This document shows, in pieces, positions 1 through 64,000 of a stretch of 64,000 nucleotides of DNA; within the stretch, counting starts at the first letter, position 1, and each line of letters starts with the position of its first letter. The position numbers and the translations under genes are program-made. The stretch comes from Prosthecobacter sp. (GTDB taxonomy: Bacteria; Verrucomicrobiota; Verrucomicrobiia; Verrucomicrobiales; Verrucomicrobiaceae). A model generated the notes under the pieces. The model saw only the letters and a program-made list of their open reading frames with translations, did not search any database and was not told where the DNA came from. The stretch covers positions 868,001 to 932,000 of the forward strand of contig NZ_JAXMIH010000006.1 in NCBI RefSeq assembly GCF_034366625.1, given 5' to 3'.

Positions 1-38
1 GCCTTGCGTCATTCGCACGTCTGAGCTGAAATCCTGGC

Positions 39-638
39 ATGTATGCGTGGCGAAAATGGACGCCTGAGATGCGCGAGGAGGTGCTGGTACGCCGGAAGTT
101 GTTGAACCGTCCGTGGCACGGCCCGCCGCATTATACCGGACAGCAGACGAGCCAGTATCTCATCACCGGCACCTCTTACGAACACACTCCGATCCTCGGG
201 GCCGCTCACGAGCGCATGGATGCATTCGTTCCGCTTTTACATCAGGCATTCGAAGAAGCTCATGCCGTCATCCACGCTTGGTGCATCCTTCCGAACCACT
301 ACCATGTGCTGACGACAACCTCCGATCTTCCAGCGCTTCTTGCACGACTGGAAAAACTGCATGGCAGCACCTCCTTCACCTGGAACGGCGAGGACAATGC
401 ACGAGGCCGCCAATGCTGGCATCGCGCCACTGACCGCGCGATGCGCAGTGAAGCTCATTTCTGGGCGACCGTGAACTACATCCACCACAACGCGGTGAAG
501 CATGGTTACGTCGCCAAATGGACGGACTGGCCGTGGTCGAGTTCGCATGATTACTTGCGCGAGACGGGGCGAGATGAAGCGGCGCGTATTTGGAAGGCTT
601 ACCCGCTGGGCGACTATGGTGCCGGGTGGGATGATTGA
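39..638 (+). CDS. RAYT-type REP-associated transposase (Y1/IS200-like)
   Basis: A 199-residue protein of the Y1_Tnp (HUH) family. Visible hallmarks are the metal-binding core PNHYHVL near residue 85-91 and the C-terminal segment NYIHHNAVKHGY followed by WPWSS, both typical of REP-associated tyrosine transposases. In this family the enzyme cuts single-stranded REP hairpins through a catalytic tyrosine and is not flanked by classical terminal inverted repeats. Immediately downstream are three hairpin repeats (650-758) that are its likely substrates. The length is usual for the family and the frame is intact, so it may be active. The family call is firm; mobilising activity is inferred. Confidence 0.88.
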   Translation: MYAWRKWTPEMREEVLVRRKLLNRPWHGPPHYTGQQTSQYLITGTSYEHTPILGAAHERMDAFVPLLHQAFEEAHAVIHAWCILPNHYHVLTTTSDLPALLARLEKLHGSTSFTWNGEDNARGRQCWHRATDRAMRSEAHFWATVNYIHHNAVKHGYVAKWTDWPWSSSHDYLRETGRDEAARIWKAYPLGDYGAGWDD

Positions 639-649
639 CGTTTGAGCAT

Positions 650-676
650 TGTAGTCCCGGCTTTAGCCGGCTCTGG
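650..676 (-). repeat. REP hairpin 1 of RAYT-1 family
   Basis: Hairpin with stem CCGGC/GCCGG around TTTA, flanked by GTAGT. It is the reverse complement form of the repeat at 734-758 and lies 12 bases after the transposase stop codon. Confidence 0.75.
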
Positions 677-702
677 AAAAGGGTGCGCCTTCACCACACG
701 CC

Positions 703-727
703 CAGAACCGCCTGAAGGCGGAACTAC
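703..727 (+). repeat. REP hairpin 2 of RAYT-1 family
   Basis: Hairpin CCGCC-TGAA-GGCGG ending in AACTAC. Compared with the copy at 734-758 (GGC-TGAA-GCC) both stem arms differ in a compensating way, so pairing is preserved while sequence changes. Confidence 0.75.
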
Positions 728-733
728 AGTGCC

Positions 734-758
734 CGGAACCGGCTGAAGCCGGGACTAC
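734..758 (+). repeat. REP hairpin 3 of RAYT-1 family
   Basis: Hairpin CCGGC-TGAA-GCCGG ending in GACTAC, in direct orientation to the copy at 703-727 and inverted relative to the copy at 650-676. An inverted pair of this kind resembles a REPIN. Confidence 0.75.
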
Positions 759-811
759 AGTGCGAAGAAGACGCAGCGGACACATTTCCTGCATGACAGG
801 ACACCTTGAGC

Positions 812-1534
812 ATGGAGCATCCACACTTTCCCATCCCCATGCGCCGTCTCGACCAACTGCTCGCCTCCCTCGGTTACTGTTCACGTCGCGAGGCCATGGC
901 GTTCGTCAAAGAAGGCCGGGTGAAGCTGGGTGGCGTGGTTGTGAAGCGCTCGGATCAACGCGTCGATTCAGCGCTCATCACAGTCGATGACCAGCCGCTC
1001 GAAGCGCCGGAGGGATTGCTGGCCATGCTGCACAAGCCGGTGGGTTATGCCTGCACGCACAGTCAGGATGAAGGGCCAAATATTTATGAGCTGCTTCCCG
1101 CTCACTGGCCGGATCGCAACCCTGCGGTGACGAGCGTGGGGCGACTGGACAAGGACACGAGCGGCCTGCTGCTCGTCACCGACATCGGCAGCCTCGTGCA
1201 TCGTTTCACCTCGCCAAAAGCGGAGGTGGAGAAGGTCTATCTCGCCGAACTCGACCGCGAGCTCGATCCACACCTTGTGGACATCTTTGCCAAGGGCGAT
1301 CTCATGCTGCGTGGCGAGGACAAGCCGTGCCTGCCCGCCAAACTCGAGATTGTTTCATCGAAAACCGCCCGTCTCACGATCACGGAAGGCCGTTATCATC
1401 AGGTGCGGCGCATGTTCGCCAGCCAGGGCTGGCATGTGGAGGAGCTGCATCGCGAACGCTTTGGTCCGTATGAACTGGGCGATCTCACCGAAGGCGAGTG
1501 GCGGATGATTCCGGTGGAACAAGCGTCACGCTGA
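812..1534 (+). CDS. RsuA/RluB-family rRNA pseudouridine synthase
   Basis: About 240 residues with an N-terminal S4 RNA-binding domain (RLDQLLASLGYCSRREA, about residues 11-60) followed by the RsuA catalytic domain. The catalytic motif GRLDKDTSGLLLVT contains the conserved aspartate, and GRYHQVRRMF follows. The family isomerises a single uridine in 16S or 23S rRNA; which site cannot be told here. The frame is open from TTG 806, but AGGA at 798-801 sits ten bases before ATG 812, which I prefer; ATG 839 is a further possibility because many homologues begin there. A 12-bp terminator-like hairpin follows. A scrap of a second copy lies at 2288-2344. Confidence 0.9.
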   Translation: MEHPHFPIPMRRLDQLLASLGYCSRREAMAFVKEGRVKLGGVVVKRSDQRVDSALITVDDQPLEAPEGLLAMLHKPVGYACTHSQDEGPNIYELLPAHWPDRNPAVTSVGRLDKDTSGLLLVTDIGSLVHRFTSPKAEVEKVYLAELDRELDPHLVDIFAKGDLMLRGEDKPCLPAKLEIVSSKTARLTITEGRYHQVRRMFASQGWHVEELHRERFGPYELGDLTEGEWRMIPVEQASR

Positions 1535-1572
1535 CGACGCTACTGAGCCGGCAGCGCCTGAAGAGCACCCAA

Positions 1573-1603
1573 GCAGCGCCCAAGTAGAAACCTTGGGCGC
1601 TGC
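1573..1603 (+). terminator. Hairpin terminator after pseudouridine synthase
   Basis: Perfect 12-bp inverted repeat GCAGCGCCCAAG / CTTGGGCGCTGC with a 7-base loop. It is followed only by a weak T run (CCATTTTC). It lies between convergent genes ending at 1534 and 1634 and could serve both. Confidence 0.6.
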
Positions 1604-1633
1604 GTCTGAGTCCATTTTCAGACGGAACCTGCA

Positions 1634-2092
1634 TCAGTCTCGATCACGGTCATGACCGCGATGCCGCTGGCTTTTTCCCACGGAGGCACGAGTGGACGAG
1701 CCAATGTTGACGCTCGGTGAACGGAACGACGAGGAAGTGCGGTTGTTCAGAATGAACGGAGAGGAGCGGCTGCGATTTTGCCACGAACTCGAGGAGCCCG
1801 AGGAGCGTGACCAGGATCTACCATCGTTCCAGCGATTCCAATTGCTCACACCCACCGAGGAGTGGCGATGTTGATGGTGAGGGGAACTCCGAACGATGGG
1901 ACGAGAGTAATAATTCGTGGCCACTCCATAAGTTCTATACGGGTAGAAGGGCCTCGAATAGTTGCTCCCGTAATAAACGGGGCGGTTGTAGGCCGGGCGG
2001 CCATAGGCGTAGCCCGGAGAGTAAACGTCGCATGACGATAACGCACACGCGGCGGCGACAGCACCGAGAGTGGTGAGAATTTTTGTTTTCAT
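1634..2092 (-). CDS. Small Tyr/Ser/Arg-rich lipoprotein
   Basis: A 152-residue predicted lipoprotein. It begins MKTKILTTLGAVAAACALSSC, a signal peptide ending in the lipobox LSSC. The mature part is low-complexity, rich in Tyr and Pro (RPAYNRPVYYGSNYSRP) and then in Ser and Arg. The open frame extends upstream, but this ATG is the only start that gives an export signal. It resembles the lipoprotein at 3828-4109 on the far side of the sulfatase gene: same leader style, LSSC lipobox, then a Tyr-rich segment. No enzyme motif is visible and the function is unknown; such proteins are usually cell-envelope components. Confidence 0.7.
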   Translation of the reverse strand: MKTKILTTLGAVAAACALSSCDVYSPGYAYGRPAYNRPVYYGSNYSRPFYPYRTYGVATNYYSRPIVRSSPHHQHRHSSVGVSNWNRWNDGRSWSRSSGSSSSWQNRSRSSPFILNNRTSSSFRSPSVNIGSSTRASVGKSQRHRGHDRDRD

Positions 2093-2287
2093 GGTGTCAG
2101 TTTTGACGAGGGGATTGGGGTTCCATTCAGAATCAACTCTCCCCCGACCACGGCTGCAGACGGAGTTGAACGTCACTCGCAGCCGTCGATGAAGGATACG
2201 CTGTCCACGTCCTCTCCGTATGTCCACCTGATCCCCTACTTCCGCCATCAGGGTTACCCTTAGAGCCCGGAAGAAGCACGGGTTCCG

Positions 2288-2344
2288 GGCTGTCTCGTTG
2301 AGGGCGAATGGCGCCTGATTCCCATGGAACAAACTCCGCGCTGA
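2288..2344 (+). pseudogene. C-terminal remnant of a second RsuA-type pseudouridine synthase
   Basis: In the frame ending at TGA 2342-2344 the sequence reads CLVEGEWRLIPMEQTPR-stop. The intact gene at 812-1534 ends DLTEGEWRMIPVEQASR-stop, so the last 16-17 codons align nearly throughout and both end just after the same residues. No upstream part of the domain is recognisable between 2093 and 2287. This looks like the scar of a duplication or replacement, or the junction left by a lost gene, and not a working gene. A 9-bp hairpin (2264-2272 / 2283-2291) abuts it. Confidence 0.7.
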
Positions 2345-2360
2345 AGACGTTCATGAGGCC

Positions 2361-3821
2361 ATGAAACCGTTGCTCTTTCTCCTCACACTGGTCTTTGCCA
2401 CAATCTCGCTCGCGGACCGGCCCAACATCGTGCTCGTGCTGGCGGATGACCTCGGTTATGGCGATCTGGCGTGTTTTGGCGCGAAGGATGTGCAGACGCC
2501 AAACCTCGACCGTTTTGCCAGTGAAGGGCTGCGCTTCACGAGCTGCTACGCGGGTCATGCGAACTGCTCGCCCTCACGCACGGCACTCATGACGGGCCGC
2601 ACGCCGACGCGCGTGGGCGTGCGCAACTGGATTCCCGAAGACTCGCCTGTGCATGTGAGGCGCAGCGAGATCACCATTGCCAAACTGCTGCAACAGTCCG
2701 GCTACACGACCTGCCACAGCGGCAAGTGGCACATGAACGGTGAATTCAACAAGCCCACGCAGCCGCAGCCGGGCGATCACGGTTTCGATCATTGGTTCTC
2801 CACGCAGAACAACGCGTATCCGAGCCATCGCAATCCCGACAACTTCGTGCGCAACGGCAAGGAGGTGGGCAAACTCGAAGGCTATGCCGCGCATCATGTG
2901 GCGGATGAGGCGCTGCGCTGGCTGGATGCACGTGACAAGGCGAAACCGTTCTTCCTCTACGTCTGCTTTCATGAGCCGCACGAACCCATCGCCTCCGATG
3001 CGAAGTACACCGCGCTTTATCCACACGACGATCCCGCCTACAGCGCGCACCACGGCAACATCACGCAGATGGACGATGCCTTTGGCCGCGTGATGAAGAA
3101 GCTCGATGAATCCGGGCTGCGTGATAACACGCTGGTGCTCTTCACCAGTGACAACGGTCCCGCGATCACCGCGCAGCACCCTTACGGCTCCTCCGGGCCA
3201 TTGCGTGACAAAAAGGGGTCCATGTGGGAGGGGGGCATCCGCGTGCCGGGCATTCTGCGCTGGCCGGGCAAAACCAAACCGGGCACGACAAGCGACGAAC
3301 CAATCTGCCACGTCGATTTTCTGCCGACCGCCTGCGCCATCACCGGCATCACACCACCAGGTGATCGCGTGCTCGACGGCGCCAACTGGCTGCCGGTGCT
3401 GGAAGGCGGCCAGGTGGAACGCAAAACGCCGCTCTACTGGCATTTCAACCGCGCCTCGGGTGAGCCAAAAGTTGCCATGCGCGTCGGTGATTGGAAAATC
3501 CTCGCCATGCTCGACAAAACGCCGCCGCCACGCAGCAACGACATCACCGAGCAGGAGGAACGCGATTTCAAAGAGGCGGCGCTCAAAAATTTCATGCTCT
3601 TCAACCTGCGCGCCGACATCGGCGAGAAGAACGATCTCGCCGCGAGCGAGTCCGCGAAACTCACCGAGATGAAAGCCCTGCTGGAAACCAAATACGCCGA
3701 AGTTCGAGCCGAGTCACCGATGTGGCCCGTGTGGACGTTTACCGGCAGCGAGGGGAAGAAGATCGAATGGCCGGACTATGTGAAAAAGAAGAAGGCTGCC
3801 CCGGCAAAGAAGCAGCCTTGA
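2361..3821 (+). CDS. Secreted sulfatase (arylsulfatase A type)
   Basis: A 486-residue sulfatase that hydrolyses sulfate esters, most likely on sulfated glycans. A short signal peptide (residues 1-18) is followed by PNIVLVLADDLGYGD, whose paired Asp bind calcium. The consensus CSPSR at Cys69 is the site converted to formylglycine by the maturation enzyme, which is not in this window. HSGKWH and TSDNGP are further active-site blocks. The length is typical. The C-terminus is Lys-rich. The gene stands alone between two lipoprotein genes on the opposite strand, and its 3' end contains the hairpin that serves the convergent gene. The substrate cannot be deduced. Confidence 0.92.
   Translation: MKPLLFLLTLVFATISLADRPNIVLVLADDLGYGDLACFGAKDVQTPNLDRFASEGLRFTSCYAGHANCSPSRTALMTGRTPTRVGVRNWIPEDSPVHVRRSEITIAKLLQQSGYTTCHSGKWHMNGEFNKPTQPQPGDHGFDHWFSTQNNAYPSHRNPDNFVRNGKEVGKLEGYAAHHVADEALRWLDARDKAKPFFLYVCFHEPHEPIASDAKYTALYPHDDPAYSAHHGNITQMDDAFGRVMKKLDESGLRDNTLVLFTSDNGPAITAQHPYGSSGPLRDKKGSMWEGGIRVPGILRWPGKTKPGTTSDEPICHVDFLPTACAITGITPPGDRVLDGANWLPVLEGGQVERKTPLYWHFNRASGEPKVAMRVGDWKILAMLDKTPPPRSNDITEQEERDFKEAALKNFMLFNLRADIGEKNDLAASESAKLTEMKALLETKYAEVRAESPMWPVWTFTGSEGKKIEWPDYVKKKKAAPAKKQP
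3784..3819 (-). terminator. Terminator for the minus-strand lipoprotein gene
   Basis: Inverted repeat AAGGCTGC (3792-3799) / GCAGCCTT (3812-3819). On the minus strand it is followed by CTTCTTTTTC. It lies within the last codons of the convergent sulfatase gene. Confidence 0.55.
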
Positions 3822-3827
3822 TCTGGA

Positions 3828-4109
3828 TCAATGCCAGCCGTGACGACTGTGACCGTGGCCGCCGCCGTAACCACCGCTGTAGCCGCTGCGGCACACCGGC
3901 GGGGTGGGAGCGCAGTGGGAGTGCGAGCGGTAGCTGCTGTAGCCGTAACTGCGGGAAGGGTAGCTGTAGGAACGCGGATAATAGCTCGGACGATACACAG
4001 GCGAGCCGTAGGGGTTGCCCCAAGTGAGCGGATCGTCATAGACGTAGCAGGAGGACAGACCGGTGGCGAGAAGAAGCGCACCGACGGCGGTGAGGAGTTT
4101 CCGTTTCAT
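3828..4109 (-). CDS. Small Tyr/Ser/Gly-rich lipoprotein
   Basis: A 93-residue predicted lipoprotein beginning MKRKLLTAVGALLLATGLSSC with lipobox LSSC. The mature part is dominated by Tyr, Ser and Arg (YRPSYYPRSYSYPSRSYGYSS) and ends in a Gly/His-rich tail (GGYGGGHGHSRHGWH) that could bind metal. The leader and composition match the 152-residue lipoprotein at 1634-2092, suggesting an old duplication around the sulfatase gene. The start is fixed by the signal peptide. Function unknown. Confidence 0.68.
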   Translation of the reverse strand: MKRKLLTAVGALLLATGLSSCYVYDDPLTWGNPYGSPVYRPSYYPRSYSYPSRSYGYSSYRSHSHCAPTPPVCRSGYSGGYGGGHGHSRHGWH

Positions 4110-4165
4110 AGGTGCGGGATTCGACGCAGCGTTTTGAAGTCTATTCAGAGAAAGTTGCACCTCCC

Positions 4166-4882
4166 ATGAAGCGCGGCATCGTCGTGCCACGCATGTCCGC
4201 CGAATCCGTCACCCCCGCCATCCTGTTCACCCTGAGCGCCGAGGAGGCACGGATCATGGGCTGCCTGCTCGAAAAGGAGATCACGCTGCCGGATTACTAC
4301 CCGATGACGCTCAATGCGCTGGTGACGGCCTGCAATCAGACGACGAACCGCGACCCCATCGTGCGCTACGACGAGCGCACGGTGCTTCGAGCGCTGGAAT
4401 CGATGAAATCTCACGCCTACGTGTTTGAGGTCAATATTGTCGGCGGGCGGGCGCTGAAATACCGCCATAACCTGAAGGGCAAGCTTCCCGGTCTGGAACG
4501 TCCGCACATGGCGCTGCTGTGCATGCTGCTGCTGCGCGGCCCGCAAACCGCCGGTGAGCTGCGGCAGCGCACCGAACGGCTGCACGCCTTCTCGGACATG
4601 CCGGGCGTGGAGAACACGCTGGCCGAATTGATCGGCTACAGTGAAGGGCCGCTCGTTCAATGCATTCCCGCAGGACCCGGACAACGCGTGGCGCAGTTCA
4701 TGCATCTGTTCTGCGGCGAGGTGGCCGGCACAGCCGCGACGACGATCCTGGCCCCGACTCCTGCGGCTCTGCCCGCAGAGGAATCATCCGACGTTGACTG
4801 GCGGGCGAAGATGGAAGCCGAGATCACGCTGCTAAAGGCGCAGGTGTCACGGCTGCAGACGCTGATCGGCGCGGTGAAGTGA
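4166..4882 (+). CDS. YceH/DUF480 family protein
   Basis: About 238 residues of the UPF0502 (YceH, DUF480) family. Recognisable blocks are LSAEEARIMGCLLEKEITLPDYYPMTLNAL near the N-terminus, CNQTTNRDP, and LLLRGPQTAGELRQRTERLHAF in the middle. Family members consist of two winged-helix domains and are thought to be DNA-binding or regulatory; their role is poorly established. The last 30 residues form a probable coiled coil (MEAEITLLKAQVSRLQTLI). The frame is open from GTG 4112, but ATG 4166 or 4193 is closer to where homologues begin. The gene is convergent with the protease-like gene that ends at 4892. Confidence 0.85.
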   Translation: MKRGIVVPRMSAESVTPAILFTLSAEEARIMGCLLEKEITLPDYYPMTLNALVTACNQTTNRDPIVRYDERTVLRALESMKSHAYVFEVNIVGGRALKYRHNLKGKLPGLERPHMALLCMLLLRGPQTAGELRQRTERLHAFSDMPGVENTLAELIGYSEGPLVQCIPAGPGQRVAQFMHLFCGEVAGTAATTILAPTPAALPAEESSDVDWRAKMEAEITLLKAQVSRLQTLIGAVK

Positions 4883-4891
4883 ATCGCCGGG

Positions 4892-6442
4892 TTATTCCAG
4901 CCGCTTCAGGCTGCCAATGCGGTACGCACCTCCGAGCAGGCGCATGTTGTCACGCTCGGCATTGAAAGTGTCGAGGTAAAGGATGTGCGGGAAGTCGTCG
5001 AGCTCGATGACGTGCCAGGTGTCCTTCGCACTCTTGAATGCTTCGGCCAGATCGTTGAGGTCGTTGATGGCCTTGCCGTTCACTTTGTTGATCACCTGGC
5101 CACCGAGCTTGTCATAACCCTGCGCACTGGGTGTGGGCAGCACCATGCTGAGGAAGACGAGCTTTTTGCGGCCTTCTTCCTCATACTTGTCAGGATGCGT
5201 GGCAATGCGGGTGAGACGCAGGATGGCTCCGCCGCGCTGTTCTTCGCCAAAGGCATCGAGATACGGACGTGACAGCTCCTGGAATAGCAAACCGCCCATG
5301 AGGACGTAGCGTGGACCTTTGTCGAACTGATACGGCAGTACAAGGTAGTCGTCCGGACTGCGACGAGCGAGCTGGCCGTTGAGCGTGACATCCTTGCCGT
5401 CACGGATGACTTTGATCTCGACTTTGTCCCCCACATACGCGCGTCCGCGCACCAGGTGGCTCGAGCTGAGGGCGCCGAACTGCGGATCTTTGTAGTCGCC
5501 GCGTGAGTCGATGGTGAAGCCGTTGATGGAAAGAAGAATGTCGCCCTTCTTCATGCCGGCTTTTTCAGCGGAGCCGCCTTTCATGACGGTGGTGATGAGA
5601 ACGCCGGGGGCGTCGGGCTTGAGGCCAAGGAATTCGCGGAACTGCTCGTCCTGCGTGGCCTGCAGTTCCATGCCGAGGCCGGGAAAACCTTCATAGCTGC
5701 CGTCCGCCACGTCCTTGAGAAAGTGCTCGATGATCGGCGCGGGCAGAATGGTGGTGACCTGGTTTTTCGAGTCGTAGCTCAGCAGCAGGCCAGCGAGCTT
5801 GCCGCCTTTGACCACCGGCAGCGTAAAGCTGTTGGCTTCACTGCGGATGATGCCGTTCGCCTCATAGATGAGAAACCCGGAGCCTTCGACATTGTAGCGG
5901 CGTGTGAGCACTTTGCCGATGAGGAGCGGGCTCTCGATGAGTTCTCCCACACGCCCGGTTTGTAGAATGGAAACGGCGTCGCCGATGCGCGCGCCTACAT
6001 CGACGGCCATCGGCTTGAGTCCGGCAAAGAATGTCTTCTGCTTGTCTGACACAGGCGACTCCAGCAGGGCGAGATTTGCCTCGTAATCGACCGCCACCAC
6101 CTTCGCGGGCATTTTCTGGCCGCTCTCCGGCAGCTCCAGCTCGATGTAAGTCGCATCCGCCGCCATCTGGGCGGTGACGAGCACGCGATTGCCCGCCAGC
6201 ACCACTCCCAGCCCACGACGGCCCGAGGGCGATTCTTTTTGCCATGGCAGATGCAGGTTATACGGCTGCGAGGTGGCGTTAACCTTCACCAAGGAGCTGT
6301 TTTGAATGACGGGCCGGGATGCCTGGCCGTCGGTGGCGGTCAACACACGTTTCTTTTTGGCAACGGTGGGCTCGGCAGGCGTCTGAGCGGGCAAAACAGC
6401 AGCGCTGAGCGCGAGAAGAAGGAAATATGAAAAGAGCTTCAT
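4892..6442 (-). CDS. Catalytically dead HtrA/DegP-like PDZ protein
   Basis: A 516-residue exported protein (signal peptide 1-19) with the same layout as the intact protease encoded just upstream: trypsin-like domain, PDZ domain, and a C-terminal PDZ-like region of the plant Deg9 type. All three catalytic positions are changed. Aligning LVTAQMAADAT with LTNAH puts Gln92 at the His site; NLALLE puts Asn123 at the Asp site; and the GNSGGP loop is replaced by NSFTLP. The PDZ block LKPDAPGVLITTVMKGGSAEKAGMKKGD is well preserved, as is GQVINKVNGKAI near the end. It probably acts as a scaffold or a regulator of the neighbouring protease; that role is inference. It lies 41 bases downstream of the active gene and is probably cotranscribed. 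Confidence 0.85.
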   Translation of the reverse strand: MKLFSYFLLLALSAAVLPAQTPAEPTVAKKKRVLTATDGQASRPVIQNSSLVKVNATSQPYNLHLPWQKESPSGRRGLGVVLAGNRVLVTAQMAADATYIELELPESGQKMPAKVVAVDYEANLALLESPVSDKQKTFFAGLKPMAVDVGARIGDAVSILQTGRVGELIESPLLIGKVLTRRYNVEGSGFLIYEANGIIRSEANSFTLPVVKGGKLAGLLLSYDSKNQVTTILPAPIIEHFLKDVADGSYEGFPGLGMELQATQDEQFREFLGLKPDAPGVLITTVMKGGSAEKAGMKKGDILLSINGFTIDSRGDYKDPQFGALSSSHLVRGRAYVGDKVEIKVIRDGKDVTLNGQLARRSPDDYLVLPYQFDKGPRYVLMGGLLFQELSRPYLDAFGEEQRGGAILRLTRIATHPDKYEEEGRKKLVFLSMVLPTPSAQGYDKLGGQVINKVNGKAINDLNDLAEAFKSAKDTWHVIELDDFPHILYLDTFNAERDNMRLLGGAYRIGSLKRLE

Positions 6443-6483
6443 GGAATCGTCGGGGCGAAAGGTTTCAGAGTCAGATCACGCGG

Positions 6484-7986
6484 CTATTCGTCTCCGAGAT
6501 AAGAGTCTTCCAGGATGTTGTAGGTCTGCATGATGCGTGGATGCGCCGTCTGGGCGAGTTCGCGCTTGAGGACAAGCGGGCGGTTTTTCTCCAACAGGCG
6601 GATTTCGATGAACGCCGTGTCCTTTTTCTCCAGCGCGATTTTCACATCCTTGAGCGACTTGATCTTCACACCGTTGATCTCATCCACGATGCTGTGCGCA
6701 TACGGACTGAGCCAGGTGTTCACCTCGTCCGGCAGCACGTTGGTTAGCACGACGGGTTCAGGGCGTTCAACGTAGAGCTTGTCGGTGAGGAAGTTGTCGA
6801 AGACGTAGTTCACCGTGCTGTCACGCATCTGGTGCGCGTCCATCAGGTTGCGGTCCAGCGGCTGGAACACGAGGCCCGCATGCACGATGTAACGCGGCCG
6901 TTGGTTATACTGCGCGCCGAGGCGGACGTAGGGATCAAAGCGTTTCAGCGTCACCGTGGCCTCCAGCTTCTTGCCGTCGCGCATGTACTTCAGCTTGATC
7001 GTGTCGCCCGCAAATTTGCGTTCGACGATTTCATTCATGTCCATCAGTTCACCTTCAAAGCGGACGAGTCCGTTGTTCATCACGGGGTTGTCGTCAATGC
7101 TCAAAATGACATCGCCAATCTTGAGCAGCTCACCCACGCTGCCAGCAGGCTCGACATCGGCAACCATCACGCCCACGCCGTCACCGTTGATGCCTAGCGC
7201 CTTGGCCTGTGCCGGGTTTTCGATGGGGAAATCACTGGCCGCGAGATCAACGTAGTGATCGTAGCGACCGTCTTCGACATCCTTGAGGAAGCGCTTGATC
7301 ACGGGCACCGGAATCATGTAGCCGACATTCTGCGCCACACGACCGCTGAAGCCCTGAAAGGCCACACCGACAACTTTGCCCTCCTGCAGCACCGGCCCGC
7401 CCGAGTTGCCGGGATTGATCGCCGCATCGACCTGGATCGCGAGATGCGAATCGACGCTGGTGTGGCTGTAAGGCCGGAAGTCGATGCGCGACACGACGCC
7501 GCGTGTCACCGAGATGCGATCTCCGCCGATGGGATAGCCGATGGCGATCACTTCGGTGTTGAGCTGCGGGATGCCGCCGAAGTCCAACTGCTTGAGTTTT
7601 TCAAAATGCTTGCCGTCTTCTGCTTCAATGATCGCCAGGTCACAATCATGCGCGATGTGGATGATCTTCGCCGGATGCGGCTCAGGATCGTTCGTGGTGC
7701 GGATCAGAATGCGTGTGGCATTGCTGACGACGTGCGCATTGGTCAGAAAACGATTTTTGCCGATGAGGAAGCCCGTCCCGCTGCCACCGCTGGGCTGTCC
7801 GGCATTCCACGGTTCGCGATAATCCGGAAAAAGCACTGACACATCAATGTTCACGATGCCTTCCCAGGCCCCTGAGGCCACATCAATGACCTGATTCGCG
7901 GGAGGAGGGGCTGGCGCGGGTTGTGCGCTGGCTGCTGAGGGGAGCAGTGCGAGGGCGAGGAGAGGCAGAAGCGGTCGGATGTTCAT
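6484..7986 (-). CDS. HtrA/DegP-like serine protease with PDZ domains
   Basis: About 500 residues. A signal peptide (1-21) precedes a trypsin-like domain with a full triad: His85 in LTNAHVV, Asp116 in HDCDLAIIE, Ser195 in NPGNSGGP. A PDZ domain follows (about 290-380), then a C-terminal region like that of plant Deg9-type proteases (ILEDSYLGDE at the end). AFQGFSGRVAQNVGYMIP is also typical of that subgroup. Such proteases degrade or refold damaged exported proteins. The frame is open a further 16 codons upstream, but the signal peptide begins at this ATG. It is followed by the inactive paralogue, suggesting that the two form a mixed complex. Confidence 0.92.
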   Translation of the reverse strand: MNIRPLLPLLALALLPSAASAQPAPAPPPANQVIDVASGAWEGIVNIDVSVLFPDYREPWNAGQPSGGSGTGFLIGKNRFLTNAHVVSNATRILIRTTNDPEPHPAKIIHIAHDCDLAIIEAEDGKHFEKLKQLDFGGIPQLNTEVIAIGYPIGGDRISVTRGVVSRIDFRPYSHTSVDSHLAIQVDAAINPGNSGGPVLQEGKVVGVAFQGFSGRVAQNVGYMIPVPVIKRFLKDVEDGRYDHYVDLAASDFPIENPAQAKALGINGDGVGVMVADVEPAGSVGELLKIGDVILSIDDNPVMNNGLVRFEGELMDMNEIVERKFAGDTIKLKYMRDGKKLEATVTLKRFDPYVRLGAQYNQRPRYIVHAGLVFQPLDRNLMDAHQMRDSTVNYVFDNFLTDKLYVERPEPVVLTNVLPDEVNTWLSPYAHSIVDEINGVKIKSLKDVKIALEKKDTAFIEIRLLEKNRPLVLKRELAQTAHPRIMQTYNILEDSYLGDE

Positions 7987-8062
7987 GCAGGTGACGTGAA
8001 GCCACAAACATACGTGCGCCGCCGCTTCTAACACAAGTTTGCTGATGAAATAATCGCTACGA

Positions 8063-9724
8063 TCACTTCTTCCCGGCCTTTTTCTTCACGTCCGCACGCT
8101 TTTTCAAGTCTGCGTCACGTTTCGCAGTCAACGCCGCCAAGCTGTTCGGATTGGCCGGATCAGTCACCATGAGGAAGTCATCCGTGCGGAACGGCGTCAG
8201 AGGCAGGCCGCCGTCGAAGGAATAGACATTGCAGACCGGGTTGTCGGCCCAAGCGTAACGCACGGCCACCGGCTTTACGACACCCTCTGCGCTCACTTCG
8301 ATCTGGTTCGTGCCCTTCTTTGATCCCCCGATGATGCTGGCCTTCGCCCACACCCATTTCTGGTCTTCGCCGCAAATGGCAAAGCCTTGGACCTCGTCCT
8401 TATCGACGGTGCGCAGGCCAGAAGGAGCGTAATCGAAGGTCAGCAACGCCTTGCCGCCCTCAAACCTCGCGTCCTTCAGCTCTGGGCTGCGATACGGCAG
8501 CTTCTGGCCGTAATCGTTCACCAAGGCCCAGCGGGCGAGGCGTTCGGCCACGTCGCGCTTGTTCTTCGGATGGATGTCGTTGGCCTCACCGAGGTCGGTG
8601 ATGACACACTGGCCGGTTTTCGGCAGCTTGCTCATCGTGCGCGTCTGCGCCTCGCGCAATTCGGCCCATTCGCTGTCAATCGGCGCTGCCTGCACGTCTT
8701 TGAAGTCGGCCAGTTGCACCCAGTAGAAGGGAAAATCGCCCTGCTGCCATTCCTTGCGCCAATGCTCGATCATGAAGGGGAACAGCTCGCCATACTCCTT
8801 CGCACGACTGGCGTTCGATTCGCCCTGATACCAGACCACACCCTTGATGCCGTAACCAATCGTCGGATGCAGCACGCCGGCATACAGATTGCCCGGACGA
8901 TGCTGGCCGGTCATTTGATTCTGCGGTGCACGCGGTGCCTTCTCAGCAAAGGGCTTGCCTGCTTTCCACGCCTCACGCCGTGCCTGCGTCCAGGCGTCGT
9001 TTTTGGCTTTGTGATCTGCCACCTGCTTGCCGAAGGCCTCCTGAGTGAATGTTCCTTCGGTCTGCTTCCACTTCGCGATGATCGAGGCAAAGCGCGGATC
9101 CTTTTCCAGCACGTCGCGCTTCACCCACGCCTCGCAGGCGCTGCCGCCCCAGGCGTTGTCGATGAGACCGACCGGCACGCCGAGCATTTCATGCAGCACA
9201 CGGCCAAAATGATAACCCACGGCGGTGAACGGCCCCACATTCGCCGGGCTGCATTCCTCCCACTGGCCTTTGAAGTCATCCTGAATCTCCTGCGTGCCGA
9301 CCTGCGGCACCGAGATCAGGCGAATCTGCGGAAACTTTGCCTGTGCGATGTCCAAATCGGCATCCCAGGTACCTCCCACCGTGAAACCCATGTTCGACTG
9401 GCCGGAGCATATCCACACCTCGCCCACGAGCACGTTCTTCAATTCACGCGTGCTGCTGCCCTTGATCGTGATCGTCGCCGGTTTCGCGTTCGCTGGCACT
9501 GGATCGAGTTTCACGGTCCATTTGCCCTTCGCATCGGCCTTGGCGGTCTTCGTCTGGTCCGCAAATGTCACCGTCACCTCCATGCCAGGCGCGTCCCAGC
9601 CCCAGAGCGGATTCGCCTGCTTCTGCTGCAGCACCATGTTGTCGCCAATGATGGCCGGGAGTTTCAATTCGGCGCGGGCAGTGAGCGCAAGGCTGGCGAG
9701 GAGGAGTGTGAGTCGGGAGATCAT
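8063..9724 (-). CDS. Secreted sialate O-acetylesterase-like SGNH esterase
   Basis: A 553-residue exported protein (signal peptide 1-18). After an N-terminal beta-sandwich (LPAIIGDNMVLQQ) comes VWICSGQSNMGF, the block I of SGNH esterases with nucleophile Ser110, then GLIDNAWGGSACEAW and VVWYQGESNA. This is the layout of the bacterial sialate O-acetylesterase (DUF303) family, which removes acetyl groups from sugars and is abundant in glycan-degrading Verrucomicrobia and Planctomycetes. The C-terminus is Lys-rich. It lies between the protease pair and an unknown membrane gene and is probably transcribed by itself. The natural substrate is unknown. Confidence 0.9.
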   Translation of the reverse strand: MISRLTLLLASLALTARAELKLPAIIGDNMVLQQKQANPLWGWDAPGMEVTVTFADQTKTAKADAKGKWTVKLDPVPANAKPATITIKGSSTRELKNVLVGEVWICSGQSNMGFTVGGTWDADLDIAQAKFPQIRLISVPQVGTQEIQDDFKGQWEECSPANVGPFTAVGYHFGRVLHEMLGVPVGLIDNAWGGSACEAWVKRDVLEKDPRFASIIAKWKQTEGTFTQEAFGKQVADHKAKNDAWTQARREAWKAGKPFAEKAPRAPQNQMTGQHRPGNLYAGVLHPTIGYGIKGVVWYQGESNASRAKEYGELFPFMIEHWRKEWQQGDFPFYWVQLADFKDVQAAPIDSEWAELREAQTRTMSKLPKTGQCVITDLGEANDIHPKNKRDVAERLARWALVNDYGQKLPYRSPELKDARFEGGKALLTFDYAPSGLRTVDKDEVQGFAICGEDQKWVWAKASIIGGSKKGTNQIEVSAEGVVKPVAVRYAWADNPVCNVYSFDGGLPLTPFRTDDFLMVTDPANPNSLAALTAKRDADLKKRADVKKKAGKK

Positions 9725-9811
9725 GATCGGGCAGCCAAAACGACTGCCGAAGCCGCTTCATTGCGCGAAAATGTCCAACGAGCTACTCGCTCGAGAGGAG
9801 GCTTTCTGTGA

Positions 9812-10480
9812 TCACTTCACCATCACCTCCGCCACCTTGCCGTTTTCAAAACGAGCATGGAAAGTGCGAAACTCGGCCCAGCCAGTGGTTTTGTCTCTGG
9901 AAGTGGTGGGACCGTGGGTGCCTTCCACCTCTACGAGGGTTTTGCCTTCGAGTGCCACCAGAGCTGCGGCATTCTTTTCCTGTTGTTTCTCCATCGCCTC
10001 CACGAGCACTTTGGCGATGTATGCCTCAGGTATCGGGCCGTCGTATTCGCCGACGGCGTAGCGCTTGGATCCATACCAACTCTCGCAGCGGACATACTTC
10101 AATCCGGCGCGGGCGCCCCAGAGTTTCGCGATGTTTTCACACATTACGCGAACATGATCCTCGCCAATGTGGACTAGAGGAGCAAAGCGCACTTCGAGTG
10201 TGTCATTCCCTGTGAATCTGGCCTGATCAAGTCCAGGCAGCTTCACCAGTTCTTCCAGAAAAGGTTGTTGCAGCTCCTCCACCTCGGCATTCTTGCGGCG
10301 TTGGCTCTCGGTCTTGGCGGCGGCGAGATTGGCCTCTTGCACCGCTTTCACACGCTGCTGCTCATCTCGTGCTGCGCGTTGTTCCGGCGTCATGCGCCAT
10401 TCAATGACCTTGGATGAAACGAGGCCGATGAGAGCCAGAAGCCCAACGAGTAGAAGAACAAACTTGAAGCAGCCTTTCAT
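9812..10480 (-). CDS. Membrane-anchored coiled-coil protein of unknown function
   Basis: A 222-residue protein. Residues 6-22 form one membrane segment (FVLLLVGLLALIGLVSS), followed by a charged helical stretch with coiled-coil character (RAARDEQQRVKAVQEANLAA, about 34-70) and a soluble C-terminal domain. No family was recognised. The gene is intact and has normal codon use. It lies alone, downstream of a small gene at 10555-10746. Confidence 0.6.
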   Translation of the reverse strand: MKGCFKFVLLLVGLLALIGLVSSKVIEWRMTPEQRAARDEQQRVKAVQEANLAAAKTESQRRKNAEVEELQQPFLEELVKLPGLDQARFTGNDTLEVRFAPLVHIGEDHVRVMCENIAKLWGARAGLKYVRCESWYGSKRYAVGEYDGPIPEAYIAKVLVEAMEKQQEKNAAALVALEGKTLVEVEGTHGPTTSRDKTTGWAEFRTFHARFENGKVAEVMVK

Positions 10481-10554
10481 GGGTACAGAGGATGAAGGGA
10501 GATAAAATTATTGCGAGCTTCCGCCTCCGCGAAAGCTGGAGTCGGCATACGAGG

Positions 10555-10746
10555 TCATCGGCGACTTTCCAAAATGAGACGACTGACCGAAACACCAGTT
10601 TTTGGCTCCCGCAGCATGCGATCCAGCTCGGCGTCCAGCCATTCATCCCGCGCAACCTTGTCATCGGAATCCGAATCCTGAGCCGCCTTGAGCAGCCAGC
10701 ACGCTTTGCCTTGGTCGGTGATCGTGACGAGAGGCAGCATTTTCAT
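10555..10746 (-). CDS. Small acidic protein, unknown
   Basis: A 63-residue frame starting at ATG 10746 (MKMLPLVTITDQGKACWLL) and ending RLILESRR. It is strongly charged. The C-terminal part (EWLDAELDRMLREPKTGVSVSRLI) faintly recalls small antitoxin-like proteins, but no toxin partner is adjacent and I would not assign it. It is divergent from the peptide-binding lipoprotein gene. It may be a real small gene; evidence is limited to its frame and composition. Confidence 0.4.
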   Translation of the reverse strand: MKMLPLVTITDQGKACWLLKAAQDSDSDDKVARDEWLDAELDRMLREPKTGVSVSRLILESRR

Positions 10747-10842
10747 GGCCAAATGTTACTGGCAGCGCCAAACAGCGTCAAGATGCAGTCCTTCCATGAT
10801 CTTTGTGCTGCGGACCGCACCAAGCGTGTGCTAGCTTTTCGT

Positions 10843-12417
10843 GTGATTCGTTTCGTCCTCGCCACCGCACTTCTTCTCGTCCTCGCCGCCTGCGGGAAGT
10901 CACGACCGCGTGCGGATCTCGTGTTCATCAATGGGGCCGAGCCGGAAAGCATTGATCCGGCGATTGTGACCGACCAAGTCGGCATGCGCATCGCCTCGGC
11001 GCTCTTTGAAGGCCTGTGCCGCATCGACGAAGCGGGCAAACCGCAGCCAGGCATGGCGGAGCGCTGGGAAATGACGCCTGATCGCAAGACTTACACCTTT
11101 CATCTGCGTCCGAACGCGACTTGGAGCGATGGCCAGCCGTTCACGACCCACGACTTTATTTATTCATGGAAACGCGTGCTCAGCCCAGAGTTCGGCGCGG
11201 ATTACGCCAGCCAGCTCTATGTCATCAAAAACGCCCGTGCTTTTCATGAGGGCACGCTCAAGGACTTCGCGCAGGTCGGTGTCACCGCGCTGGATGACCG
11301 CACGCTGCGCGTCGAACTCGAAAATCCCACGCCCTACTTCATCGACCTCTGCGCCTTCACCACGTTCTCGCCCGTGCCGCAGCGCATCGTCGAACAACAC
11401 GGCACGGCGTGGATCAAGCCGGGCGTTTTGATCGGCAACGGCTCCTACACGCTCGAAGACTGGCTGCTGGACGACCGCATCGTGCTACGCCGCAACGAAC
11501 GCTACTGGGACGCCGCGAACGTGCCCATGAAGAGCATCGATATCCTGCCGATCTCCGAGCCGAACACGGCGATCAATTACTTCCTCACCGGTCAGGCCGA
11601 TCTCATCATGGACAAGGGCATGGTGCCCACCTCGCTCACCGCGAAGCTCAAGGAGCAGCCGTATTTTCACACGGGACCGTTCCTCGGCAGCTACTTCACG
11701 CGCTTCAACGTCAACCGTGCGCCGTTCACTGACCCGAAGATCCGTCTCGCCTTCTCGCTCGCGATTGATCGCAAGCGCGTCACCGAAAAAATCACCCAAC
11801 TCGGCGAGCGCAACGCCTTCAGCCTCACCCCGCCCGGTGCCGGACAAAACTACCAGCCGCCGCCCGGCCCTGAGTTCAATCCCGAACGTGCGCGTGAACT
11901 CCTCGCCGCTGCCGGCTATCCCGGCGGCAAAGGCTTCCCCCGCGTCGAATACCTCTACTTTCCGAAACCAGTCGAGCGCAACATCGCCGTCGAACTGCAA
12001 GCGATGTGGCAGGAGCATCTCGGCGTCAGCGTCGATCTCGTGAAGCAGGAGTGGAAGATCTACCTTTCGTCGATGAAGGAGAAAAACTACCACCTCTGCC
12101 GCAGCAGTTGGGTGGGCGACTACAACGACCCCGGCACGTTCCTGGAGATGTTCCTCTCCACCAGCGGCAACAACCGCACCGGCTGGGCCAGCCCCAAATA
12201 CGATGAGTTCATCGCCGCCGCCGCCCGCGAACCTGATCTCAATCAGCGTAACACGCTGTTCCAGCAGGCGGAGAAACTTCTCGTCACCGACGAGGCCGTC
12301 ATCCTCCCCATCTACCACTACGTCGGCGTCCAGTTCTACCACGCCGACCGTCTCACTGGCGTACAACCAAACATGATCGACGATCATCCCTTCCGCTGCA
12401 TGCGGTGGAAAAAGTAG
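10843..12417 (+). CDS. Oligopeptide ABC transporter substrate-binding lipoprotein (OppA type)
   Basis: A 524-residue solute-binding protein of the SBP_bac_5 (OppA/DppA) family. The start GTG 10843 gives a lipoprotein leader (IRFVLATALLLVLAAC) with lipobox LAAC; GTG 10828 would add five residues. Family signatures are PESIDPAI near the N-terminus, ALFEGLCRIDEAGKPQPGMAERWE, and FTTHDFIYSWKRVL. In this family the protein captures peptides in the periplasm for an inner-membrane ABC permease. No permease or ATPase gene lies nearby, so it must work with distant subunits or as an orphan receptor. A strong hairpin overlaps its stop codon. Confidence 0.9.
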   Translation: MIRFVLATALLLVLAACGKSRPRADLVFINGAEPESIDPAIVTDQVGMRIASALFEGLCRIDEAGKPQPGMAERWEMTPDRKTYTFHLRPNATWSDGQPFTTHDFIYSWKRVLSPEFGADYASQLYVIKNARAFHEGTLKDFAQVGVTALDDRTLRVELENPTPYFIDLCAFTTFSPVPQRIVEQHGTAWIKPGVLIGNGSYTLEDWLLDDRIVLRRNERYWDAANVPMKSIDILPISEPNTAINYFLTGQADLIMDKGMVPTSLTAKLKEQPYFHTGPFLGSYFTRFNVNRAPFTDPKIRLAFSLAIDRKRVTEKITQLGERNAFSLTPPGAGQNYQPPPGPEFNPERARELLAAAGYPGGKGFPRVEYLYFPKPVERNIAVELQAMWQEHLGVSVDLVKQEWKIYLSSMKEKNYHLCRSSWVGDYNDPGTFLEMFLSTSGNNRTGWASPKYDEFIAAAAREPDLNQRNTLFQQAEKLLVTDEAVILPIYHYVGVQFYHADRLTGVQPNMIDDHPFRCMRWKK

Positions 12418-12470
12418 CCTTGTTGCGCCGCAACAAGTTCTGAACCAGTTACAGCGCAACGAGGCTACTT
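12412..12470. terminator. Bidirectional hairpin spanning both stop codons
   Basis: A 17-bp inverted repeat, AAGTAGCCTTGTTGCGC (12412-12428) against GCGCAACGAGGCTACTT (12454-12470), with a single G-T type mismatch. The left arm contains the TAG of the plus-strand gene and the right arm the TAG of the convergent gene. Confidence 0.7.
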
Positions 12471-14042
12471 CGCCACTCCCGCCACGGCGATGCCGATCTC
12501 CACCGTCGGCTCCGTCGCGTCGTTCATCGGCGGCTCGGTGGGCATGCCACTGACGGATTTGAGATCGTTGCCAACGGACCAGATCAGGCCATGGGCGAGG
12601 TTGTATTGCAGCGGAGCGCCGGTGTAGGGATCGACCGGCACATCGAGCAGGTAATTGAAGGCGCGGAGCTGTTCCAGCGTGGCGGGCAGCGTCTTCTTTT
12701 CGGCAATGCAGCGGCGCACGGCAAACAAGGTGATGATCAGATTTCCACGCGCACGCACCAACCCCAGAAACGCCGGCAGGCGCGTGTAGGGCTTCGAGCG
12801 TTGATGGAAATACACCCGGCCGGAGGAGTTCGGCTGGTAGGCACCTTCACTGGTCGGCGCGTCTTTGAGGCGCACCTCGGACGTGTGTGCGAGCGGAGCC
12901 TTCACCTCGTCCTTCAACTGCCGAAACGCGGCAGCAAAGTGCTGGAGGGTTTCATTCGGCTTGAAGAACAATCTCCCGGGCCGCTTCAACTGCACGCCGC
13001 CGGGCATGGTGTCGAGCAGCTCACCGCTCTTGGGGCCGAGAATCAGCTTCTTCTCATGCACATAGAAGGCGTTCATGGCGCCCGCCAGCATCTCGACGCC
13101 AGGCTGGCACACGTTGAACTGACGCTGAAACTGCCGCAGCGTCGATTCGGGCAGCTTCGTCTGCCGCAGCAGGTCGGCGAGCGTCTGCGCGGCAAAGGTC
13201 TGGGCTTCCAGCGAGCGTTCATAGCACGAAGGCCACGCCCAGATCTGCTCCAGCCGCCAGCCGAGCTCGGCCAGATCAATCGCCGCCGTGAACGCCCCCT
13301 CCTCCTGCATGCGGCGCGAGAGGTACGCCGCCTCTGCCTGCTTCAAACGCAGCGCCTGATGCCAGCGCGGGTCGCCGCACGGGTCCGTGATGTGCCACGC
13401 GGCATGCGCCGGATGCCAGTCGGCGTCTTCAAGCAGATCGCGCAGATTGTCGAGCGCCGCACCGTTCGACTGCACGATGCGCGCGAGCGTGGGCGTGTCC
13501 CACAGCCATGGCGGCTTGCCATACAAGGCCGTGCTCTCAAAGGGCACGATGGACTCCAGGAACTTTCGCAGCTTTTCCGGCGTCTGAATGGTCTGCGCCT
13601 GGTCCACAGGGCGCCGCAGCAGCAGATCTTCATCCGCGCCCTGAACCGGATCATCCAGATACAGCCAGACGATGAACACAAACGCGAGCAGGCCCATGCT
13701 CAGGATGACCAGGGTGGACCACGAAGCCTCGCGCTCGGCAGACGCTCGCGGCAATCGCGGTGCGTTCGCCAGCCGCAAAGGAGGAGCCACATTCGGAACA
13801 GCCGCCTCCTGGGCCGGCCTGGATGTCTGCATTGGCTGGACCACTGCTTTCGCCTTCGTTTCAGCCGCACGAGGTGGCGGAGCCTCCGCCTCATCCTCCT
13901 TCATGAGACGTCGCTTCTTCGGCGGTGGCGCATCTTCCCAGTCGTGATCCAGTTCCCATGGCGATGCCCACACGCCACCGCTCTGCCCGCTGTGCGCGGG
14001 CTTGTCAGCAGGTGTTTCTGACGGCGTGTGGGGCCGGATCAT
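12465..14042 (-). CDS. Single-pass membrane protein of unknown function
   Basis: A 525-residue protein. Residues 1-105 are polar and Pro/Ala-rich with a basic patch (PPKKRRLMKEDE), then a membrane segment (WSTLVILSMGLLAFVFIVWLYL, about 106-128) leads to a large probably periplasmic domain. The C-terminus contains LPATLEQLRAFNYLLDVPVDPYTGAPLQY, a pattern (P-x-DP-x-TG-x-PL-x-Y) seen in the tail of many uncharacterised Planctomycete and Verrucomicrobial proteins and reminiscent of pseudopilin C-termini. The start chosen at ATG 14042 is the second in frame. It is probably cotranscribed with the methyltransferase 42 bases upstream. Function unknown. Confidence 0.65.
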   Translation of the reverse strand: MIRPHTPSETPADKPAHSGQSGGVWASPWELDHDWEDAPPPKKRRLMKEDEAEAPPPRAAETKAKAVVQPMQTSRPAQEAAVPNVAPPLRLANAPRLPRASAEREASWSTLVILSMGLLAFVFIVWLYLDDPVQGADEDLLLRRPVDQAQTIQTPEKLRKFLESIVPFESTALYGKPPWLWDTPTLARIVQSNGAALDNLRDLLEDADWHPAHAAWHITDPCGDPRWHQALRLKQAEAAYLSRRMQEEGAFTAAIDLAELGWRLEQIWAWPSCYERSLEAQTFAAQTLADLLRQTKLPESTLRQFQRQFNVCQPGVEMLAGAMNAFYVHEKKLILGPKSGELLDTMPGGVQLKRPGRLFFKPNETLQHFAAAFRQLKDEVKAPLAHTSEVRLKDAPTSEGAYQPNSSGRVYFHQRSKPYTRLPAFLGLVRARGNLIITLFAVRRCIAEKKTLPATLEQLRAFNYLLDVPVDPYTGAPLQYNLAHGLIWSVGNDLKSVSGMPTEPPMNDATEPTVEIGIAVAGVAK

Positions 14043-14084
14043 GCGGTGCAGTATGCACGCGTGAACGCGTACGGGCAATGCGCG

Positions 14085-14732
14085 TCATCGCCACGCCAGG
14101 AAACGATAAGCACCCAGTGGATGCGATTGAACGCTCACCCGCCATTCCTCACCGAGGCCGAGCGCCTGACGCAGTTCATCCCGGCGAAAGCCTGCACGGA
14201 TGCTCACCGGCATGTCATGACGATGCACATGATTCAACTCGGCCATCTCACAAAACAACCGGCCCAGAATCGTGAAAATCCACCGTCGGGCCGGTTCTGC
14301 CGCCACTAGGAGCCGCGTGGCAGGTGAGAGGCGCGATCCCAGCACACCCAACTGCTCAGCCGTGAAATGATGCAGAAACAGGTTCGCGATCACGATTTCA
14401 GCCTCCGGCAGCGGATGGGCCAGCACATCACCGCAGGTCCAGCCTGCTGCTGCCGGCCAGTTGGCCGGCCTGGAGGCCAGATCGGCGCCATGCAGCGCTT
14501 CTTCACGGCACAAACCCAATTTCAGCACCTGCCGCGACAGAGTTCCATCACCCGCCCCCAGCTCCGTGATGCGCCAGCCTGTTTCGCCATGACGACGGAG
14601 CATGCGCGTGATCCAGCGATGATTTCCCATGATGCCATTCACCAGCACCATCTCCTCACGAGTGCGCAGCGCGTCAGGATCGTTCTGCGGCAGCAGATCC
14701 AGCAGTTCCGGCTGAAGGCAGCGGTGTTTCAT
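14085..14732 (-). CDS. Class I SAM-dependent methyltransferase
   Basis: A 215-residue enzyme with motif I ITELGAGDGTLSRQVL (about residues 55-70) and a motif IV-like AEIVIANLFLHHF (about 110-122), the Rossmann-type SAM-binding core. The open frame extends 14 codons upstream, but ATG 14732 (MKHRCLQPELLDLLP) matches the usual beginning of small enzymes of this kind. The substrate is unknown. Proteins of this type often occur near type III polyketide synthase clusters; such a cluster begins 4 kb away on the same strand, but two unrelated genes lie between, so a link is only a possibility. Confidence 0.75.
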   Translation of the reverse strand: MKHRCLQPELLDLLPQNDPDALRTREEMVLVNGIMGNHRWITRMLRRHGETGWRITELGAGDGTLSRQVLKLGLCREEALHGADLASRPANWPAAAGWTCGDVLAHPLPEAEIVIANLFLHHFTAEQLGVLGSRLSPATRLLVAAEPARRWIFTILGRLFCEMAELNHVHRHDMPVSIRAGFRRDELRQALGLGEEWRVSVQSHPLGAYRFLAWR

Positions 14733-14995
14733 GGGTGTGGCCGGTTGAGGGCGTTGTCGCACAAGTTTGGGCACAGGGCGTCCTTCCGGGTGGCGCTGTC
14801 AGGTGCGAGGATGAGCAAGGATTGAATGAGAGGCTTTACGATTCAGGCGTGTCCAAGGCCGGGTCAAACATCACGACTCAAGCAGGATCAAGGTCGGACA
14901 ATCTTGCCAATCTTCGTTCACGGAGTGGCTTTTCTGAAGCTTTGTTTGCACCGTGAGTGCCTGGCAACGAACACTGGCCGCTCACAATCGCACGC

Positions 14996-17533
14996 ATGGA
15001 TGCATCCCTTGAACAACCCGTCCGAAAAGGCGGTGTCACGCGCTTTTTCGTCGAGCATCGCGGGCTCGGCTGGTTCACGATGGCCGCCGTGCTGGTATGG
15101 GGCTGGTTTGCCTTTCAAAGCCTGCCGCAGCAGGAAGATCCCACCTTTCCGACGCATGACGCGGTGCTGATCACGCTCTGGCCGGAAGCCAGTGCCGGGG
15201 ACATTGAGAAAGAGGTCACCCAAAAACTCGAAGCCGCTCTCGCCAAACTGCCGACCCTCGAAAAACTTCAGTCACAATCGAAGGACAACATCTCCGTGGT
15301 GGTGATCACCTTGAAGACCGATCGCAAAGAAGTCATCGACGAGCAGTGGAAAAAGGCGCGGGAGATCCTCGCCACCGTCAAACTGCCTGAAGACTGCGAA
15401 GATCCTCGACTCGAAACCGATTACCAACTCCCCGCCACACTGCTCTTCGCCGTGCTCGGCGATGCAGCGCCCGCCGCTGCCGATTTGATCGAAAAGGAGC
15501 TCAAAACCGTGCCCAGCACTGGTCGCATCCGCCAGTTCGGCCATGCGCCGGAGGAGATTCTTTCCTTCGAAGACATGGCCGCGGTCAGTTACAGCGTTCG
15601 CACACTGCATCGCGAGCCAAACGGGCCTTTGAAGCCCTCCACCAGCGTTCTCGTCGCCGTCGAGATGAAGGCTGGAAGCATCATCCGCGACTTCAAAACC
15701 GCCGTGCTGACCAAGATCGACTCGATGAAGCTCCCCGACGGCATCCGCGTCATCACCGTCTCCGATCAACCCGCCGCCACCGCGCATCGCATCGGCGAGT
15801 TTTTACGCTGCTTCATCGAGGCCGTCATCGTCGTCGTGCTTGTGGCCTTGCTGCTCATGGACTGGCGCACCGCGCTTGTCGTCGCCGTGGCGATTCCGCT
15901 CACCATCGCGATGACGCTCGGCGGCATGGCGGCGCTGGGAGTGCCCTTGCAACAAATCTCCATCGCCGCGCTCATCATCTCGCTCGGCATGCTCGTCGAT
16001 GACCCCGTTGTGGCCTCCGATGGTATCAATCGCGAACTCGCCGACGGCCAGCCACGCGGCATCGCCGCCTGGCTCGGGCCGTTCAAGCTGCGTCGTGCCA
16101 TCTTCTTCGGCACGATCATCAACATCGTGGCCTTCCTGCCGCTCGCGCTGCTGCCGGGGGACATGGGCGCGTTTATCATCTCGCTGCCGATCGTCATCAC
16201 GCTCGCACTCGTTTCGTCACGCATTGTGTCGATGACCTTCATTCCGCTGCTCGGCTACTACATCCTGCACGGCCAAAAAGGCTTCGACGCCGTCAGCGGC
16301 ACGCATCCGCTGCATCGCCTCGTGCCCTTCTACAAATCCGCGCTGCAACTCGCCCTGCGCCGACCACTTCTCACCGTCATCGTCGCCTACGGTCTGCTTG
16401 CGGCCAGCACGGCGCTCATCCCGTATTTCGGCAAACAGTTCTTCCCTGCTGCGGAGCGCAATCAACTGCTCGTGGACATCCAGTTGCCCGAAGGCAGCGC
16501 CATCGAGCAAACGATGGCCGTCACCACTCGTGTGAGCGACTTCCTGCAAAAAGAAGACGCCATCCAGAGCGCCATCGTCGTCAGCGGCGGCGGCACTCCG
16601 ATGTTCTATTACAACGTCCTGCCTCGTCAGCCTGCCGCGAACGTCGCCCAGGTGCTGGTGAACACCCGCCATGCCGAAGACGTGCCCGCGCTCATCGTCC
16701 ATCTGCGCGAAGTGCTCGACCGCGAAATCAAAGACGCGCTTTGCCTCGTCAAACAGATCGAACAAGGCCCCGCGCTCGAAACCCCGATCCAAATCGAGAT
16801 CAGCGGCGATGATTGGAAGACGAAGACCGCTCAAGTCGCCGCCGCGCTGCGCGAAGCCGGTGCCTACAAGGTCCACGACGACTCCAGCGTCATCACCCGC
16901 ATCAACCAGCAGCGCACCGTCACCGTCAAAGCCCTCGCGCCCTTCGGCGAACTCGCCTCCCGCATCCTTCACAAGGCCCGCGAGCATTTTCCGAAGGAAG
17001 GCATCGCCTTTGGCGGCGAGGAGCGTGAATTGATCAACAGCCAGCGCGAGATGGAACATGTGCTGAAAATCTCACTCGCCCTCATCGCCCTCGCGATGGT
17101 CATCCAGTTTCGTTCCATCATGAAATCGCTCGTGGTGATGCTCACCGTGCCGCTCGGCCTCATCGGTGCCTTCACCGGTCTCGGGACGACGCACGCCTCC
17201 TTCGGTTTCATGGCCTTGATCGGCATTGTCAGTCTCGCTGGCGTGATTGTGAGCCACATCATCGTGCTTTCCGACTTCATCGAGGAAGAACGCGCCGCAG
17301 GCGTCGAACTGGAAAAGGCGCTCATGCATGCCGCGCTCGTGCGTTTGAGAGCGGTCTTGGCCACTGTGTTCGCCACCGTGTGCGGTTTGATTCCGCTGGC
17401 ACTTACAGGCGGCGAACTGTGGCGTCCGCTGACCGCTGTACACATCTTCGGCCTCCTGTTTGGCACTGTGCTGACGCTGTTAGTGCTCCCCGTGCTCTAC
17501 TTCCTCTTCGCGAAGTGGCGGTGGATCAAGTGA
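14996..17533 (+). CDS. RND efflux permease, short form
   Basis: An 845-residue inner-membrane RND transporter (AcrB superfamily). TM1 (about 26-43) is followed by a porter region, then the TM2-TM6 block (AVIVVVLVALLLMDWRTALVVAVAIPLTIAM) and the TM4-like GMLVDDPVVASDGINRE, a second porter region and the final helices. It is about 180 residues shorter than typical HAE-1 pumps; the deficit seems to lie in the periplasmic loops. Neither an adaptor nor an outer-membrane channel is encoded beside it. GTG 14957 is an alternative start. REPIN hairpins follow 15 bases after the stop. Export of a hydrophobic compound is a plausible role but not shown. Confidence 0.85.
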   Translation: MDASLEQPVRKGGVTRFFVEHRGLGWFTMAAVLVWGWFAFQSLPQQEDPTFPTHDAVLITLWPEASAGDIEKEVTQKLEAALAKLPTLEKLQSQSKDNISVVVITLKTDRKEVIDEQWKKAREILATVKLPEDCEDPRLETDYQLPATLLFAVLGDAAPAAADLIEKELKTVPSTGRIRQFGHAPEEILSFEDMAAVSYSVRTLHREPNGPLKPSTSVLVAVEMKAGSIIRDFKTAVLTKIDSMKLPDGIRVITVSDQPAATAHRIGEFLRCFIEAVIVVVLVALLLMDWRTALVVAVAIPLTIAMTLGGMAALGVPLQQISIAALIISLGMLVDDPVVASDGINRELADGQPRGIAAWLGPFKLRRAIFFGTIINIVAFLPLALLPGDMGAFIISLPIVITLALVSSRIVSMTFIPLLGYYILHGQKGFDAVSGTHPLHRLVPFYKSALQLALRRPLLTVIVAYGLLAASTALIPYFGKQFFPAAERNQLLVDIQLPEGSAIEQTMAVTTRVSDFLQKEDAIQSAIVVSGGGTPMFYYNVLPRQPAANVAQVLVNTRHAEDVPALIVHLREVLDREIKDALCLVKQIEQGPALETPIQIEISGDDWKTKTAQVAAALREAGAYKVHDDSSVITRINQQRTVTVKALAPFGELASRILHKAREHFPKEGIAFGGEERELINSQREMEHVLKISLALIALAMVIQFRSIMKSLVVMLTVPLGLIGAFTGLGTTHASFGFMALIGIVSLAGVIVSHIIVLSDFIEEERAAGVELEKALMHAALVRLRAVLATVFATVCGLIPLALTGGELWRPLTAVHIFGLLFGTVLTLLVLPVLYFLFAKWRWIK

Positions 17534-17548
17534 GTCGCGCCAGCGTCC

Positions 17549-17577
17549 TGGAGTGCGGCGGCCCTCCGCCGCTTTGG
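17549..17577 (+). repeat. REP hairpin, left REPIN of RAYT-2, forward arm
   Basis: 29-bp repeat starting TGGAGTGCGGCGG with stem GGCGG/CCGCC. It is identical to 18331-18359. Confidence 0.85.
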
Positions 17578-17673
17578 GGCGCATGCAAGCTTACGAGCTT
17601 CGGAAGAAGAATCTTCGGCAGTCAGGGGCTTCGAGGGCAGCACATTGGACTTCGTTGGCGATGTGGCCTCTCA

Positions 17674-17713
17674 AAAGCGCTGGAGGGCCAGCGCACTCCA
17701 AAACGCTGTCGCG
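17674..17713 (-). repeat. REP hairpin, left REPIN of RAYT-2, reverse arm
   Basis: 40-bp repeat identical to 18455-18494. Its reverse complement matches the repeat at 17549-17577 except in the stem, where GGCGG/CCGCC becomes GCTGG/CCAGC, so base pairing is kept. Together the two form an inverted REP pair about 96 bases apart. Confidence 0.85.
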
Positions 17714-17723
17714 CTATTCGTTG

Positions 17724-18281
17724 TCACCAGTCAGGATCGACTTCGAAGTCGTCGGCGACGTTGATCTTGTCGGTTTTGAAGCGCTGGATCGATTTCACCA
17801 TCGCGGGGCTGGTCGATTGCTCGAACCAGGAGGCAGAGCACCACGGGTAGTCCTTGGCGACTCGCACGAGGCCATGACGCACGGCGTTTCCATGCGTGTA
17901 GTTAAGACGAGCGAAATACGAGTTCGTGTGCGTGAGCTGGGTCTCGCGAAAGTTGTGCCACACCTTGCGACCCGGCGTGCCGTCGAGCTTGTTCACCCAG
18001 CCGCTGAGTTTGACGTGCAGCATGCCGAGCATGGGTTCGAGTGTGGCAGGATCTTCCGGGGACTTGGCGACGAAGTGATAGTGGTTGGAGAAGACTGCCC
18101 AGGCTTCGAGATCCCAACCATATTTGGCGGTGACAGTCAGCAGGCCACGCTGGAGCACGTCGAGCCGCTTCGCGCCATGAAAGTGATGCGCCTTGAGGTA
18201 GGTTGCTGCCGTGACGAAGTAGGTGCCACGCTCCGTAAGCCGATGAGGCGGTGCATGCGGCCAATCGATGGTCTTGGGCAT
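17724..18281 (-). CDS. RAYT-type REP-associated transposase, second family
   Basis: A 185-residue Y1_Tnp protein. SNHYHFVAKS (about residues 64-73) is the HUH metal-binding site, and NYTHGNAVRHGLV followed by YPWCSASWF is the conserved C-terminal part carrying the presumed nucleophile region. It differs clearly from the RAYT at 39-638. It is framed on both sides by the same two-hairpin unit (17549-17713 and 18331-18494), the expected arrangement for a RAYT and its REPIN. The frame is intact. It follows the biosynthetic run on the same strand, separated by the right-hand REPIN. Confidence 0.88.
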   Translation of the reverse strand: MPKTIDWPHAPPHRLTERGTYFVTAATYLKAHHFHGAKRLDVLQRGLLTVTAKYGWDLEAWAVFSNHYHFVAKSPEDPATLEPMLGMLHVKLSGWVNKLDGTPGRKVWHNFRETQLTHTNSYFARLNYTHGNAVRHGLVRVAKDYPWCSASWFEQSTSPAMVKSIQRFKTDKINVADDFEVDPDW

Positions 18282-18330
18282 GGCCGGGAGTGTGGAGAAA
18301 CACGAGTGTTGCGCAAGTCGCGAAGCGTTT

Positions 18331-18359
18331 TGGAGTGCGGCGGCCCTCCGCCGCTTTGG
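18331..18359 (+). repeat. REP hairpin, right REPIN of RAYT-2, forward arm
   Basis: Identical over 29 bases to 17549-17577, on the other side of the transposase gene. Confidence 0.85.
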
Positions 18360-18454
18360 AGAGGTCTGGGAGGTGCGAATATCGGACCGATGGACTTGGG
18401 CAGTCTGGGGCTCCGATAGGGATGCTTTGAGTTTGTTTGCTTTGCGGACTCATG

Positions 18455-18494
18455 AAAGCGCTGGAGGGCCAGCGCACTCCAAAACGCTGTCGCG
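18455..18494 (-). repeat. REP hairpin, right REPIN of RAYT-2, reverse arm
   Basis: Identical over 40 bases to 17674-17713. It ends six bases before the ketosynthase stop codon and may terminate or stabilise the long minus-strand transcript. Confidence 0.85.
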
Positions 18495-18500
18495 ACTTCA

Positions 18501-19757
18501 TCACACCTTCCCCAAGATCAGCGCCACATTCGCGCCGCCGAAGCCGCTGCTGTTGCTCATGACCACGCTTGGCGCTTCATCGCATCGTTCCGTGAGAATC
18601 GAGATGCCTTCACACGCGGGATCGAGCTGCTGAATCTTGGCGGAGGCGGGCATGAAGCCTTCACGCAATGCCAGGCAGCAGATGCCAGCTTCCAAAGCGC
18701 CTGCGAGGCTCAAGCCATGGCCGGTGAGGGCTTTCGTGCTGCTGACTTTAGGCTTTGCATCGCCAGTAAACACGGATTTGAGAGCGCTCAGCTCGGCGAG
18801 ATCACCCGCAGTCGTCGCGGTGGCGTGGGCGTTGATGTAATTGACTGCGGAAGGTTCCAAGCTCGCGTCTTGGAGAGCGTTAGTCATGGCGCGGGCCAGA
18901 CCGCTGCCAGTGGGATCAGGGGCGACAACGTCGTAGCCGTCAGAGGCCTGGCCCCAGCCTTTGACCTCGGCATAAACCGTCGCGCCGCGTGCGGCGGCGT
19001 GTTCGGCGTCTTCGAGCACGAGGACAGCACCGCCGCCGGTGATGACAAAGCCGTCGCGACTCACATCAAAGGGCCTCGGAGCTAAGGCAGGATCGCTTTG
19101 TGAGCTGAGTGCACGCAGTGAAGCGAAGGGCAGAATGTTGTATGGATGACAATCTTCTGCACCGACGACGAACATGATCTTCTGCCTACCCAGGCGGATC
19201 AAATCACAGGCGCTGCCCAAGGCGTGGGAAGACGACGCACACGCACTGCTGAAGCCGACGGAAGCACCTTTGATGGCGAAACGGGCGGTGAGGTTGAGGT
19301 GCAGTGAGTTCGGCATGCCGGTGACAACCGTCGGTGCCGAAGTGCGTGCGGGTCCGCGAGTGAGGACGGATTCAATCGCCACATGCGTCAGCCAGGCTGA
19401 ACCCGCGGAAGCGCAGTAGAGGCCGGTTTGCGGAGCTGAAACGAGCGCTGGATCGAGTTTGGCATCACTGATGGCTTCTTCCATCGCGGCAACGGCATAG
19501 ACCGCATTGGGAACCATCGTTCGCAGTTCGGCGCGGCTGAATTGGACTTTCGCGGGAAAGGTCCAGTCGAGTGGATCGGCGCTAGAAAAGGAGAAGCCTT
19601 TGACTGTGCCCGCCAGTTTCACGCGATCATTCGCGGCGACGAGTTCAGGCATGACCTCGATGCCGCAGCGGCTTTCGCGCAGGCTTTCGAGCACGGCGGC
19701 GCGGTTGTTGCCGATGCTGGAGATGAAGCCGAGGCCGGTGACGACGACGCGGTTCAT
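18501..19757 (-). CDS. Beta-ketoacyl-ACP synthase (KAS I/II type)
   Basis: A 418-residue condensing enzyme. The Cys-His-His triad is visible: Cys173 in SSACASSSHAL, His311 in NAHATATTAGD (usually NxHGTxTxxGD), and His347 in TKALTGHGLSLAG with Lys342. It extends an acyl chain held on an acyl carrier protein. Its start codon overlaps the stop of the ACP gene by four bases (ATGA), so the two are translationally coupled and the ACP is the obvious partner. It is the last gene of the biosynthetic run. A dedicated starter-chain or side-chain synthase for the type III polyketide synthase product is my inference; a role in fatty acid synthesis is the alternative. Confidence 0.9.
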   Translation of the reverse strand: MNRVVVTGLGFISSIGNNRAAVLESLRESRCGIEVMPELVAANDRVKLAGTVKGFSFSSADPLDWTFPAKVQFSRAELRTMVPNAVYAVAAMEEAISDAKLDPALVSAPQTGLYCASAGSAWLTHVAIESVLTRGPARTSAPTVVTGMPNSLHLNLTARFAIKGASVGFSSACASSSHALGSACDLIRLGRQKIMFVVGAEDCHPYNILPFASLRALSSQSDPALAPRPFDVSRDGFVITGGGAVLVLEDAEHAAARGATVYAEVKGWGQASDGYDVVAPDPTGSGLARAMTNALQDASLEPSAVNYINAHATATTAGDLAELSALKSVFTGDAKPKVSSTKALTGHGLSLAGALEAGICCLALREGFMPASAKIQQLDPACEGISILTERCDEAPSVVMSNSSGFGGANVALILGKV

Positions 19758-20107
19758 GCGGCGAGCTTGGTGCGCAAAAAGGCCTTCAACTGACCCAGCG
19801 TGCGGATGTCATTCATCTCCTGGTTGGCCACGGTGATGCCCAGCACTTCCTCAGCGGTCATGACGACTTCGATCATGCCAAAGGAATCCATGCCGATGTC
19901 TTCAATCAATCGCGCTTCATCGGTAGCAGCCGCCACGCCTTCCGGTTTGGGATTCGCCGCGTCACGCTCCAGCACACCGAGGATGATGGCGGGCAGTTCA
20001 TCCTGATTCCGCGATTCTTCAAATCGCAACGCGGCTGCCACCGTCGCGTCGCTGCAACGTTTGAGCGACTTCTCGATCTCCTGCTTTCGTTCTTCGGTGA
20101 TGGGCAT
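19754..20107 (-). CDS. Acyl carrier protein
   Basis: A 117-residue carrier protein, longer than a housekeeping ACP (about 78). The C-terminal half is the ACP fold: LIEDIGMDSFGMIEVVMTAEEVLGI carries the phosphopantetheine attachment serine, Ser75, in GMDSF in place of the common GxDSL. The first 40 residues form an additional charged helical region (EERKQEIEKSLKRCSD). ATG 20107 is preferred to the upstream start. It overlaps the ketosynthase by four bases and follows the methyltransferase by 29 bases, so it is a pathway-specific carrier. Confidence 0.88.
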   Translation of the reverse strand: MPITEERKQEIEKSLKRCSDATVAAALRFEESRNQDELPAIILGVLERDAANPKPEGVAAATDEARLIEDIGMDSFGMIEVVMTAEEVLGITVANQEMNDIRTLGQLKAFLRTKLAA

Positions 20108-20136
20108 GGCGTTGTTTAATCGGTGCTGCCGCTGGT

Positions 20137-20985
20137 TCAAACCTTGTCCGCGCTGAAGACGCCGTAGCGTTGCACGCCGAGCTCATAGGCCAGCCAGATG
20201 CGGAAGAGGGTGAGGGCGAAGATGCGGTTGGGGTTTTTCGAGCTGAACAAGAAGCGGCGGTAGTGCGGCTTGGTAAACAGGCCCTTCACCGTGCGCCAGG
20301 CACACAGCGGCCAGGTGCGTTTCACTTGTTTGGCGTAGTCTTTGAACTGGTAGTTCACAAAGCCTGCGGCCTCAGTGGCGGCGCGGAATTCGCTTTCCGG
20401 CCTGACACCGGCGATTTGGGTCTCGCGCGTGATGGCGTCGATGAGATGACGTTTGGCCCAAGGACCGGGATGTTCGCAGGACATCCAAGCAGCGGCAACG
20501 AGACGGCCACCGGGTTTCATCACGCGATAGCACTCGCGGAAAAAGGTGGGCAGGTCCGGCATGTGTTCGAGACTTTCGACGGTTTGCACGACATCGAAGC
20601 GATTGTCGGGAAGCTGGTTTTCATACCAATCACGCACCATGAAGGTCGTTTTGCCAGGCACGTTGTTGTTGGCCTGCGCGTAGGCGAGCTGCACGGACGA
20701 AATGGTCATGCCGGTGACGTTTGCGCCGTAGCGCTGCGCGAGAATTTTTGCCGTGGCGCCGTAGCCGCAGCCGATGTCACAGACATCGGTGTTTTGACCC
20801 GTGTGGCCGAGTTCGGCGACCATTTTGACCAGATTCTCCGCCGCCTCGGTGTCGGTTTCCTTGCCGGTGAACCAAACGCCGTGGTGGACGTGCTCGCCCC
20901 AGATCTCGCGGTAAAATTGGTCGAGGTCGTCGTAGTGCGAAGCAGCGCCGTCGATGGTGGGGGTGTATTCGAGAGTCGTGGTCAT
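20137..20985 (-). CDS. SAM-dependent methyltransferase (UbiE/cyclopropane synthase-like)
   Basis: A 282-residue class I methyltransferase. Motif I is VCDIGCGYGATAKILA (about residues 68-83), followed by GMTISSVQLAYA and FDVVQTVESLEHM. The pattern resembles tocopherol/sarcosine-type and cyclopropane-synthase-like C- or O-methyltransferases. GEHVHHGVWFTGKET near residue 30-45 is also typical of that group. Three bases separate it from the FAD monooxygenase gene. In this setting it most likely methylates the aromatic polyketide product; the position is unknown. Confidence 0.85.
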   Translation of the reverse strand: MTTTLEYTPTIDGAASHYDDLDQFYREIWGEHVHHGVWFTGKETDTEAAENLVKMVAELGHTGQNTDVCDIGCGYGATAKILAQRYGANVTGMTISSVQLAYAQANNNVPGKTTFMVRDWYENQLPDNRFDVVQTVESLEHMPDLPTFFRECYRVMKPGGRLVAAAWMSCEHPGPWAKRHLIDAITRETQIAGVRPESEFRAATEAAGFVNYQFKDYAKQVKRTWPLCAWRTVKGLFTKPHYRRFLFSSKNPNRIFALTLFRIWLAYELGVQRYGVFSADKV

Positions 20986-20988
20986 GAA

Positions 20989-22158
20989 TCAAACGGTGCG
21001 CGGTTTCAAACTGGCCTGCGGGACGCGGGCGAGCGTGTTGAATGGGATGGTGAGCATGGCGTAGAACGGTCCCATGCGGCGTGCGATGGGGCCCTGGCAA
21101 AGCAGGAACTTCAAAATGGCATCGCGCAGGATCGAGAGTTTTCTTCCGCGCCAGGTGCCAAGCCACATGCCCCATTCAGCGCGGAAGATGGCGGTCTTCG
21201 CGGCCTTGCGGCGGAAGCGGCTGTAAGCGGGCAGCAGCGAGCATGGATCGCCATGACTGAGCACCTCGGCGAGGAACTCCGCATCGGCAAAGCCGGTGTT
21301 CATGCCCTGGCCGCCGATGGGGCTCATGCCGTGCGCGGCATCGCCGCAGAGGATGACGCGGCCATCGTAGTAGCGGTCGCAATTGAAGCGGCGCGGTGTG
21401 AAGACGCTTTCATTGACTTGATCCGCCACCGGCACGTCGAGGCCGGTGCGCAGGCGGGTGAGTTCGCTGACGAGACCTTTCGGCGGCTGATCGAGGCGCG
21501 TGTCGGTTTGCACGATCCAGCGTCTTTGACCGCCGGGCAGCGGAAACGATTCCACAGAACCCGTGGAGGTGAAAAAGAGGTGCGCTTCTTCACCGAATCC
21601 AGTGCGGTCAATGAAGTCGCCCATGAGAAAGTGGAGGTCATAGGCATGTGCGGGCGCCTTCATGCCGATCCACTCACGCACACGGCTGCGGCTGCCGTCG
21701 CACGCGATGACGTAACGAGCGGTGAGCTCACGATCACCGTCACGCACGACGCAGTGATCGTCGGACTGCCTCACCTCGCTGACTTCGCAGCCGGTTTCGA
21801 TGAATTCAGCGCCGAGATGCTTTTGCAGAATGGCAATCGTCGTCACCTGTGGGAGCGCGAGGATGAAGCGATGCTCGTCCGGGATGTCGCGGAACGTCAT
21901 GCAGCCGAGCAGGCCGCTCTGGCCATGCACGAAGCAGTCCCGCACCTTCAACCCGGCATCAATGAACTCGGAAGTCAGCCCAAGCTTGTTCAAGATATGC
22001 AACGAAGGCGGCGTGATGCCGATGGCGGCGGAGTGCGGGATGGGTTGCGTGCGTTTTTCCAGCACGCGGATGCGCAGGCCCTGTTTTTTGAGCAAGCAGG
22101 CCAGCAGCAGGCCCACTGGGCCGCCACCGACGATGATCACATCAAAATCCGTCTTCAT
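20989..22158 (-). CDS. FAD-dependent aromatic monooxygenase (PHBH/UbiH family)
   Basis: A 389-residue flavoprotein hydroxylase. The dinucleotide fold GGGPVG (residues 11-16), the DG motif CDGSRSRVR and the GD motif GDAAHGMSPIGGQGMNTG are all present. These enzymes hydroxylate phenols or quinone precursors with NAD(P)H and oxygen. The start overlaps the stop of the type III polyketide synthase gene by four bases (ATGA). The combination polyketide synthase, monooxygenase and methyltransferase matches the logic of Streptomyces srsABC, which makes alkylresorcinol-derived quinones. The basic tail (SLKPRTV) is unremarkable. Confidence 0.9.
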   Translation of the reverse strand: MKTDFDVIIVGGGPVGLLLACLLKKQGLRIRVLEKRTQPIPHSAAIGITPPSLHILNKLGLTSEFIDAGLKVRDCFVHGQSGLLGCMTFRDIPDEHRFILALPQVTTIAILQKHLGAEFIETGCEVSEVRQSDDHCVVRDGDRELTARYVIACDGSRSRVREWIGMKAPAHAYDLHFLMGDFIDRTGFGEEAHLFFTSTGSVESFPLPGGQRRWIVQTDTRLDQPPKGLVSELTRLRTGLDVPVADQVNESVFTPRRFNCDRYYDGRVILCGDAAHGMSPIGGQGMNTGFADAEFLAEVLSHGDPCSLLPAYSRFRRKAAKTAIFRAEWGMWLGTWRGRKLSILRDAILKFLLCQGPIARRMGPFYAMLTIPFNTLARVPQASLKPRTV

Positions 22159-23300
22159 GCTCGGATCGTGGTTTTCGATTTCTTCGGCGCGGTGATCGCC
22201 GCGCCGCAGCGCTCCAGCACCGCCGTTTCCACCGTCAATCCGGGACCGAAGGCGATGGCGCAGGTCGTGGCACGGTCGGTTTCGGCCTCTTCGAGCATGC
22301 CTTTGAGCACAAACATGACCGTGGGGCTGCTCATGTTGCCGTAATCACGCAGCACGTCGCGGGACATCTCCAGCGCCTCGGCAGGCAGTTCGAGATGCTG
22401 CTCCACCTGATCGAGAATCGCCCGCCCGCCGGGATGCACGGCCCATTCGTCGATGTCGCCGATCTGCATCTCACGTTTGGCGAGGATGCCGCCGAGCATC
22501 TCACGGATGTTGCTGCCGATGAGATCAGGCACATAAGCGGAGAGCACCATGTTGAAACCGTTGTCGCCGATGTCCCAGGCCATGTGCGCCTCGCTGGACG
22601 GCACAAGCGCCGAGTGGAAGCCCTGCACGCGATAGTAAGGCCGGTCGCCTGCCGGTTTGCGCGCGCTCATGATCGCCGCCGCCGCACCATCGGCGAAGAG
22701 CGCGTTCGCCACGATGCTTTCGGGCTTGTCACTGACTTGCAGATGCAGCGAGCAAAGTTCCAGGCACATCACGAGCACCACCGCGTTTGGATTCGCCTCA
22801 CAAAACTGCGCCGCCATGCGCATGGCGGGAAAAGCCGCGTAGCAGCCCATGAAGCCGATGGTGTAGCGCTCCACGCTCTCGTTCAGCCCGAGGTCGCGGA
22901 TGATGTGATAATCCGGTCCTGGATTCGCAAAGCCCGTGCAGGAGGCGAAGACAATGTGCGTGATGTCTTCTTTATTGAACTGTGGGCACTCGGCGAGGGT
23001 CTTGCGGGCGAGCTTCACCGCGAGTTCGCGTGAGGCTTTGGCATAAAGCGTGTTCCGCTGGCCGGTGGTGGGCGAATTGATAGTTCCGTCAGGCAGCGTG
23101 CGGAAGAGTTCGCCGTCGTCCTTCAGGAAATCATCGCTCGCGCTGTAGCGTGTGTCGATGCCGGTGCGCTCGTAGATCATCTCGACCATGCGTTTGGCGC
23201 GCGGTTCGCTGACCCAGCCTTTCATCCGGGAACAGGCGAATTCATTGCTGTAAATGTACGGCGGTGTGTCCGTCGCGATGTGATGAATGTAAGCGGGCAT
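22155..23300 (-). CDS. Type III polyketide synthase (chalcone/stilbene synthase family)
   Basis: A 381-residue enzyme with the complete triad: Cys153 in GFMGCYAAF, His289 in WAVHPGGRAI and Asn322 in YGNMSSPT. It condenses an acyl starter with malonyl units without a carrier protein and cyclises the product. Bacterial members near FAD hydroxylases and methyltransferases usually make long-chain alkylresorcinols or alkylpyrones. It begins five bases after the YceI gene stop and overlaps the next gene by four bases, so it is central to the operon. The C-terminal GPGLTVETAVLE is canonical. The exact product cannot be deduced. Confidence 0.93.
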   Translation of the reverse strand: MPAYIHHIATDTPPYIYSNEFACSRMKGWVSEPRAKRMVEMIYERTGIDTRYSASDDFLKDDGELFRTLPDGTINSPTTGQRNTLYAKASRELAVKLARKTLAECPQFNKEDITHIVFASCTGFANPGPDYHIIRDLGLNESVERYTIGFMGCYAAFPAMRMAAQFCEANPNAVVLVMCLELCSLHLQVSDKPESIVANALFADGAAAAIMSARKPAGDRPYYRVQGFHSALVPSSEAHMAWDIGDNGFNMVLSAYVPDLIGSNIREMLGGILAKREMQIGDIDEWAVHPGGRAILDQVEQHLELPAEALEMSRDVLRDYGNMSSPTVMFVLKGMLEEAETDRATTCAIAFGPGLTVETAVLERCGAAITAPKKSKTTIRA

Positions 23301-23305
23301 GAAGA

Positions 23306-23890
23306 TCAGTTCTGAGTGAGTGTAACGGAGGCATGAACCTTGATGCCATCCCCCACTTTGATGAATAACAGCACCGTGGGGACGCTAATGCCGCTGGCTT
23401 TCAGCGAGACGGGGAAGTCGAGATCAAAGGTGGCCTTTTTGCCGGCGAGTTTCCAGTTCGAGATCGTTCCGGTGACGTTTTGCGGCTTGCCGAGCAGATT
23501 CAGCTCAATGGGTAGTTTGGTAGGAGTGCTTGCGGCGGCAATCTCACTGAACTTTGCGTCAATCTTGCCAACGATGAGCGGATGCGCGTCCACTTGCATC
23601 GCCTTGCGCATGTTGGCATCGCGTTTCGGTTCGGCGGTGTCCATGTTTGCAGCTTTGACGGTCACTTCGGCCTTTACGCGTTGGGGTCTGTCACCATCCA
23701 TGGTGACATCGGCCTTGAATGGCTCCACCGCGACCTTGCCGCCCCAGTCATGCAGCGTGGAGGTGCCGTCAAAGGAGATGCGGGCGGTGCCGCTCCATGT
23801 TTCGGCATGGAGGAAGGAGCCGAAGACAACGAGGAGAAGTAATAGCGGTGTTTTCAAAGTCGAGGGGTGGCTGAGGATGGCAACGTACAC
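23306..23890 (-). CDS. YceI-family periplasmic lipid-binding protein
   Basis: A 194-residue exported protein of the YceI family. After a hydrophobic leader (LLLLLVVFGSFLHA) come FDGTSTLHDWGGKV, VKAANMDT..KRDANMRKAM and LNLLGKPQNVTGTI, which trace the lipocalin-like barrel. YceI proteins bind polyisoprenoid or other long-chain lipids. GTG 23890 is given as the start; TTG 23857 would give a tidier signal peptide and remove the 37-base overlap with the preceding gene. Placement directly before the polyketide synthase suggests that it carries the hydrophobic product or its precursor; this is inferred. Confidence 0.87.
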   Translation of the reverse strand: MYVAILSHPSTLKTPLLLLLVVFGSFLHAETWSGTARISFDGTSTLHDWGGKVAVEPFKADVTMDGDRPQRVKAEVTVKAANMDTAEPKRDANMRKAMQVDAHPLIVGKIDAKFSEIAAASTPTKLPIELNLLGKPQNVTGTISNWKLAGKKATFDLDFPVSLKASGISVPTVLLFIKVGDGIKVHASVTLTQN

Positions 23891-24216
23891 TTCTTGTTAG
23901 CATGGATAAGGCTGATTTGGGTGACAAAATCAGGACCGAAGAGCGGTCGATGGAGCTTCACCTGGATTCTCATTCCAGATGATAACGCCATTGGGCTGCT
24001 GTCGGACGAATCATTCCAGAGTTTGGCCCAGGCCGTATAAACGAAGCGTCTGACTGCGCCGCCATCTTGTGCCAAGACGATCTCCCGACTGGCGTGATCG
24101 ACTTTTTGAACGACGCCGGTCATGGTGGTGCCCATCGGCCGTCGTGCGTGGGCCGCATGCGGCATCAGGGCGATGACGAGGGCCAGCATGAGAAGCTGTA
24201 GTGTGGGCGCTTTCAT
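23854..24216 (-). CDS. Small exported OB-like protein, possibly CusF-like
   Basis: A 120-residue protein with signal peptide (MKAPTLQLLMLALVIALMPHAAHA). The mature part, GVVQKVDHASREIVLAQDGG...FVYTAWAKLW...GMRIQVKL...DFVTQISL, has the strand pattern of a small OB barrel and loosely resembles CusF-type chaperones that accompany HME pumps; the Met ligands of CusF are not evident. The ATG overlaps the stop of the RND pump gene (ATGA), and its 3' end overlaps the YceI reading frame by 37 bases if the GTG start of the latter is used. It is thus embedded in the run. Function tentative. Confidence 0.6.
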   Translation of the reverse strand: MKAPTLQLLMLALVIALMPHAAHARRPMGTTMTGVVQKVDHASREIVLAQDGGAVRRFVYTAWAKLWNDSSDSSPMALSSGMRIQVKLHRPLFGPDFVTQISLIHANKKCTLPSSATPRL

Positions 24217-27200
24217 ATCGCGGGTTGGGCGTCGGGAATCATCTGGGCATCGTCGCAGTGCGCAGGATCGCGTTGTCTTTGGGGTCGTCCGAGCAGCCAG
24301 CGATACAGCACTGGCAGCAGGAACAGTGTGAGGAAGGTGCTGCTGACGATTCCGCCGATGACGACGGTGGCGAGCGGGCGCTGGACTTCGGCGCCAGCGC
24401 CTTCGCTGATGGCCATGGGGATGAAGCCGAGGCTGGCGACCATGGCGGTCATCAAAACGGGGCGCAGACGTTGCAGGCTGCCTTCTGTGACGGCTTGCTC
24501 GGCATCGCGGCCTTCGTTGCGGAGCTGGTTGAAGCAACTGATGAGCACCACGCCATTGAGCACGGCCACGCCGCACAGCGCGATGAAGCCGATGGCGGCG
24601 CTGATGCTGAAGGGCAGGTCGCGCATCCACAGGGCAAGCACGCCGCCGGTGATGGCGAGCGGAATGCCGGTGTAGATGATAAGCGTCTGCGTGACGCTTT
24701 TGAAAGTGGCGTGGATGAGCACAAAGATGAGCACCAGCGCGAGCGGCACGACGATCATGAGCCGTGCGCGGGCTTCTTGCAGATGCTCAAACTGGCCGCC
24801 GAAATCGACGCGGTAGCCTTCGGGCATCTGGATGCTCGCGGCGATCATTTCGCGGGCCGCGTTGACGTAGGCTTCGGAATCGGTGCCACCGGCGAGATCG
24901 ACATTGAGTCCGACACGACGATGACCGTCTTCACGGCCAATCGCATCGACCTGCGGCACTTCCACGAAGTCGGCGAGGCGACCGAGAGTGATGAGACCGC
25001 CGTCCTGAGTGCGCACGGGCAGCGCTTTCATGACCTCGGGGTTGTTGCGCAGGGACTCTGGCAGGCGCACGACGATGGCGCGGCGGCGATTGTTTTCGAT
25101 CAACATGCCTGCGGTGTGTCCAGCCATCGCGGTGGTGATGGCGGCGTTCACTTCGGCGGCTTCGACGTTGTATTTGAGCATGGAGGCGCGGTCCACGCGG
25201 ATCTCGAGCACCGGCACGCGGCCCTGGCTTTCAAACTCGGCGTTGTCCGTGCCTGCGATGCCTTCGAGGATCGTTTTGACCTCTCCGGCGATCTTTTCCA
25301 TCGTGTCGTAGTCATCGCCAAAGATGCGTACGGCCAGATCGGCGCGGGAGCCTTCGAGCATCTCATTGAAACGCATCTGGATCGGCTGCGCGAAGTCGTA
25401 ATCCTGCTCCGGCACCTCCTTGGCGAGTTCTTCGCGCACCAGCTCGGCCAGGCGGTCACGATTCACCGGTTTGCCGTTTTCTTGGCGCCATTCGGACTGC
25501 GGTTTGTAGAAGACGTAGAGGTCGTACTCGCCGGGAGACATCGGATCAGTCGCCACCTCGCTGGTGCCGACACGGGCGAAGGTGCGTGTGACTTCCGGCA
25601 CTTTAGTTATGAGATACTGCTGTGTTTTGATGCAGCGATTCAGCGAGGTCTTGAGGCTGGTGTTGGCGGGTTGATAGACCATGGCCGTCCAGGAGCCTTC
25701 ATTGAGCGTGGGCACGAATTCCTGCTTCAAACTCATGAACAGCATCACCGTGCCGATGAGCAGCACCGCGACGCCACCGACCACGCCCCAGCGCGACTTC
25801 CAGGCGATGCTCAAAGACGGCGCGTAGGCCGCCTTGACCCAGCGCATGAGAAAATTGTCCTTCTCACTGATGTTGCCTCGAAGCAGCAAGGAGCAGAGCG
25901 CGGGCATGAGCGTGAGCGCGAGAATCAAAGCGCCGCCGAGTGCCAGCATGACCGTGATGGCCATCGGGTGGAACATTTTCCCTTCGATGCCGGTGAGCGC
26001 GAGGATGGGCAGATAAACGAGCGTGATGATCAGCACGCCGAAGAACATGGGGCTGCCGACTTGCTCGCCCGCCTCACGCACGGCGTTCATGCGCTCCTTG
26101 GCGGTCAGTTTGCGTCCCAGCTCGTGCTGCTTCTCGCCGAGCACGCGGACGATGTTTTCGACCATCACGACGGCACCGTCGATGATGAGGCCGAAGTCCA
26201 CGGCTCCGAGTGACATCAGATTTCCAGACACTCCGCCGAAGGTCATGCCGATGAGGGCAAACAAGAACGAAAGCGGGATGGCGAGCGCCACGATGAGCGC
26301 CGCGCGCCAGTTTCCGAGCAGGACGAGCAGCACGACGATGACGAGGATGGCTCCTTCAAAGAGATTGTGCTTCACGGTGTCGATGGTGCGGTCCACGACC
26401 TCGCTGCGGGCATACTGGATGCGGATTTCGAGGCTGGCGGGCAGCTTCTTTTGCAGCTCGCCGAGCTTTTCTTCGACGCGCTTGCTGATGATGCGGCTGT
26501 TTTCGCCGACGAGCATCATCACGGTACCGAGCACGGCTTCCTCGCCGTTTTCGACGGCGCAACCGGTGCGCACGTTGCTGCCGATGCCGACTTCCGCGAG
26601 ATCCTTCACGCGCAGCGGCTCGATGCCTGCGGCGAATTTGACGGGCAGATTCGCGATGTCCTCCGCGCTTGTGACTTTGCTCACGCCACGAATCAGCACG
26701 CGGTCATTGCCACGCTCAATGACTCCGCCGCCGGCATTATCGACGTTTTGGCCGATGATCTCGGCCAGTTCGCCGAAAGTCATGCCTGCGTTCACAAGCG
26801 ACTCGGGTTTGGGCAGGATGACGAGCTGGCGTTCGTAGCCGCCGCTGCTGTTCACCTCCGCGACGCCGGGCACCGTGCGCAAAAAAGGCTTCACGATGTA
26901 GTCGTGCGCCTCGCGCAGGTCCATGAGCTGACGCTCACGCGTTTGTTGGCGCTGCGGCGCGTCCTTTTTGTAGTCGAGCGTGTAATAGACGATCTCGCCC
27001 AGGCCCGTGCTGATGGGAGACATCTGCGGGCTGAGTCCGGCGGGCAGATCGACCTGCACAAGACGTTCACTCACGAGCTGGCGCGCACGAAACAGGTCAA
27101 AGCCATCGCGAAACACGAGCGTGACCTGCGAGAGGCCGGACTTGGTGAGCGAGCGAAATTCCTCCACGCCCTGAATGCCCGCGAGCGCGAGTTCCAGCGG

Positions 27201-27401
27201 ATAGGTGACGAGTTTTTCCGTCTCCTCCGGCGCGAGGCCGGGCACGGCGGTGTTGATCTGCACCTGCGTGTTGGTGATGTCCGGCACCGCATCCACCGGG
27301 AGGTGCATGGCGGAGAAAACACCGGCTGCGAGCAGCAGCAGCGAGCCCATGATGACCAGGAAGCGGTTCCTGAGCGAGAAGTCGAGGATGGCGTTGATCA
27401 T
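24213..27401 (-). CDS. HME-type RND efflux pump (CzcA/CusA-like)
   Basis: A 1062-residue, full-length RND permease with about twelve membrane segments. GAVDFGLIIDGAVVMVEN in TM4 is the signature of heavy-metal-efflux RND proteins, and VPDITNTQVQINT after TM1 is also typical. Such pumps drive export of cations, or other substrates, with the proton gradient in a tripartite complex. It lies 12 bases downstream of an InlB-repeat gene, which itself overlaps a TolC-like gene. No membrane fusion (adaptor) protein gene is present in the run, although one is normally found between channel and pump. Downstream genes are coupled to it. Metal export is the family default; product export is the contextual alternative. 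Confidence 0.92.
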   Translation of the reverse strand: MINAILDFSLRNRFLVIMGSLLLLAAGVFSAMHLPVDAVPDITNTQVQINTAVPGLAPEETEKLVTYPLELALAGIQGVEEFRSLTKSGLSQVTLVFRDGFDLFRARQLVSERLVQVDLPAGLSPQMSPISTGLGEIVYYTLDYKKDAPQRQQTRERQLMDLREAHDYIVKPFLRTVPGVAEVNSSGGYERQLVILPKPESLVNAGMTFGELAEIIGQNVDNAGGGVIERGNDRVLIRGVSKVTSAEDIANLPVKFAAGIEPLRVKDLAEVGIGSNVRTGCAVENGEEAVLGTVMMLVGENSRIISKRVEEKLGELQKKLPASLEIRIQYARSEVVDRTIDTVKHNLFEGAILVIVVLLVLLGNWRAALIVALAIPLSFLFALIGMTFGGVSGNLMSLGAVDFGLIIDGAVVMVENIVRVLGEKQHELGRKLTAKERMNAVREAGEQVGSPMFFGVLIITLVYLPILALTGIEGKMFHPMAITVMLALGGALILALTLMPALCSLLLRGNISEKDNFLMRWVKAAYAPSLSIAWKSRWGVVGGVAVLLIGTVMLFMSLKQEFVPTLNEGSWTAMVYQPANTSLKTSLNRCIKTQQYLITKVPEVTRTFARVGTSEVATDPMSPGEYDLYVFYKPQSEWRQENGKPVNRDRLAELVREELAKEVPEQDYDFAQPIQMRFNEMLEGSRADLAVRIFGDDYDTMEKIAGEVKTILEGIAGTDNAEFESQGRVPVLEIRVDRASMLKYNVEAAEVNAAITTAMAGHTAGMLIENNRRRAIVVRLPESLRNNPEVMKALPVRTQDGGLITLGRLADFVEVPQVDAIGREDGHRRVGLNVDLAGGTDSEAYVNAAREMIAASIQMPEGYRVDFGGQFEHLQEARARLMIVVPLALVLIFVLIHATFKSVTQTLIIYTGIPLAITGGVLALWMRDLPFSISAAIGFIALCGVAVLNGVVLISCFNQLRNEGRDAEQAVTEGSLQRLRPVLMTAMVASLGFIPMAISEGAGAEVQRPLATVVIGGIVSSTFLTLFLLPVLYRWLLGRPQRQRDPAHCDDAQMIPDAQPAI

Positions 27402-27413
27402 GGGTTGCTGAAA

Positions 27414-29876
27414 TTAGGGATGCACAAGGCGGAAGAACCGGCTGCCAGTTGGACTGATGACGGAGACTTGGTTTTGCCCGCCCGTGGCGACTACAGGCAG
27501 TGTCGAGTCCACCCAGCTTCCGGGACTGAGATCAGGGCTCTCTTGCAAGACCCAGCCGGTGGCGGATGCAGGCCATGCGAAATCGAGAGTGCCAGGCGTG
27601 GTGGTCGTGATGCCGACGATGGGCACAAAGTTCGCGATGAGGGTGCGATTGGCCGACGAGGTAAAGGAGAAACTGCTGCCGCTGCTCACGATGACGCCGT
27701 TCTCAGTCCAGTTTGTGAATTGATAGCCTGTCGAAGGCGCGGCGAGCAGTGTGACCACGCCGCCTGTCGCATAACCACCGCCGCCGCTGACGCTGCCGCC
27801 AGGTGTGAAGGACGAGTCCGTCGTCACGGTGAACCCGACGGCGAAGTTCGCCAGCAGGGTGCGCTGGTTCAGAAGTGTGAAGCTATAGGCCGGTGTGGTG
27901 CTGACGATGTTGCCGGCTTCGGTCCAGTTGAGGAACACATAGCCCGGTTTCGCACTCGCAGTGGCGGTGACGCTGGTGCCGATGAGATAAGTGCTGCCAC
28001 CCGCGACGGTACCCATTGTGATGGATGAACTCGTCAGCGCGAGCTGATACGTCGGCTGGAAGTTGGCGACGAGTGTGTGGTTCGTGCTCGCAGAGAAGGA
28101 ATACAATGCGGACGAACTCGCGATCATGCCGCCTTCGGTCCAGTTCACGAAGGCGTAACCGGCATTCGCCGTGGCGGAGAGATTGACGACGGCATCGAGC
28201 GCAAAGGTGCCTGCGCCGCTGATGCTGCCGCCATTCGCCGAAGATGAAGTCGCAGCGATGGAGTAGCTGGTGGGGACATCCGCCGAGAGCGTGATCGCGA
28301 GATCGCCCGTGCCGCTGTAGTAGCTGTTTCCCATGCGGCGATAGTGCGCATTGTTGCCGCCAGCGCCGGTCGCATTGCCCCAGGTGAGCGGGTAGCCATA
28401 CTGCGAGGCTTCGATTTGAACCCAATAACCAACGCCTCCCGTGGCGAGGAACGAAGTCGGCAGTGTCACGGAGTAATCATACATCTGCACGCCGCCGACC
28501 AGGCCGGCGGCAGTCTCGCTCGCGTTGCTGCTGATGGTGTATTTTTTGAGGACGGGATTCGCGAGATCGGGATAGAAGCCGTTGGCCGTAGAGGCGTAGA
28601 TTTTGATGATGAACTCCACCACCGGATTGGCCGCCTGATTGTTGCCGATGTAACCACCACTCCAGTGCAGATGCGAAATGTCCGCAGTGGTGGCGAGCGT
28701 GAACTTTTCAAAGCGATACTCCATGCCATCGACGTTCCCGTCCGGCAGCATGTAGGACGAGAGCAGCAGCGTGCCGGAGGTCGTCGGCGGCTGCGAAAAG
28801 ACGACGCCAAGGTTCGATGCCGAGGACGTGAAGTTGGCGACCAGATCCCGATCTCCCGCTGCGGTGAAGGTGTAGGCCGCGCTCACGCTCACGGGGACGC
28901 CGTTTTCGGTCCAGTTGACGAACGTGTAGTTCGCCGAAGCCACCGCTTCGACGGTGACATTGCTGCCATTCACAAAACTGCCGCCGCCATCCGTGGTGCC
29001 GCCGTTGAGCGGCGATGAGGCGGTCGTGATCAACGATCCGGTCGAAAAATTCGCCACCAAGGTGCGATCTCCTGTGACAGTGAAGGTGTAGCCCGGATTC
29101 GTGCTGACCACGGTGCCGTTTTCCGTCCAGTTCACGAAGGCATGGCCCGCATTCGGCGTGGCGATGAGCGGTGCCGCCGAGTTTTGCGGATACAGGCCCG
29201 CATTCGTGATCGTGCCGCTGCCGATGGGGGATTCGGTCGCTGCGATGGTGTAAGTCGGCCCATCGCTGGTGACGATGCTGAACGCCGCATCGCCTGAGAT
29301 GAATTGGAAATAGAAGTCCGCCTGGCCTGCGATGCGCCGGAAATACGATCCGTTGCCCGTGCCCGCCGCGAAGCCCCAATAGGGCAGGCCATTGGCAAAC
29401 TCGGCCTCGATCTGCACCCAGTAGAGCTTTCCCGCCTGCGCCTGAAACACCGTGGGCAGCACGAAGTGGTAATCATACATCGGCGTACCTCCAAACACCC
29501 CGACGCTGGTCTCACCGGCCTTGTTTCCCGTGTCATAGGCCACTAGCGTCGCTGGCGTGCCTGGATAACCGGGACCGAGATGCGGCTGTGAGAGCCCGGG
29601 CGTGGATTCATAGATCGACACGCGGAAGTTCACGATGTCACCACCCCAGTAAGCCATTTGCGGATCGTAGCCGCCGCGCCAGCGAATCTCCGTCACCGCC
29701 TGCGCTGTGGGAACGCTGAAGGAATCCCACACGAACTGATCGTAGTCGGTGCCGTTCGGCTGATAGCGCGATGACATGCGCAGCGCTCCGCTGCCGTCAT
29801 GCGGCTGCTCAAACACCACGCCTGCCCGTGCGCCAAGCGCGGACAGAAGCAGGGTGATGTAGAGGAACGGCTTCAT
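27414..29876 (-). CDS. Exported InlB-repeat protein in the channel-pump operon
   Basis: An 820-residue exported protein (signal peptide 1-18). Two related beta-sandwich-like domains (about 19-205 and 357-535; both contain YWVQIEA) are each followed by repeats of about 70 residues of the InlB B-repeat (Flg_new) type. I count five, each with GY-FVNWTENG and R-LVANF. The C-terminus (WVLQESPDLSPGSW...SRFFRLVHP) is a module shared with the protein at 32473-35364. Its ATG overlaps the stop of the TolC-like gene (TAATG). It occupies the place where a periplasmic adaptor gene would be expected. A surface or periplasmic structural role is likely; direct involvement in export is inference. Confidence 0.82.
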   Translation of the reverse strand: MKPFLYITLLLSALGARAGVVFEQPHDGSGALRMSSRYQPNGTDYDQFVWDSFSVPTAQAVTEIRWRGGYDPQMAYWGGDIVNFRVSIYESTPGLSQPHLGPGYPGTPATLVAYDTGNKAGETSVGVFGGTPMYDYHFVLPTVFQAQAGKLYWVQIEAEFANGLPYWGFAAGTGNGSYFRRIAGQADFYFQFISGDAAFSIVTSDGPTYTIAATESPIGSGTITNAGLYPQNSAAPLIATPNAGHAFVNWTENGTVVSTNPGYTFTVTGDRTLVANFSTGSLITTASSPLNGGTTDGGGSFVNGSNVTVEAVASANYTFVNWTENGVPVSVSAAYTFTAAGDRDLVANFTSSASNLGVVFSQPPTTSGTLLLSSYMLPDGNVDGMEYRFEKFTLATTADISHLHWSGGYIGNNQAANPVVEFIIKIYASTANGFYPDLANPVLKKYTISSNASETAAGLVGGVQMYDYSVTLPTSFLATGGVGYWVQIEASQYGYPLTWGNATGAGGNNAHYRRMGNSYYSGTGDLAITLSADVPTSYSIAATSSSANGGSISGAGTFALDAVVNLSATANAGYAFVNWTEGGMIASSSALYSFSASTNHTLVANFQPTYQLALTSSSITMGTVAGGSTYLIGTSVTATASAKPGYVFLNWTEAGNIVSTTPAYSFTLLNQRTLLANFAVGFTVTTDSSFTPGGSVSGGGGYATGGVVTLLAAPSTGYQFTNWTENGVIVSSGSSFSFTSSANRTLIANFVPIVGITTTTPGTLDFAWPASATGWVLQESPDLSPGSWVDSTLPVVATGGQNQVSVISPTGSRFFRLVHP

Positions 29877-31153
29877 TAGCGTTGTCCGATTTCCATGCGA
29901 CTCAACTCTGTGCCCATGGGCTGCCCGGTGAGGCGCTCGATCTCCATGCGGTGCCTCCAGGCGTTGCGGCGGGACTCGATGAGTGAGTCCATGGCATCGA
30001 GATAACCGCGCTGCATTTCGACATAGGTCGCGGCAGGCACGGCACCGAGGCGGTAGTGACGATCGGCCTCGGCGGCGGCATCGCTGAACTGTTTTTCACT
30101 CTCAGGACGCCAGCGTGACAATGCGTCGAGTTCGGCGAGATAGGCGGAGCGTTCGACCGCGAGATCGCGCTCCAGATCGCGCAAGGTGGCCAGGAGCAGT
30201 GCCTCGGCCTGCTGCGTGCGTGCCTCCTCGGCGGCGATGTTGCCTTTGTTCTTGTTCCAAAGCGGCAGCGGGATGGAAACGACGAAACCGCCTTCGATTT
30301 GCGTGCCACCGGCGTGCTGTCCGGCCATGTAAGGGCCGAAGGTGATGTTTCCCCAACGGTCGGATTTGGTGAGGTCGATCTTGAGGCCCTGCTTGGCGAC
30401 TTGGAGACGCTTTTGCTGGAGATCAAAATTTGAGCGTGCGGCCTGCTGCTTGAGCGACTCGAGAGGCGGCACGGTGGGGAAGGAGGTGAAGACGCCGCTG
30501 AGCCGAATCGGCTGATCGGGGCCACGTCCGCAGAGCACGACGAGTGTGGTGGTGGCCTCGCGGACTTGCTTCGAGGCATCGGTCAAAGTGCGGTCGCTGG
30601 TGAGAAGAGTGGCCTCCAGGATGCGACGTTCGAGCAAGGCGCTGACAGAGCCGGTGTCACGCTGCACGAGCACTTCGATGAGCGATTCCAAGCGCTCGCG
30701 CACGGAGCGTGCGGCATCTTCTTTGCGCTTGAGCAGCAGCACATCGCCTGCACGTGCACGAACTTCGTTGGCGAGCTGGGATTTGAACTGCTTAAGGCCC
30801 AGCTCGGCGAGCGTGATGTCACGATCTGCGATGGCTTTCCGCAGCGACATGCGGCCGGGAAAGTCGAAGACCTGCAAAATGCTCGCACGCCACACGAGGC
30901 CCTCTTTGGCCTGGGCGAGGCTCATGCCGCCGAGTTCGGTGCTGAGTTCTGGATTGGCGAGCTGACCGGCGGTTTGACGACCACCGCGCGCGGCGGCGAT
31001 CTCCGCCTCGTAGAAGCGGACTTCGGGGTTCTTTTGGAGAGCTTCAACGACGAGGTCGCTGCTGGTGACAGCGGTGGAATCACGTGCTGTCAGCGAGTTT
31101 GCGCCACCTGCGAGCAGGACGGCAGAGAAGAGGAGAGAAGAGGAAAGTTTCAT
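29876..31153 (-). CDS. TolC/CzcC-like outer-membrane efflux protein
   Basis: A 425-residue outer-membrane factor. A signal peptide (MKLSSSLLFSAVLLAGGANSLTA) precedes two copies of the OEP domain, visible as long amphipathic helices (VEALQKNPEVRFYEAEIAAARGG, then LESLKQQAARSNFDLQQKRL) and the ending MQRGYLDAMDSLIESRRN. It belongs to the trimeric channel family that connects RND pumps to the outside. The longer in-frame start is rejected in favour of the signal peptide. It is the first gene of the tightly packed run; the His-rich small protein gene lies 169 bases upstream. Confidence 0.88.
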   Translation of the reverse strand: MKLSSSLLFSAVLLAGGANSLTARDSTAVTSSDLVVEALQKNPEVRFYEAEIAAARGGRQTAGQLANPELSTELGGMSLAQAKEGLVWRASILQVFDFPGRMSLRKAIADRDITLAELGLKQFKSQLANEVRARAGDVLLLKRKEDAARSVRERLESLIEVLVQRDTGSVSALLERRILEATLLTSDRTLTDASKQVREATTTLVVLCGRGPDQPIRLSGVFTSFPTVPPLESLKQQAARSNFDLQQKRLQVAKQGLKIDLTKSDRWGNITFGPYMAGQHAGGTQIEGGFVVSIPLPLWNKNKGNIAAEEARTQQAEALLLATLRDLERDLAVERSAYLAELDALSRWRPESEKQFSDAAAEADRHYRLGAVPAATYVEMQRGYLDAMDSLIESRRNAWRHRMEIERLTGQPMGTELSRMEIGQR

Positions 31154-31322
31154 GAGGCAAAGAGGGTGGTGAGTGGTGAATGTCGCGCTTGGCACGAGGC
31201 ACGGAGATTTCCGGCGCAAGCCGGGCAACGCCCGCTCAATGAAGCCACAGCGGCAGGTGAGATGTGGAGGCCGGTCATCGGCACAGGCCTGTGTGCCTGG
31301 CGATGGCGCTCCACTCTTTGAT

Positions 31323-31814
31323 TCAGATCAAAAGCCGCACCGAGGACAGCGTGGCCCCCAGGCCGGGCGTGATGGGAACATCTCTCCAAGCACGCGTTTC
31401 GCGAGACGTGTCGCGAACGGGATGCCTCGAAGAAAAAACCAGCGCCTGAGTGGCCTGGCAGTTGACTTGCGCGGCGTTTTTCACTTCCCGCTCATCTGCA
31501 TCACGCTCCGCGCGGGAGCCGGTACTGATGCAGGACGAACTCAACTCATGGGAACCGGCTTCGGAAGCCTTGCACATGCTCACAATGAACCTGGCGAGCG
31601 AGTTGCTGTGATCGTGCACCCGTGGCGTGTAGTCCGCCCGGTGATGGAGCAATGTCAGCGTGGTGCCTTGTTCAGACTGCTGCACCTGGACGGTGTGACT
31701 GCCGTCCAGCGTGGCTGCCAGAGACACCAAAGCAGGCAGCAACGAAGTTCCCGTGATGGCGTAAGCCATCAGGAGAACCAGGGCGGTGATGCGTTGATGA
31801 ATGGTGTTCTGCAT
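31323..31814 (-). CDS. Small exported protein with His-rich segment, unknown
   Basis: A 163-residue protein. The N-terminal hydrophobic stretch (ITALVLLMAYAITGTSLLPALVSLAA) is a signal peptide or anchor. A segment LLHHRADYTPRVHDHSN (about 55-71) holds four His and could bind metal. The remainder has scattered Cys (MCKASE, SSSCIST, VNCQAT). No family was recognised. It lies directly ahead of the TolC-like gene; small His-rich exported proteins are frequent companions of metal-efflux operons. A shared sequence element (31861-31884) lies upstream of its start. Confidence 0.55.
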   Translation of the reverse strand: MQNTIHQRITALVLLMAYAITGTSLLPALVSLAATLDGSHTVQVQQSEQGTTLTLLHHRADYTPRVHDHSNSLARFIVSMCKASEAGSHELSSSCISTGSRAERDADEREVKNAAQVNCQATQALVFSSRHPVRDTSRETRAWRDVPITPGLGATLSSVRLLI

Positions 31815-31860
31815 GTGTCAGCGCCAAATGAAACGTGTCTTCCATGAGCAAATCCAAGGA

Positions 31861-31884
31861 TTAATCATTCATTACCAAATGATC
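31861..31884 (-). promoter_or_regulatory. Short copy of shared TTTGGTAATGAA element
   Basis: On the minus strand it reads ATCATTTGGTAATGAA, then four bases, then TAATC. The intergenic copy at 37248-37271 has ATCGTTTGGTAATGAA, four bases, TAATC. It overlaps the 3' end of the sigma factor gene and lies 47 bases before the His-rich protein gene, in the same orientation relative to it as the other copy has to the response regulator gene. Confidence 0.45.
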
Positions 31885-32463
31885 ATCTTTGACCGGGTGC
31901 CCGGCTCCGCTGAGATCCTGCCGCAGCCGCTGGCAAATGCGGTGAATACTGACGGCGATGGCGCTGCGCGTGCGGCCCTGCTCTGCCGCGATGTCACTGC
32001 TGCTGCGGCCTTCGGTGTAACGAAGATGCAGAAGCTGGCGTTGCTGCTCGGGCAGGCTGGCAAGACAGGCGTTCAAGGCGGCCAGACGTTTCGGCGACAG
32101 GTCGGGCGTGGTGCCGGTCACACGAAGCTCGTGCTCCACATACTCGCGCTCGCGTCTTTTTCTCCGTGAGTCCCCCCGCATTCGTTTCTGCGCCAGATGC
32201 CAGGCGATGGTCCTGAGCCAGGGCATGAGGCGGGCACCTTGGTGGAAACGTGATCCACGTCGCAGCGCGGTCAGCAGCGCCTCATGGGCTAGATCTTCGG
32301 CATCGCAGCCGGGCAGACGTGCCTGGAGCCAGTATTGCAAGGCAGGCATGCAGCGGGCATAGAGTTTGGCAGCGGCTTCGGAGTCCGAAGTGAGGGCACG
32401 CCTGAACAACCCGGCGTTTTCGTCCGGCGGTCCAAAGGAGGAATCATCCAGCGTGGCTCTCAT
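31861..32463 (-). CDS. ECF-type RNA polymerase sigma factor
   Basis: A 200-residue sigma-70 family protein. Region 2 is seen in LYARCMPALQYWLQARLPGCDAEDLAHEALLTALRR with MPWLRTIAWHLA; region 4 in LAALNACLASLPEQQRQLLHLRYTEGRSSSDIAAEQGRTRSAIAVSIHRI, with the helix-turn-helix. It directs polymerase to a small set of stress or envelope promoters. It begins 10 bases after the stop of the large InlB-repeat gene, so the two are cotranscribed. No anti-sigma factor is evident next to it. Control of the downstream pump run is a plausible inference. Confidence 0.9.
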   Translation of the reverse strand: MRATLDDSSFGPPDENAGLFRRALTSDSEAAAKLYARCMPALQYWLQARLPGCDAEDLAHEALLTALRRGSRFHQGARLMPWLRTIAWHLAQKRMRGDSRRKRREREYVEHELRVTGTTPDLSPKRLAALNACLASLPEQQRQLLHLRYTEGRSSSDIAAEQGRTRSAIAVSIHRICQRLRQDLSGAGHPVKDDHLVMND

Positions 32464-32472
32464 GAGGGTGGA

Positions 32473-35364
32473 TCAGGGTTTGACCAGCCGGAAGAACAGC
32501 TTGGGGTTGACGATTTTGTTGACGCGGGACTTCTTCTTGCCGCCGCCGATGTTCACGGGCCGGGTGCTGTTGACCCAGTTCACCATGTCGGAGCTCTCCT
32601 GCAGGATCCAGCCATCGCTGGCCTCGGGCCACTCGAGCTCTACTTCGTCGGGATCCTCGGTCTCCTTCATCCCTGTCGCAGGCACTTCAACGAAGTTGGC
32701 CACCAGGGTGCGGTTCACGGCGGCGTCGAACTGATAGTCCTTGTCGGTGTTCACGCGGACGCCGCCTTCACTCCAATGGCTGAACTTGTACCCGTCGGCC
32801 TGCCCGGCGAGAGCGGTCACAGGAGCGCCGATGGCGATGCTGCCACCGCCGCTGACGACGCCTCCCGCAGCCGGAGAGGCGCTGAGATCAATGGTGACAC
32901 TGCCTGAGGAATAGAAATTCGCGACCAGAGTGCGGCTCGTGTTGATGGTGAAGATGTATTTCGCATCGGTGCTGACCACGCTGCCGTTTTCTGTCCAGTT
33001 GAGGAAAGTGTAGCCTGGGTTGGCATCCGCCTGCACATCCGCGCCGTCGCCCACAGTATAACTTGGCGCGTCCGCCTCGACGAAGCCGCCTTGCGGTGGC
33101 GAGGCCAAGACGCCGATGCTCAACGCGGGAACAAAGACGGCGGTGAGGGTGCGGCTTGAGTTCACCGTGAAGGTGTAGTCCTTCAGCGTGCTGACTTCGA
33201 TGCCACTTTCGGTCCATTTGGTGAACTGGTAACCGGCATTGTTGAAAGCGTGCAGCGTGACGCTGGCTCCGGGTGCGTGATTGCCCGTGCCCGTAATGCT
33301 GCCGCCGGCGAGCGGCGAGGCGGCGGCGCTGATCACGAATGATCCTTCCGGACCGCCGCCGACGGGCTGGAAATGCGCCACCAGCGTGCGGTTCGCCGTC
33401 GCGCTGAACGTGTGGGATGGAACCGCGCAGACAGGAACGCCGCCTTCGGTCCAGTTCACAAAGGTGTAACCGGCGTCCGGCGTCACCGTCACCGTGACGC
33501 TGCTGCCGTCCGCCACGGTGCCGCCGCCTGCCGCCGTGCCGCCCGGCCCCGCGCTCACACTGATGGTGCGCGTGACGCCTATGACGGCGAAGTGGGCCAC
33601 CAAATCGCGATCCGAGGCCGCGTTGAAGGTGAAGCTCGCTGTGTTGCTCACCACCAGGCCACCCTCGGTCCATTGCGTGAAGGTATAACCCGCATTGGCG
33701 GTCGCCGTCACCGTGACACTCGCGCCCTCATTGACGATGCCGTCGCCGCTTGTTGTGCCGCCGATGGCAGGCACTGCACTGGTGCCGATCAAGTAGGTCG
33801 GCACGAAGTTGGCGATCAGCGAATGATTCACATCCATTGCCAGCGTGTGGCTGGTGTTGGTGCTGACGATTTTGCCGTTGTCCGTCCAGTTGAGGAAGGC
33901 GAAGCCGGGAACGGCTGCGGCTGTCACCGTCGCGTTCGCACCGACGTCGTAGGAGCCGTCGCCGGTCGTCGTGCCTGCGCCGACGGGAGAGACAACGGTG
34001 TCCAGCAGACTCGCAGGAGGCAGCGCGGCACCGGCGGCGGCGATGACGAGCGTGTAGTTCTTCGACACATCGGGATTGACGCCGTCACTGGCGGTGATCT
34101 TGAACTGAAACTCGCCGCTGGCCGTCGGTGTGCCGGAAAGCACGCCCGTGACTTCGTTGAAAGTCATGCCTGGAGGCAGATTGCCTTCCTGAAGGGCGGT
34201 GAACGGATTCACGCCTTCAATGACGACCGTGCGGGCCACGAAGACTGTGTTGATCCTGCCTTCACCAACGTGGTCAATGAGGCCCACAGGCGCATCCACA
34301 TCCACTGCGGCCATTTGCGAGCCGGTGAAGTCACCCACGACCTCAATCGTGGCCATGTCCTCGGTGACCGTCACCCACTCGCCCCCGACCATGTGGTGAT
34401 TGTATGTCCTCATGCCGGTGCCATGAAGACCATCCGCATCGACGGCATCTGCCATCGCCTCGTCACTCTCCGCATCGAGCGGACCCGTGTATTTGTAGAA
34501 CTCGTAGCGGCGGGTCACCACCTCGTCGCCATTGGGCAGATCTTCGGGCGCGGCAGCAAGCTCGTCATTTGCGCCGCCGCCAGGAATATTGCGCTTCTGC
34601 AAGATGCGCCACTCCACCTCGACCTCATCCGGCTCGCCATTGGCCCAGTTTTTATCGTTGGGGTCAACGGGGTCGTCAGAGACGAGATCGCGCAGCTTGA
34701 CCTCCTTGTTGTTGTGCGTGGTGGTCTTGATCTCCTTCACCCACACGGCTTTGCCGAATTGCTTCACCGGCGGCACGGGCGGCACCGGCGGGGCGATGAC
34801 GGCCTGCACCCGCGCAGGAGCCGGATTGCCAACGACAGGCGGATAATACGTGAAGGTCGGGGTCGAGACCTGCACCGCGCCGCCATGCACCAAAACGCCA
34901 GCGCCATTGTCGATGAGCCAGTTGTACTTCACCACAGACGCCGACACGCGATAACCGACGCCAAAATGCTCGCCGCCGAAGTTCACGCTCGGATTGGTGA
35001 ACATGTGGCCGTTGGTCGGATTGATCGGGCCGCTGGGGATCGCGGTGTAGGCCGCCCAGGAGCCGTCCGCGTTCTTTTTGCTCTCCCAGCGGATGCGGCA
35101 CTTCGGATGGCCGACGATGCTGTCATCCTGCTCGATCCTCGGCGCACCGTAATGGTTGTAATTGTAGGTGTAGGTGATGTCCGTGCTGCGGCAGTCCTCG
35201 ATCTCGATCTCAAAGCCGTGGCACTCGTGCCCGGTGTCGTTGACGGTGTCGAAGTTGTTGATGCTGCCGTAGGCGATGCTGGCCTGGGCGCCTTGCGGCA
35301 GAGCCACGAAGGCCAGGACGAAAAGGGCGAGGGCGATGTGCTTGAGAAGGCGGGTTGCGTTCAT
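32473..35364 (-). CDS. Large exported InlB-repeat protein upstream of ECF sigma factor
   Basis: A 963-residue protein with signal peptide (MNATRLLKHIALALFVLAFVALPQGAQA). Residues about 29-400 form a distinctive N-terminal region, with a Pro-rich linker (APPVPPVPPVKQF). A putative Ig-like domain (LPPGMTFNEVTGVLSGTPTASGEF) follows, then six InlB B-type repeats with GYTFVNWTE and NRTLVANF signatures. The C-terminal module WILQESSDMVNWVNSTRP...LFFRLVKP matches that of the 27414-29876 protein. ATG 35364 is chosen because the signal peptide begins there; ATG 35373 is three codons upstream. It starts directly beside a 45-bp shared element and after a strong terminator, so it has its own promoter. 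Probably a surface protein; function unknown. Confidence 0.82.
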   Translation of the reverse strand: MNATRLLKHIALALFVLAFVALPQGAQASIAYGSINNFDTVNDTGHECHGFEIEIEDCRSTDITYTYNYNHYGAPRIEQDDSIVGHPKCRIRWESKKNADGSWAAYTAIPSGPINPTNGHMFTNPSVNFGGEHFGVGYRVSASVVKYNWLIDNGAGVLVHGGAVQVSTPTFTYYPPVVGNPAPARVQAVIAPPVPPVPPVKQFGKAVWVKEIKTTTHNNKEVKLRDLVSDDPVDPNDKNWANGEPDEVEVEWRILQKRNIPGGGANDELAAAPEDLPNGDEVVTRRYEFYKYTGPLDAESDEAMADAVDADGLHGTGMRTYNHHMVGGEWVTVTEDMATIEVVGDFTGSQMAAVDVDAPVGLIDHVGEGRINTVFVARTVVIEGVNPFTALQEGNLPPGMTFNEVTGVLSGTPTASGEFQFKITASDGVNPDVSKNYTLVIAAAGAALPPASLLDTVVSPVGAGTTTGDGSYDVGANATVTAAAVPGFAFLNWTDNGKIVSTNTSHTLAMDVNHSLIANFVPTYLIGTSAVPAIGGTTSGDGIVNEGASVTVTATANAGYTFTQWTEGGLVVSNTASFTFNAASDRDLVAHFAVIGVTRTISVSAGPGGTAAGGGTVADGSSVTVTVTPDAGYTFVNWTEGGVPVCAVPSHTFSATANRTLVAHFQPVGGGPEGSFVISAAASPLAGGSITGTGNHAPGASVTLHAFNNAGYQFTKWTESGIEVSTLKDYTFTVNSSRTLTAVFVPALSIGVLASPPQGGFVEADAPSYTVGDGADVQADANPGYTFLNWTENGSVVSTDAKYIFTINTSRTLVANFYSSGSVTIDLSASPAAGGVVSGGGSIAIGAPVTALAGQADGYKFSHWSEGGVRVNTDKDYQFDAAVNRTLVANFVEVPATGMKETEDPDEVELEWPEASDGWILQESSDMVNWVNSTRPVNIGGGKKKSRVNKIVNPKLFFRLVKP

Positions 35365-35374
35365 GAGGCGCATA

Positions 35375-35419
35375 TCGCCACATTCCCCGGCAAGGGTCAC
35401 GTTATCGTTTGGTAATGAA
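35375..35419. promoter_or_regulatory. 45-bp shared upstream element, copy A
   Basis: Starts TCGCCACATTC and ends CACGTTATCGTTTGGTAATG plus AA. It matches 37218-37262 at nearly every base in its two ends, with differences only in the middle. It lies 10 bases before the start codon of the large InlB-repeat gene, downstream of a terminator, so it must hold or overlap the promoter. Confidence 0.6.
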
Positions 35420-35430
35420 TCGCTGAGCCT

Positions 35431-35467
35431 CAAAAAAAACGGGACCGGCGGATTGTCCGCCGGTCCC
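35431..35467 (-). terminator. Rho-independent terminator after sulfide dehydrogenase-like genes
   Basis: Perfect 12-bp stem GGGACCGGCGGA / TCCGCCGGTCCC with a 3-base loop, followed on the minus strand by G and eight T. It begins 20 bases after the flavoprotein stop codon. Confidence 0.92.
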
Positions 35468-35487
35468 GCCAAACCACCGCATGGGAT

Positions 35488-36750
35488 TCAGCCGAACGAG
35501 TCGGCGAAGATATTGTCCGCCCAATGAAACATCTGCTGCATGCCGTCGGAAGTCGGCTGCGCAGCCTCGGCGAAGGATGCTTCGACACGCTTCATGGCTT
35601 TGGTGGCGGGATCGTATTGGAACGAGGCCGTGAGCCATGCGGCCGTAGTGGCGGTGATCGGGCTGAAGCAGGCAGAACTGGTGACCGGGCTCGGATCGGG
35701 TGCCTCGCCGTTGAAGGCGCGGATGATTGCGTTGGCACAGACTTTGGCCTGCGAGTTGGCCATGTGCCCGGATTTGGGCTGGCCGGTGCCCTGGGAGTCG
35801 CCGAGAATGTGGATGTCCGGATAGATGGTGGAGGCGTAGCTGAGCGGATTGACCAGCGCCCATTTGCCGGTGGGATCATTGACGAGGCCGGCGTTCGTCA
35901 CGATCTGGCCCGCACGTTGATTCGGGATGACGTTGAGAACCGCGCTCTTGAACGTGCCCTGCGAGGTCACGATGGATTTCGCCGAAGAATCGACGCTCAC
36001 GACGGCGGCGTTCGGGATGTAGGTGAGGACGCCTTTGTAGGTCTTGCTGAAGGCGTTGCCAAAGTTCACCGGCTCAGCCTGGATGGATGCATTCGCATCG
36101 AGCACGATGATTTTTGCGCCGCTCTTTTTGCGCTTCAGGTAGTCGGCCACCGAACAAGCGCGCTCATACGGCCCAGGCGGGCAGCGATAGGGCGACTTCG
36201 GGATGGTCATCACAAAAGTCTGGCCCTTCGTCATCGCGGAAAGCTGATTCTTCAGCAGCAGCGTCTGTGATCCGGCCTTCCACGCGTGCGGCGTGAGGGT
36301 GGCGTTGTAGTTGCCCGCCGGATTGATGAACTCGATGCCCGGAGCAAGCACCAGCTTGTCATACGAGTAGGCAAAGTAGTCATTGCCAATCTTGACCGTG
36401 ACTTCTCTCGCCACGGGATCGACTGAGAGGGCCTCACCTTGGGCGAAGTTCACGCCGCGTTTTGTTTGCAGGTTCGTGTAGCCGAGCTGGATGCGGCTCA
36501 TCGGCAGTGCGCCGGTGACGACCAAGTTCGAGAGGATGCAGGCGTAATGGCTGGCATCTCGATCAATCAAGGTGACGTCAATGTTGCCGCCCCAGAGCTT
36601 GAGATACTTCGCCACGGTGGCACCACCAAAGCCTCCACCGATGACGAGCACATGTGGAGCGGTCGTGGCCGCGCTGACGGCCTTGGGCAGTGCCCAGGAT
36701 GCCGAGGCGAGCCCGGCCATTTTGATAAAGTCTCTGCGATTTGGGTTCAT
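35488..36750 (-). CDS. Flavocytochrome c sulfide dehydrogenase-like flavoprotein
   Basis: A 420-residue FAD protein with a twin-arginine-type leader (NRRDFIKMAGLASASWALPKAVSA). PHVLVIGGGFGGATVAKYL is the FAD-binding fold. Cysteines in YACILSN, SPYRCPPGPYERACS and SSACFSPI, and the layout as a whole, match the FccB/sulfide:quinone reductase superfamily, whose members oxidise sulfide. SADYLKRKK-type second dinucleotide fold follows (SGAKIIVLDAN). The upstream gene encodes a c-type cytochrome, as in true FccAB pairs. Sulfide oxidation is inferred from the family; the real donor is untested. It ends at a strong terminator. Confidence 0.85.
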   Translation of the reverse strand: MNPNRRDFIKMAGLASASWALPKAVSAATTAPHVLVIGGGFGGATVAKYLKLWGGNIDVTLIDRDASHYACILSNLVVTGALPMSRIQLGYTNLQTKRGVNFAQGEALSVDPVAREVTVKIGNDYFAYSYDKLVLAPGIEFINPAGNYNATLTPHAWKAGSQTLLLKNQLSAMTKGQTFVMTIPKSPYRCPPGPYERACSVADYLKRKKSGAKIIVLDANASIQAEPVNFGNAFSKTYKGVLTYIPNAAVVSVDSSAKSIVTSQGTFKSAVLNVIPNQRAGQIVTNAGLVNDPTGKWALVNPLSYASTIYPDIHILGDSQGTGQPKSGHMANSQAKVCANAIIRAFNGEAPDPSPVTSSACFSPITATTAAWLTASFQYDPATKAMKRVEASFAEAAQPTSDGMQQMFHWADNIFADSFG

Positions 36751-36795
36751 ACGAATGTCATGAGTAAAAGGGTGGTAACGACGGTGGAGGAAGAA

Positions 36796-37146
36796 TCACT
36801 TGTCGAGCACCTCGGAGCCTGCAGGGGGCAGCGTGGCGAGATAATTCGCGATGAGGCGGAGTTGCTCCGGCGTGAAGGCCCGGGCCTGGAGATCCATGAT
36901 GTTTTCAGGGCGGCGCCGGCTCATTTCGAGCAGCGTCTTGTACATGTCGGTGGCGCTCTTGCCGCTGATGGATTCGAAGCCAGACACGGCCTGCCCATTT
37001 GTGCCGTGGCATTGGGAGCACATGGAGGAGAGCAGTTGTCCGGGGGGTGGTGCCGCCATGAGGCCGGTGGCGGCGAGTGCCGCACCAACAGCGAGTGCCG
37101 GGCGCAGCGTGGTGCTGATTGGATGACGCGATTTCATGGTGGTCAT
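36796..37146 (-). CDS. Periplasmic c-type cytochrome, FccA-like
   Basis: A 116-residue exported cytochrome. After a signal peptide (PALAVGAALAATGLMA) comes LLSSMCSQCHGTNGQAV with the heme motif CSQCH, and later LIANYLATLPP, the usual end of small class I cytochromes; the axial Met is probably in one of the intervening segments (YKTLLEMSRR). It lies 45 bases upstream of the FccB-like flavoprotein gene and would accept its electrons. ATG 37146 or 37137 could be the start. Its promoter region holds the second copy of the shared 45-bp element. Confidence 0.82.
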   Translation of the reverse strand: MTTMKSRHPISTTLRPALAVGAALAATGLMAAPPPGQLLSSMCSQCHGTNGQAVSGFESISGKSATDMYKTLLEMSRRRPENIMDLQARAFTPEQLRLIANYLATLPPAGSEVLDK

Positions 37147-37182
37147 GGTTGAGTCTGTGTGGCGTAGGATCTGAGGATCAGT

Positions 37183-37201
37183 CGCCACATTTGTTGTGGC
37201 G
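37183..37201. promoter_or_regulatory. Short palindrome in the cytochrome/regulator intergenic region
   Basis: CGCCACA-TTTGT-TGTGGCG, a 7-bp inverted repeat 37 bases before the cytochrome start. The half-site CGCCACA recurs at 37219-37225, inside the neighbouring 45-bp element. Possible operator; untested. Confidence 0.4.
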
Positions 37202-37217
37202 CTTTACAAGCCGGATT

Positions 37218-37262
37218 TCGCCACATTCTCTGTCCCGGATCACGTTATCGTTTGGTAATGAA
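37218..37262. promoter_or_regulatory. 45-bp shared upstream element, copy B
   Basis: Near-identical to 35375-35419 at both ends. In this copy a second TGGTAAT follows 11 bases after the first (at 37252 and 37264 approximately), a direct-repeat spacing of about one helical turn as in OmpR-type operators. It lies between the divergent cytochrome and response regulator genes. Confidence 0.6.
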
Positions 37263-37317
37263 GTGGTAATCGAGTGCCTGCGGGCATAAACGATGCAGAA
37301 TCCGCCTGCAAAGCGCC

Positions 37318-37998
37318 ATGCACCTCCTGCTCGTCGAAGATGACACCGAACTCGCCCGCCAGACCAGCCTCTGGCTGCGTGAGGCCGGTCACACCTGCAC
37401 TTGGCGGGAGAAAGGCGGCGCGGCGCTTATTGCGCTGGGCACAGAGTCTTTTGACGCGGTGATCCTCGATGTGGGCCTGCCGGACATGGACGGCTTCACG
37501 GTCGTCGAGCAGATGCGTGCGCGTGGATTCGGCCTGCCGGTGCTGTTTCTCACCGCACGCGACAACGTGACCGACCGCGTGCGCGGCCTGAAGGCCGGTG
37601 GCGATGATTATGTGACAAAACCCTTCGCTGTAGAGGAGTTGCTGGCGCGCTTGGAGGCACTTCAGCGTCGTGCCATGGGCAGTGCCGCCGCTCCGGCCAC
37701 ACGCCATCTCGGCCAATGGACGCTTGATCCGATCAAACGCCGCCTGCGCCACGGGAACGAGACCGTGGAACTGCAGCCACGCGAGTGGACGCTGCTGGAA
37801 GTGCTGCTGGCCAACGAGGGCCGCGTCCTGACAAAAAAATTCCTGCTCGAAAAAGTCTGGGACATCCAGTTTGATCCTGGCACGAATGTCGTGGATGCCA
37901 TGATCTGCCGTCTGCGCCGGAAGATCGACACACCTGGGCAGCCGTCCCAACTGCAAACCGTCCGAGGCAAAGGCTATGTTCTCCAAGCTGTTCCCTGA
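37318..37998 (+). CDS. OmpR-family response regulator
   Basis: A 226-residue regulator. The receiver domain (1-118) has the acidic pair ED at 7-8, phosphorylated Asp51 in VILDVGLPDMDG and Lys101 in YVTKPF. The C-terminal winged helix (about 130-225) ends in RLRRKIDTP...LQTVRGKGYVL. It overlaps the sensor kinase gene by 23 bases. Its closest relatives by pattern are regulators of envelope or metal-efflux genes (CusR/PmrA/QseB group). Direct TGGTAAT repeats lie 48-66 bases upstream of its ATG, suggesting autoregulation and possibly control of the divergent cytochrome gene. Confidence 0.93.
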   Translation: MHLLLVEDDTELARQTSLWLREAGHTCTWREKGGAALIALGTESFDAVILDVGLPDMDGFTVVEQMRARGFGLPVLFLTARDNVTDRVRGLKAGGDDYVTKPFAVEELLARLEALQRRAMGSAAAPATRHLGQWTLDPIKRRLRHGNETVELQPREWTLLEVLLANEGRVLTKKFLLEKVWDIQFDPGTNVVDAMICRLRRKIDTPGQPSQLQTVRGKGYVLQAVP

Positions 37999-39391
37999 GC
38001 ACCTCCCGTCCACCTGGCGGCTGGGATTGCTGCTGACCGTGCTCATGGCATGCAGCACCGCGCTGTGCATCACCGTGGCGGGCTGGGCGATGAAACAAAA
38101 CCTCAGCAGCATCGCCCGCGCGGTGGTGCTCGACGATTTGGGCGAGTACGCCGTGCTCTACAATCGCAGCGGCCTCAAGGAGATCACAGACGTGTTCGCC
38201 GCCGGCGGGCATGAGGAAAGCCAGGCCGTGCGCATCACCAGCCCGCAGGGTCTGGCGATTTTCGAGCAGATTCCCACTGCGGTGGCCGGTTACCAATGGC
38301 CGGATCACGCACCGGCCCGGATGAAGCCGTCAGAGACGCTGCTCGTCACGATCCAGCACCCGGCGAGGGATCAGCAGCTCCTCGCTGGCTGCCAGGTGCT
38401 CAATGATGGCAACATCCTCTGGTTCGGCCGCACGGATGCCGAAGATCTCGCCTATGTGGAGCACATCCGCGGCCATCTATGGCTCGCGGGCCTCGCATCG
38501 ACGGCGTTCATGCTCGTGCCCTTGTGGTGGTTCGTGCGTCATGTGCTGCGTCCTGTCCAGGACATGATGAAAAGCACATGCAAGCTGGCCGAAGGCCGCA
38601 CGGATGCGCGGCTCGTCGCTCCGGACGCCGTGCCGGAGCTGCAAGCCTTTGCCTCCGCCTTCAATGCCGGCCTCGACCGCATCGACGGCCTCACCGCCGA
38701 ACTGCAAAGTGCCAACGACAACCTCGCGCACGAGCTGCGCACACCGCTCGCGCGCATTCGTGGCAATCTCGAGATCTACCATGACCACACCGAAAACGCC
38801 ACCGCACGCGATGCCGCCGCGCGCGGCCTGGAGGAGATCGACCGCGCCGCCGATCTTGTACAAACGATCCTCACCACCCGCGCGGGCGAGCACAAAGCTC
38901 TCAAGCTCCACCTTGAAATCATCGACCTGCGCGAGCTGCTCGCGCATTTGCATGAGCTCTACAAAGCCGCTGCCGAGGAGCGCGGCCTGACGCTCACCCT
39001 TGATGCGCCCGCTTCTCACTGGGTGCTGCTGGACCGCCAGCGCATCAATCAAGCCGTCGCCAACCTGCTCGACAACGCCTTCGCCTACACGCCGCGTGGC
39101 GGCACCGTCACGCTCGCACTCGCCGCGAATGGCGACCAGGCGCGCATCCTCGTGCGCGACACCGGCCCCGGTCTCAGCGCTGCCGATTTGACCTCCATCT
39201 GGCAGCGTTTCACACGCGGCAGCGCCGCCAGTGCCAACACACCCGGCATGGGCCTCGGTCTCAGTCTCGTGCATGCCATCATACATACCCACGGCGGCCA
39301 GACCGGCTGCCGCAACCGCGAGGAAGGCGGCGCCGAGTTCTGGATCGATCTCCCCGCAGGCGATCCGCTGCACGCCGCGAACGCGGTGTGA
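37976..39391 (+). CDS. Sensor histidine kinase
   Basis: A 471-residue membrane kinase. Two transmembrane segments (about 16-37 and 168-188) enclose a periplasmic sensor of about 130 residues. A HAMP linker follows, then the dimerisation helix with phosphorylated His252 in NLAHELRTPLARIRG, and an ATP-binding domain with N box NLLDNAFAYTP, G1 DTGPGL and G2 GMGLGLSLV. It phosphorylates the regulator encoded just before it. The sensor domain has few His or Cys, so direct metal sensing is not obvious. It is convergent with the amidohydrolase gene four bases away. Confidence 0.92.
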   Translation: MFSKLFPEHLPSTWRLGLLLTVLMACSTALCITVAGWAMKQNLSSIARAVVLDDLGEYAVLYNRSGLKEITDVFAAGGHEESQAVRITSPQGLAIFEQIPTAVAGYQWPDHAPARMKPSETLLVTIQHPARDQQLLAGCQVLNDGNILWFGRTDAEDLAYVEHIRGHLWLAGLASTAFMLVPLWWFVRHVLRPVQDMMKSTCKLAEGRTDARLVAPDAVPELQAFASAFNAGLDRIDGLTAELQSANDNLAHELRTPLARIRGNLEIYHDHTENATARDAAARGLEEIDRAADLVQTILTTRAGEHKALKLHLEIIDLRELLAHLHELYKAAAEERGLTLTLDAPASHWVLLDRQRINQAVANLLDNAFAYTPRGGTVTLALAANGDQARILVRDTGPGLSAADLTSIWQRFTRGSAASANTPGMGLGLSLVHAIIHTHGGQTGCRNREEGGAEFWIDLPAGDPLHAANAV

Positions 39392-39394
39392 TCC

Positions 39395-41077
39395 TCAGCG
39401 CAAAAACACCGTCTTCCCACCCATCACAGTCCGCAGCGGCTTGATGGCTTTGATTTCGTTCTCGGCGCAGGTCAGATAATCGCGATCAATCACAACGAAA
39501 TCGGCCAGCTTGCCTTTTTCGAGCGAGCCGAGGCGTTTCTCATCAAAACTCAGCCACGCGGCCCAGGTGGTGATGGTGCGCAGCGCATCGAGACGTGAGA
39601 GCTTCTGATGTTCTCCGTGAATCTGACCCAGATCATCTTTGCGGCTCACGGCGATGTAGAGCATGAGGAAGGGATTGAAGCTGTTCATGCAGTGATCGGG
39701 ATCAAAACCGATCATGTGGTCGCTGTTGATCGCCACGGGCACGCCGGCCTTCACCCAGGAACCGAGGCCGAGGAAGCGCTCTGCCCACGATGGGCCGTAA
39801 ATCTTCGCGATGAAGTCGGCGTCGCGAAAATACAGGTAGCTCTGCGTATCGACGCCGACATTGAGCTTTTTGGCCAACACGGTCATTTCGTCGGAGGGGA
39901 AGTAGCAGTGAATGAGATTGAAGCGGCGGTCGATCATGCTGGGCTGCTGCTGGCTCACGGCCTCCACGGCACGCAGCACTTCCATCGCGCCACCGTCGCC
40001 GGTGACGTGGGCGCTGATCGGCCAGCCGAGCTTGTTGGCCGCACCGAAGATCTCGCGCATCTGCTCCGACGTGTAGCTGTGCGTGCCTTCGTAGTAAGGG
40101 TCGGTGTTGCGATAGAAGGCCGTGCGTTTTTCGCCGTGGGGTTCGCTCAACCACGTCGTGCCCCAATGAATGCCGCCATCGACGGTGATCTTGAGGCAGG
40201 AGGCGCGGACCATGTCATCGCCTTCGCCGAACTGGAGACCGAGTTTCTTCACATAACTCTCCACACCGGCGGCATCCTTGGCCGAGAAGCGAAACGTACC
40301 GCGCACGCGGGTGGTCAGCTCGTGTTTGGCGCTCAAATCACGAAACAGATCGAAACCCGCGCGATCCGTCGCCCGCTCGAAGATGCTGGTGATGCCGACG
40401 GAGTTATAGATGCCGTGCAGTTCCTTGAGTTTGGCCCGCAATTGATCCTCGGACGGTGTCGGCGGCTGCGGCATGAGCGCGCGCAGGGGTGCCTGGCCGC
40501 CACGTATCAAAACAGGCCGGCCATTTTCAAATATCACGTCGCCACCGGCCACTTTGCTCTTCTCATCGACGACTCCGAGCAGCTTCCAACCGGCGGAGTT
40601 CAGCACCGATTTCGTTACGGAGACAAACAGCACCGGATGTTGTGTCGTGGCGGCATCGAGCTCCTCCGGCGTGGGGAAACGCCGCTCTTTGAGTCGTGTG
40701 ATCTCGTTGCGTGGCACTTCGATCCACGTTCCGGGCGCTTGTTTCGCGGCCTTGGCTTTGATCCAAGCCTGGATGCCGGGGATGTCGTAAAGTTCTTGAT
40801 ACTCGCCGGCAAAGCTCGCGCGCGCGGCGCCGATGCTGTGGCAGTGCGTTTCGATCAAACCGGGCAACACCATCTCGCCGCCGAGATCGACCGCTGAACC
40901 GCCAAGCTGTTTGATTTCGTCGTTGGTGCCGACCGCGACGATTTTGCCATCTTCGACCGCCATGGCCTCGGCGATGCGCTCTTGCGCGTCGAGCGTGACG
41001 ATCTTGCCGTTCAGGTAGAGCGTGGGAGCCGCTGCGGCGAATGCTTGGAACGCCAGCAGGGCGTAGATCGGTTTCAT
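39395..41077 (-). CDS. Exported YtcJ-like amidohydrolase
   Basis: A 560-residue metal-dependent hydrolase of the amidohydrolase_3 (YtcJ) family. A short signal peptide (MKPIYALLAFQAFAAA) precedes LYLNGKIVTLDAQERIAEAMAV. The metal site is seen in LPGLIETHCHS, with further ligands in VDGGIHWG, SAHVTGDGG and INSDHM. The tail KRLGSLEKGKLADFVVIDRD is canonical. These enzymes act on cyclic amides or N-acyl compounds; substrates are mostly unknown. The upstream part of the open frame overlaps the divergent NosR-like gene region and is not used. No cofunctional neighbour is evident. Confidence 0.88.
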   Translation of the reverse strand: MKPIYALLAFQAFAAAAPTLYLNGKIVTLDAQERIAEAMAVEDGKIVAVGTNDEIKQLGGSAVDLGGEMVLPGLIETHCHSIGAARASFAGEYQELYDIPGIQAWIKAKAAKQAPGTWIEVPRNEITRLKERRFPTPEELDAATTQHPVLFVSVTKSVLNSAGWKLLGVVDEKSKVAGGDVIFENGRPVLIRGGQAPLRALMPQPPTPSEDQLRAKLKELHGIYNSVGITSIFERATDRAGFDLFRDLSAKHELTTRVRGTFRFSAKDAAGVESYVKKLGLQFGEGDDMVRASCLKITVDGGIHWGTTWLSEPHGEKRTAFYRNTDPYYEGTHSYTSEQMREIFGAANKLGWPISAHVTGDGGAMEVLRAVEAVSQQQPSMIDRRFNLIHCYFPSDEMTVLAKKLNVGVDTQSYLYFRDADFIAKIYGPSWAERFLGLGSWVKAGVPVAINSDHMIGFDPDHCMNSFNPFLMLYIAVSRKDDLGQIHGEHQKLSRLDALRTITTWAAWLSFDEKRLGSLEKGKLADFVVIDRDYLTCAENEIKAIKPLRTVMGGKTVFLR

Positions 41078-41137
41078 GAGCAGAGAAACCGGCAAAGCGT
41101 GCTTCTCTTTCAGCGGGTGGCTGCTAACGATTTGCGC

Positions 41138-42802
41138 ATGTCTTCCTCCCGCCGCTGGAAATCCACCGCCCTGCGCCTCTGGCGCGTGGCGTTGCTGGTG
41201 GCGGTGGTGTTTGCGATCCGGCGCTCGCATCAGCCGGTGGCGGTGGAGCTTACCGTGGAGCGGATTCGCGACTTCTTTCCCACTGCGGCCGATTTGACAC
41301 CGCAAAACGGCATGCAGGTGGTGAAGGACGAATCCGGCATCACGCTCGGACATGTGATGCAAACTTCGCCGGAGGCGGATGACATCATCGGTTACTCCGG
41401 GCCAACGAACACACTGATCGCGCTCGACTCACGCGGCAAGGTGCTCGGCCTGCGCATCCTGCACAGCAACGACACGACGGATCATGTGGCCGAGGTGGTG
41501 GGCGAACGAGCGTTCTTCAAGCAGTTCACCAACAAAAAGGCTGCCGAGATGGCAAACATGCACGTGGACGCCGTTTCAGGCGCGACTTTGACGAGCAGCG
41601 CAATTGCGGAAGGTGTTCTGCGGCGTCTGGGCAAAAGCGCGACGACTTCACTGCGTTTTCCAGACGCGATCACGCTCGATGAAGTGAAGAAACTGGAGCC
41701 ACGGGCCGCGAAGCTGCGTGAGTCAAAGACGCATCCGGGTTCGCAGGAGATTCTTGATGCTAAAGATCAAGTGATCGCGCTGGCGGTGCGCACAGCCCCG
41801 AGTTCGGATGGCGTGGTCGGCTACAAGGGGCCGAGCGACACCTTCATGCTGATGAATGCGACAGGTTCGACGCTGCGAGGCATCGCGTTGCGGCGCAGCT
41901 ACGACAACGAAGTTTATGTCGGTTACGTCACGGGTGATGCGGCATTTTTGAAGACTTTCGACGGCATGACGGTGGAACAGATCGCGAACATCGACTTTGC
42001 CAATGCGGGTGTGGAAGGTGTTTCAGGTGCGACGCAGACGAGTTTTGGCGTGGCGGAGGGCGTGCGCGTGCGGGCACAGTCGCTCCTCAAAGAGAAGGAG
42101 GCGAAGCGCAGTTGGTGGAGCCTGATTCGCTGGCGCTGGCAGGACTCGGGGCATGTGGTCATTCTCCTGGCAGCGTTCGTGATGGCGTTCACTCCGTTGC
42201 GCGGTCGTGCGTGGTGCCGGCATCTGCATCACGCATTGCTCGTGATCTACGGCGGCTTCATGGCGGGTGAAATGCTCTCGCAAGGGCTGCTCGCCGGCTG
42301 GGCGGCACATGGCACACCATGGCGTAATGTGCACGGACTGGTGCTGCTCGCGGCGGTGGCGCTGCTGGGGCCGGTTTTCACCAGCAAGCAGCTCTACTGC
42401 CATCACATCTGCCCGCATGGCGCGTTGCAGCAGCTTTTGGCAAAGCGGCTGCCATTTCAATGGTCGCCACCGCATGGGGTGGAGGTTGTTTTGTCGAAGC
42501 TGCCGTTCGTGCTGCTGGCGTTCGTGTTGTTGAGCGTGGCTTTTGCCCTGCCGGTGGATTTGAACGCGCTGGAGCCGTTTGATGCGTATCTGTTCCGCGT
42601 CGCGGGCTGGGCCAGCATTGTGATCGCCATCGTGGGATTGCTGTGGTCCTTGGTCACGCCGCTGGCGTATTGCCGCTACGGTTGTCCGACAGGCGCGTTG
42701 TTCAAGCTGCTGCGCTTCACTGGTGACGCGGATCGCTTTGGCGCACGCGACTGGCTGGGCGCGATGTGTGTGGTATTCGTTCTTCTCTTTGCCCACGGCT
42801 GA
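41138..42802 (+). CDS. NosR/NirI-like FMN-binding membrane iron-sulfur protein
   Basis: A 554-residue membrane protein. An N-terminal anchor (about 13-27) is followed by two periplasmic FMN-binding domains with SGAT motifs (147-150 and 297-300; Thr is the usual covalent FMN site). A C-terminal part has about five membrane helices and two CX3CP iron-sulfur motifs (CHHICPHG and CRYGCPTG). This is the layout of NosR/NirI, which feed electrons to periplasmic reductases. No nitrous oxide reductase genes are present here, so it probably serves another electron acceptor. It is the first gene of a three-gene plus-strand group; the next starts 23 bases on. Confidence 0.85.
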   Translation: MSSSRRWKSTALRLWRVALLVAVVFAIRRSHQPVAVELTVERIRDFFPTAADLTPQNGMQVVKDESGITLGHVMQTSPEADDIIGYSGPTNTLIALDSRGKVLGLRILHSNDTTDHVAEVVGERAFFKQFTNKKAAEMANMHVDAVSGATLTSSAIAEGVLRRLGKSATTSLRFPDAITLDEVKKLEPRAAKLRESKTHPGSQEILDAKDQVIALAVRTAPSSDGVVGYKGPSDTFMLMNATGSTLRGIALRRSYDNEVYVGYVTGDAAFLKTFDGMTVEQIANIDFANAGVEGVSGATQTSFGVAEGVRVRAQSLLKEKEAKRSWWSLIRWRWQDSGHVVILLAAFVMAFTPLRGRAWCRHLHHALLVIYGGFMAGEMLSQGLLAGWAAHGTPWRNVHGLVLLAAVALLGPVFTSKQLYCHHICPHGALQQLLAKRLPFQWSPPHGVEVVLSKLPFVLLAFVLLSVAFALPVDLNALEPFDAYLFRVAGWASIVIAIVGLLWSLVTPLAYCRYGCPTGALFKLLRFTGDADRFGARDWLGAMCVVFVLLFAHG

Positions 42803-42825
42803 AAACAGGCTACCAACAAGCATTC

Positions 42826-43614
42826 ATGCCCATCATCTCCACTTTAGAGTCCAAGTTCGGTCGTTTCGCGATTCCAGGCCTCGTGCAGGTCATCGCGATG
42901 TTTCAATTGCTGGTGCTGTTCATGGTCATGGTCATGTCGCCGGAGGGAGCGACGGCGTATTTGATGTTTCTCGACCTCAATCCAACGCGGGTGATGCAGG
43001 GCGAGGTGTGGCGGCTGGTCACGCATGTGTTCATCCCGGGGAATTTCTCGCTCATCTGGGCGCTGATCGGCACGCTGTTCATGATGTGGATCGGACGCGG
43101 GCTGGAAGCGGCCTGGGGCGCGTTCCGGGTGAATCTCTACATTTTCGGCTGGATGTTCGTCGTCACGCTCGGTGCGCTGGTGTTTGGCTGGCCTGCGCCG
43201 GGATTGTTTCTCTACCAGACGCTGCTGTTCGCCTTTGCGACGCTGTTCCCGAACGAGGAGATCATGATTTACTTCATCCTGCCGATCAAAATGAAGTGGC
43301 TGGCGTTTTTGAGCGCGGGGATGACCGCGTTTCTCGTGGTGCGCGATCCTTCGCTGTTCCTGCCAGTGCTGGCGTGTCACTTGAATTACCTTGTGGTGTT
43401 CGGACCCGGCTTTGTGAGCGAAAGCGCGCGTCAGGCGCGTGTTTCGGCGCGTCGTGGCCGCTATGAGTCCGCGAAACTTCCGCAGGGCACGTTTTTCCAT
43501 CAATGCTCGGTATGCAAAAAGACGGAACTGGATGACTCGCATCTGGATTTCCGGGTGCTGGACTCCGGCGATGAGATTTGCAGCGAATGCCGGGCGAAAC
43601 AGGCGGGAGGATGA
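42826..43614 (+). CDS. Rhomboid-like membrane protein with C-terminal zinc ribbon
   Basis: A 262-residue protein with about six membrane helices and a cytoplasmic tail. GEVWRLVTHVFIPGN and WAAWG-type GLEAAWGAFRVNLYIFGWM resemble the rhomboid/derlin fold, but the catalytic GxSG motif is not visible (the segment reads FLYQTLLFAFATLFP), so it is likely an inactive rhomboid. The tail FHQCSVCKKTELDD...DEICSECRAK has two CxxC pairs, a zinc ribbon. It ends five bases before the recombinase start. Function unknown; membrane protein quality control is a guess from derlins. Confidence 0.7.
   Translation: MPIISTLESKFGRFAIPGLVQVIAMFQLLVLFMVMVMSPEGATAYLMFLDLNPTRVMQGEVWRLVTHVFIPGNFSLIWALIGTLFMMWIGRGLEAAWGAFRVNLYIFGWMFVVTLGALVFGWPAPGLFLYQTLLFAFATLFPNEEIMIYFILPIKMKWLAFLSAGMTAFLVVRDPSLFLPVLACHLNYLVVFGPGFVSESARQARVSARRGRYESAKLPQGTFFHQCSVCKKTELDDSHLDFRVLDSGDEICSECRAKQAGG
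43605..43610 (+). promoter_or_regulatory. Ribosome binding site deciding the Xer start
   Basis: GGGAGG abuts ATG 43611 but lies nine bases before ATG 43620. The second spacing is normal, so 43620 is preferred. Confidence 0.6.
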
Positions 43615-43619
43615 GCGCC

Positions 43620-44507
43620 ATGGCCGACAAGCTCGCCGACGAATTCCTGGAGTTCATGGAGGTGGAGCGCCGTTCGTCGGAGCGCACGCTGACGAACTAC
43701 AAGCTGGCGCTGCGACAGTTCCGCGAGTGGCGGGAGCCTTTCAAAGGCTGGAGCGAACTCACGGCGGATGACTTCCGTGCCTATTTGTTCGAGCTGATGA
43801 AGAAGGAACGCGGCCGGGCGACGATCCGGCTGCAATTCGCGGCGATGCGCAGTTTTTTCAAATGGCTGACGCGTCGCCGTGGCTGGAAGACGAATCCGCT
43901 ACTGGAGGTGCAACTGCCGAAGCGCGAGAAAAATCTGCCGGTGGTGCTCACGGTGGCGCAGATCGAACAAATGCTGACGCTGCCGCTGACGCAGGAAAAA
44001 TCAAAACGCGACGCGGTGTGGGCACCGGAACGTGACGCGGCGATTTTGGAGATGTTTTACAGCACGGGCATGCGCTTGAGCGAGCTGACGGCGCTGAACG
44101 TGGAGGACATCGACACCTACACCGAAACGGTGCGTGTCTTCGGCAAAGGGAAGAAGGAGCGGCTCTGTCCCGTGGGCAGCAAGGCACTGGAGGCGGTGCA
44201 GCGCTATCGTGCGAAGGCCGGCGTGCATGATGGGGCGTTGTTTCGCAGCAAGCTGGGCACGCGCATCACCACGCAGGCGGTGGACGATGTGGTGAGCAAA
44301 TACTGGCGTGCCTCAGGCCTGCCAGTGCATCTCACGCCACACAAGTTCCGCCACAGCTTCGCCACGCATCTGCTGAACAACGGCGCTGATCTGCGCAGCG
44401 TGCAGGAGCTGCTGGGCCATGCGAGCCTTTCGACGACGCAGATCTACACACACGTCTCGACGCAGCGGATGAAGGAGGTGTATGAGGCCTCGCATCCGAG
44501 GGCGTGA
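43620..44507 (+). CDS. XerC/XerD-type tyrosine recombinase
   Basis: A 295-residue site-specific recombinase. An N-terminal SAM-like core-binding domain (about 1-95) is followed by the catalytic domain with Arg152 (TGMRLSEL), His241 and Arg244 (HKFRHSFATH), His267 (GHASLSTT) and the nucleophile Tyr276 (IYTHV). The size and the full set of residues match chromosomal Xer recombinases that resolve dimers at dif; a phage-type integrase would usually be longer. It is the last gene of the NosR-like group. No dif-like site or second Xer gene was recognised in this window. Confidence 0.9.
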   Translation: MADKLADEFLEFMEVERRSSERTLTNYKLALRQFREWREPFKGWSELTADDFRAYLFELMKKERGRATIRLQFAAMRSFFKWLTRRRGWKTNPLLEVQLPKREKNLPVVLTVAQIEQMLTLPLTQEKSKRDAVWAPERDAAILEMFYSTGMRLSELTALNVEDIDTYTETVRVFGKGKKERLCPVGSKALEAVQRYRAKAGVHDGALFRSKLGTRITTQAVDDVVSKYWRASGLPVHLTPHKFRHSFATHLLNNGADLRSVQELLGHASLSTTQIYTHVSTQRMKEVYEASHPRA

Positions 44508-44513
44508 GTCTGA

Positions 44514-44612
44514 GTTGATGGTGAATGGTTGATAGTTGATGGCCAGAATTTCACCCTGCGGGACGCATGCTCTCAGCATCAGGCTATCAACCATCAACTC
44601 TCAACCATCAAC
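44514..44612. repeat. GTTGATGGT-type inverted repeat between convergent genes
   Basis: GTTGATGGT (44514-44522) and GGTTGATAG (44527-44535) are mirrored by CTATCAACC (44584-44592) and ACCATCAAC (44604-44612). It fills the spacer between the convergent recombinase and heparinase-like genes and may act as a terminator in both directions. Confidence 0.6.
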
Positions 44613-44620
44613 GCTGCGGC

Positions 44621-46945
44621 TCACTTCACCTTCACCCATTCAGCGATGGGCTGATGCGTGTGCGCCGGGGCCGTGTCGGCGACTGTGAAGGTGATGCAGA
44701 GGCTCTGCGGGCCTTTGGCCTCGGGAATGCTGGCTTTGAGGACGTTGATCTTGGTGAGGTCACGCGCCTGCGCGTCGATCTTCTCCGGTACCGGCGGCTT
44801 GGCGCTGGTAAAGGTGGCTCCGGCGGGCGAGACGATGGTGGCGAGGAGTGTCTTGCCACCCTTGGTGAGTTTGGCCGAGGTTCCCTCTGCGGCGATCTCC
44901 GCATCGGTCTGCATGCTCCAGGTCAGCGTCTTGCTGTTCTTCACCTGAAGATCGTCCTGAATGACGAGATACGGCGTCGCTCCGCGCACGACCATCACGC
45001 CGCGATGCACGTCCTTCGCGTCTTTTGAATAAGCCTTCGTCATGTCGATCACCGCCACGCCACGCTCAGGAGTGGAGGCGCTGAGAAGCACTCCGGCCCG
45101 GGCTTCCAGGTCCTGGTTGTCATCGAACATCAGTGTGTTCTGGCCTGCGGTGCCGGCGAGATAGTAGCCAAACCGTTTCGTGCGATCCGCACCTGGTTTG
45201 ACTTCATACCCCGAAACGCGGTCACCCTCCATGCCGAGTTCGATCCCCCAGCGCTGGCCGCCCGCTTCGAGCACGAAGCTGCCAATGTCGAGCTGGGCCG
45301 TGTGGTCCTCGTTTTCACCGCCTTTGACGGCGATGAAGTAATCCGTCTTCTCCCAGCCGGAGCGGGAGGTGGCCACGAAGCCGCCGGGCAGAGCGTAGTC
45401 GAGCGTGTCCGCCGTGCCATCACCTGCGGCGTGCGGGTTGTAGTAAAGGAAATTGCCGGCCAACGGGCCGAAATAGTTGGATGAAACGGGCTGCTTGGCA
45501 ACGGCTGCAACGGCGCGAATGCCGGGATTGCCATGGTTGCCACAGAGCCAGGTGGCGATCCAGGGACGTGTGGAGGCGGCACTCTTGCTGTCGCCAAAAT
45601 TGAAAGTCTGGCCGCTGGGACCGATCAGATGCATGCGTGCGATGCCGAACTGCGGGATGCCTTCCAGCAGGCTGAGACCGAGATCACGACCTGCGGCGGA
45701 TTTGAGGGTATGCGAGAGCATGGCGATGTAATCCATGACATCTTCACCAGCCTGCAGGCCCTCTGGCCATACCCCGGCGGGGGCGAAACGGGTGATGCCC
45801 TTGCCAAAGATCTTCGCGCCCGCATCTGCGGCCTTTTTGGCAACGGCAGGCTCCTCATCCACCAGAGCGATAGCGGCGATGAGCAGGGCGGTGGCGGCGG
45901 CCATCTGTTTGCCGTCGGGCGGCAGTTTGCTGTTGTCCACTTTGGGCGCGGCTTTCTTGGGGGCAGCCTTGCCTTTAGATTCCGTCTGGCCACCAGACAG
46001 GCCTTTGGCGGTGTCGGGGATTTCCTCGCCTTCGAGGTGCGCCACGAGCGCGTCGATGCCTTTCTCGGCGAGGTAGGTGCGCACGGTGGTGGCCTGCTCC
46101 GCGTTGAGCGCACTGCGGAACCAGTCATAGCCCAGGGCGGTGGCCACGACCATGTCGGTCACATTGTCGATGAGATCGGGGTGCCAGTCGCGGAAGGAGG
46201 TCTTGTCCGTGAGGGCAAGAACTTCCTGTTTGCCCTTGTCCTGCCATTTCAAATCCCCATCGCAATACGCCAGCGCCCCGACCAGACCGATGCGGTAGAT
46301 GGCCTTCGGACCCTCGCCACCGGTGTCGCCGTTGATGCGGGTGAGACCGGGATCCTGCAGCAGGTCTTCGCCAGAGGCCTTGAGCGCCTCCATCATCTTT
46401 GCCAGCACCGGATCGGCGGCGATCTGTGCCTTCAGCGCGGCCCAGCCCGCGGCGTTGTGAATCAACCGCGGGCGCACCTTGGCGATGCCGCTGAGGTAAT
46501 CATTCGCGGCGGGTGCCTTGAAAGTGGACGCGGGGATGACTTTGATCGGCGGGCGTGGCGGCGCGGGTTTGCTGGCCACCACCTTGGCACCACCCTTCGG
46601 TGTGGCAGCGGGAGGCGTGGCCGCAGGCGGTGTTCCAGCCGGCGTGGCAGGCATCGCAACCGCCGGAGCGGCGGCGGGCGCGGCCTGCATGGCGGCGTAG
46701 CGTGCCTTGGCGTATTCAAAATCCGCCGGGCTCAGCGTCGCGATGGGCACGTCGAATTCACGGCCGTCCTTCATCTTGAGCTTCAGTGTCTTTGCCACCG
46801 CATCGACGGAGACGAGCGTAGCCTCAATCTGCTTGCCGGCGGTGTTGGTCCACGGGCGATATTCTTCGGCGAGCTGGGCCTGGGCACAGGTGAGGGCAAG
46901 CAGGCCGGTGGCGACGAGGGAGCGGAAACGCAGAACAGTTTTCAT
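44621..46945 (-). CDS. Exported SHD1-heparinase II/III-like protein
   Basis: A 774-residue protein with signal peptide (1-23). Residues about 28-85 (RPWTNTAGKQIEATLVSVDAVAKTLKLKMKDG...LSPADFEYAK) match the SHD1 domain common in Planctomycetes and Verrucomicrobia. An Ala/Pro-rich linker (about 88-140) leads to an alpha-toroid region (YLSGIAKVRPRLIHNAAGWAALKA...) and a C-terminal beta-sandwich (PGGFVATSRSGWEKTDYFIAVKGGENEDHTAQLDIGSFVLEAGGQRW) typical of heparinase II/III lyases. It probably cleaves an acidic polysaccharide in the periplasm or outside. It is a single-gene unit; the catalytic residues were not resolved. Confidence 0.8.
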   Translation of the reverse strand: MKTVLRFRSLVATGLLALTCAQAQLAEEYRPWTNTAGKQIEATLVSVDAVAKTLKLKMKDGREFDVPIATLSPADFEYAKARYAAMQAAPAAAPAVAMPATPAGTPPAATPPAATPKGGAKVVASKPAPPRPPIKVIPASTFKAPAANDYLSGIAKVRPRLIHNAAGWAALKAQIAADPVLAKMMEALKASGEDLLQDPGLTRINGDTGGEGPKAIYRIGLVGALAYCDGDLKWQDKGKQEVLALTDKTSFRDWHPDLIDNVTDMVVATALGYDWFRSALNAEQATTVRTYLAEKGIDALVAHLEGEEIPDTAKGLSGGQTESKGKAAPKKAAPKVDNSKLPPDGKQMAAATALLIAAIALVDEEPAVAKKAADAGAKIFGKGITRFAPAGVWPEGLQAGEDVMDYIAMLSHTLKSAAGRDLGLSLLEGIPQFGIARMHLIGPSGQTFNFGDSKSAASTRPWIATWLCGNHGNPGIRAVAAVAKQPVSSNYFGPLAGNFLYYNPHAAGDGTADTLDYALPGGFVATSRSGWEKTDYFIAVKGGENEDHTAQLDIGSFVLEAGGQRWGIELGMEGDRVSGYEVKPGADRTKRFGYYLAGTAGQNTLMFDDNQDLEARAGVLLSASTPERGVAVIDMTKAYSKDAKDVHRGVMVVRGATPYLVIQDDLQVKNSKTLTWSMQTDAEIAAEGTSAKLTKGGKTLLATIVSPAGATFTSAKPPVPEKIDAQARDLTKINVLKASIPEAKGPQSLCITFTVADTAPAHTHQPIAEWVKVK

Positions 46946-47057
46946 GGTGGGGTCGGTTTGCTGCTAAAGCAGCCTTTGGTGGCCTGATGGTCAAGCCTAA
47001 ACGCAGACCGAAGGGCCGTGCTTGGCAGAAACTTCCATGCTCAAAAAATGAGCCCGC

Positions 47058-47681
47058 CTAGGTCCCGCTCATCAGCACAAGCCTGAAACGCCCGTCATAA
47101 CGGCCTCCCGCGTGGCGGTTGCAGCAGTGCAGGCAGGCGGTGGGACGGCGGAACTTGCGCACGCGCTGAACCGTGGTCTGGCACGCCGGGCATGTGTAAG
47201 CCAGCTTGCGTTCGATCTCGTTGCGCGGCAGCGGCAGACGGTGATGCGCCTTCTCGCCCGAAATACCGAGATCTGCACACGCCAGACGCCATTCGTGACC
47301 ATGCGGCTCGATGCGGCGGCGACCGCTGCGGTGATAGGCGATCAAATGCGCCAGCTCGTGCTTCAACGTGCGGTCCACCTGGCCTTCAAACTCACGCAGA
47401 CGCGGATTCAGCTCAATGGCCCAGCTCGGGTAGCGCGCGTAGCCCGCCGTGCTGCGCAGCCGCGCATTCCACGTCACGGTGACGAGCTTCGCACCGCCGG
47501 GAAGCTCCAGCGCCAGCAGCATCGCCCGCGTCTGTTCTTCCAACACGGCATCACGACCATCCAGCACGGCCTCCTCCGTAGGCGCAGGTGCTTCCTCAGG
47601 CTCCAGCTCACGTACCGTGCGGAACGGCATCCAGCGTGGAAGCGCTGAGAAATCGAAGCTGAGTTGGGAGAGATCGAGCAT
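47058..47681 (-). CDS. SprT-like zinc metalloprotease domain protein
   Basis: A 207-residue protein. The zinc protease motif HELAH (His108, Glu109, His112) with a third ligand in PHGHEW (about 127-129) and a C-terminal zinc ribbon (CPAC and CLHC) define the SprT/SprT-like family. Relatives include eukaryotic SPRTN, which cleaves DNA-protein crosslinks; bacterial roles are poorly known. The N-terminal 60 residues are acidic and poorly conserved. It starts three bases after the serine acetyltransferase stop and is probably cotranscribed with it. Confidence 0.82.
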   Translation of the reverse strand: MLDLSQLSFDFSALPRWMPFRTVRELEPEEAPAPTEEAVLDGRDAVLEEQTRAMLLALELPGGAKLVTVTWNARLRSTAGYARYPSWAIELNPRLREFEGQVDRTLKHELAHLIAYHRSGRRRIEPHGHEWRLACADLGISGEKAHHRLPLPRNEIERKLAYTCPACQTTVQRVRKFRRPTACLHCCNRHAGGRYDGRFRLVLMSGT

Positions 47682-47684
47682 GGG

Positions 47685-48560
47685 TTACTTCTGCTTTTTC
47701 ACCTGCACCTTGTGCTCCTGCTGTCCTAACGCGTAAAGCATGTCAGGAGCCACGGATTCGAGAATGAAAACATTCGCGCCAATCGTGCTGCGCGCGCCGA
47801 TGACCGTGTCGCCGCCGACAATCGTCGCATTCGCATACACCGTGACGTGATCTTCGAGCGTGGGATGGCGCTTCTTGCCACGCAAGGCCTGCCCGGCGGC
47901 CAGCGAGCGTGCCACGAGGCCCACGCCTTGATAAAGTTTGACGTGATTGCCCAGCGTCGCCGTCTCGCCGATCACCACACCGGTGCCGTGGTCGATGAAG
48001 AAATGCGTGCCGATCTCCGCGCCGGGATGGATGTCGATGCCCGTGCGGCCATGCGCCCACTCCGTCATCATGCGCGGGATGAGCGGCACGTTTTCTTTGA
48101 AAAGCACATGTGCCGTGCGCTGGATGGCGATCGCCTCCAGCCCCGGATACGCGAGAATGATCTCCTCAAAGCCGCGTGCCGCCGGATCACCCTCGAACGC
48201 GGCCTCCACGTCGGTTTGCAGCAGCGCCCGCACCTGCGGCAGCGCCAGCATGAAACGGCACACGAGGCCCTCGCTCTCCGTGGGAGCAATGTCGCCGTTC
48301 AACCGCACGGTGCGGCGCACTTCGACGTTCAACCGCTGGCGGATGCCCGCGACGAGCTCGTGCGTCATGAGCTGAAGCTCGTCCGATGACACGGCTTCTT
48401 CGGAAAAGAAGCCAGGAAACAAGAGGTGCAGCAGATCCTCGCACAACGACGCAATCGCCTGCTTCGACGGCAGGTTCCCGCAATCGACGTGGTTGATCCC
48501 TCCGACCTCGTGATACGAGGCCATGAGGCTTTTGACGATCTCATCCTGGCGGCAGTCCAT
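47685..48560 (-). CDS. cysE: Serine O-acetyltransferase
   Basis: A 291-residue enzyme of the serine acetyltransferase family, which makes O-acetylserine for cysteine synthesis. The helical N-terminal half is followed by the left-handed beta-helix with GRTGIDIHPGAEIGTHFFIDHGTGVVIGETATLGNHVKLYQGVGLVA, the near-invariant active-site region. The extended N-terminus resembles the EpsC/plant-type enzymes. The tail (QQEHKVQVKKQK) does not end in Ile, so the usual binding to cysteine synthase may be absent. It is divergent from the helicase gene. Confidence 0.88.
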   Translation of the reverse strand: MDCRQDEIVKSLMASYHEVGGINHVDCGNLPSKQAIASLCEDLLHLLFPGFFSEEAVSSDELQLMTHELVAGIRQRLNVEVRRTVRLNGDIAPTESEGLVCRFMLALPQVRALLQTDVEAAFEGDPAARGFEEIILAYPGLEAIAIQRTAHVLFKENVPLIPRMMTEWAHGRTGIDIHPGAEIGTHFFIDHGTGVVIGETATLGNHVKLYQGVGLVARSLAAGQALRGKKRHPTLEDHVTVYANATIVGGDTVIGARSTIGANVFILESVAPDMLYALGQQEHKVQVKKQK

Positions 48561-48669
48561 CTTCCGTGAGCGATACAGTGCTACGCGGTGGATTCAAGCG
48601 AGGCATCACACAAACCTTGGTTGCGTTCGTGTGCAGTTGTTCGTAACCAAGCCGCGCCTTGTGAATAAC

Positions 48670-51135
48670 ATGCTTCCGTCCCTCAACCAGCTCAAACTTC
48701 CCGACCCCTGGCAGCACCAGGCGGTGAATTTGTTGCGGGCGGGCACGGATGTGGTCGTCAGCGCTCCGACTGGGGCAGGGAAGACGTACATCTTTGAGCT
48801 GCTACACCAAGGGCGGCATTTGCCAGGCCCTGCGATCTACACCGTGCCGACGCGGGCGCTGGCGAATGACAAATACGCCGAGTGGAAAGAAGCGAAGTGG
48901 AATGTGGGCATCGCCACGGGTGACATCGCGGAGAATGTCGATGCGCCAGTCGTGGTGGCGACGCTGGAAACGCAGCTCGAACGCCTCGTGCGCGGCATCG
49001 GACCGGCGCTGCTCGTGATCGACGAGTATCAGATGATCTCGGATCACTCTCGCGGTGCGAACTACGAAGCGGCCATCGCACTGGCACCGGCGGACACTCG
49101 TTTGCTGCTGCTCAGCGGCTCCGTGGCGAATCCCCAGGACGTGGTGGCTTGGCTGCGTGGGCTGAATCGCCAAGCCGAGGTCGTCTTGACGAAGGAACGG
49201 CCCGTGCCGCTCGAAGAAGTGCCGATGGAGACACTGCCGCAGCGTCAGCGCCAGTTTGAAAACTACTGGCCTCGCTTTGCCGCCGCCGTGATGATCGCCG
49301 ATCTCGCGCCGCTGCTCATTTTCGCACCACGCCGCAAGGAAGCCGAGTCCATCGCACGTCGCCTCGCCGCAGATCTGCCGATGGGTGATCCGCTCGTGCT
49401 CACGCCGGAGCAGCGGGCCGTATGCGGCAAGGATCTGGCAACGTTGATCGAAAAACGCATCGCGTTTCATCACAGCGGCCTTTCGTATGGTGCGCGTGCG
49501 GGAGTAATCGAGCCGCTGGCAAAGGCGGGGCAGCTCCGCGTGATCGTGGCGACGATGGGACTGGCCGCTGGCATCAATTTCTCCGTGCGCAGCGTCCATG
49601 TGGCCGGCACGACCTACCATGACGGCCGCAGCGAGCACAAACTGGCTCCCGACGAGCTGCTGCAAATGTACGGCCGTGCCGGACGCCGTGGACTCGATGA
49701 CAAAGGCCACGTCGTCACCAGTCGCGACAGCCCCTCGATCTTCGATGCGCGGCCCGCGCGTCTGCATCGCGGTGCCTTGCTCGCATGGCCGATTTTCCTG
49801 CGCGTGATGAAGCACGCGGCCTTGAAGCAGGAAAACCCGTTTGAGGCCGCGAAACACTTCTCCGAGCGGCTTTTCGCCAAAGTCCCGCCGCTGCTCGGTT
49901 TGGAGGACTTGGAGCCGAATGTCGCGCATCCGCAGTTGGAGAATGCCAAGGCTCTGTTCGGCCTCGAAGCGACGGAGAAGCAGATTTTGAACTCGTTTGG
50001 CGACTGGGAGCGCAAACACAAGCATGCGCTGCAACGCGTGCCTTTGAGCCGTGTGCATGCCATTCTTGGTGTTCCAGCCTTCGCGGCTAAGTTTGCGCAT
50101 GGCATCGGCCGCGTCGGCAAGATCAGGCGCGAGAAAGATGTCATTTACGGCGTCGAGATCAGCCTCGGCACGCCGGAGGGAAATGACATCAAGCCCACCA
50201 AGTCGATCCGCCGCCTGCTGAAGCTGCCGCGCAAAGTAGAGACGGTGCCGCTGGAGGAAATCACAGTGCTGCATGCCGGTGATCTTGCGAACGCGATCCT
50301 CGCCAATGTTGAGGACGTGATTCAAGACGTCGCGCCCGAGTTCATCGGCACGGTGACCAAGGAGAATCTCGTGTTTGCCTGCTTCGACCTCTCGCCGGTC
50401 GAGGTGATGGCGTATGAGGACAGTCATGGACGCCTTCTCTTCTCGCCGCAGGAGCGCAGCATTGTCGTGAAGAACGAAACCGGCGTCAATACACCCGAAA
50501 CGGCCACCACAGATCGCGAACCGCGTCCCGGCTCGCCGATTCATGCCTGGCGCACACTCGGCCTCATCGACGCGGACGGCGTGCCGACACGGCGCGGTGA
50601 AATCTTCAGCTTCTTCCAGCACGGCGAGGGTTTGGCCGTCGTCGCGGCGCTGGAGGACGAAAGTTATCCTGCGGACGATCTCGTGCATCACCTGGCGAAC
50701 CTGCGCAGCGGTTCGAAGTTCGATCTGCCACTCGATTGCGGCTCCGAACGCCTTGCTGCCGTATGTCGCGGCACCTTTGGCTTCGTGAATCATCACGGTT
50801 ACCTCGAAAGCGGCCTGCCCATCGAATACGGCGAAGGCGCGGCGGAACTGCTCGATGCCATGTTGCATCCTGAACAGCCCGGTGCTCAAGATTTGAAGGC
50901 CGACATCGCCGAGGGCGACATCTCCCGCGCCTACGTCGAATGGCTCAGCCTCCTGCGCCACATCAGCCACGCGCCGGATCATCCGTGGAAGCGCTGGGTC
51001 GCACTCAAAGAAGCCGCAAAAGCCGTTTTGAAGCACCACACCAAGACCCTGCGCCACTTTTTCCACCTCGAACTCCCACCGCTGACGAACAAGCAGAAGC
51101 ATGGCAAGACACGGCATTATTTGATGGTGAAATAG
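48670..51135 (+). CDS. Ski2-like superfamily 2 helicase
   Basis: An 821-residue helicase. Walker A VVVSAPTGAGKT (about 28-39), motif Ia TVPTRALANDKYAEW, motif II VIDEYQM (DEYQ, in place of the DExH usual in this group), motif III LLSGSVAN and motif VI MYGRAGRRGLDDKGHV are in order. Ski2-like helicases unwind RNA or DNA; this one lacks the exosome-type insertions I would recognise. ATG 48670 is preferred, as it opens on PWQHQAV, the Q-like start of the core. GTG 48661 adds three residues. The C-terminal 400 residues match nothing known to me. It stands alone, followed by a large palindromic repeat. Confidence 0.85.
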   Translation: MLPSLNQLKLPDPWQHQAVNLLRAGTDVVVSAPTGAGKTYIFELLHQGRHLPGPAIYTVPTRALANDKYAEWKEAKWNVGIATGDIAENVDAPVVVATLETQLERLVRGIGPALLVIDEYQMISDHSRGANYEAAIALAPADTRLLLLSGSVANPQDVVAWLRGLNRQAEVVLTKERPVPLEEVPMETLPQRQRQFENYWPRFAAAVMIADLAPLLIFAPRRKEAESIARRLAADLPMGDPLVLTPEQRAVCGKDLATLIEKRIAFHHSGLSYGARAGVIEPLAKAGQLRVIVATMGLAAGINFSVRSVHVAGTTYHDGRSEHKLAPDELLQMYGRAGRRGLDDKGHVVTSRDSPSIFDARPARLHRGALLAWPIFLRVMKHAALKQENPFEAAKHFSERLFAKVPPLLGLEDLEPNVAHPQLENAKALFGLEATEKQILNSFGDWERKHKHALQRVPLSRVHAILGVPAFAAKFAHGIGRVGKIRREKDVIYGVEISLGTPEGNDIKPTKSIRRLLKLPRKVETVPLEEITVLHAGDLANAILANVEDVIQDVAPEFIGTVTKENLVFACFDLSPVEVMAYEDSHGRLLFSPQERSIVVKNETGVNTPETATTDREPRPGSPIHAWRTLGLIDADGVPTRRGEIFSFFQHGEGLAVVAALEDESYPADDLVHHLANLRSGSKFDLPLDCGSERLAAVCRGTFGFVNHHGYLESGLPIEYGEGAAELLDAMLHPEQPGAQDLKADIAEGDISRAYVEWLSLLRHISHAPDHPWKRWVALKEAAKAVLKHHTKTLRHFFHLELPPLTNKQKHGKTRHYLMVK

Positions 51136-51142
51136 ATGTCTC

Positions 51143-51397
51143 GATCCCGGAGGGATCAAAGAAGGTAGCCAGGGGTAAGCTCGCACAGCGAGCGCCACCC
51201 CTGGAACTTGAGAAACCCTCCATTTCATCAAGGGCGCATGCCGGTGGTATGCGAGAAGCGTTCGTGTGCCGGGCGTTGTCGCTGGGTCGGCAAAAACCTC
51301 TCGCATACCTCCGGCATGCGCCCTTTGGCAGATTGGGGTGCCAACCTGATCCAGGGGTCTTCGACCCCTGGCTAATTTCTCTGATCCCTTCGGGATC
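51143..51397. repeat. 255-bp nested palindromic element
   Basis: This fills most of the 313-base spacer between the helicase and PanE-like genes. The outer ends are GATCCCGGAGGGATC (51143-51157) and GATCCCTTCGGGATC (51383-51397), each also a small hairpin. Next inward are TAGCCAGGGGT on the left and ACCCCTGGCTA on the right, each side with its own CCAGGGGT/ACCCCTGG hairpin (51169-51204 and 51351-51371). An inner 26-bp inverted pair (51231-51256 / 51299-51324) has one mismatch. No coding capacity is evident. It looks like a small non-autonomous mobile element. Confidence 0.8.
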
Positions 51398-51448
51398 GAA
51401 TCACGTTGGGTGAGTTGAATCGGGACCGCTTCTTCGCAGACTGAATGC

Positions 51449-52396
51449 GTGTCGTCTAATATCCAACCCTCACCACGCATCGCCATCATCGGCTCCGGCG
51501 CCGTCGGTTGCTACTATGGCGGCCGGTTGGCGCAGCATGGGAACGATGTGCATTTCCTGATGCGCTCGGATTACGAGCATGTGAAGCGGCATGGGCTGAA
51601 GATTCAGAGCCATCTAGGAGACTTCGTCCTGTCGCAGGTGAACTGTCATCGCACCACGGCGGAGATCGGGCCGTGTGATCTGGTGATCATCGCGATGAAG
51701 GCGACGGCGAATGAGACATTGCTCGAACTGCTGCCGCCGCTGCTGAAACCAGACACGTTTTTGCTCACGCTGCAAAACGGCCTCGGCAGCGATGATTTCC
51801 TCGCACGACACTTTGGTTCGGAGCGTGTGTTGGGCGGCTTGTGCTTCGTGTGCATCAACCGCATCGCGCCTGGCGTGATTCATCACATCGCGCAGGGGCA
51901 GATTACGCTCGGAGAGTACAGCGGGGCTCCGCAAACGCGCACGGAAGCGCTGGCGGAGGAGTTTCGCCGTTGTGGAGTCGATTGTGTCGTCGAAGCAAGC
52001 CTCGTCATGGCGTGTTGGAAGAAACTCGTTTGGAACATTCCCTTCAACGGCCTCTCGATTGCTGCGGGTGGTAAAGACACGGCCGCTATCCTCGCGGATC
52101 CGGTCTTGGAGCAACGTGTGCGCGATTTGATGCGCGAGATTATCGTCACCGCAGGCCGGCTCGGTCACGAGATCCCGCTGGGTTTGATCGACACGATGAT
52201 CGAACGCACGCGCACCATGTCTACCTACAAGCCGAGCAGCCTCATTGATTTCCTCGCAGGCAGTGAGGTCGAACTCGAAGCGATCTGGGGTGAACCAGTG
52301 CGCCGGGCGAAAGCCGCCGGGATCGAGATGCCGAGGGTGGCGGAGCTGTATCAGCAGTTGAAGCAACGCATTGCCGCTCGAACATTGGCCGCATGA
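51449..52396 (+). CDS. 2-dehydropantoate 2-reductase family protein
   Basis: A 315-residue ketopantoate reductase-like enzyme. The NADP-binding site is IAIIGSGAVGCYYGGRLAQHG (about 11-31). KATANETLLELL and LQNGLGSDD follow, and the catalytic lysine lies in CWKKLVWNIPFNGLS. In the best-known member, PanE, the reaction makes pantoate for coenzyme A; many paralogues have other substrates. The start is GTG 51449. The gene overlaps the purine nucleoside phosphorylase gene by four bases (ATGA), an unusual pairing that gives no clear metabolic link. Confidence 0.87.
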   Translation: MSSNIQPSPRIAIIGSGAVGCYYGGRLAQHGNDVHFLMRSDYEHVKRHGLKIQSHLGDFVLSQVNCHRTTAEIGPCDLVIIAMKATANETLLELLPPLLKPDTFLLTLQNGLGSDDFLARHFGSERVLGGLCFVCINRIAPGVIHHIAQGQITLGEYSGAPQTRTEALAEEFRRCGVDCVVEASLVMACWKKLVWNIPFNGLSIAAGGKDTAAILADPVLEQRVRDLMREIIVTAGRLGHEIPLGLIDTMIERTRTMSTYKPSSLIDFLAGSEVELEAIWGEPVRRAKAAGIEMPRVAELYQQLKQRIAARTLAA

Positions 52397-53151
52397 GCCT
52401 CGCCCAAATTCAGAATGCCCACCCCGAAACGGCCATCGTGCTTGGTTCTGGTCTCGGCGGTGTGGCGGAGGCGTTTGGGATCGAATGCGAGGTGCCGTAT
52501 GCCGAGGTGCCTGGTTTGAGTGCCTCCACGGTGCCGGGGCATGCGGGGCGCTTTGTTTTGGCGCGTCATCACGACCGGCCCATCCTCATCGCGCAAGGGC
52601 GGCGGCATTTGTATGAAGGGCTGAGCGCCGCGGAAGTCACGGCGGGCATTCGTTTCATGCACAGCCTCGGCGTGAAGCGTGTGGTGCTCACGAATGCGGC
52701 GGGAGCGATCGACGAGCACTTCCACGTCGGTGGTTTGATGCTCATCACGGATCACATCAATCTTCAGGGCACCACGCCTCTGCTCGGCGGGCCGAACTTC
52801 CATGACATGAGCGAGGTCTATTCGCGGGCATGGGCGGCAAAATTCCACGCGGCGGCGGTGGAGATCGGTTTGAAGCTGCACGCAGGTGTGTATGCCGCGC
52901 TGCTCGGCCCGCAGTATGAAACGCCCGCCGAAATCCGCATGCTGCGCACGCTCGGTGCCGACGCCGTCGGCATGTCCACCGTGCCCGAGGCGATTCAAGC
53001 CCGTGCGCTCGGCATGGAAGTGGCCGGCATCTCCATGCTCACCAACTGGGCCGCCGGATTGAAGCCTCAAACGCTGCATCACGCAGAAGTCGTCGAAGTC
53101 GGCAAGACCGCGAGCCTGTATCTGGCGAGGTTGTTGAAGGCGGTGGTGTGA
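52393..53151 (+). CDS. Purine nucleoside phosphorylase
   Basis: A 252-residue phosphorylase of the PNP/MTAP type that splits purine nucleosides with phosphate. Visible signatures are VLGSGLGGVAEAF (phosphate-binding Ser), VPGHAGR, GRRHLYEG, LTNAAGAID and ALLGPQYETPAEIRMLRTLGADAVGMSTVPEAI, covering the base- and ribose-binding site. It is somewhat shorter than usual (about 270), lacking part of the N-terminus. Translation is coupled to the preceding reductase gene. Confidence 0.9.
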   Translation: MSLAQIQNAHPETAIVLGSGLGGVAEAFGIECEVPYAEVPGLSASTVPGHAGRFVLARHHDRPILIAQGRRHLYEGLSAAEVTAGIRFMHSLGVKRVVLTNAAGAIDEHFHVGGLMLITDHINLQGTTPLLGGPNFHDMSEVYSRAWAAKFHAAAVEIGLKLHAGVYAALLGPQYETPAEIRMLRTLGADAVGMSTVPEAIQARALGMEVAGISMLTNWAAGLKPQTLHHAEVVEVGKTASLYLARLLKAVV

Positions 53152-53162
53152 TTTTCTGTGTC

Positions 53163-53726
53163 ATGAACCTTGCTGACTGCAAAGAGCGCCTCGCGATGGC
53201 TGGAGTCTTGTTTGAAGATGGTTTGAGCGAGCGCGAATTCGCCAAAATTGAGCAGGAGTACGGTTTCTGCTTCCCGGAAGACTTGAGACAGTTTCTGGCT
53301 TACGCCCTGCCCGTTTCGCAGAGCTGGGTTGATTGGCGAAACGGCGCCAAAACAGAAATTCTAGAGAGGATGCAGTGGCCCTTCGAGGGAATCTGCTTCG
53401 ATATTGAGCACAACAGCTTTTGGTTAGCTGATTGGGGCGAGAAACCTGCGGTCTTGCAGGAGGCATTCGAGATTGCCCGACAAAATGTTGCCAAGGCACC
53501 CAAGTTAATTCCGATCTTCTCGCATCGCTTCATGCCAGACTTTCCTGCGGAAGCGGGGAATCCCGTGTTCTCCGTCTATCAAACAGACATCATCTACTAT
53601 GGCCAGAATCTCGAAGATTACCTTCACAACGAGTTTCGTGATGCTTTTGACTTAGCATCAGGAACAACCGACGAGAATCATGACAACCTTCGATTGATCC
53701 GATTTTGGTCGGACATAGCAGGCTAA
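53163..53726 (+). CDS. SMI1/KNR4 (SUKH)-like protein
   Basis: A 187-residue cytoplasmic protein. LSEREFAKIEQEYGFCFPEDLRQFLAYALPV near the N-terminus matches the opening of SMI1/KNR4 (SUKH) domains, and IIYYGQNLEDYLHNEF near the end is a typical closing segment. SUKH proteins are often immunity proteins against polymorphic toxins, but free-standing ones with other roles exist; no toxin gene is beside it. Base composition is visibly lower in GC than in the flanking genes, hinting at recent acquisition. ATG 53163 is preferred to the earlier GTG, which overlaps the upstream gene. Confidence 0.72.
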   Translation: MNLADCKERLAMAGVLFEDGLSEREFAKIEQEYGFCFPEDLRQFLAYALPVSQSWVDWRNGAKTEILERMQWPFEGICFDIEHNSFWLADWGEKPAVLQEAFEIARQNVAKAPKLIPIFSHRFMPDFPAEAGNPVFSVYQTDIIYYGQNLEDYLHNEFRDAFDLASGTTDENHDNLRLIRFWSDIAG

Positions 53727-53733
53727 GGTCTTG

Positions 53734-54765
53734 CTAGCAGCAGGCGCTCGCTTTTTCCTTTTCGCACGAATGGTCGCAGCAGGGGCTGAGCGGCACGCCG
53801 TCCATGGATTCGGGAGCTTCCATGCTCGGATTCGGCTCCAAAGGTGCGAGGCCGAGTTCGCGGAGGAGTTTCATGTCCTCGTTGGCGCGGGGGTTGGCGG
53901 TGGTGAGCAGTTTGTCACCGTAGAAGATGGAGTTGGCACCAGCGAAGTAGGCGAGGGCCTGGGCTTCGCGACTGAGGTTCGTGCGGCCGGCGCTGAGGCG
54001 AACCTTGGCCTTCGGCACGGCGATGCGGGTGACGGCGATCATGCGGACGAAGGCGAAGGCATCGATGACCTCGTTGTCGCCCATCGGCGTGCCTTTGATG
54101 GGCATGAGGGCGTTGATCGGGATGCTTTCGGGCTGCGGATTGAAGTTGGAGATGACCTCCAGCATCTTCAGGCGGTCGTCGATGGTCTCGCCGAGGCCGA
54201 GGATGCCGCCGCAGCAGACGGACATGCCGGCGTCCTGCGCGTGGCGGATGGTGCGCAGGCGGTCCTCAAAGGTGTGCGTGCTGACGATGTTCGGGTAATG
54301 CTCGGGCGAGGTGTCCACGTTGTGGTTGTAGGCGGTGACGCCGGCTTCTTTGAGTTCGACGGCTTCGTCCGCACCGAGTTCGCCGAGGGTGACGCAGACT
54401 TCCATGCCGAGCTTGGAAACGTCATGCACGATGTCGAGCACCTGGTCGAATTTTTGGGTGCCTTTGCGCACGCCTTTCCATGCGGCGCCCATGCAGAAGC
54501 GCGTGGAGCCACTGGCACGGGCGGCGAGGGCGCGCTCCATGACCTGCTCCTTCGGCATGAGCTTCTCCGCCTGCACGCTGGTGGTGTAGCGGGCGCTTTG
54601 CGCGCAGTAGCCGCAGTCTTCGCTGCAACCGCCGGTCTTGATGCTGAGCAGGGTGCAGAGCTGGACCGAATTGTCCGTCCAATGCTCGTCATGCACGGCG
54701 CGGGCCTGCTTGAGGAGGTTGAAGAAGGGCTGGTGATAAATGCGGTGAAGCTCGGCGAAGGTCAT
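53734..54765 (-). CDS. bioB: Biotin synthase
   Basis: A 343-residue radical-SAM enzyme that inserts sulfur into dethiobiotin. The 4Fe-4S motif CSEDCGYC (Cys47, 51, 54) is preceded by IKTGG; AYNHNVDTSPEHYPNI, CCGGILGLGE and RLSAGR are further BioB blocks (the Arg and Cys that hold the 2Fe-2S cluster). The last 20 residues form a Cys-rich tail (SPCCDHSCEKEKASACC) not needed in the core fold. No other bio genes lie in this window. It is divergent from the oxidoreductase gene, with a strong palindrome in between. Confidence 0.95.
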   Translation of the reverse strand: MTFAELHRIYHQPFFNLLKQARAVHDEHWTDNSVQLCTLLSIKTGGCSEDCGYCAQSARYTTSVQAEKLMPKEQVMERALAARASGSTRFCMGAAWKGVRKGTQKFDQVLDIVHDVSKLGMEVCVTLGELGADEAVELKEAGVTAYNHNVDTSPEHYPNIVSTHTFEDRLRTIRHAQDAGMSVCCGGILGLGETIDDRLKMLEVISNFNPQPESIPINALMPIKGTPMGDNEVIDAFAFVRMIAVTRIAVPKAKVRLSAGRTNLSREAQALAYFAGANSIFYGDKLLTTANPRANEDMKLLRELGLAPLEPNPSMEAPESMDGVPLSPCCDHSCEKEKASACC

Positions 54766-54823
54766 AGGGCGTGGGATTGTTGGCGCAAATGGGCGAGATG
54801 CACGGGAAAAGTGCGGGTTGGAG

Positions 54824-54929
54824 TCGTCCTCGTCCTCCTACTCGTCCTTCGTCCTCGATTCTTCGGTGCCGCAATCAGCAGCGTGAGCGATTTGATCGAG
54901 GACGAGTTCGAGTAGGAGGACGAGGACGA
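54824..54929. repeat. Long hairpin of TCCTCG-type repeats
   Basis: A 35-36-base inverted repeat (54824-54859 against 54895-54929) with one small internal bulge and a 35-base loop. Both arms are built of GTCCTC-type units, which would give simple Val-Leu or Asp-Glu runs if translated. It lies between the divergent biotin synthase and oxidoreductase genes, where promoters would be expected. Confidence 0.75.
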
Positions 54930-54978
54930 TTGATGAAGTGCAAGACAGACCATTTCGTTCCCGATTTGTCTCACCACC

Positions 54979-56244
54979 ATGAACCGCCGCACATTCTTCC
55001 ACCAAACGTCCGCGCTCGCCGCTGTCTCCGCTTTGCCAAAACTCCGCGCTGCCGATGCCGCGCAGAAAAAGCTCAAGGTGGCCGTTGTGGCGCTCGGTCG
55101 CGGCATGGGACATGTGCAGGCGCTGTTGAAGCTGCCGAATGTGGAGATCGCGTATGTGGCCGAGGTGGACCCGAAGCGGCTTGAAGCCGGCCTCAAGGTC
55201 ATCAACGACACGCAGCAGGTGTCCTGCGTGGGAGTGAAGGACTTCCGCACCATCCTTGATGACAAGACGCTGGACGCGGTCTTCATCGCCACGCCGAATT
55301 TCTGGCACACACCCGCCGCGCTGCTCTGCATGCAGGCCGGGAAGCATGTGTATGTGGAAAAACCCGGCAGCCAGAACGCGCATGAGGCGGAGATGATCGT
55401 CGAAGCCTCGAAAAAATACGACCGCGTGGTGCAGATGGGCAATCAGCGCCGCACCTGGATGAAGGAGGCGATTGAAGCGCTGCACGGCGGTGCCATCGGC
55501 CCGGTGCGCTTTGGCCGTGGGTTTTACTACAACACGCGCAAATCCGTCGCCACGAACGAGAAGCCTGCGCCGCCGGACATCGACTACAACCTGTGGCAGG
55601 GTCCGGTGCCGGATGATGCGAAGCATGAGTTCAAGGCGCTGGCGCACTACGACTGGCACTGGTTCTGGCACTGGGGCAACGGCGAACTCGGTAACAACGG
55701 CATCCACACGCTGGACATTCTGCGCTGGGGCCTGAAGGGTGACTATCCGCTGCGCACGACCTACAACGGCGGCCGCTACTTTTACGACGACAAGCAGGAA
55801 ACACCCGACACGGGCACGGCGGTCTATGATTTCGGCCACGCGGGCTGCGAGTGGGTGCAGAGCAGTTGTCATCCGCGTGCGGCGGAGAAGCCGCTCTCCG
55901 AAGTCATGTTCTACGGCGACAACGGCACCATGGCCGCAGGTCGCGACACCTGGACGATCTACGACCCCAAAGGCGTCGAGATCAGCAAGGGCAAAGGTGC
56001 GGGCGGCGGTGATCCCGCGCACATCGGCAACTTCCTCGACGCGATTCGTGGCGAGGCAAAGCTCAACAGTCCCATCGCCGAAGGTCAAAAAAGCACGATG
56101 ATGTGCCACCTCGGCAACATGGCCTACCGCACGAACACGGTGGTGAAGTGTGATCCCAAGACCGGCAAGGTGCTCGACAACGCCGAAGCAATGAAGCTCT
56201 GGGGCCGCGAGGGTTACCGCAAAGGGTGGGATGTGAAGATTTGA
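54979..56244 (+). CDS. Exported Gfo/Idh/MocA-family oxidoreductase
   Basis: A 421-residue NAD(P)-dependent oxidoreductase. A twin-arginine-type leader (MNRRTFFHQTSALAAVSALPKLRA) precedes the Rossmann domain (LKVAVVALGRGMGHVQALL; the usual GxGxxG is altered) and the catalytic-region motif VYVEKPGSQNAHEAEMI (EKP). The C-terminal beta-sheet domain includes WHWFWHWGNGELGNNGIHTLDILRWGL. Exported members are very common in Verrucomicrobia and Planctomycetes and act on sugars or cyclitols; the substrate is unknown. The gene is a single unit bounded by two repeat elements. Confidence 0.88.
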   Translation: MNRRTFFHQTSALAAVSALPKLRAADAAQKKLKVAVVALGRGMGHVQALLKLPNVEIAYVAEVDPKRLEAGLKVINDTQQVSCVGVKDFRTILDDKTLDAVFIATPNFWHTPAALLCMQAGKHVYVEKPGSQNAHEAEMIVEASKKYDRVVQMGNQRRTWMKEAIEALHGGAIGPVRFGRGFYYNTRKSVATNEKPAPPDIDYNLWQGPVPDDAKHEFKALAHYDWHWFWHWGNGELGNNGIHTLDILRWGLKGDYPLRTTYNGGRYFYDDKQETPDTGTAVYDFGHAGCEWVQSSCHPRAAEKPLSEVMFYGDNGTMAAGRDTWTIYDPKGVEISKGKGAGGGDPAHIGNFLDAIRGEAKLNSPIAEGQKSTMMCHLGNMAYRTNTVVKCDPKTGKVLDNAEAMKLWGREGYRKGWDVKI

Positions 56245-56247
56245 ATT

Positions 56248-56363
56248 GGTAGGGCGCTTGCTCCTGGCAAGCGCCGCCGCAGGCCGGTACGCTCCGTTCA
56301 AACGAAGAGACATTCGTGAACGAGTTGGCGTAACGCGGCGGGCTGAGGACAGCCCGCCCTACC
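56248..56363. repeat. 116-bp palindromic element between convergent genes
   Basis: The outer ends GGTAGGGCG / CGCCCTACC enclose two hairpins, GGCGCTTGC-TCCTG-GCAAGCGCC (56253-56275) and GGCGGGCTG-AGGA-CAGCCCGCC (56337-56358). It fills the spacer between two convergent genes and may terminate both; structurally it resembles a REP or MITE unit. Confidence 0.7.
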
Positions 56364-56366
56364 TTG

Positions 56367-56918
56367 TCACTTCACACGCTCTTTGAGGATTTCGCGAAAC
56401 GAGCGGCCATCAAGACTGAGATCAGCCAGCACGGCACGGCCGTTGAGCACGCGCACTTCGGCGATGATGCCTTGGGTGCTGCGGATGTTCTCAGCGAACC
56501 ATTTGTCGGCCTCAGGGGCGAGTTTTTCGTTGATGTAGAAGCGCTCGAACGGCCACTCGATGCTGGTCTTCTCGCTATACACATAGCCTGACTTCAGGCG
56601 GATGTAATCGCCGCTGGTGGGAGGTGTGAGCGAGAGGTTGGTGATGGTGGCGAGGCCATCGGCACCCGTGGTGAGGGTGGCATAGACATGCGTGCCGCTT
56701 TCCAATTTCAGACCCGCAGGCACGCTGGCTTCACGTTGCTCCGGCCGCACCGCGAGATACCGGCCACGCAACGGATCGTAAGGGTCCGGGGCGCTGCATT
56801 TGAGCTTGATGAGCGTGCCTTGCGTGAGCGTCTGCTCATGCGTCCAGATTTGGGACAAGGGAGCGGCCCACTGGGCGAACGCGGCAATGGCGAAGATGAT
56901 GAGGGGAAGGGCTTTCAT
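56367..56918 (-). CDS. GDYXXLXY-family protein
   Basis: A 183-residue exported or anchored protein (leader MKALPLIIFAIAAFAQWAAPLSQIW). TPPTSGDYIRLKSGYVYSE holds the GDYxxLxY-type motif that names the family, with YDPLRGRYL earlier. Members are almost always encoded next to DUF2157/DUF4401 membrane proteins, as here: its ATG overlaps the stop of that gene by four bases. The function of the pair is unknown; both presumably sit in the cytoplasmic membrane. Confidence 0.83.
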   Translation of the reverse strand: MKALPLIIFAIAAFAQWAAPLSQIWTHEQTLTQGTLIKLKCSAPDPYDPLRGRYLAVRPEQREASVPAGLKLESGTHVYATLTTGADGLATITNLSLTPPTSGDYIRLKSGYVYSEKTSIEWPFERFYINEKLAPEADKWFAENIRSTQGIIAEVRVLNGRAVLADLSLDGRSFREILKERVK

Positions 56919-58234
56919 GGCTGGAGGAGTTGTTTTGGGCGGGCAAGACGGCTCATGCAGATGTTAAAAGCCAGGAAGGCCACGCCGATGACAATGAAGG
57001 CCAGTCCTTTGGTGAGGAGTGACAGCTCGCTTTCAAACATGCGGGCGATGATGAGCACGCAGAGCAAGGCGGCTCCCAATCGAGGTGCGCCGCGCCTCCC
57101 GGTGAACTCCAGCACGATGAGCGTGATGCCGATGAGGGAAAGATGCAGCGTCATGAGCCAGGGCAGGACGGCCTGGGCCGCTTCGCCCATGACCAGGGTG
57201 AGCACAGGTGTGAGGGCGATGGAGGCGACGGACAAGACCGCCCAGCGGCGACGCAGGACCGCATGAACGGCAAAGGCGGCGATCATCGCGATGAGAACCC
57301 AGGTCCAGGGCACTTGCCAGGCCTCGCGAACCGCCTTGGCGAGCTCCTGGCCCATGTCCAGAAACGTGGCGACGACTCCAAACTGAAGAAGATGCAGGAA
57401 GCCGAGGACGATCTGCGGTTTGTGACGCGGTGCAGCATCGAGAGCAGATGAGGGCAGCGGAAACAGCGCCAGCATCGCGGAGGTGAGCACCCACAGCCAG
57501 AGCGTCACGTCAAAGTGGCCCCAGGAGTCCGCGAAATGCATCCTCGTGGCATAATGCGCCGCCGCACACAGGCCGCAGATGGCGCTGATCGTCATCACCC
57601 AGCGCAGCGTGGTGGACAGCGGACGCTCCAACTTCCACCCCGGCCAGAACGGGAAGAGACCGAGCAGCAGCAGCGGGTAGATCATCGGACTGGCATGCCA
57701 GGGCTGATGTCCCCACACCTGATGAATGCTCCATTCCGCAATGCCGATGAGGTAGAAGATGGCCACGGAGCTCGAATTCATCACCCACACGAGCGGGAGG
57801 CTGAGCAGGCACCACCAGAAGAGAAAATCCGGCCACTCGCCACCCAAGTTGTAGATCTGCGAGACGAGAGCGATGCAGGCTCCCGTGCAAAGCGCCTGAA
57901 GCAGCGCCGCTGTCTCGCGCACCCAGGCTGCGGCAGCGTCTCCACGCAGCATCACCCGCAGGCTGAACAACTGACTGAGCAGCAGCGGCAGAAAGGCGAA
58001 CACCAGCCGCATTGGCCGCGAGAAGTCGTCCCAGTTGAAGCCGATGATGGTGATCAAACCGGTGCCAATCAGTAGCGCACCGAGTGAACCCATGATGATT
58101 TGTGCGGCCCCAGGCTGTGAGGCATCCACCGCATGCCGCTCGCGCAAGGTGCGTGATGCGTCCTTGGTAAGAAGGCCTTCACTTTCCCACTTCGGGAGTT
58201 GTTCGAGGAGCCAGCGGTGGTGGGAGGTGTTCAT
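56915..58234 (-). CDS. DUF2157 polytopic membrane protein
   Basis: A 439-residue protein. The N-terminal soluble stretch (WLLEQLPKWESEGLLTKDASRTL) is the DUF2157 start, and about ten to twelve membrane helices follow, beginning with QIIMGSLGALLIGTGLITIIGFNWDD. QIYNLGGEW is another conserved block. It is translationally coupled to the GDYXXLXY gene. No enzymatic motif is visible and the biological role is unknown. Confidence 0.85.
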   Translation of the reverse strand: MNTSHHRWLLEQLPKWESEGLLTKDASRTLRERHAVDASQPGAAQIIMGSLGALLIGTGLITIIGFNWDDFSRPMRLVFAFLPLLLSQLFSLRVMLRGDAAAAWVRETAALLQALCTGACIALVSQIYNLGGEWPDFLFWWCLLSLPLVWVMNSSSVAIFYLIGIAEWSIHQVWGHQPWHASPMIYPLLLLGLFPFWPGWKLERPLSTTLRWVMTISAICGLCAAAHYATRMHFADSWGHFDVTLWLWVLTSAMLALFPLPSSALDAAPRHKPQIVLGFLHLLQFGVVATFLDMGQELAKAVREAWQVPWTWVLIAMIAAFAVHAVLRRRWAVLSVASIALTPVLTLVMGEAAQAVLPWLMTLHLSLIGITLIVLEFTGRRGAPRLGAALLCVLIIARMFESELSLLTKGLAFIVIGVAFLAFNICMSRLARPKQLLQP

Positions 58235-58291
58235 GGCGGGAGGGAAGGAGCGCGGCGAGTGTGTGCGAATCGGAAACGCGTGACGAATTGA

Positions 58292-58951
58292 TTAACTGGA
58301 TGGTGGGATTGAGGAAAGCGATGCAGATTGATCGTCCGAATGGGGCTTGCCCGACAAAAGGGAAATGGTGGCTAAGTGCCAAACCGCAGCAGCGGCAATG
58401 GCTCCCATGACAGCTCCAAAGCCAAGACTTATTGTCCAGTCTTCAACAATTCTTGTGGATGGCGAAGCACGGCTTTGGATTGCGACCAACTGAGGTTTGT
58501 TGGGATCACCACCCTCCATGCGTCCGGCCATTTCCTTCTGCCAAGCCATGACCTCATCGAGCAATGCATCGAGATAAACGCGAGTGAACTTCGGCTCTCG
58601 GCCTGTAGCGAGGATATTGAAGACGGCACTGCCTTTGGCCTGCGCTACACGAAATTCTAATTTGGTTTCTTTTGGCTCGGGATTCAGAGCCCTCACGCGT
58701 TCCAATGCGCGACGCCTCATCTCGGAAGACTCCAAAACTTCGATGATGACACGAGCATGATCTTCCGCAGCAGCGACATAGCTGTCTTCTGCTTGGGGCC
58801 AATTCGTTGCCACAACAACTGCCAACGAGTGGTACTCCTGCGATCTGATTGCTAACCGCAAGGTTTGAACTGCTATGCCAACTGCTGCCCCAATAGCAGC
58901 ACAGGCCAACACGGTGATTCGTGCGGCACTGTGTTTGATACTCATGTTCAT
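58292..58951 (-). CDS. Two-helix membrane protein, Wzz-like layout
   Basis: A 219-residue protein. One hydrophobic helix near the N-terminus (ITVLACAAIGAAVGIAVQTLRL) and one near the C-terminus (WTISLGFGAVMGAIAAAAVWHLATISLL) flank a periplasmic helical region with FRVAQAKGSAVFNILATGREPKFTRVYLDALLDEVM. That arrangement resembles chain-length determinant (Wzz) or kinase-adaptor proteins of polysaccharide export, but no polysaccharide genes are adjacent, so the comparison is weak. GC content is lower than in neighbouring genes. ATG 58951 and 58945 are both possible. Confidence 0.55.
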   Translation of the reverse strand: MNMSIKHSAARITVLACAAIGAAVGIAVQTLRLAIRSQEYHSLAVVVATNWPQAEDSYVAAAEDHARVIIEVLESSEMRRRALERVRALNPEPKETKLEFRVAQAKGSAVFNILATGREPKFTRVYLDALLDEVMAWQKEMAGRMEGGDPNKPQLVAIQSRASPSTRIVEDWTISLGFGAVMGAIAAAAVWHLATISLLSGKPHSDDQSASLSSIPPSS

Positions 58952-58985
58952 ATTCCGCCAGAATGGTCACCGCATAGCAAGAAGA

Positions 58986-59010
58986 AAGGCGGAGGGGTTG
59001 CCTCCGCCTT
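58986..59010 (-). terminator. Terminator after msrA
   Basis: Stem AAGGCGGAGG / CCTCCGCCTT with a 5-base loop; on the minus strand it continues TCTTCTT. It lies 74 bases past the MsrA stop codon. Confidence 0.65.
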
Positions 59011-59083
59011 GGAAAGAATCAGAGATACCGCACAGAGGATTGCCTTCGGCGCGCTTCGCGAGGTGCGGACCACTTTGGCCGGC

Positions 59084-59758
59084 TCACTTCGCCTCGGGCT
59101 TGATCTTGCCTTTGTCTTCGAGCGTGTGCTTGAACTTCTCGGTCTTGGGATCGACGACGGCGCGGACGTAGCCTTGGTTGGGATTGAGGGCTTTGAAGTT
59201 TTGATGGTAGTCCTCGGCTGGGTAGAATTTCTTCAGCGGGGCGATCTCGGTGGCGATGGGGTCTTTCCAGTTCTTCTGGGCAACGGTCTTGGAGGCTTCG
59301 GCGATCTGTTTCTGCGCATCGCTGGTGTAGAAGATGGCGGAGCGGTACTGCGTGCCGTAGTCGTTGCCTTGGAAGGCGGTGCCTTTGGGCAGGAGCTTGC
59401 CGTGCTTGACCATGTCTTCTTTTGTCACGCTGGTGGGATCATGGGTGTCCCAAAAGAGATCGATGATTTCTTTGTAGGTGATGACGGCGGGGTCGAACTC
59501 GATCTGAATGACCTCGGCGTGGCCGGTGTCGCCAGTGCAGATGTCCTCATAAGTCGGGTTCTCGGTTTTGCCGCCGGCGTAGCCGCTGACGACTTTCTTG
59601 ACGCCTTTGACGAGAAGGTACTGCGCCTCGACACACCAGAAGCAGCCGCCGCCGATGATGGCGGTTTCGGTTTTGGCGGCGGGGGCGTCAGCAGCGGAAG
59701 AGGTTGGGGCAAGAGAAGCCATGAGGAAGGTGGTGAGGAGGGTGAGCGCGGTTTTCAT
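59084..59758 (-). CDS. msrA: Exported peptide-methionine (S)-S-oxide reductase
   Basis: A 224-residue MsrA that repairs oxidised methionine. A signal peptide (MKTALTLLTTFLMASLAPTSSAA) implies a periplasmic enzyme. The catalytic motif GGCFWC (Cys39), GYAGG, YEDICTGDTGHAEVI and YRSAIFY are all present. The recycling cysteines near the C-terminus of some relatives are absent, so a different reductant path is likely. The start is the ATG that gives the signal peptide, 27 codons inside the open frame. It is divergent from the globin gene. Confidence 0.93.
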   Translation of the reverse strand: MKTALTLLTTFLMASLAPTSSAADAPAAKTETAIIGGGCFWCVEAQYLLVKGVKKVVSGYAGGKTENPTYEDICTGDTGHAEVIQIEFDPAVITYKEIIDLFWDTHDPTSVTKEDMVKHGKLLPKGTAFQGNDYGTQYRSAIFYTSDAQKQIAEASKTVAQKNWKDPIATEIAPLKKFYPAEDYHQNFKALNPNQGYVRAVVDPKTEKFKHTLEDKGKIKPEAK

Positions 59759-59924
59759 GACGTGGATACGAACGAATGGGACGGTTGAGTCAATCATCCG
59801 TCGAGTGAGAAGTGAAACTTTCGGCGGAATTCCCGGCAAGATGGTTTTTCCATGAGAAACGCGGTGTTGGGAAGGAAGTCAGACTCGTGCTTTCCTGTCC
59901 CCCTGCGGTGTTTATGCTGACCCA

Positions 59925-60302
59925 ATGGACGAAATCTCAACTCTCTGCGCCCGTGTGGGCGAAACAAAGCTGCGCAGCATGGTGACGGCGTTTTACCGGC
60001 GTGTACAGGTGGATGACGTGATCGGAAAGATGTATCCGCCGGACGACTGGGCGGGAGCGGAGAAGCGGCTGGCTGATTTCATCGTGTATCGCTTCGGCGG
60101 GCCGCAGACCTACATCGAGGAGCGGGGACATCCGCGTTTGAGAGGGAGGCACATGCCGTTTGCCATTGGCGAGGCGGAGCGGGATCGTTGGATGAAGCTG
60201 ATGAGCGAGGCGATGGAGGAGGTGTCGATTTCGCCGGAGGAAGGCGCGGTCATTGGGACATTTTTCGCGCAGGTGGCGGACATGATGCAAAACCGGGCCT
60301 AA
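59925..60302 (+). CDS. Truncated hemoglobin (group II-like)
   Basis: A 125-residue 2-on-2 globin. Tyr24 in AFYRRVQVD fits position B10. RFGGPQTYIEERGHPRLRGRHMPF carries the proximal His76 (F8), and the following DRWMKLM has the Trp typical of group II. Such globins handle oxygen, nitric oxide or peroxide. It heads a plus-strand series with a cytochrome-like lipoprotein and a dehydrogenase, and faces MsrA, which would fit an oxidative-stress setting, though this is only suggestive. Confidence 0.9.
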   Translation: MDEISTLCARVGETKLRSMVTAFYRRVQVDDVIGKMYPPDDWAGAEKRLADFIVYRFGGPQTYIEERGHPRLRGRHMPFAIGEAERDRWMKLMSEAMEEVSISPEEGAVIGTFFAQVADMMQNRA

Positions 60303-60347
60303 TGAAACGCTGCTTGTCAGGCAGTGATGCCACAGGATGGTGAAGGC

Positions 60348-60776
60348 ATGAAACGAAAGCTCTCTCTCACCTTGAGCGCGGTGGCGCTGCTGCCCGCATG
60401 CATGATTTTGGATGTGACACAGCTGAGCAACGAGCCGGTGGATTTTGTGAGCGACGTGAAGCCGATTTTGGAGTCGCGCTGTCTGGAGTGTCATCACAGC
60501 CGGTATGTGTTCGCAGGATTGAACCTGGAGACGAAGAAGCTGGCGATGAAGGGCGGGCGCAGCGGGCCAGTGATCGTGCCGGGAGCGCCGCACAAGAGCC
60601 TGCTGCATAAAGTGCTGCTGCTGGGACATGAAAATCCCATCGCCATGCCGCCGACCCCGGAAAAACTGGAGCGCGAGCACGAGCAGATCATTCACGACTG
60701 GATTCTTCAGGGTGCGGACTGGCCGGACGGCGTGCGCCTGGTGCCGCCGCAGGATTGGAAACGCGAACGTTCATAA
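60348..60776 (+). CDS. Cytochrome c-like lipoprotein (PSC1 type)
   Basis: A 142-residue protein starting MKRKLSLTLSAVALLPAC, a leader with lipobox LPAC. FVSDVKPILESRCLECHHSRYVFAGLNLET holds the heme motif CLECH in the form typical of the planctomycete cytochrome C (PSC1) domain; GGRSGPVIVPGAPHKSLL and DWILQGADWPDG complete it. Here the domain stands alone, while it is usually fused to DUF1549/DUF1553 parts. A periplasmic electron carrier role is likely. The dehydrogenase gene starts six bases later. Confidence 0.85.
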   Translation: MKRKLSLTLSAVALLPACMILDVTQLSNEPVDFVSDVKPILESRCLECHHSRYVFAGLNLETKKLAMKGGRSGPVIVPGAPHKSLLHKVLLLGHENPIAMPPTPEKLEREHEQIIHDWILQGADWPDGVRLVPPQDWKRERS

Positions 60777-60782
60777 CAACTC

Positions 60783-61721
60783 ATGGAAAAGACCCCGGTC
60801 CTGGTGCTGGCCCCGCTGCCAGATTTTTTGATGGAGCCGCTGCGTGCGGCGCATGTGTGTCATGATTATTTCCATGCGTCAGACAAAGACGCGCTCCTGG
60901 CCGAGGTGGGCACACAGATTCGCGGAATCGTGATGGCGGGCGGCAGTGTCTCGCCGGTCGCGCTGCTGGAAAAACTGCCGAAACTGGAAATCATCAGTAT
61001 GTTCGGCGTCGGTTATGATAACGTGCCCGTCGATTGGTGCCGCGCACATAACGTTCGCGTGACGAACACACCTGACGTGCTCACGGAGGATGTAGCGGAC
61101 ACGGCGAGCGCACTGGTGCTGATGACCAGCCGCCGTTTGATCGCGGCAAACCGTTATCTGCATGCGGGTTCGTGGACGCAGGGGCCGTTTCCACTGGCGC
61201 ATGCGTTGCGGGGGAAGCTGGCGGGCATTGTGGGGCTTGGGCGTATCGGCAAGGCGATCGCGCAACGGCTGGAAGCGCACGGGATGAAGATCGCGTATCA
61301 CGGTCGCACGCGGCAGGAGGTGAGCTGGGAGTTTTTAGACTCGCTGATCGAACTGGCGCGCGTGGCAGATTTTTTAATCGTCGCGTGTCCGGGCGGGGCA
61401 AAGACGAAGCATCTGATCAACGCACAGGTTTTGGAAGCGTTGGGAGCGAAAGGCACGCTGATCAACATCGCGCGCGGCTCGGTGGTCGATGAGGCGGCGC
61501 TGATCGTGGCGTTGCAACGCGGCACGATTCGTGGTGCGGGCCTGGATGTGTTTGAACATGAGCCGCAGGTGCCATCGGCGCTGATGCAGTGCGAGAACGC
61601 CGTGCTGCTGCCGCATCTGGGCAGCGGGACGCATGAAACGCGGCGTCAGATGGCCCGGCTGGTGGTGGAGAATCTCGCAGCGCATGTCAGCGGGAAGGCG
61701 CTGCTGACGCCGGTGTGCTGA
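60783..61721 (+). CDS. D-isomer-specific 2-hydroxyacid dehydrogenase
   Basis: A 312-residue NAD(P)-linked dehydrogenase. GKLAGIVGLGRIGKAIAQRL is the nucleotide-binding motif. The catalytic Arg is in INIARGSVVDE, Glu in GLDVFEHEPQVP, and His in LLPHLGSGTHETR. The pattern is that of glyoxylate/hydroxypyruvate reductases. It follows the cytochrome lipoprotein by six bases and may be cotranscribed, without an obvious functional link. Confidence 0.9.
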   Translation: MEKTPVLVLAPLPDFLMEPLRAAHVCHDYFHASDKDALLAEVGTQIRGIVMAGGSVSPVALLEKLPKLEIISMFGVGYDNVPVDWCRAHNVRVTNTPDVLTEDVADTASALVLMTSRRLIAANRYLHAGSWTQGPFPLAHALRGKLAGIVGLGRIGKAIAQRLEAHGMKIAYHGRTRQEVSWEFLDSLIELARVADFLIVACPGGAKTKHLINAQVLEALGAKGTLINIARGSVVDEAALIVALQRGTIRGAGLDVFEHEPQVPSALMQCENAVLLPHLGSGTHETRRQMARLVVENLAAHVSGKALLTPVC

Positions 61722-61781
61722 TCCTTGGATTCTTGGCTGAAAGGCTGCTTGCCCTTCATGCGTGAGCCACTAATTAGATTC

Positions 61782-62372
61782 ATGGGCAAAATCATCCTTG
61801 GAGCCTTCCTCGCCGCCATCGCTGTCTTCGCATGGGAGGCGTTGTCATGGACAACGCTCGGATGGCATGAAAACGGTTTTCGGTCATTTCGCAATGAAGA
61901 GACCATGTCGGAAGTGATCAAGGCGAACGTGACGTCAGGACACGGCATTTACATGCTGCCGTCGATGGGAGATGCGCCGAAACTGGCCACCGCCGAGGAA
62001 AAGAAAGCATTCGAGGAAAAGCAGATCCAAGCGATGGAAGACGGGCCGTATGTGTATGCGATCATCCGTCCGGGTAAAGCCGAGATCAGCATGGGGAAAA
62101 ACATGATCCTGAGCTTCGTGCGTAATTTGATCTGTGCATTTTTGATCGCGGCGCTGCTATCACAGACCGCGTTGTTTTATCCGGCGCGGATCGCCTTCGT
62201 GGCGGCGGCGGGATTGTTTGCGGGATTGACCTGCGATCTGCCGATGTGGATCTGGATGGAAAGTCCAGGGCGGGACACGATTGTGAACATCGCGGATCAT
62301 CTGATCATGTGGATCATCGGCGGCGCGGTGCTGGGGATTTTTGTGGGCAAAGATCCGGTGGCGGAGCGCTGA
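61782..62372 (+). CDS. Membrane protein of unknown function
   Basis: A 196-residue protein. A first helix (KIILGAFLAAIAVFAWEALSW, about 3-23) is followed by a periplasmic segment of about 85 residues and three further helices (LICAFLIAALLSQTALFY, IAFVAAAGLFAGLTC, LIMWIIGGAVLGIFVG). No family was recognised. ATG 61782 is chosen over 61758. It lies 60 bases after the dehydrogenase gene and is convergent with the lipid A/heptosyltransferase fusion gene. Confidence 0.6.
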   Translation: MGKIILGAFLAAIAVFAWEALSWTTLGWHENGFRSFRNEETMSEVIKANVTSGHGIYMLPSMGDAPKLATAEEKKAFEEKQIQAMEDGPYVYAIIRPGKAEISMGKNMILSFVRNLICAFLIAALLSQTALFYPARIAFVAAAGLFAGLTCDLPMWIWMESPGRDTIVNIADHLIMWIIGGAVLGIFVGKDPVAER

Positions 62373-62381
62373 GCGCAGGCT

Positions 62382-64000
62382 TCAGACGCCCAGCCCGGCC
62401 GTCTTCAAAACGGCTGCGACCACCTCAGCAGGCGGGATCTTCGTCATGCAGTCGTAATGGCCGAAGGGACACTCACGCTCGAAGCATGGACTGCACGGAA
62501 CCTTGTGCTGGATCACGATGTGGCGGTTGCCCAGCGGACCGGTTTCAATGGGGCAGGTGGAGCCGAAGATGCTGACGGTGGGAATGCCGAGCGCGGCGGC
62601 CAGATGCATGGTGCCTGTGTCGTTGGTGAGCAGGAGCTGGCATTCACGCAGCTTTGCGATGAGCTCGGAGAGCCGTGTTTTGCCGACAAAGTTCTCATGC
62701 GGCGCTTGGAGCATCACCGAGAGCTTTTCGCCCATGTCCTTCTCACCCGGAGCGCCGAACAACTGCCAGCGGAACTGCGCATGCTGTGCGGAGATTTGAT
62801 TCACCACCTCGGCGAAACGCTCCAACGGCCAGCGTTTGGCGGGACCGTACTCCGCACCGGCGCAGATACCGACGCGGATGGTGCCGTCGGTTGATCCTGG
62901 CGGTGATCCGGCATCCCACAGGCCCGCTTGTTCGACATCGGCACCGATGCGTCGAGCCAGGAACATATACAGGTGGGCATGATGCTTGCTCGGAAAGCCG
63001 GCTCTAGGCTCGCGAACCAGATGCGTGAGCAATCTGGCACGGAAGGAGCCTTTGAAGCCAATCCGGTGCGGAATGCCCGCCAGCCAGATCTCCAGGGTGC
63101 TGCGTGTCGAGTTCGTGCAGAGGAGGGCGGCATCGAAATGAACGCCGGTGGCCTTGATGCGTTTGGCAACGGCGAAAAGACCCTCCTTGACCGGCTTGGC
63201 GATGTAACGCGAGACTTCGGGCATCGAGAGCCACAGTTCTTCGAGTTTGTCCGGGCCGAACACGGTGATTTTCATGTCGGGGCGCCCGCGTTTGATGGCA
63301 CGCACCATGGGGAAGGCCATGCAGGCATCGCCAAGCCAGTTGGGGCTGCGAATGAGCAGCTCGAAGGGCTGCAGATGATCCTGGTCATAGCCGGCAGGAA
63401 AAGCGACTCCACGACGGTAGCCCGGAAGCAGGAAGTTGGGATTGGGTGTTTTCCATCGCTCATGAACCCAGAACCAGCTCTCGGGCTGCTGGCGGATGAG
63501 GCGCTCGACGGTGCGGTTGATGTCAGCCGTGACACCACTGATGGTGGGTTTGGTTTCACTCGTGATGAGCGGTCCGTCACAAACAAAGCGCCAGCGTGCG
63601 GGACCGTCATCATAGACCATCATGGGCAAAATCACGGCGTTGGTGCGCAGAGCGCACAGCGCCACGATGTTCGTGGTGGATGCAAGACGGTCGAAGAACG
63701 GGCACCACAGCCCATGATAGCCCGCGTGCTGGTCCACGAGGATGCCGAGCATGCCCATGTCACGCACATGACTGATGGGCGCGTTGAAGCCTTCCTGGCG
63801 GTCGAAGAGCTTATAGCCCAGCTTTTCACGCCGACGCAGCACGAGGACGTTCAGATACGGATTGCGCAGCGACTGGTAGATGCTGGCCGGCTTGTGGCCG
63901 AAGACGTAGAGCGCGGGCACCTGCGTCATGATTTCCCAGCAGCTCGCATGCATGATAGGATGCAGCAGCGGGCGGCCTGCATCGAAGGCCTCCTTGAGAT
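62382..64000 (-). CDS. LpxL-like acyltransferase fused to heptosyltransferase II, 5' end outside window
   Basis: At least 539 residues, still open at the right edge. The N-terminal part is a lauroyl/myristoyl acyltransferase (LpxL/HtrB): MHASCWE matches the HX4D/E catalytic motif, and GILVDQHAGYHGLWCPFFDRLASTT and ALRTNAVILPMMVY follow as in lipid A acyltransferases. From FELLIRSPNWLGDACMAFPMVRAIK the rest is an ADP-heptose:LPS heptosyltransferase (WaaF/GT9), with CAGAEYGPAKRWP and LLLTNDTGTMHLAAALGIPTVSIFGST. Both act in lipopolysaccharide assembly at the inner membrane. The junction is near residue 215 of the visible part with no stop between, so this is one protein. Confidence 0.88.
   Translation of the reverse strand, partial: LKEAFDAGRPLLHPIMHASCWEIMTQVPALYVFGHKPASIYQSLRNPYLNVLVLRRREKLGYKLFDRQEGFNAPISHVRDMGMLGILVDQHAGYHGLWCPFFDRLASTTNIVALCALRTNAVILPMMVYDDGPARWRFVCDGPLITSETKPTISGVTADINRTVERLIRQQPESWFWVHERWKTPNPNFLLPGYRRGVAFPAGYDQDHLQPFELLIRSPNWLGDACMAFPMVRAIKRGRPDMKITVFGPDKLEELWLSMPEVSRYIAKPVKEGLFAVAKRIKATGVHFDAALLCTNSTRSTLEIWLAGIPHRIGFKGSFRARLLTHLVREPRAGFPSKHHAHLYMFLARRIGADVEQAGLWDAGSPPGSTDGTIRVGICAGAEYGPAKRWPLERFAEVVNQISAQHAQFRWQLFGAPGEKDMGEKLSVMLQAPHENFVGKTRLSELIAKLRECQLLLTNDTGTMHLAAALGIPTVSIFGSTCPIETGPLGNRHIVIQHKVPCSPCFERECPFGHYDCMTKIPPAEVVAAVLKTAGLGV

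Follow-up and report, generated by a model that had tools for sequence, protein, structure and literature searches.

We analysed a window of 64,000 nucleotides from Prosthecobacter sp. (contig NZ_JAXMIH010000006.1, positions 868,001 to 932,000) that holds a minus-strand run of ten genes, all free of internal stops: a TolC-like channel, an InlB-repeat protein, an HME-type RND permease, a small exported protein, a YceI protein, a type III polyketide synthase (PKS), an FAD monooxygenase, a SAM methyltransferase, an acyl carrier protein (ACP), and a ketosynthase (Table 1). From the TolC-like gene to the ketosynthase, the nine joints measure -1, 12, -4, -4, 5, -4, 3, 29, and -4 nt, and five of them are overlaps (three ATGA, one TTGA, one TAATG), which bears out both the one-directional packing and the at least five ATGA- or TAATG-type joints of the original prediction. 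Nine of its ten gene names were also correct, and all proteins but one score above a Pfam cut-off; the exception, then called OB-like, stays under every Pfam and NCBIfam cut-off, and tblastn across all compared loci found it only in its own genome and in one other (G014). By simple gene calls, which missed this small gene and began YceI at the GTG, six of the eight same-strand gaps in the run are 12 nt or shorter, against seven of 22 elsewhere in the window (13 of 30 overall).

Table 1. Features of the gene run and its flanks, in window coordinates
Feature	Position	Strand	Basis and remarks
Compact RND protein, 858 aa	14957..17533	+	PF00873 in three stretches; convergent with ketosynthase
FabB/FabF-type ketosynthase	18501..19757	-	PF00109/PF02801
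Acyl carrier protein, 117 aa	19754..20107	-	PF00550; ATGA overlap with ketosynthase
Class I SAM methyltransferase	20137..20985	-	PF08241, CMAS-like
FAD monooxygenase, class A type	20989..22158	-	PF01494, 160 bits
Type III polyketide synthase	22155..23300	-	PF00195/PF02797, both over cut-off
Exported YceI, polyisoprenoid-binding lipocalin fold	23306..23857	-	PF04264 over cut-off; TTG start (alternative GTG at 23890)
Small exported protein	23854..24216	-	ORF with ATGA/TTGA overlaps
HME-type RND permease, CzcA-like	24213..27401	-	TIGR00914 (CusA/CzcA heavy-metal model) 1184.9 bits, cut-off 701.45
InlB-repeat exported protein, TolC/HME gap	27414..29876	-	PF18998 in five stretches, DUF7901
Outer-membrane efflux channel, CzcC-like	29876..31153	-	PF02321; weak NCBIfam IhpA match below cut-off
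Small conserved protein	31323..31814	-	Relatives before TolC in loci L035 and L077
Sigma-70-like factor	31861..32463	-	PF08281/PF04542
Two-component system, heavy-metal-type regulator and sensor kinase	37318..39391	+	Divergent; best NCBIfam TIGR01387, TIGR01386, both below cut-off

Upstream of the TolC-like gene, the same direction runs on to 37146 through the sigma factor, a second InlB protein, and a flavocytochrome-like protein. By our reading, a gene similar to the sigma factor sits before TolC in locus L077 as well, and the same kind of two-component pair lies divergent from TolC in L031 and L116. On the other side, the compact RND protein belongs to an ortholog family found at 15 loci including the window, every time on the strand opposite the PKS. 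A pattern scan returned two promoter-like sites against 2.9 expected (sd 1.8) and 21 terminator-like sites against 13.7 expected (sd 4.0).

The PKS, the ketosynthase, and the ACP retain their catalytic residues. The PKS triad Cys153-His289-Asn322 is present in all 42 ortholog rows (41 distinct), the ketosynthase triad Cys173, His311, His347 in all 22 (21 distinct), and the phosphopantetheine serine of the ACP, Ser75, is Ser in all 20 (19 distinct); at loci of the second PKS clade, no ACP or ketosynthase was called. The monooxygenase has rifampin monooxygenases and polyketide hydroxylases as its closest solved relatives, and in L072 a single ORF with monooxygenase and PKS domains adjoins YceI. 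The methyltransferase was found in 16 loci and is missing at several that retain PKS, monooxygenase, ACP, and ketosynthase (e.g., L032, L035, L039, L042). The nearest solved relative of the PKS, judged by best PDB match, is PKS18, a pyrone synthase. At the place of PKS18 residue 205, which lines an acyl tunnel, the PKS has Cys183, and 41 of 42 rows show Cys there; the two PKS18 entries differ at this place (Cys or Phe). With PKS18 as nearest solved relative, the product of the PKS could be alkylpyrones. That the enzyme makes alkyl-alpha-pyrones and not resorcinols, with the monooxygenase and methyltransferase decorating the pyrone and no quinone formed, nevertheless seems to us unlikely, because PKSs encoded with an oxidoreductase and a methyltransferase yielded resorcinols where tested, according to excerpts of PMC10896814, which also report alkylresorcinols from four of six tested planctomycete-type PKSs.

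The co-occurrence of PKS, FAD-dependent oxidoreductase, and methyltransferase in one run is shared with srsABC/hidABC and with the planctomycete type III PKS operons described in the same excerpts, so that the srsABC-type comparison drawn in the original prediction holds at the level of enzyme class. Those operons yield long-chain phenolic lipids, the product class also proposed here. The differences are that here an ACP, a ketosynthase, a directly upstream exported YceI, and then a metal-pump module are added. Deeper relatives differ further from srsABC/hidABC in that their monooxygenase carries a fused membrane domain. This domain may be an ICMT/PEMT-like methyltransferase: PEMT matched at E 0.008, below cut-off, the model reached a pLDDT of 67.6 and had no Foldseek match at E 0.001, and ICMT 4a2n scored a Z of only 4.9 (rmsd 4.1, 114 aligned) among unrelated rows; the model gave no convincing fold.

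The steadiest partner of the PKS is the exported YceI protein. The two adjoin in 26 of the 33 PKS-bearing genomes of the genus, the other seven having no YceI beside the PKS; of two further genus genomes, G161 has YceI there and G180 does not. In 26 of 32 loci, a gap of 2-17 nt separates the two genes, a count that includes one duplicate pair (L052 and L054, from one genome). Six loci depart from this range (L036, L047, L058, L065, L068 with YceI downstream, and L072 with an overlap), and the first four of these probably stem from gene miscalls in frameshifted drafts, which the simple gene finder is prone to. Outside the genus, YceI accompanies the PKS in five of nine PKS-bearing genomes of a class survey and not in the other four, though the HMM used was built mainly from the genus and divergent copies may escape it; G037 and G040, also outside the genus, carry YceI with the PKS. 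The predicted YceI model (pLDDT 87.5) supports the lipocalin assignment, the model aligning with BcnB at a VIA Z of 18.4 (rmsd 2.2, 153 aligned) and with TT1927b at Z 18.0 (rmsd 2.5, 159 aligned).

The other half of the run has the marks of a metal pump. Besides its high TIGR00914 score, the permease retains Asp402 and Asp408, an acidic pair of the DFGxxxxD type, and its best PDB match is ZneA. In ZneA, residues E136, D602, and D654 bind metal, and this site is only partly kept: the place of E136 is Glu in six of six rows with a letter, that of D602 Asp in nine of nine, and that of D654 Met in nine of nine. With CzcCBA/ZneA heavy-metal RND pumps the locus shares the HME permease, the CzcC-like channel, and a heavy-metal-type two-component pair nearby; it differs in its linkage to polyketide genes and in having no CzcB-type adaptor. 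TIGR01730, the periplasmic adaptor (MFP) model, gives 19 match rows in the Prosthecobacter genome and none in the window (C6:868001-932000). The two other HME genes, on contig C23, lie within 300 bases of MFP matches, and at an HME pump elsewhere in the genome a TolC-like gene, an adaptor gene, and an HME gene follow one another. Among ten loci inspected (the window, L031, L035, L062, L065, L074, L075, L076, L077, L116), the InlB gene stands between TolC and HME in the window only; the gap is empty in L077 and L116 and holds an opposite-strand Uma2-cluster gene in L031, L035, L062, and L065 (Pfam was run on L035 only). We claim no ortholog for the InlB-repeat protein because its matches elsewhere came through shared repeats.

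The adjacency of the two halves, on which the original prediction had staked its reading, recurs elsewhere, and its refuting case, homologous loci in which they never adjoin, is not borne out. Among the matches listed, 11 of the 12 genomes that have the pump ortholog carry it upstream of the PKS, with contig and strand shared; these top 12 matches are all at least 87% identical and the next row stands at 58%. In line with the original prediction, which had the lipid moved into the envelope, the pump and channel could carry the polyketide lipid out to the outer membrane, YceI shuttling it through the periplasm. Such a role would fit the linkage, the short joints within the window's run, and a locus from another family (L068) in which the PKS has an MMPL/HAE3-like RND protein, a UbiE-like methyltransferase, and YceI as neighbours. 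Several arguments make it decidedly improbable. First, the permease is of CzcA type, by TIGR00914 and its acidic pair. Second, the locus has no adaptor gene, yet the genome has a row of TolC-like, adaptor, and HME genes for another pump. Third, among the matches listed, 22 of the 33 PKS-bearing genus genomes have no pump ortholog beside the PKS, and in G015 the pump is on a contig other than that of the PKS. It is more likely that the TolC/HME proteins move a divalent metal rather than a lipid.

The pump might also be a mere neighbour, YceI and PKS occupying a chromosomal site that gathers envelope genes, and the pump being tied to the polyketide genes by neither regulation nor function. The stretch upstream of the PKS does vary highly between loci, holding the pump, a flavin module, InlB-repeat giants, or other genes. 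In G025, moreover, the trees of pump and YceI conflict with that of the PKS, YceI going with the pump, in quick FastTree runs in which some proteins, including those of G025, are partial. The scan also placed a weak minus-strand terminator-like site at 23948-23934, inside the small exported gene between pump and YceI; since other such sites also fall inside coding sequence, it decides nothing on where a transcript ends. Against this reading, both PKS clades have the same pump ortholog upstream of the PKS, and no HME paralog among the matches listed, and the same-strand joints in the window are short. We regard this explanation as rather unlikely.

The best explanation, to which we give about an even chance, is that a phenolic or quinone lipid is made for the YceI carrier as a redox lipid of the envelope, beside a metal-stress module. 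From the gene content, the catalytic residues, the predicted YceI fold, the conserved YceI-PKS adjacency, and the recurrent pump linkage, we infer the chemistry, the ligand, and the role as follows: 1) the private ACP and ketosynthase would supply a long acyl starter to the PKS; 2) the PKS would condense it with malonyl-CoA into an alkylresorcinol-type phenolic lipid; 3) the monooxygenase may hydroxylate the ring and the methyltransferase methylate it, giving a methylated hydroquinone or quinone lipid; 4) the lipid would pass the inner membrane, and the co-encoded YceI would bind it in the periplasm; 5) there it may serve as a redox or antioxidant lipid; and 6) the TolC/HME genes would form a metal-stress module, co-located and perhaps co-transcribed. 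The lipid-like aromatic for a YceI carrier that the original prediction proposed thus stands as the best reading, and YceI and PKS are neighbours again and again across the class. The genes present do not by themselves imply a quinone, because the oxidoreductase and methyltransferase of G. maris gave a methylated resorcinol only, the role of the oxidoreductase being left open in the excerpts of PMC10896814. The same excerpts cite alkylquinones from the SrsA and FtpA pathways and, for Mycobacterium tuberculosis, polyketide quinones that carry electrons.

The nearest parallel on the carrier side is the BcnA/LcoA system, which shares a periplasmic YceI lipocalin and for which a quinone ligand and an antioxidant role are proposed. 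Excerpts of PMC9113575 report an isoprenoid, including ubiquinone-8, in most YceI structures, and lipid peroxidation limited by BcnA and LcoA. The partner differs: there it is cytochrome b561, here a lipid-synthesis operon. Natural YceI ligands are mostly inferred; here, the biosynthesis of the likely ligand is encoded next door, and the ligand question is therefore open to direct testing. In the open-licence literature we found no paper that pairs YceI with type III polyketide synthase or with alkylresorcinol, and isoprenoid-binding and type III polyketide synthase co-occur only in PMC10896814, whose excerpts list a 'lipid/isoprenoid-binding protein' in the 'S. ferox' operon.

The loci of some deeper relatives carry a further element, which the original prediction did not see and which is absent from the window: a flavin/thiol module (ApbE/DUF3570/TlpA/DUF4266) between the pump and the PKS. 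DUF3570 is present at the PKS loci of some relatives and has no match in the Prosthecobacter genome, and all or most of the module's genes lie between pump and YceI-PKS in L077 with L064, L060, L061, and L066. All or most genes of the ApbE/DUF3570/thioredoxin/DUF4266 flavinylation clusters of PMC8238504 are found at some relatives' loci, and none in the window. The excerpts of that paper call the function of DUF3570 flavin clusters uncertain, and the words YceI and polyketide are absent from its main text; in the open-licence literature, ApbE and type III polyketide synthase co-occur only in a Limosilactobacillus genome paper. One may speculate that a polyketide quinone on YceI carries electrons for an envelope system against metal and oxidative stress and that in the deeper relatives the flavinylated DUF3570/TlpA/DUF4266 module re-reduces it, as cytochrome b561 is proposed to do with BcnA, the HME pump being the metal-responsive partner and the window having lost the module. 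We hold this extension to be doubtful. For the DUF3570 flavin clusters, the loci of the deeper relatives point to a candidate partner. The tree conflict of G025 had likewise gone unseen in the original prediction.

The ten minus-strand genes of the run exist as the original prediction described them, and their nine joints, from the TolC-like gene to the ketosynthase (KS) gene, measure -1, 12, -4, -4, 5, -4, 3, 29, and -4 nt. Nine of the ten proteins reach the Pfam cut-off; the small exported protein has no Pfam match above it and, across all loci compared, a sole relative beyond its own genome (in G014). The draft genome totals 6.6 Mb, and the window lies on its contig 6. A pattern scan placed one weak terminator-like site in the interval between the pump and YceI genes; in total it returned 21 terminator-like sites where 13.7 would be expected (sd 4.0). 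The locus is real and recurrent. The type III polyketide synthase (PKS) query matched in 45 of the 56 genomes compared. Of the 35 genomes that belong to the genus, the source genome counted, 33 have a match with E no higher than 1e-133. Close matches in the named collection are MAGs titled Prosthecobacter, Verrucomicrobiaceae, Verrucomicrobiales, and Verrucomicrobia, and one Akkermansia, and the genus is accordingly treated as Prosthecobacter-like. A survey of the class recovered the PKS (E up to 1e-60) in 13 of 237 genomes, nine of them outside the genus.

The steadiest neighbour of the PKS is YceI, which adjoins it in 26 of the 33 PKS-bearing genomes of the genus (it was not found there in G008, G011, G015, G016, G027, G030, and G032); in 26 of 32 loci, the two genes are 2-17 nt apart. 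Outside the genus, YceI accompanies the PKS in five of the nine surveyed genomes (G193, G115, G082, G088, and G141, the last with one intervening ORF) and was not found by it in G174, G190, G058, and G064; the survey's two further genomes of the genus gave one presence (G161) and one absence (G180). In locus L072, a single ORF with monooxygenase and PKS domains adjoins YceI and DUF3570, and in L068 the PKS occurs together with an MMPL/HAE3-like RND protein, a UbiE-like methyltransferase, and YceI. The window's genome has one other PF04264 match, in a protein of 300 aa with an N-terminus that resembles rhodanese by our reading rather than by a family call; the YceI beside the PKS is therefore probably the only exported YceI that stands alone there. 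The YceI-PKS partnership is the part of the locus most worth testing.

The original prediction suggested that a lipid-like aromatic is moved into the envelope by the TolC/HME pump, and was open to refutation if pump and polyketide genes were never adjacent. They do occur together: orthologs of the window HME permease (at least 87% identity) are present in 12 of the 56 genomes, itself counted, and in 11 of these 12 the pump gene precedes the PKS by 0.6-17 kb in the same orientation. No paralog (58% identity or less) among the matches listed is located close to a PKS. The prediction therefore survives this particular refutation. The exception is G015, where the pump stands with TolC and a two-component pair, and YceI and PKS are absent from the 20 kb read. 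These data do not support lipid export by the HME pump: 22 of the 33 PKS-bearing genomes of the genus have no pump beside the PKS, and the pump has no adaptor, since none of the genome's 19 match rows for the periplasmic adaptor (MFP) falls in the window. By contrast, at another HME pump of this genome the TolC-like, adaptor, and permease genes are consecutive. Between TolC and HME lie the InlB gene in the window, no called gene in L074, L076, L077, and L116, an opposite-strand Uma2-cluster gene in L031, L035, L062, and L065, and a sigma-like ORF in L075. The HME tree places G025 as sister to the window and G014 (support 1.00), and the YceI tree does the same (0.93), but in the PKS tree it pairs with G008 (1.00); in this relative, pump plus YceI thus have a history apart from that of the PKS, with the break between YceI and PKS. 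The strict reading of the whole run as one pathway is weakened by this split.

The PKSs form two clades, with 82-97% versus 58-65% identity to the window PKS. Most loci of the first have separate FAD monooxygenase (FMO), ACP, and KS genes, often with the methyltransferase; in the second, ACP and KS were not found among the genes called, and seven of nine called FMOs have an extra N-terminal membrane domain, which in our reading carries ICMT/PEMT-like motifs, its identity being settled by neither Pfam nor fold search. In L037 and L051, the run is interrupted between methyltransferase and ACP by two inserted genes (86 and 137 aa), which look to us like a toxin-antitoxin pair. The genes around a second PKS of G008 look to us unlike the genus, possibly through contamination.

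In G024 (loci L077 and L064), the order is two-component system, InlB giant, sigma factor, TolC, HME, DUF3570, ApbE, TlpA, DUF4266, two Ig-domain-type proteins, YceI, PKS, and fused monooxygenase, with a few small genes interspersed. DUF3570 occurs in 14 of the 56 genomes at 16 places (one a fragment). Nine of these share the strand of the PKS and are no more than 17 kb from it, another two (G009, G021) are in genomes with the PKS at a contig edge, and five lie elsewhere; DUF3570 was not found in the window's own genome. ApbE flavinylates DUF3570, and the function of such clusters is called uncertain in PMC8238504.

Catalytic residues are kept in all aligned rows, one genome being entered twice in these counts: Cys-His-Asn of the PKS (42/42), Cys-His-His of the KS (22/22), the ACP Ser (20/20), and the FMO GD Asp (29/29). 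According to PMC10896814, planctomycete-type PKSs of such operons gave alkylresorcinols in four of six tested, one operon includes a gene for a 'lipid/isoprenoid-binding protein', and the oxidoreductase was not assigned a firm role; the paper also cites alkylquinones made by the SrsA and FtpA pathways and the use of polyketide quinones by Mycobacterium tuberculosis to carry electrons. In PMC9113575, most YceI structures hold an isoprenoid, ubiquinone-8 among them, and lipid peroxidation is kept in check by BcnA together with LcoA. The simplest joint reading, which reaches beyond gene content, is that a phenolic or quinone lipid would be made for the YceI carrier and would have a redox or antioxidant role. 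The metal module could conceivably fit a lipid-damaging stress.

Coordinates of individual features (window positions unless a locus is named)
Position	Feature	Remark
14957-17533	compact RND protein, 858 aa	convergent with KS; AcrB profile matches three stretches
17724-18281	small gene	directly downstream of KS
23854-24216	small exported protein	
35488-36750	flavoprotein like flavocytochrome c sulfide dehydrogenase (PF21706)	upstream of second InlB protein
L070:9517-11660	second type III PKS of G008, 41% identical	flavoprotein-like gene directly after
L113:5655-6557	only other PF04264 match of own genome	

The small gene beyond the KS, with counterparts in L037 and L038, drew no match in a Pfam search; we take it to resemble a transposase. 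The family of the compact RND protein is present in 15 loci, against nine for the HME pump in the same locus set.
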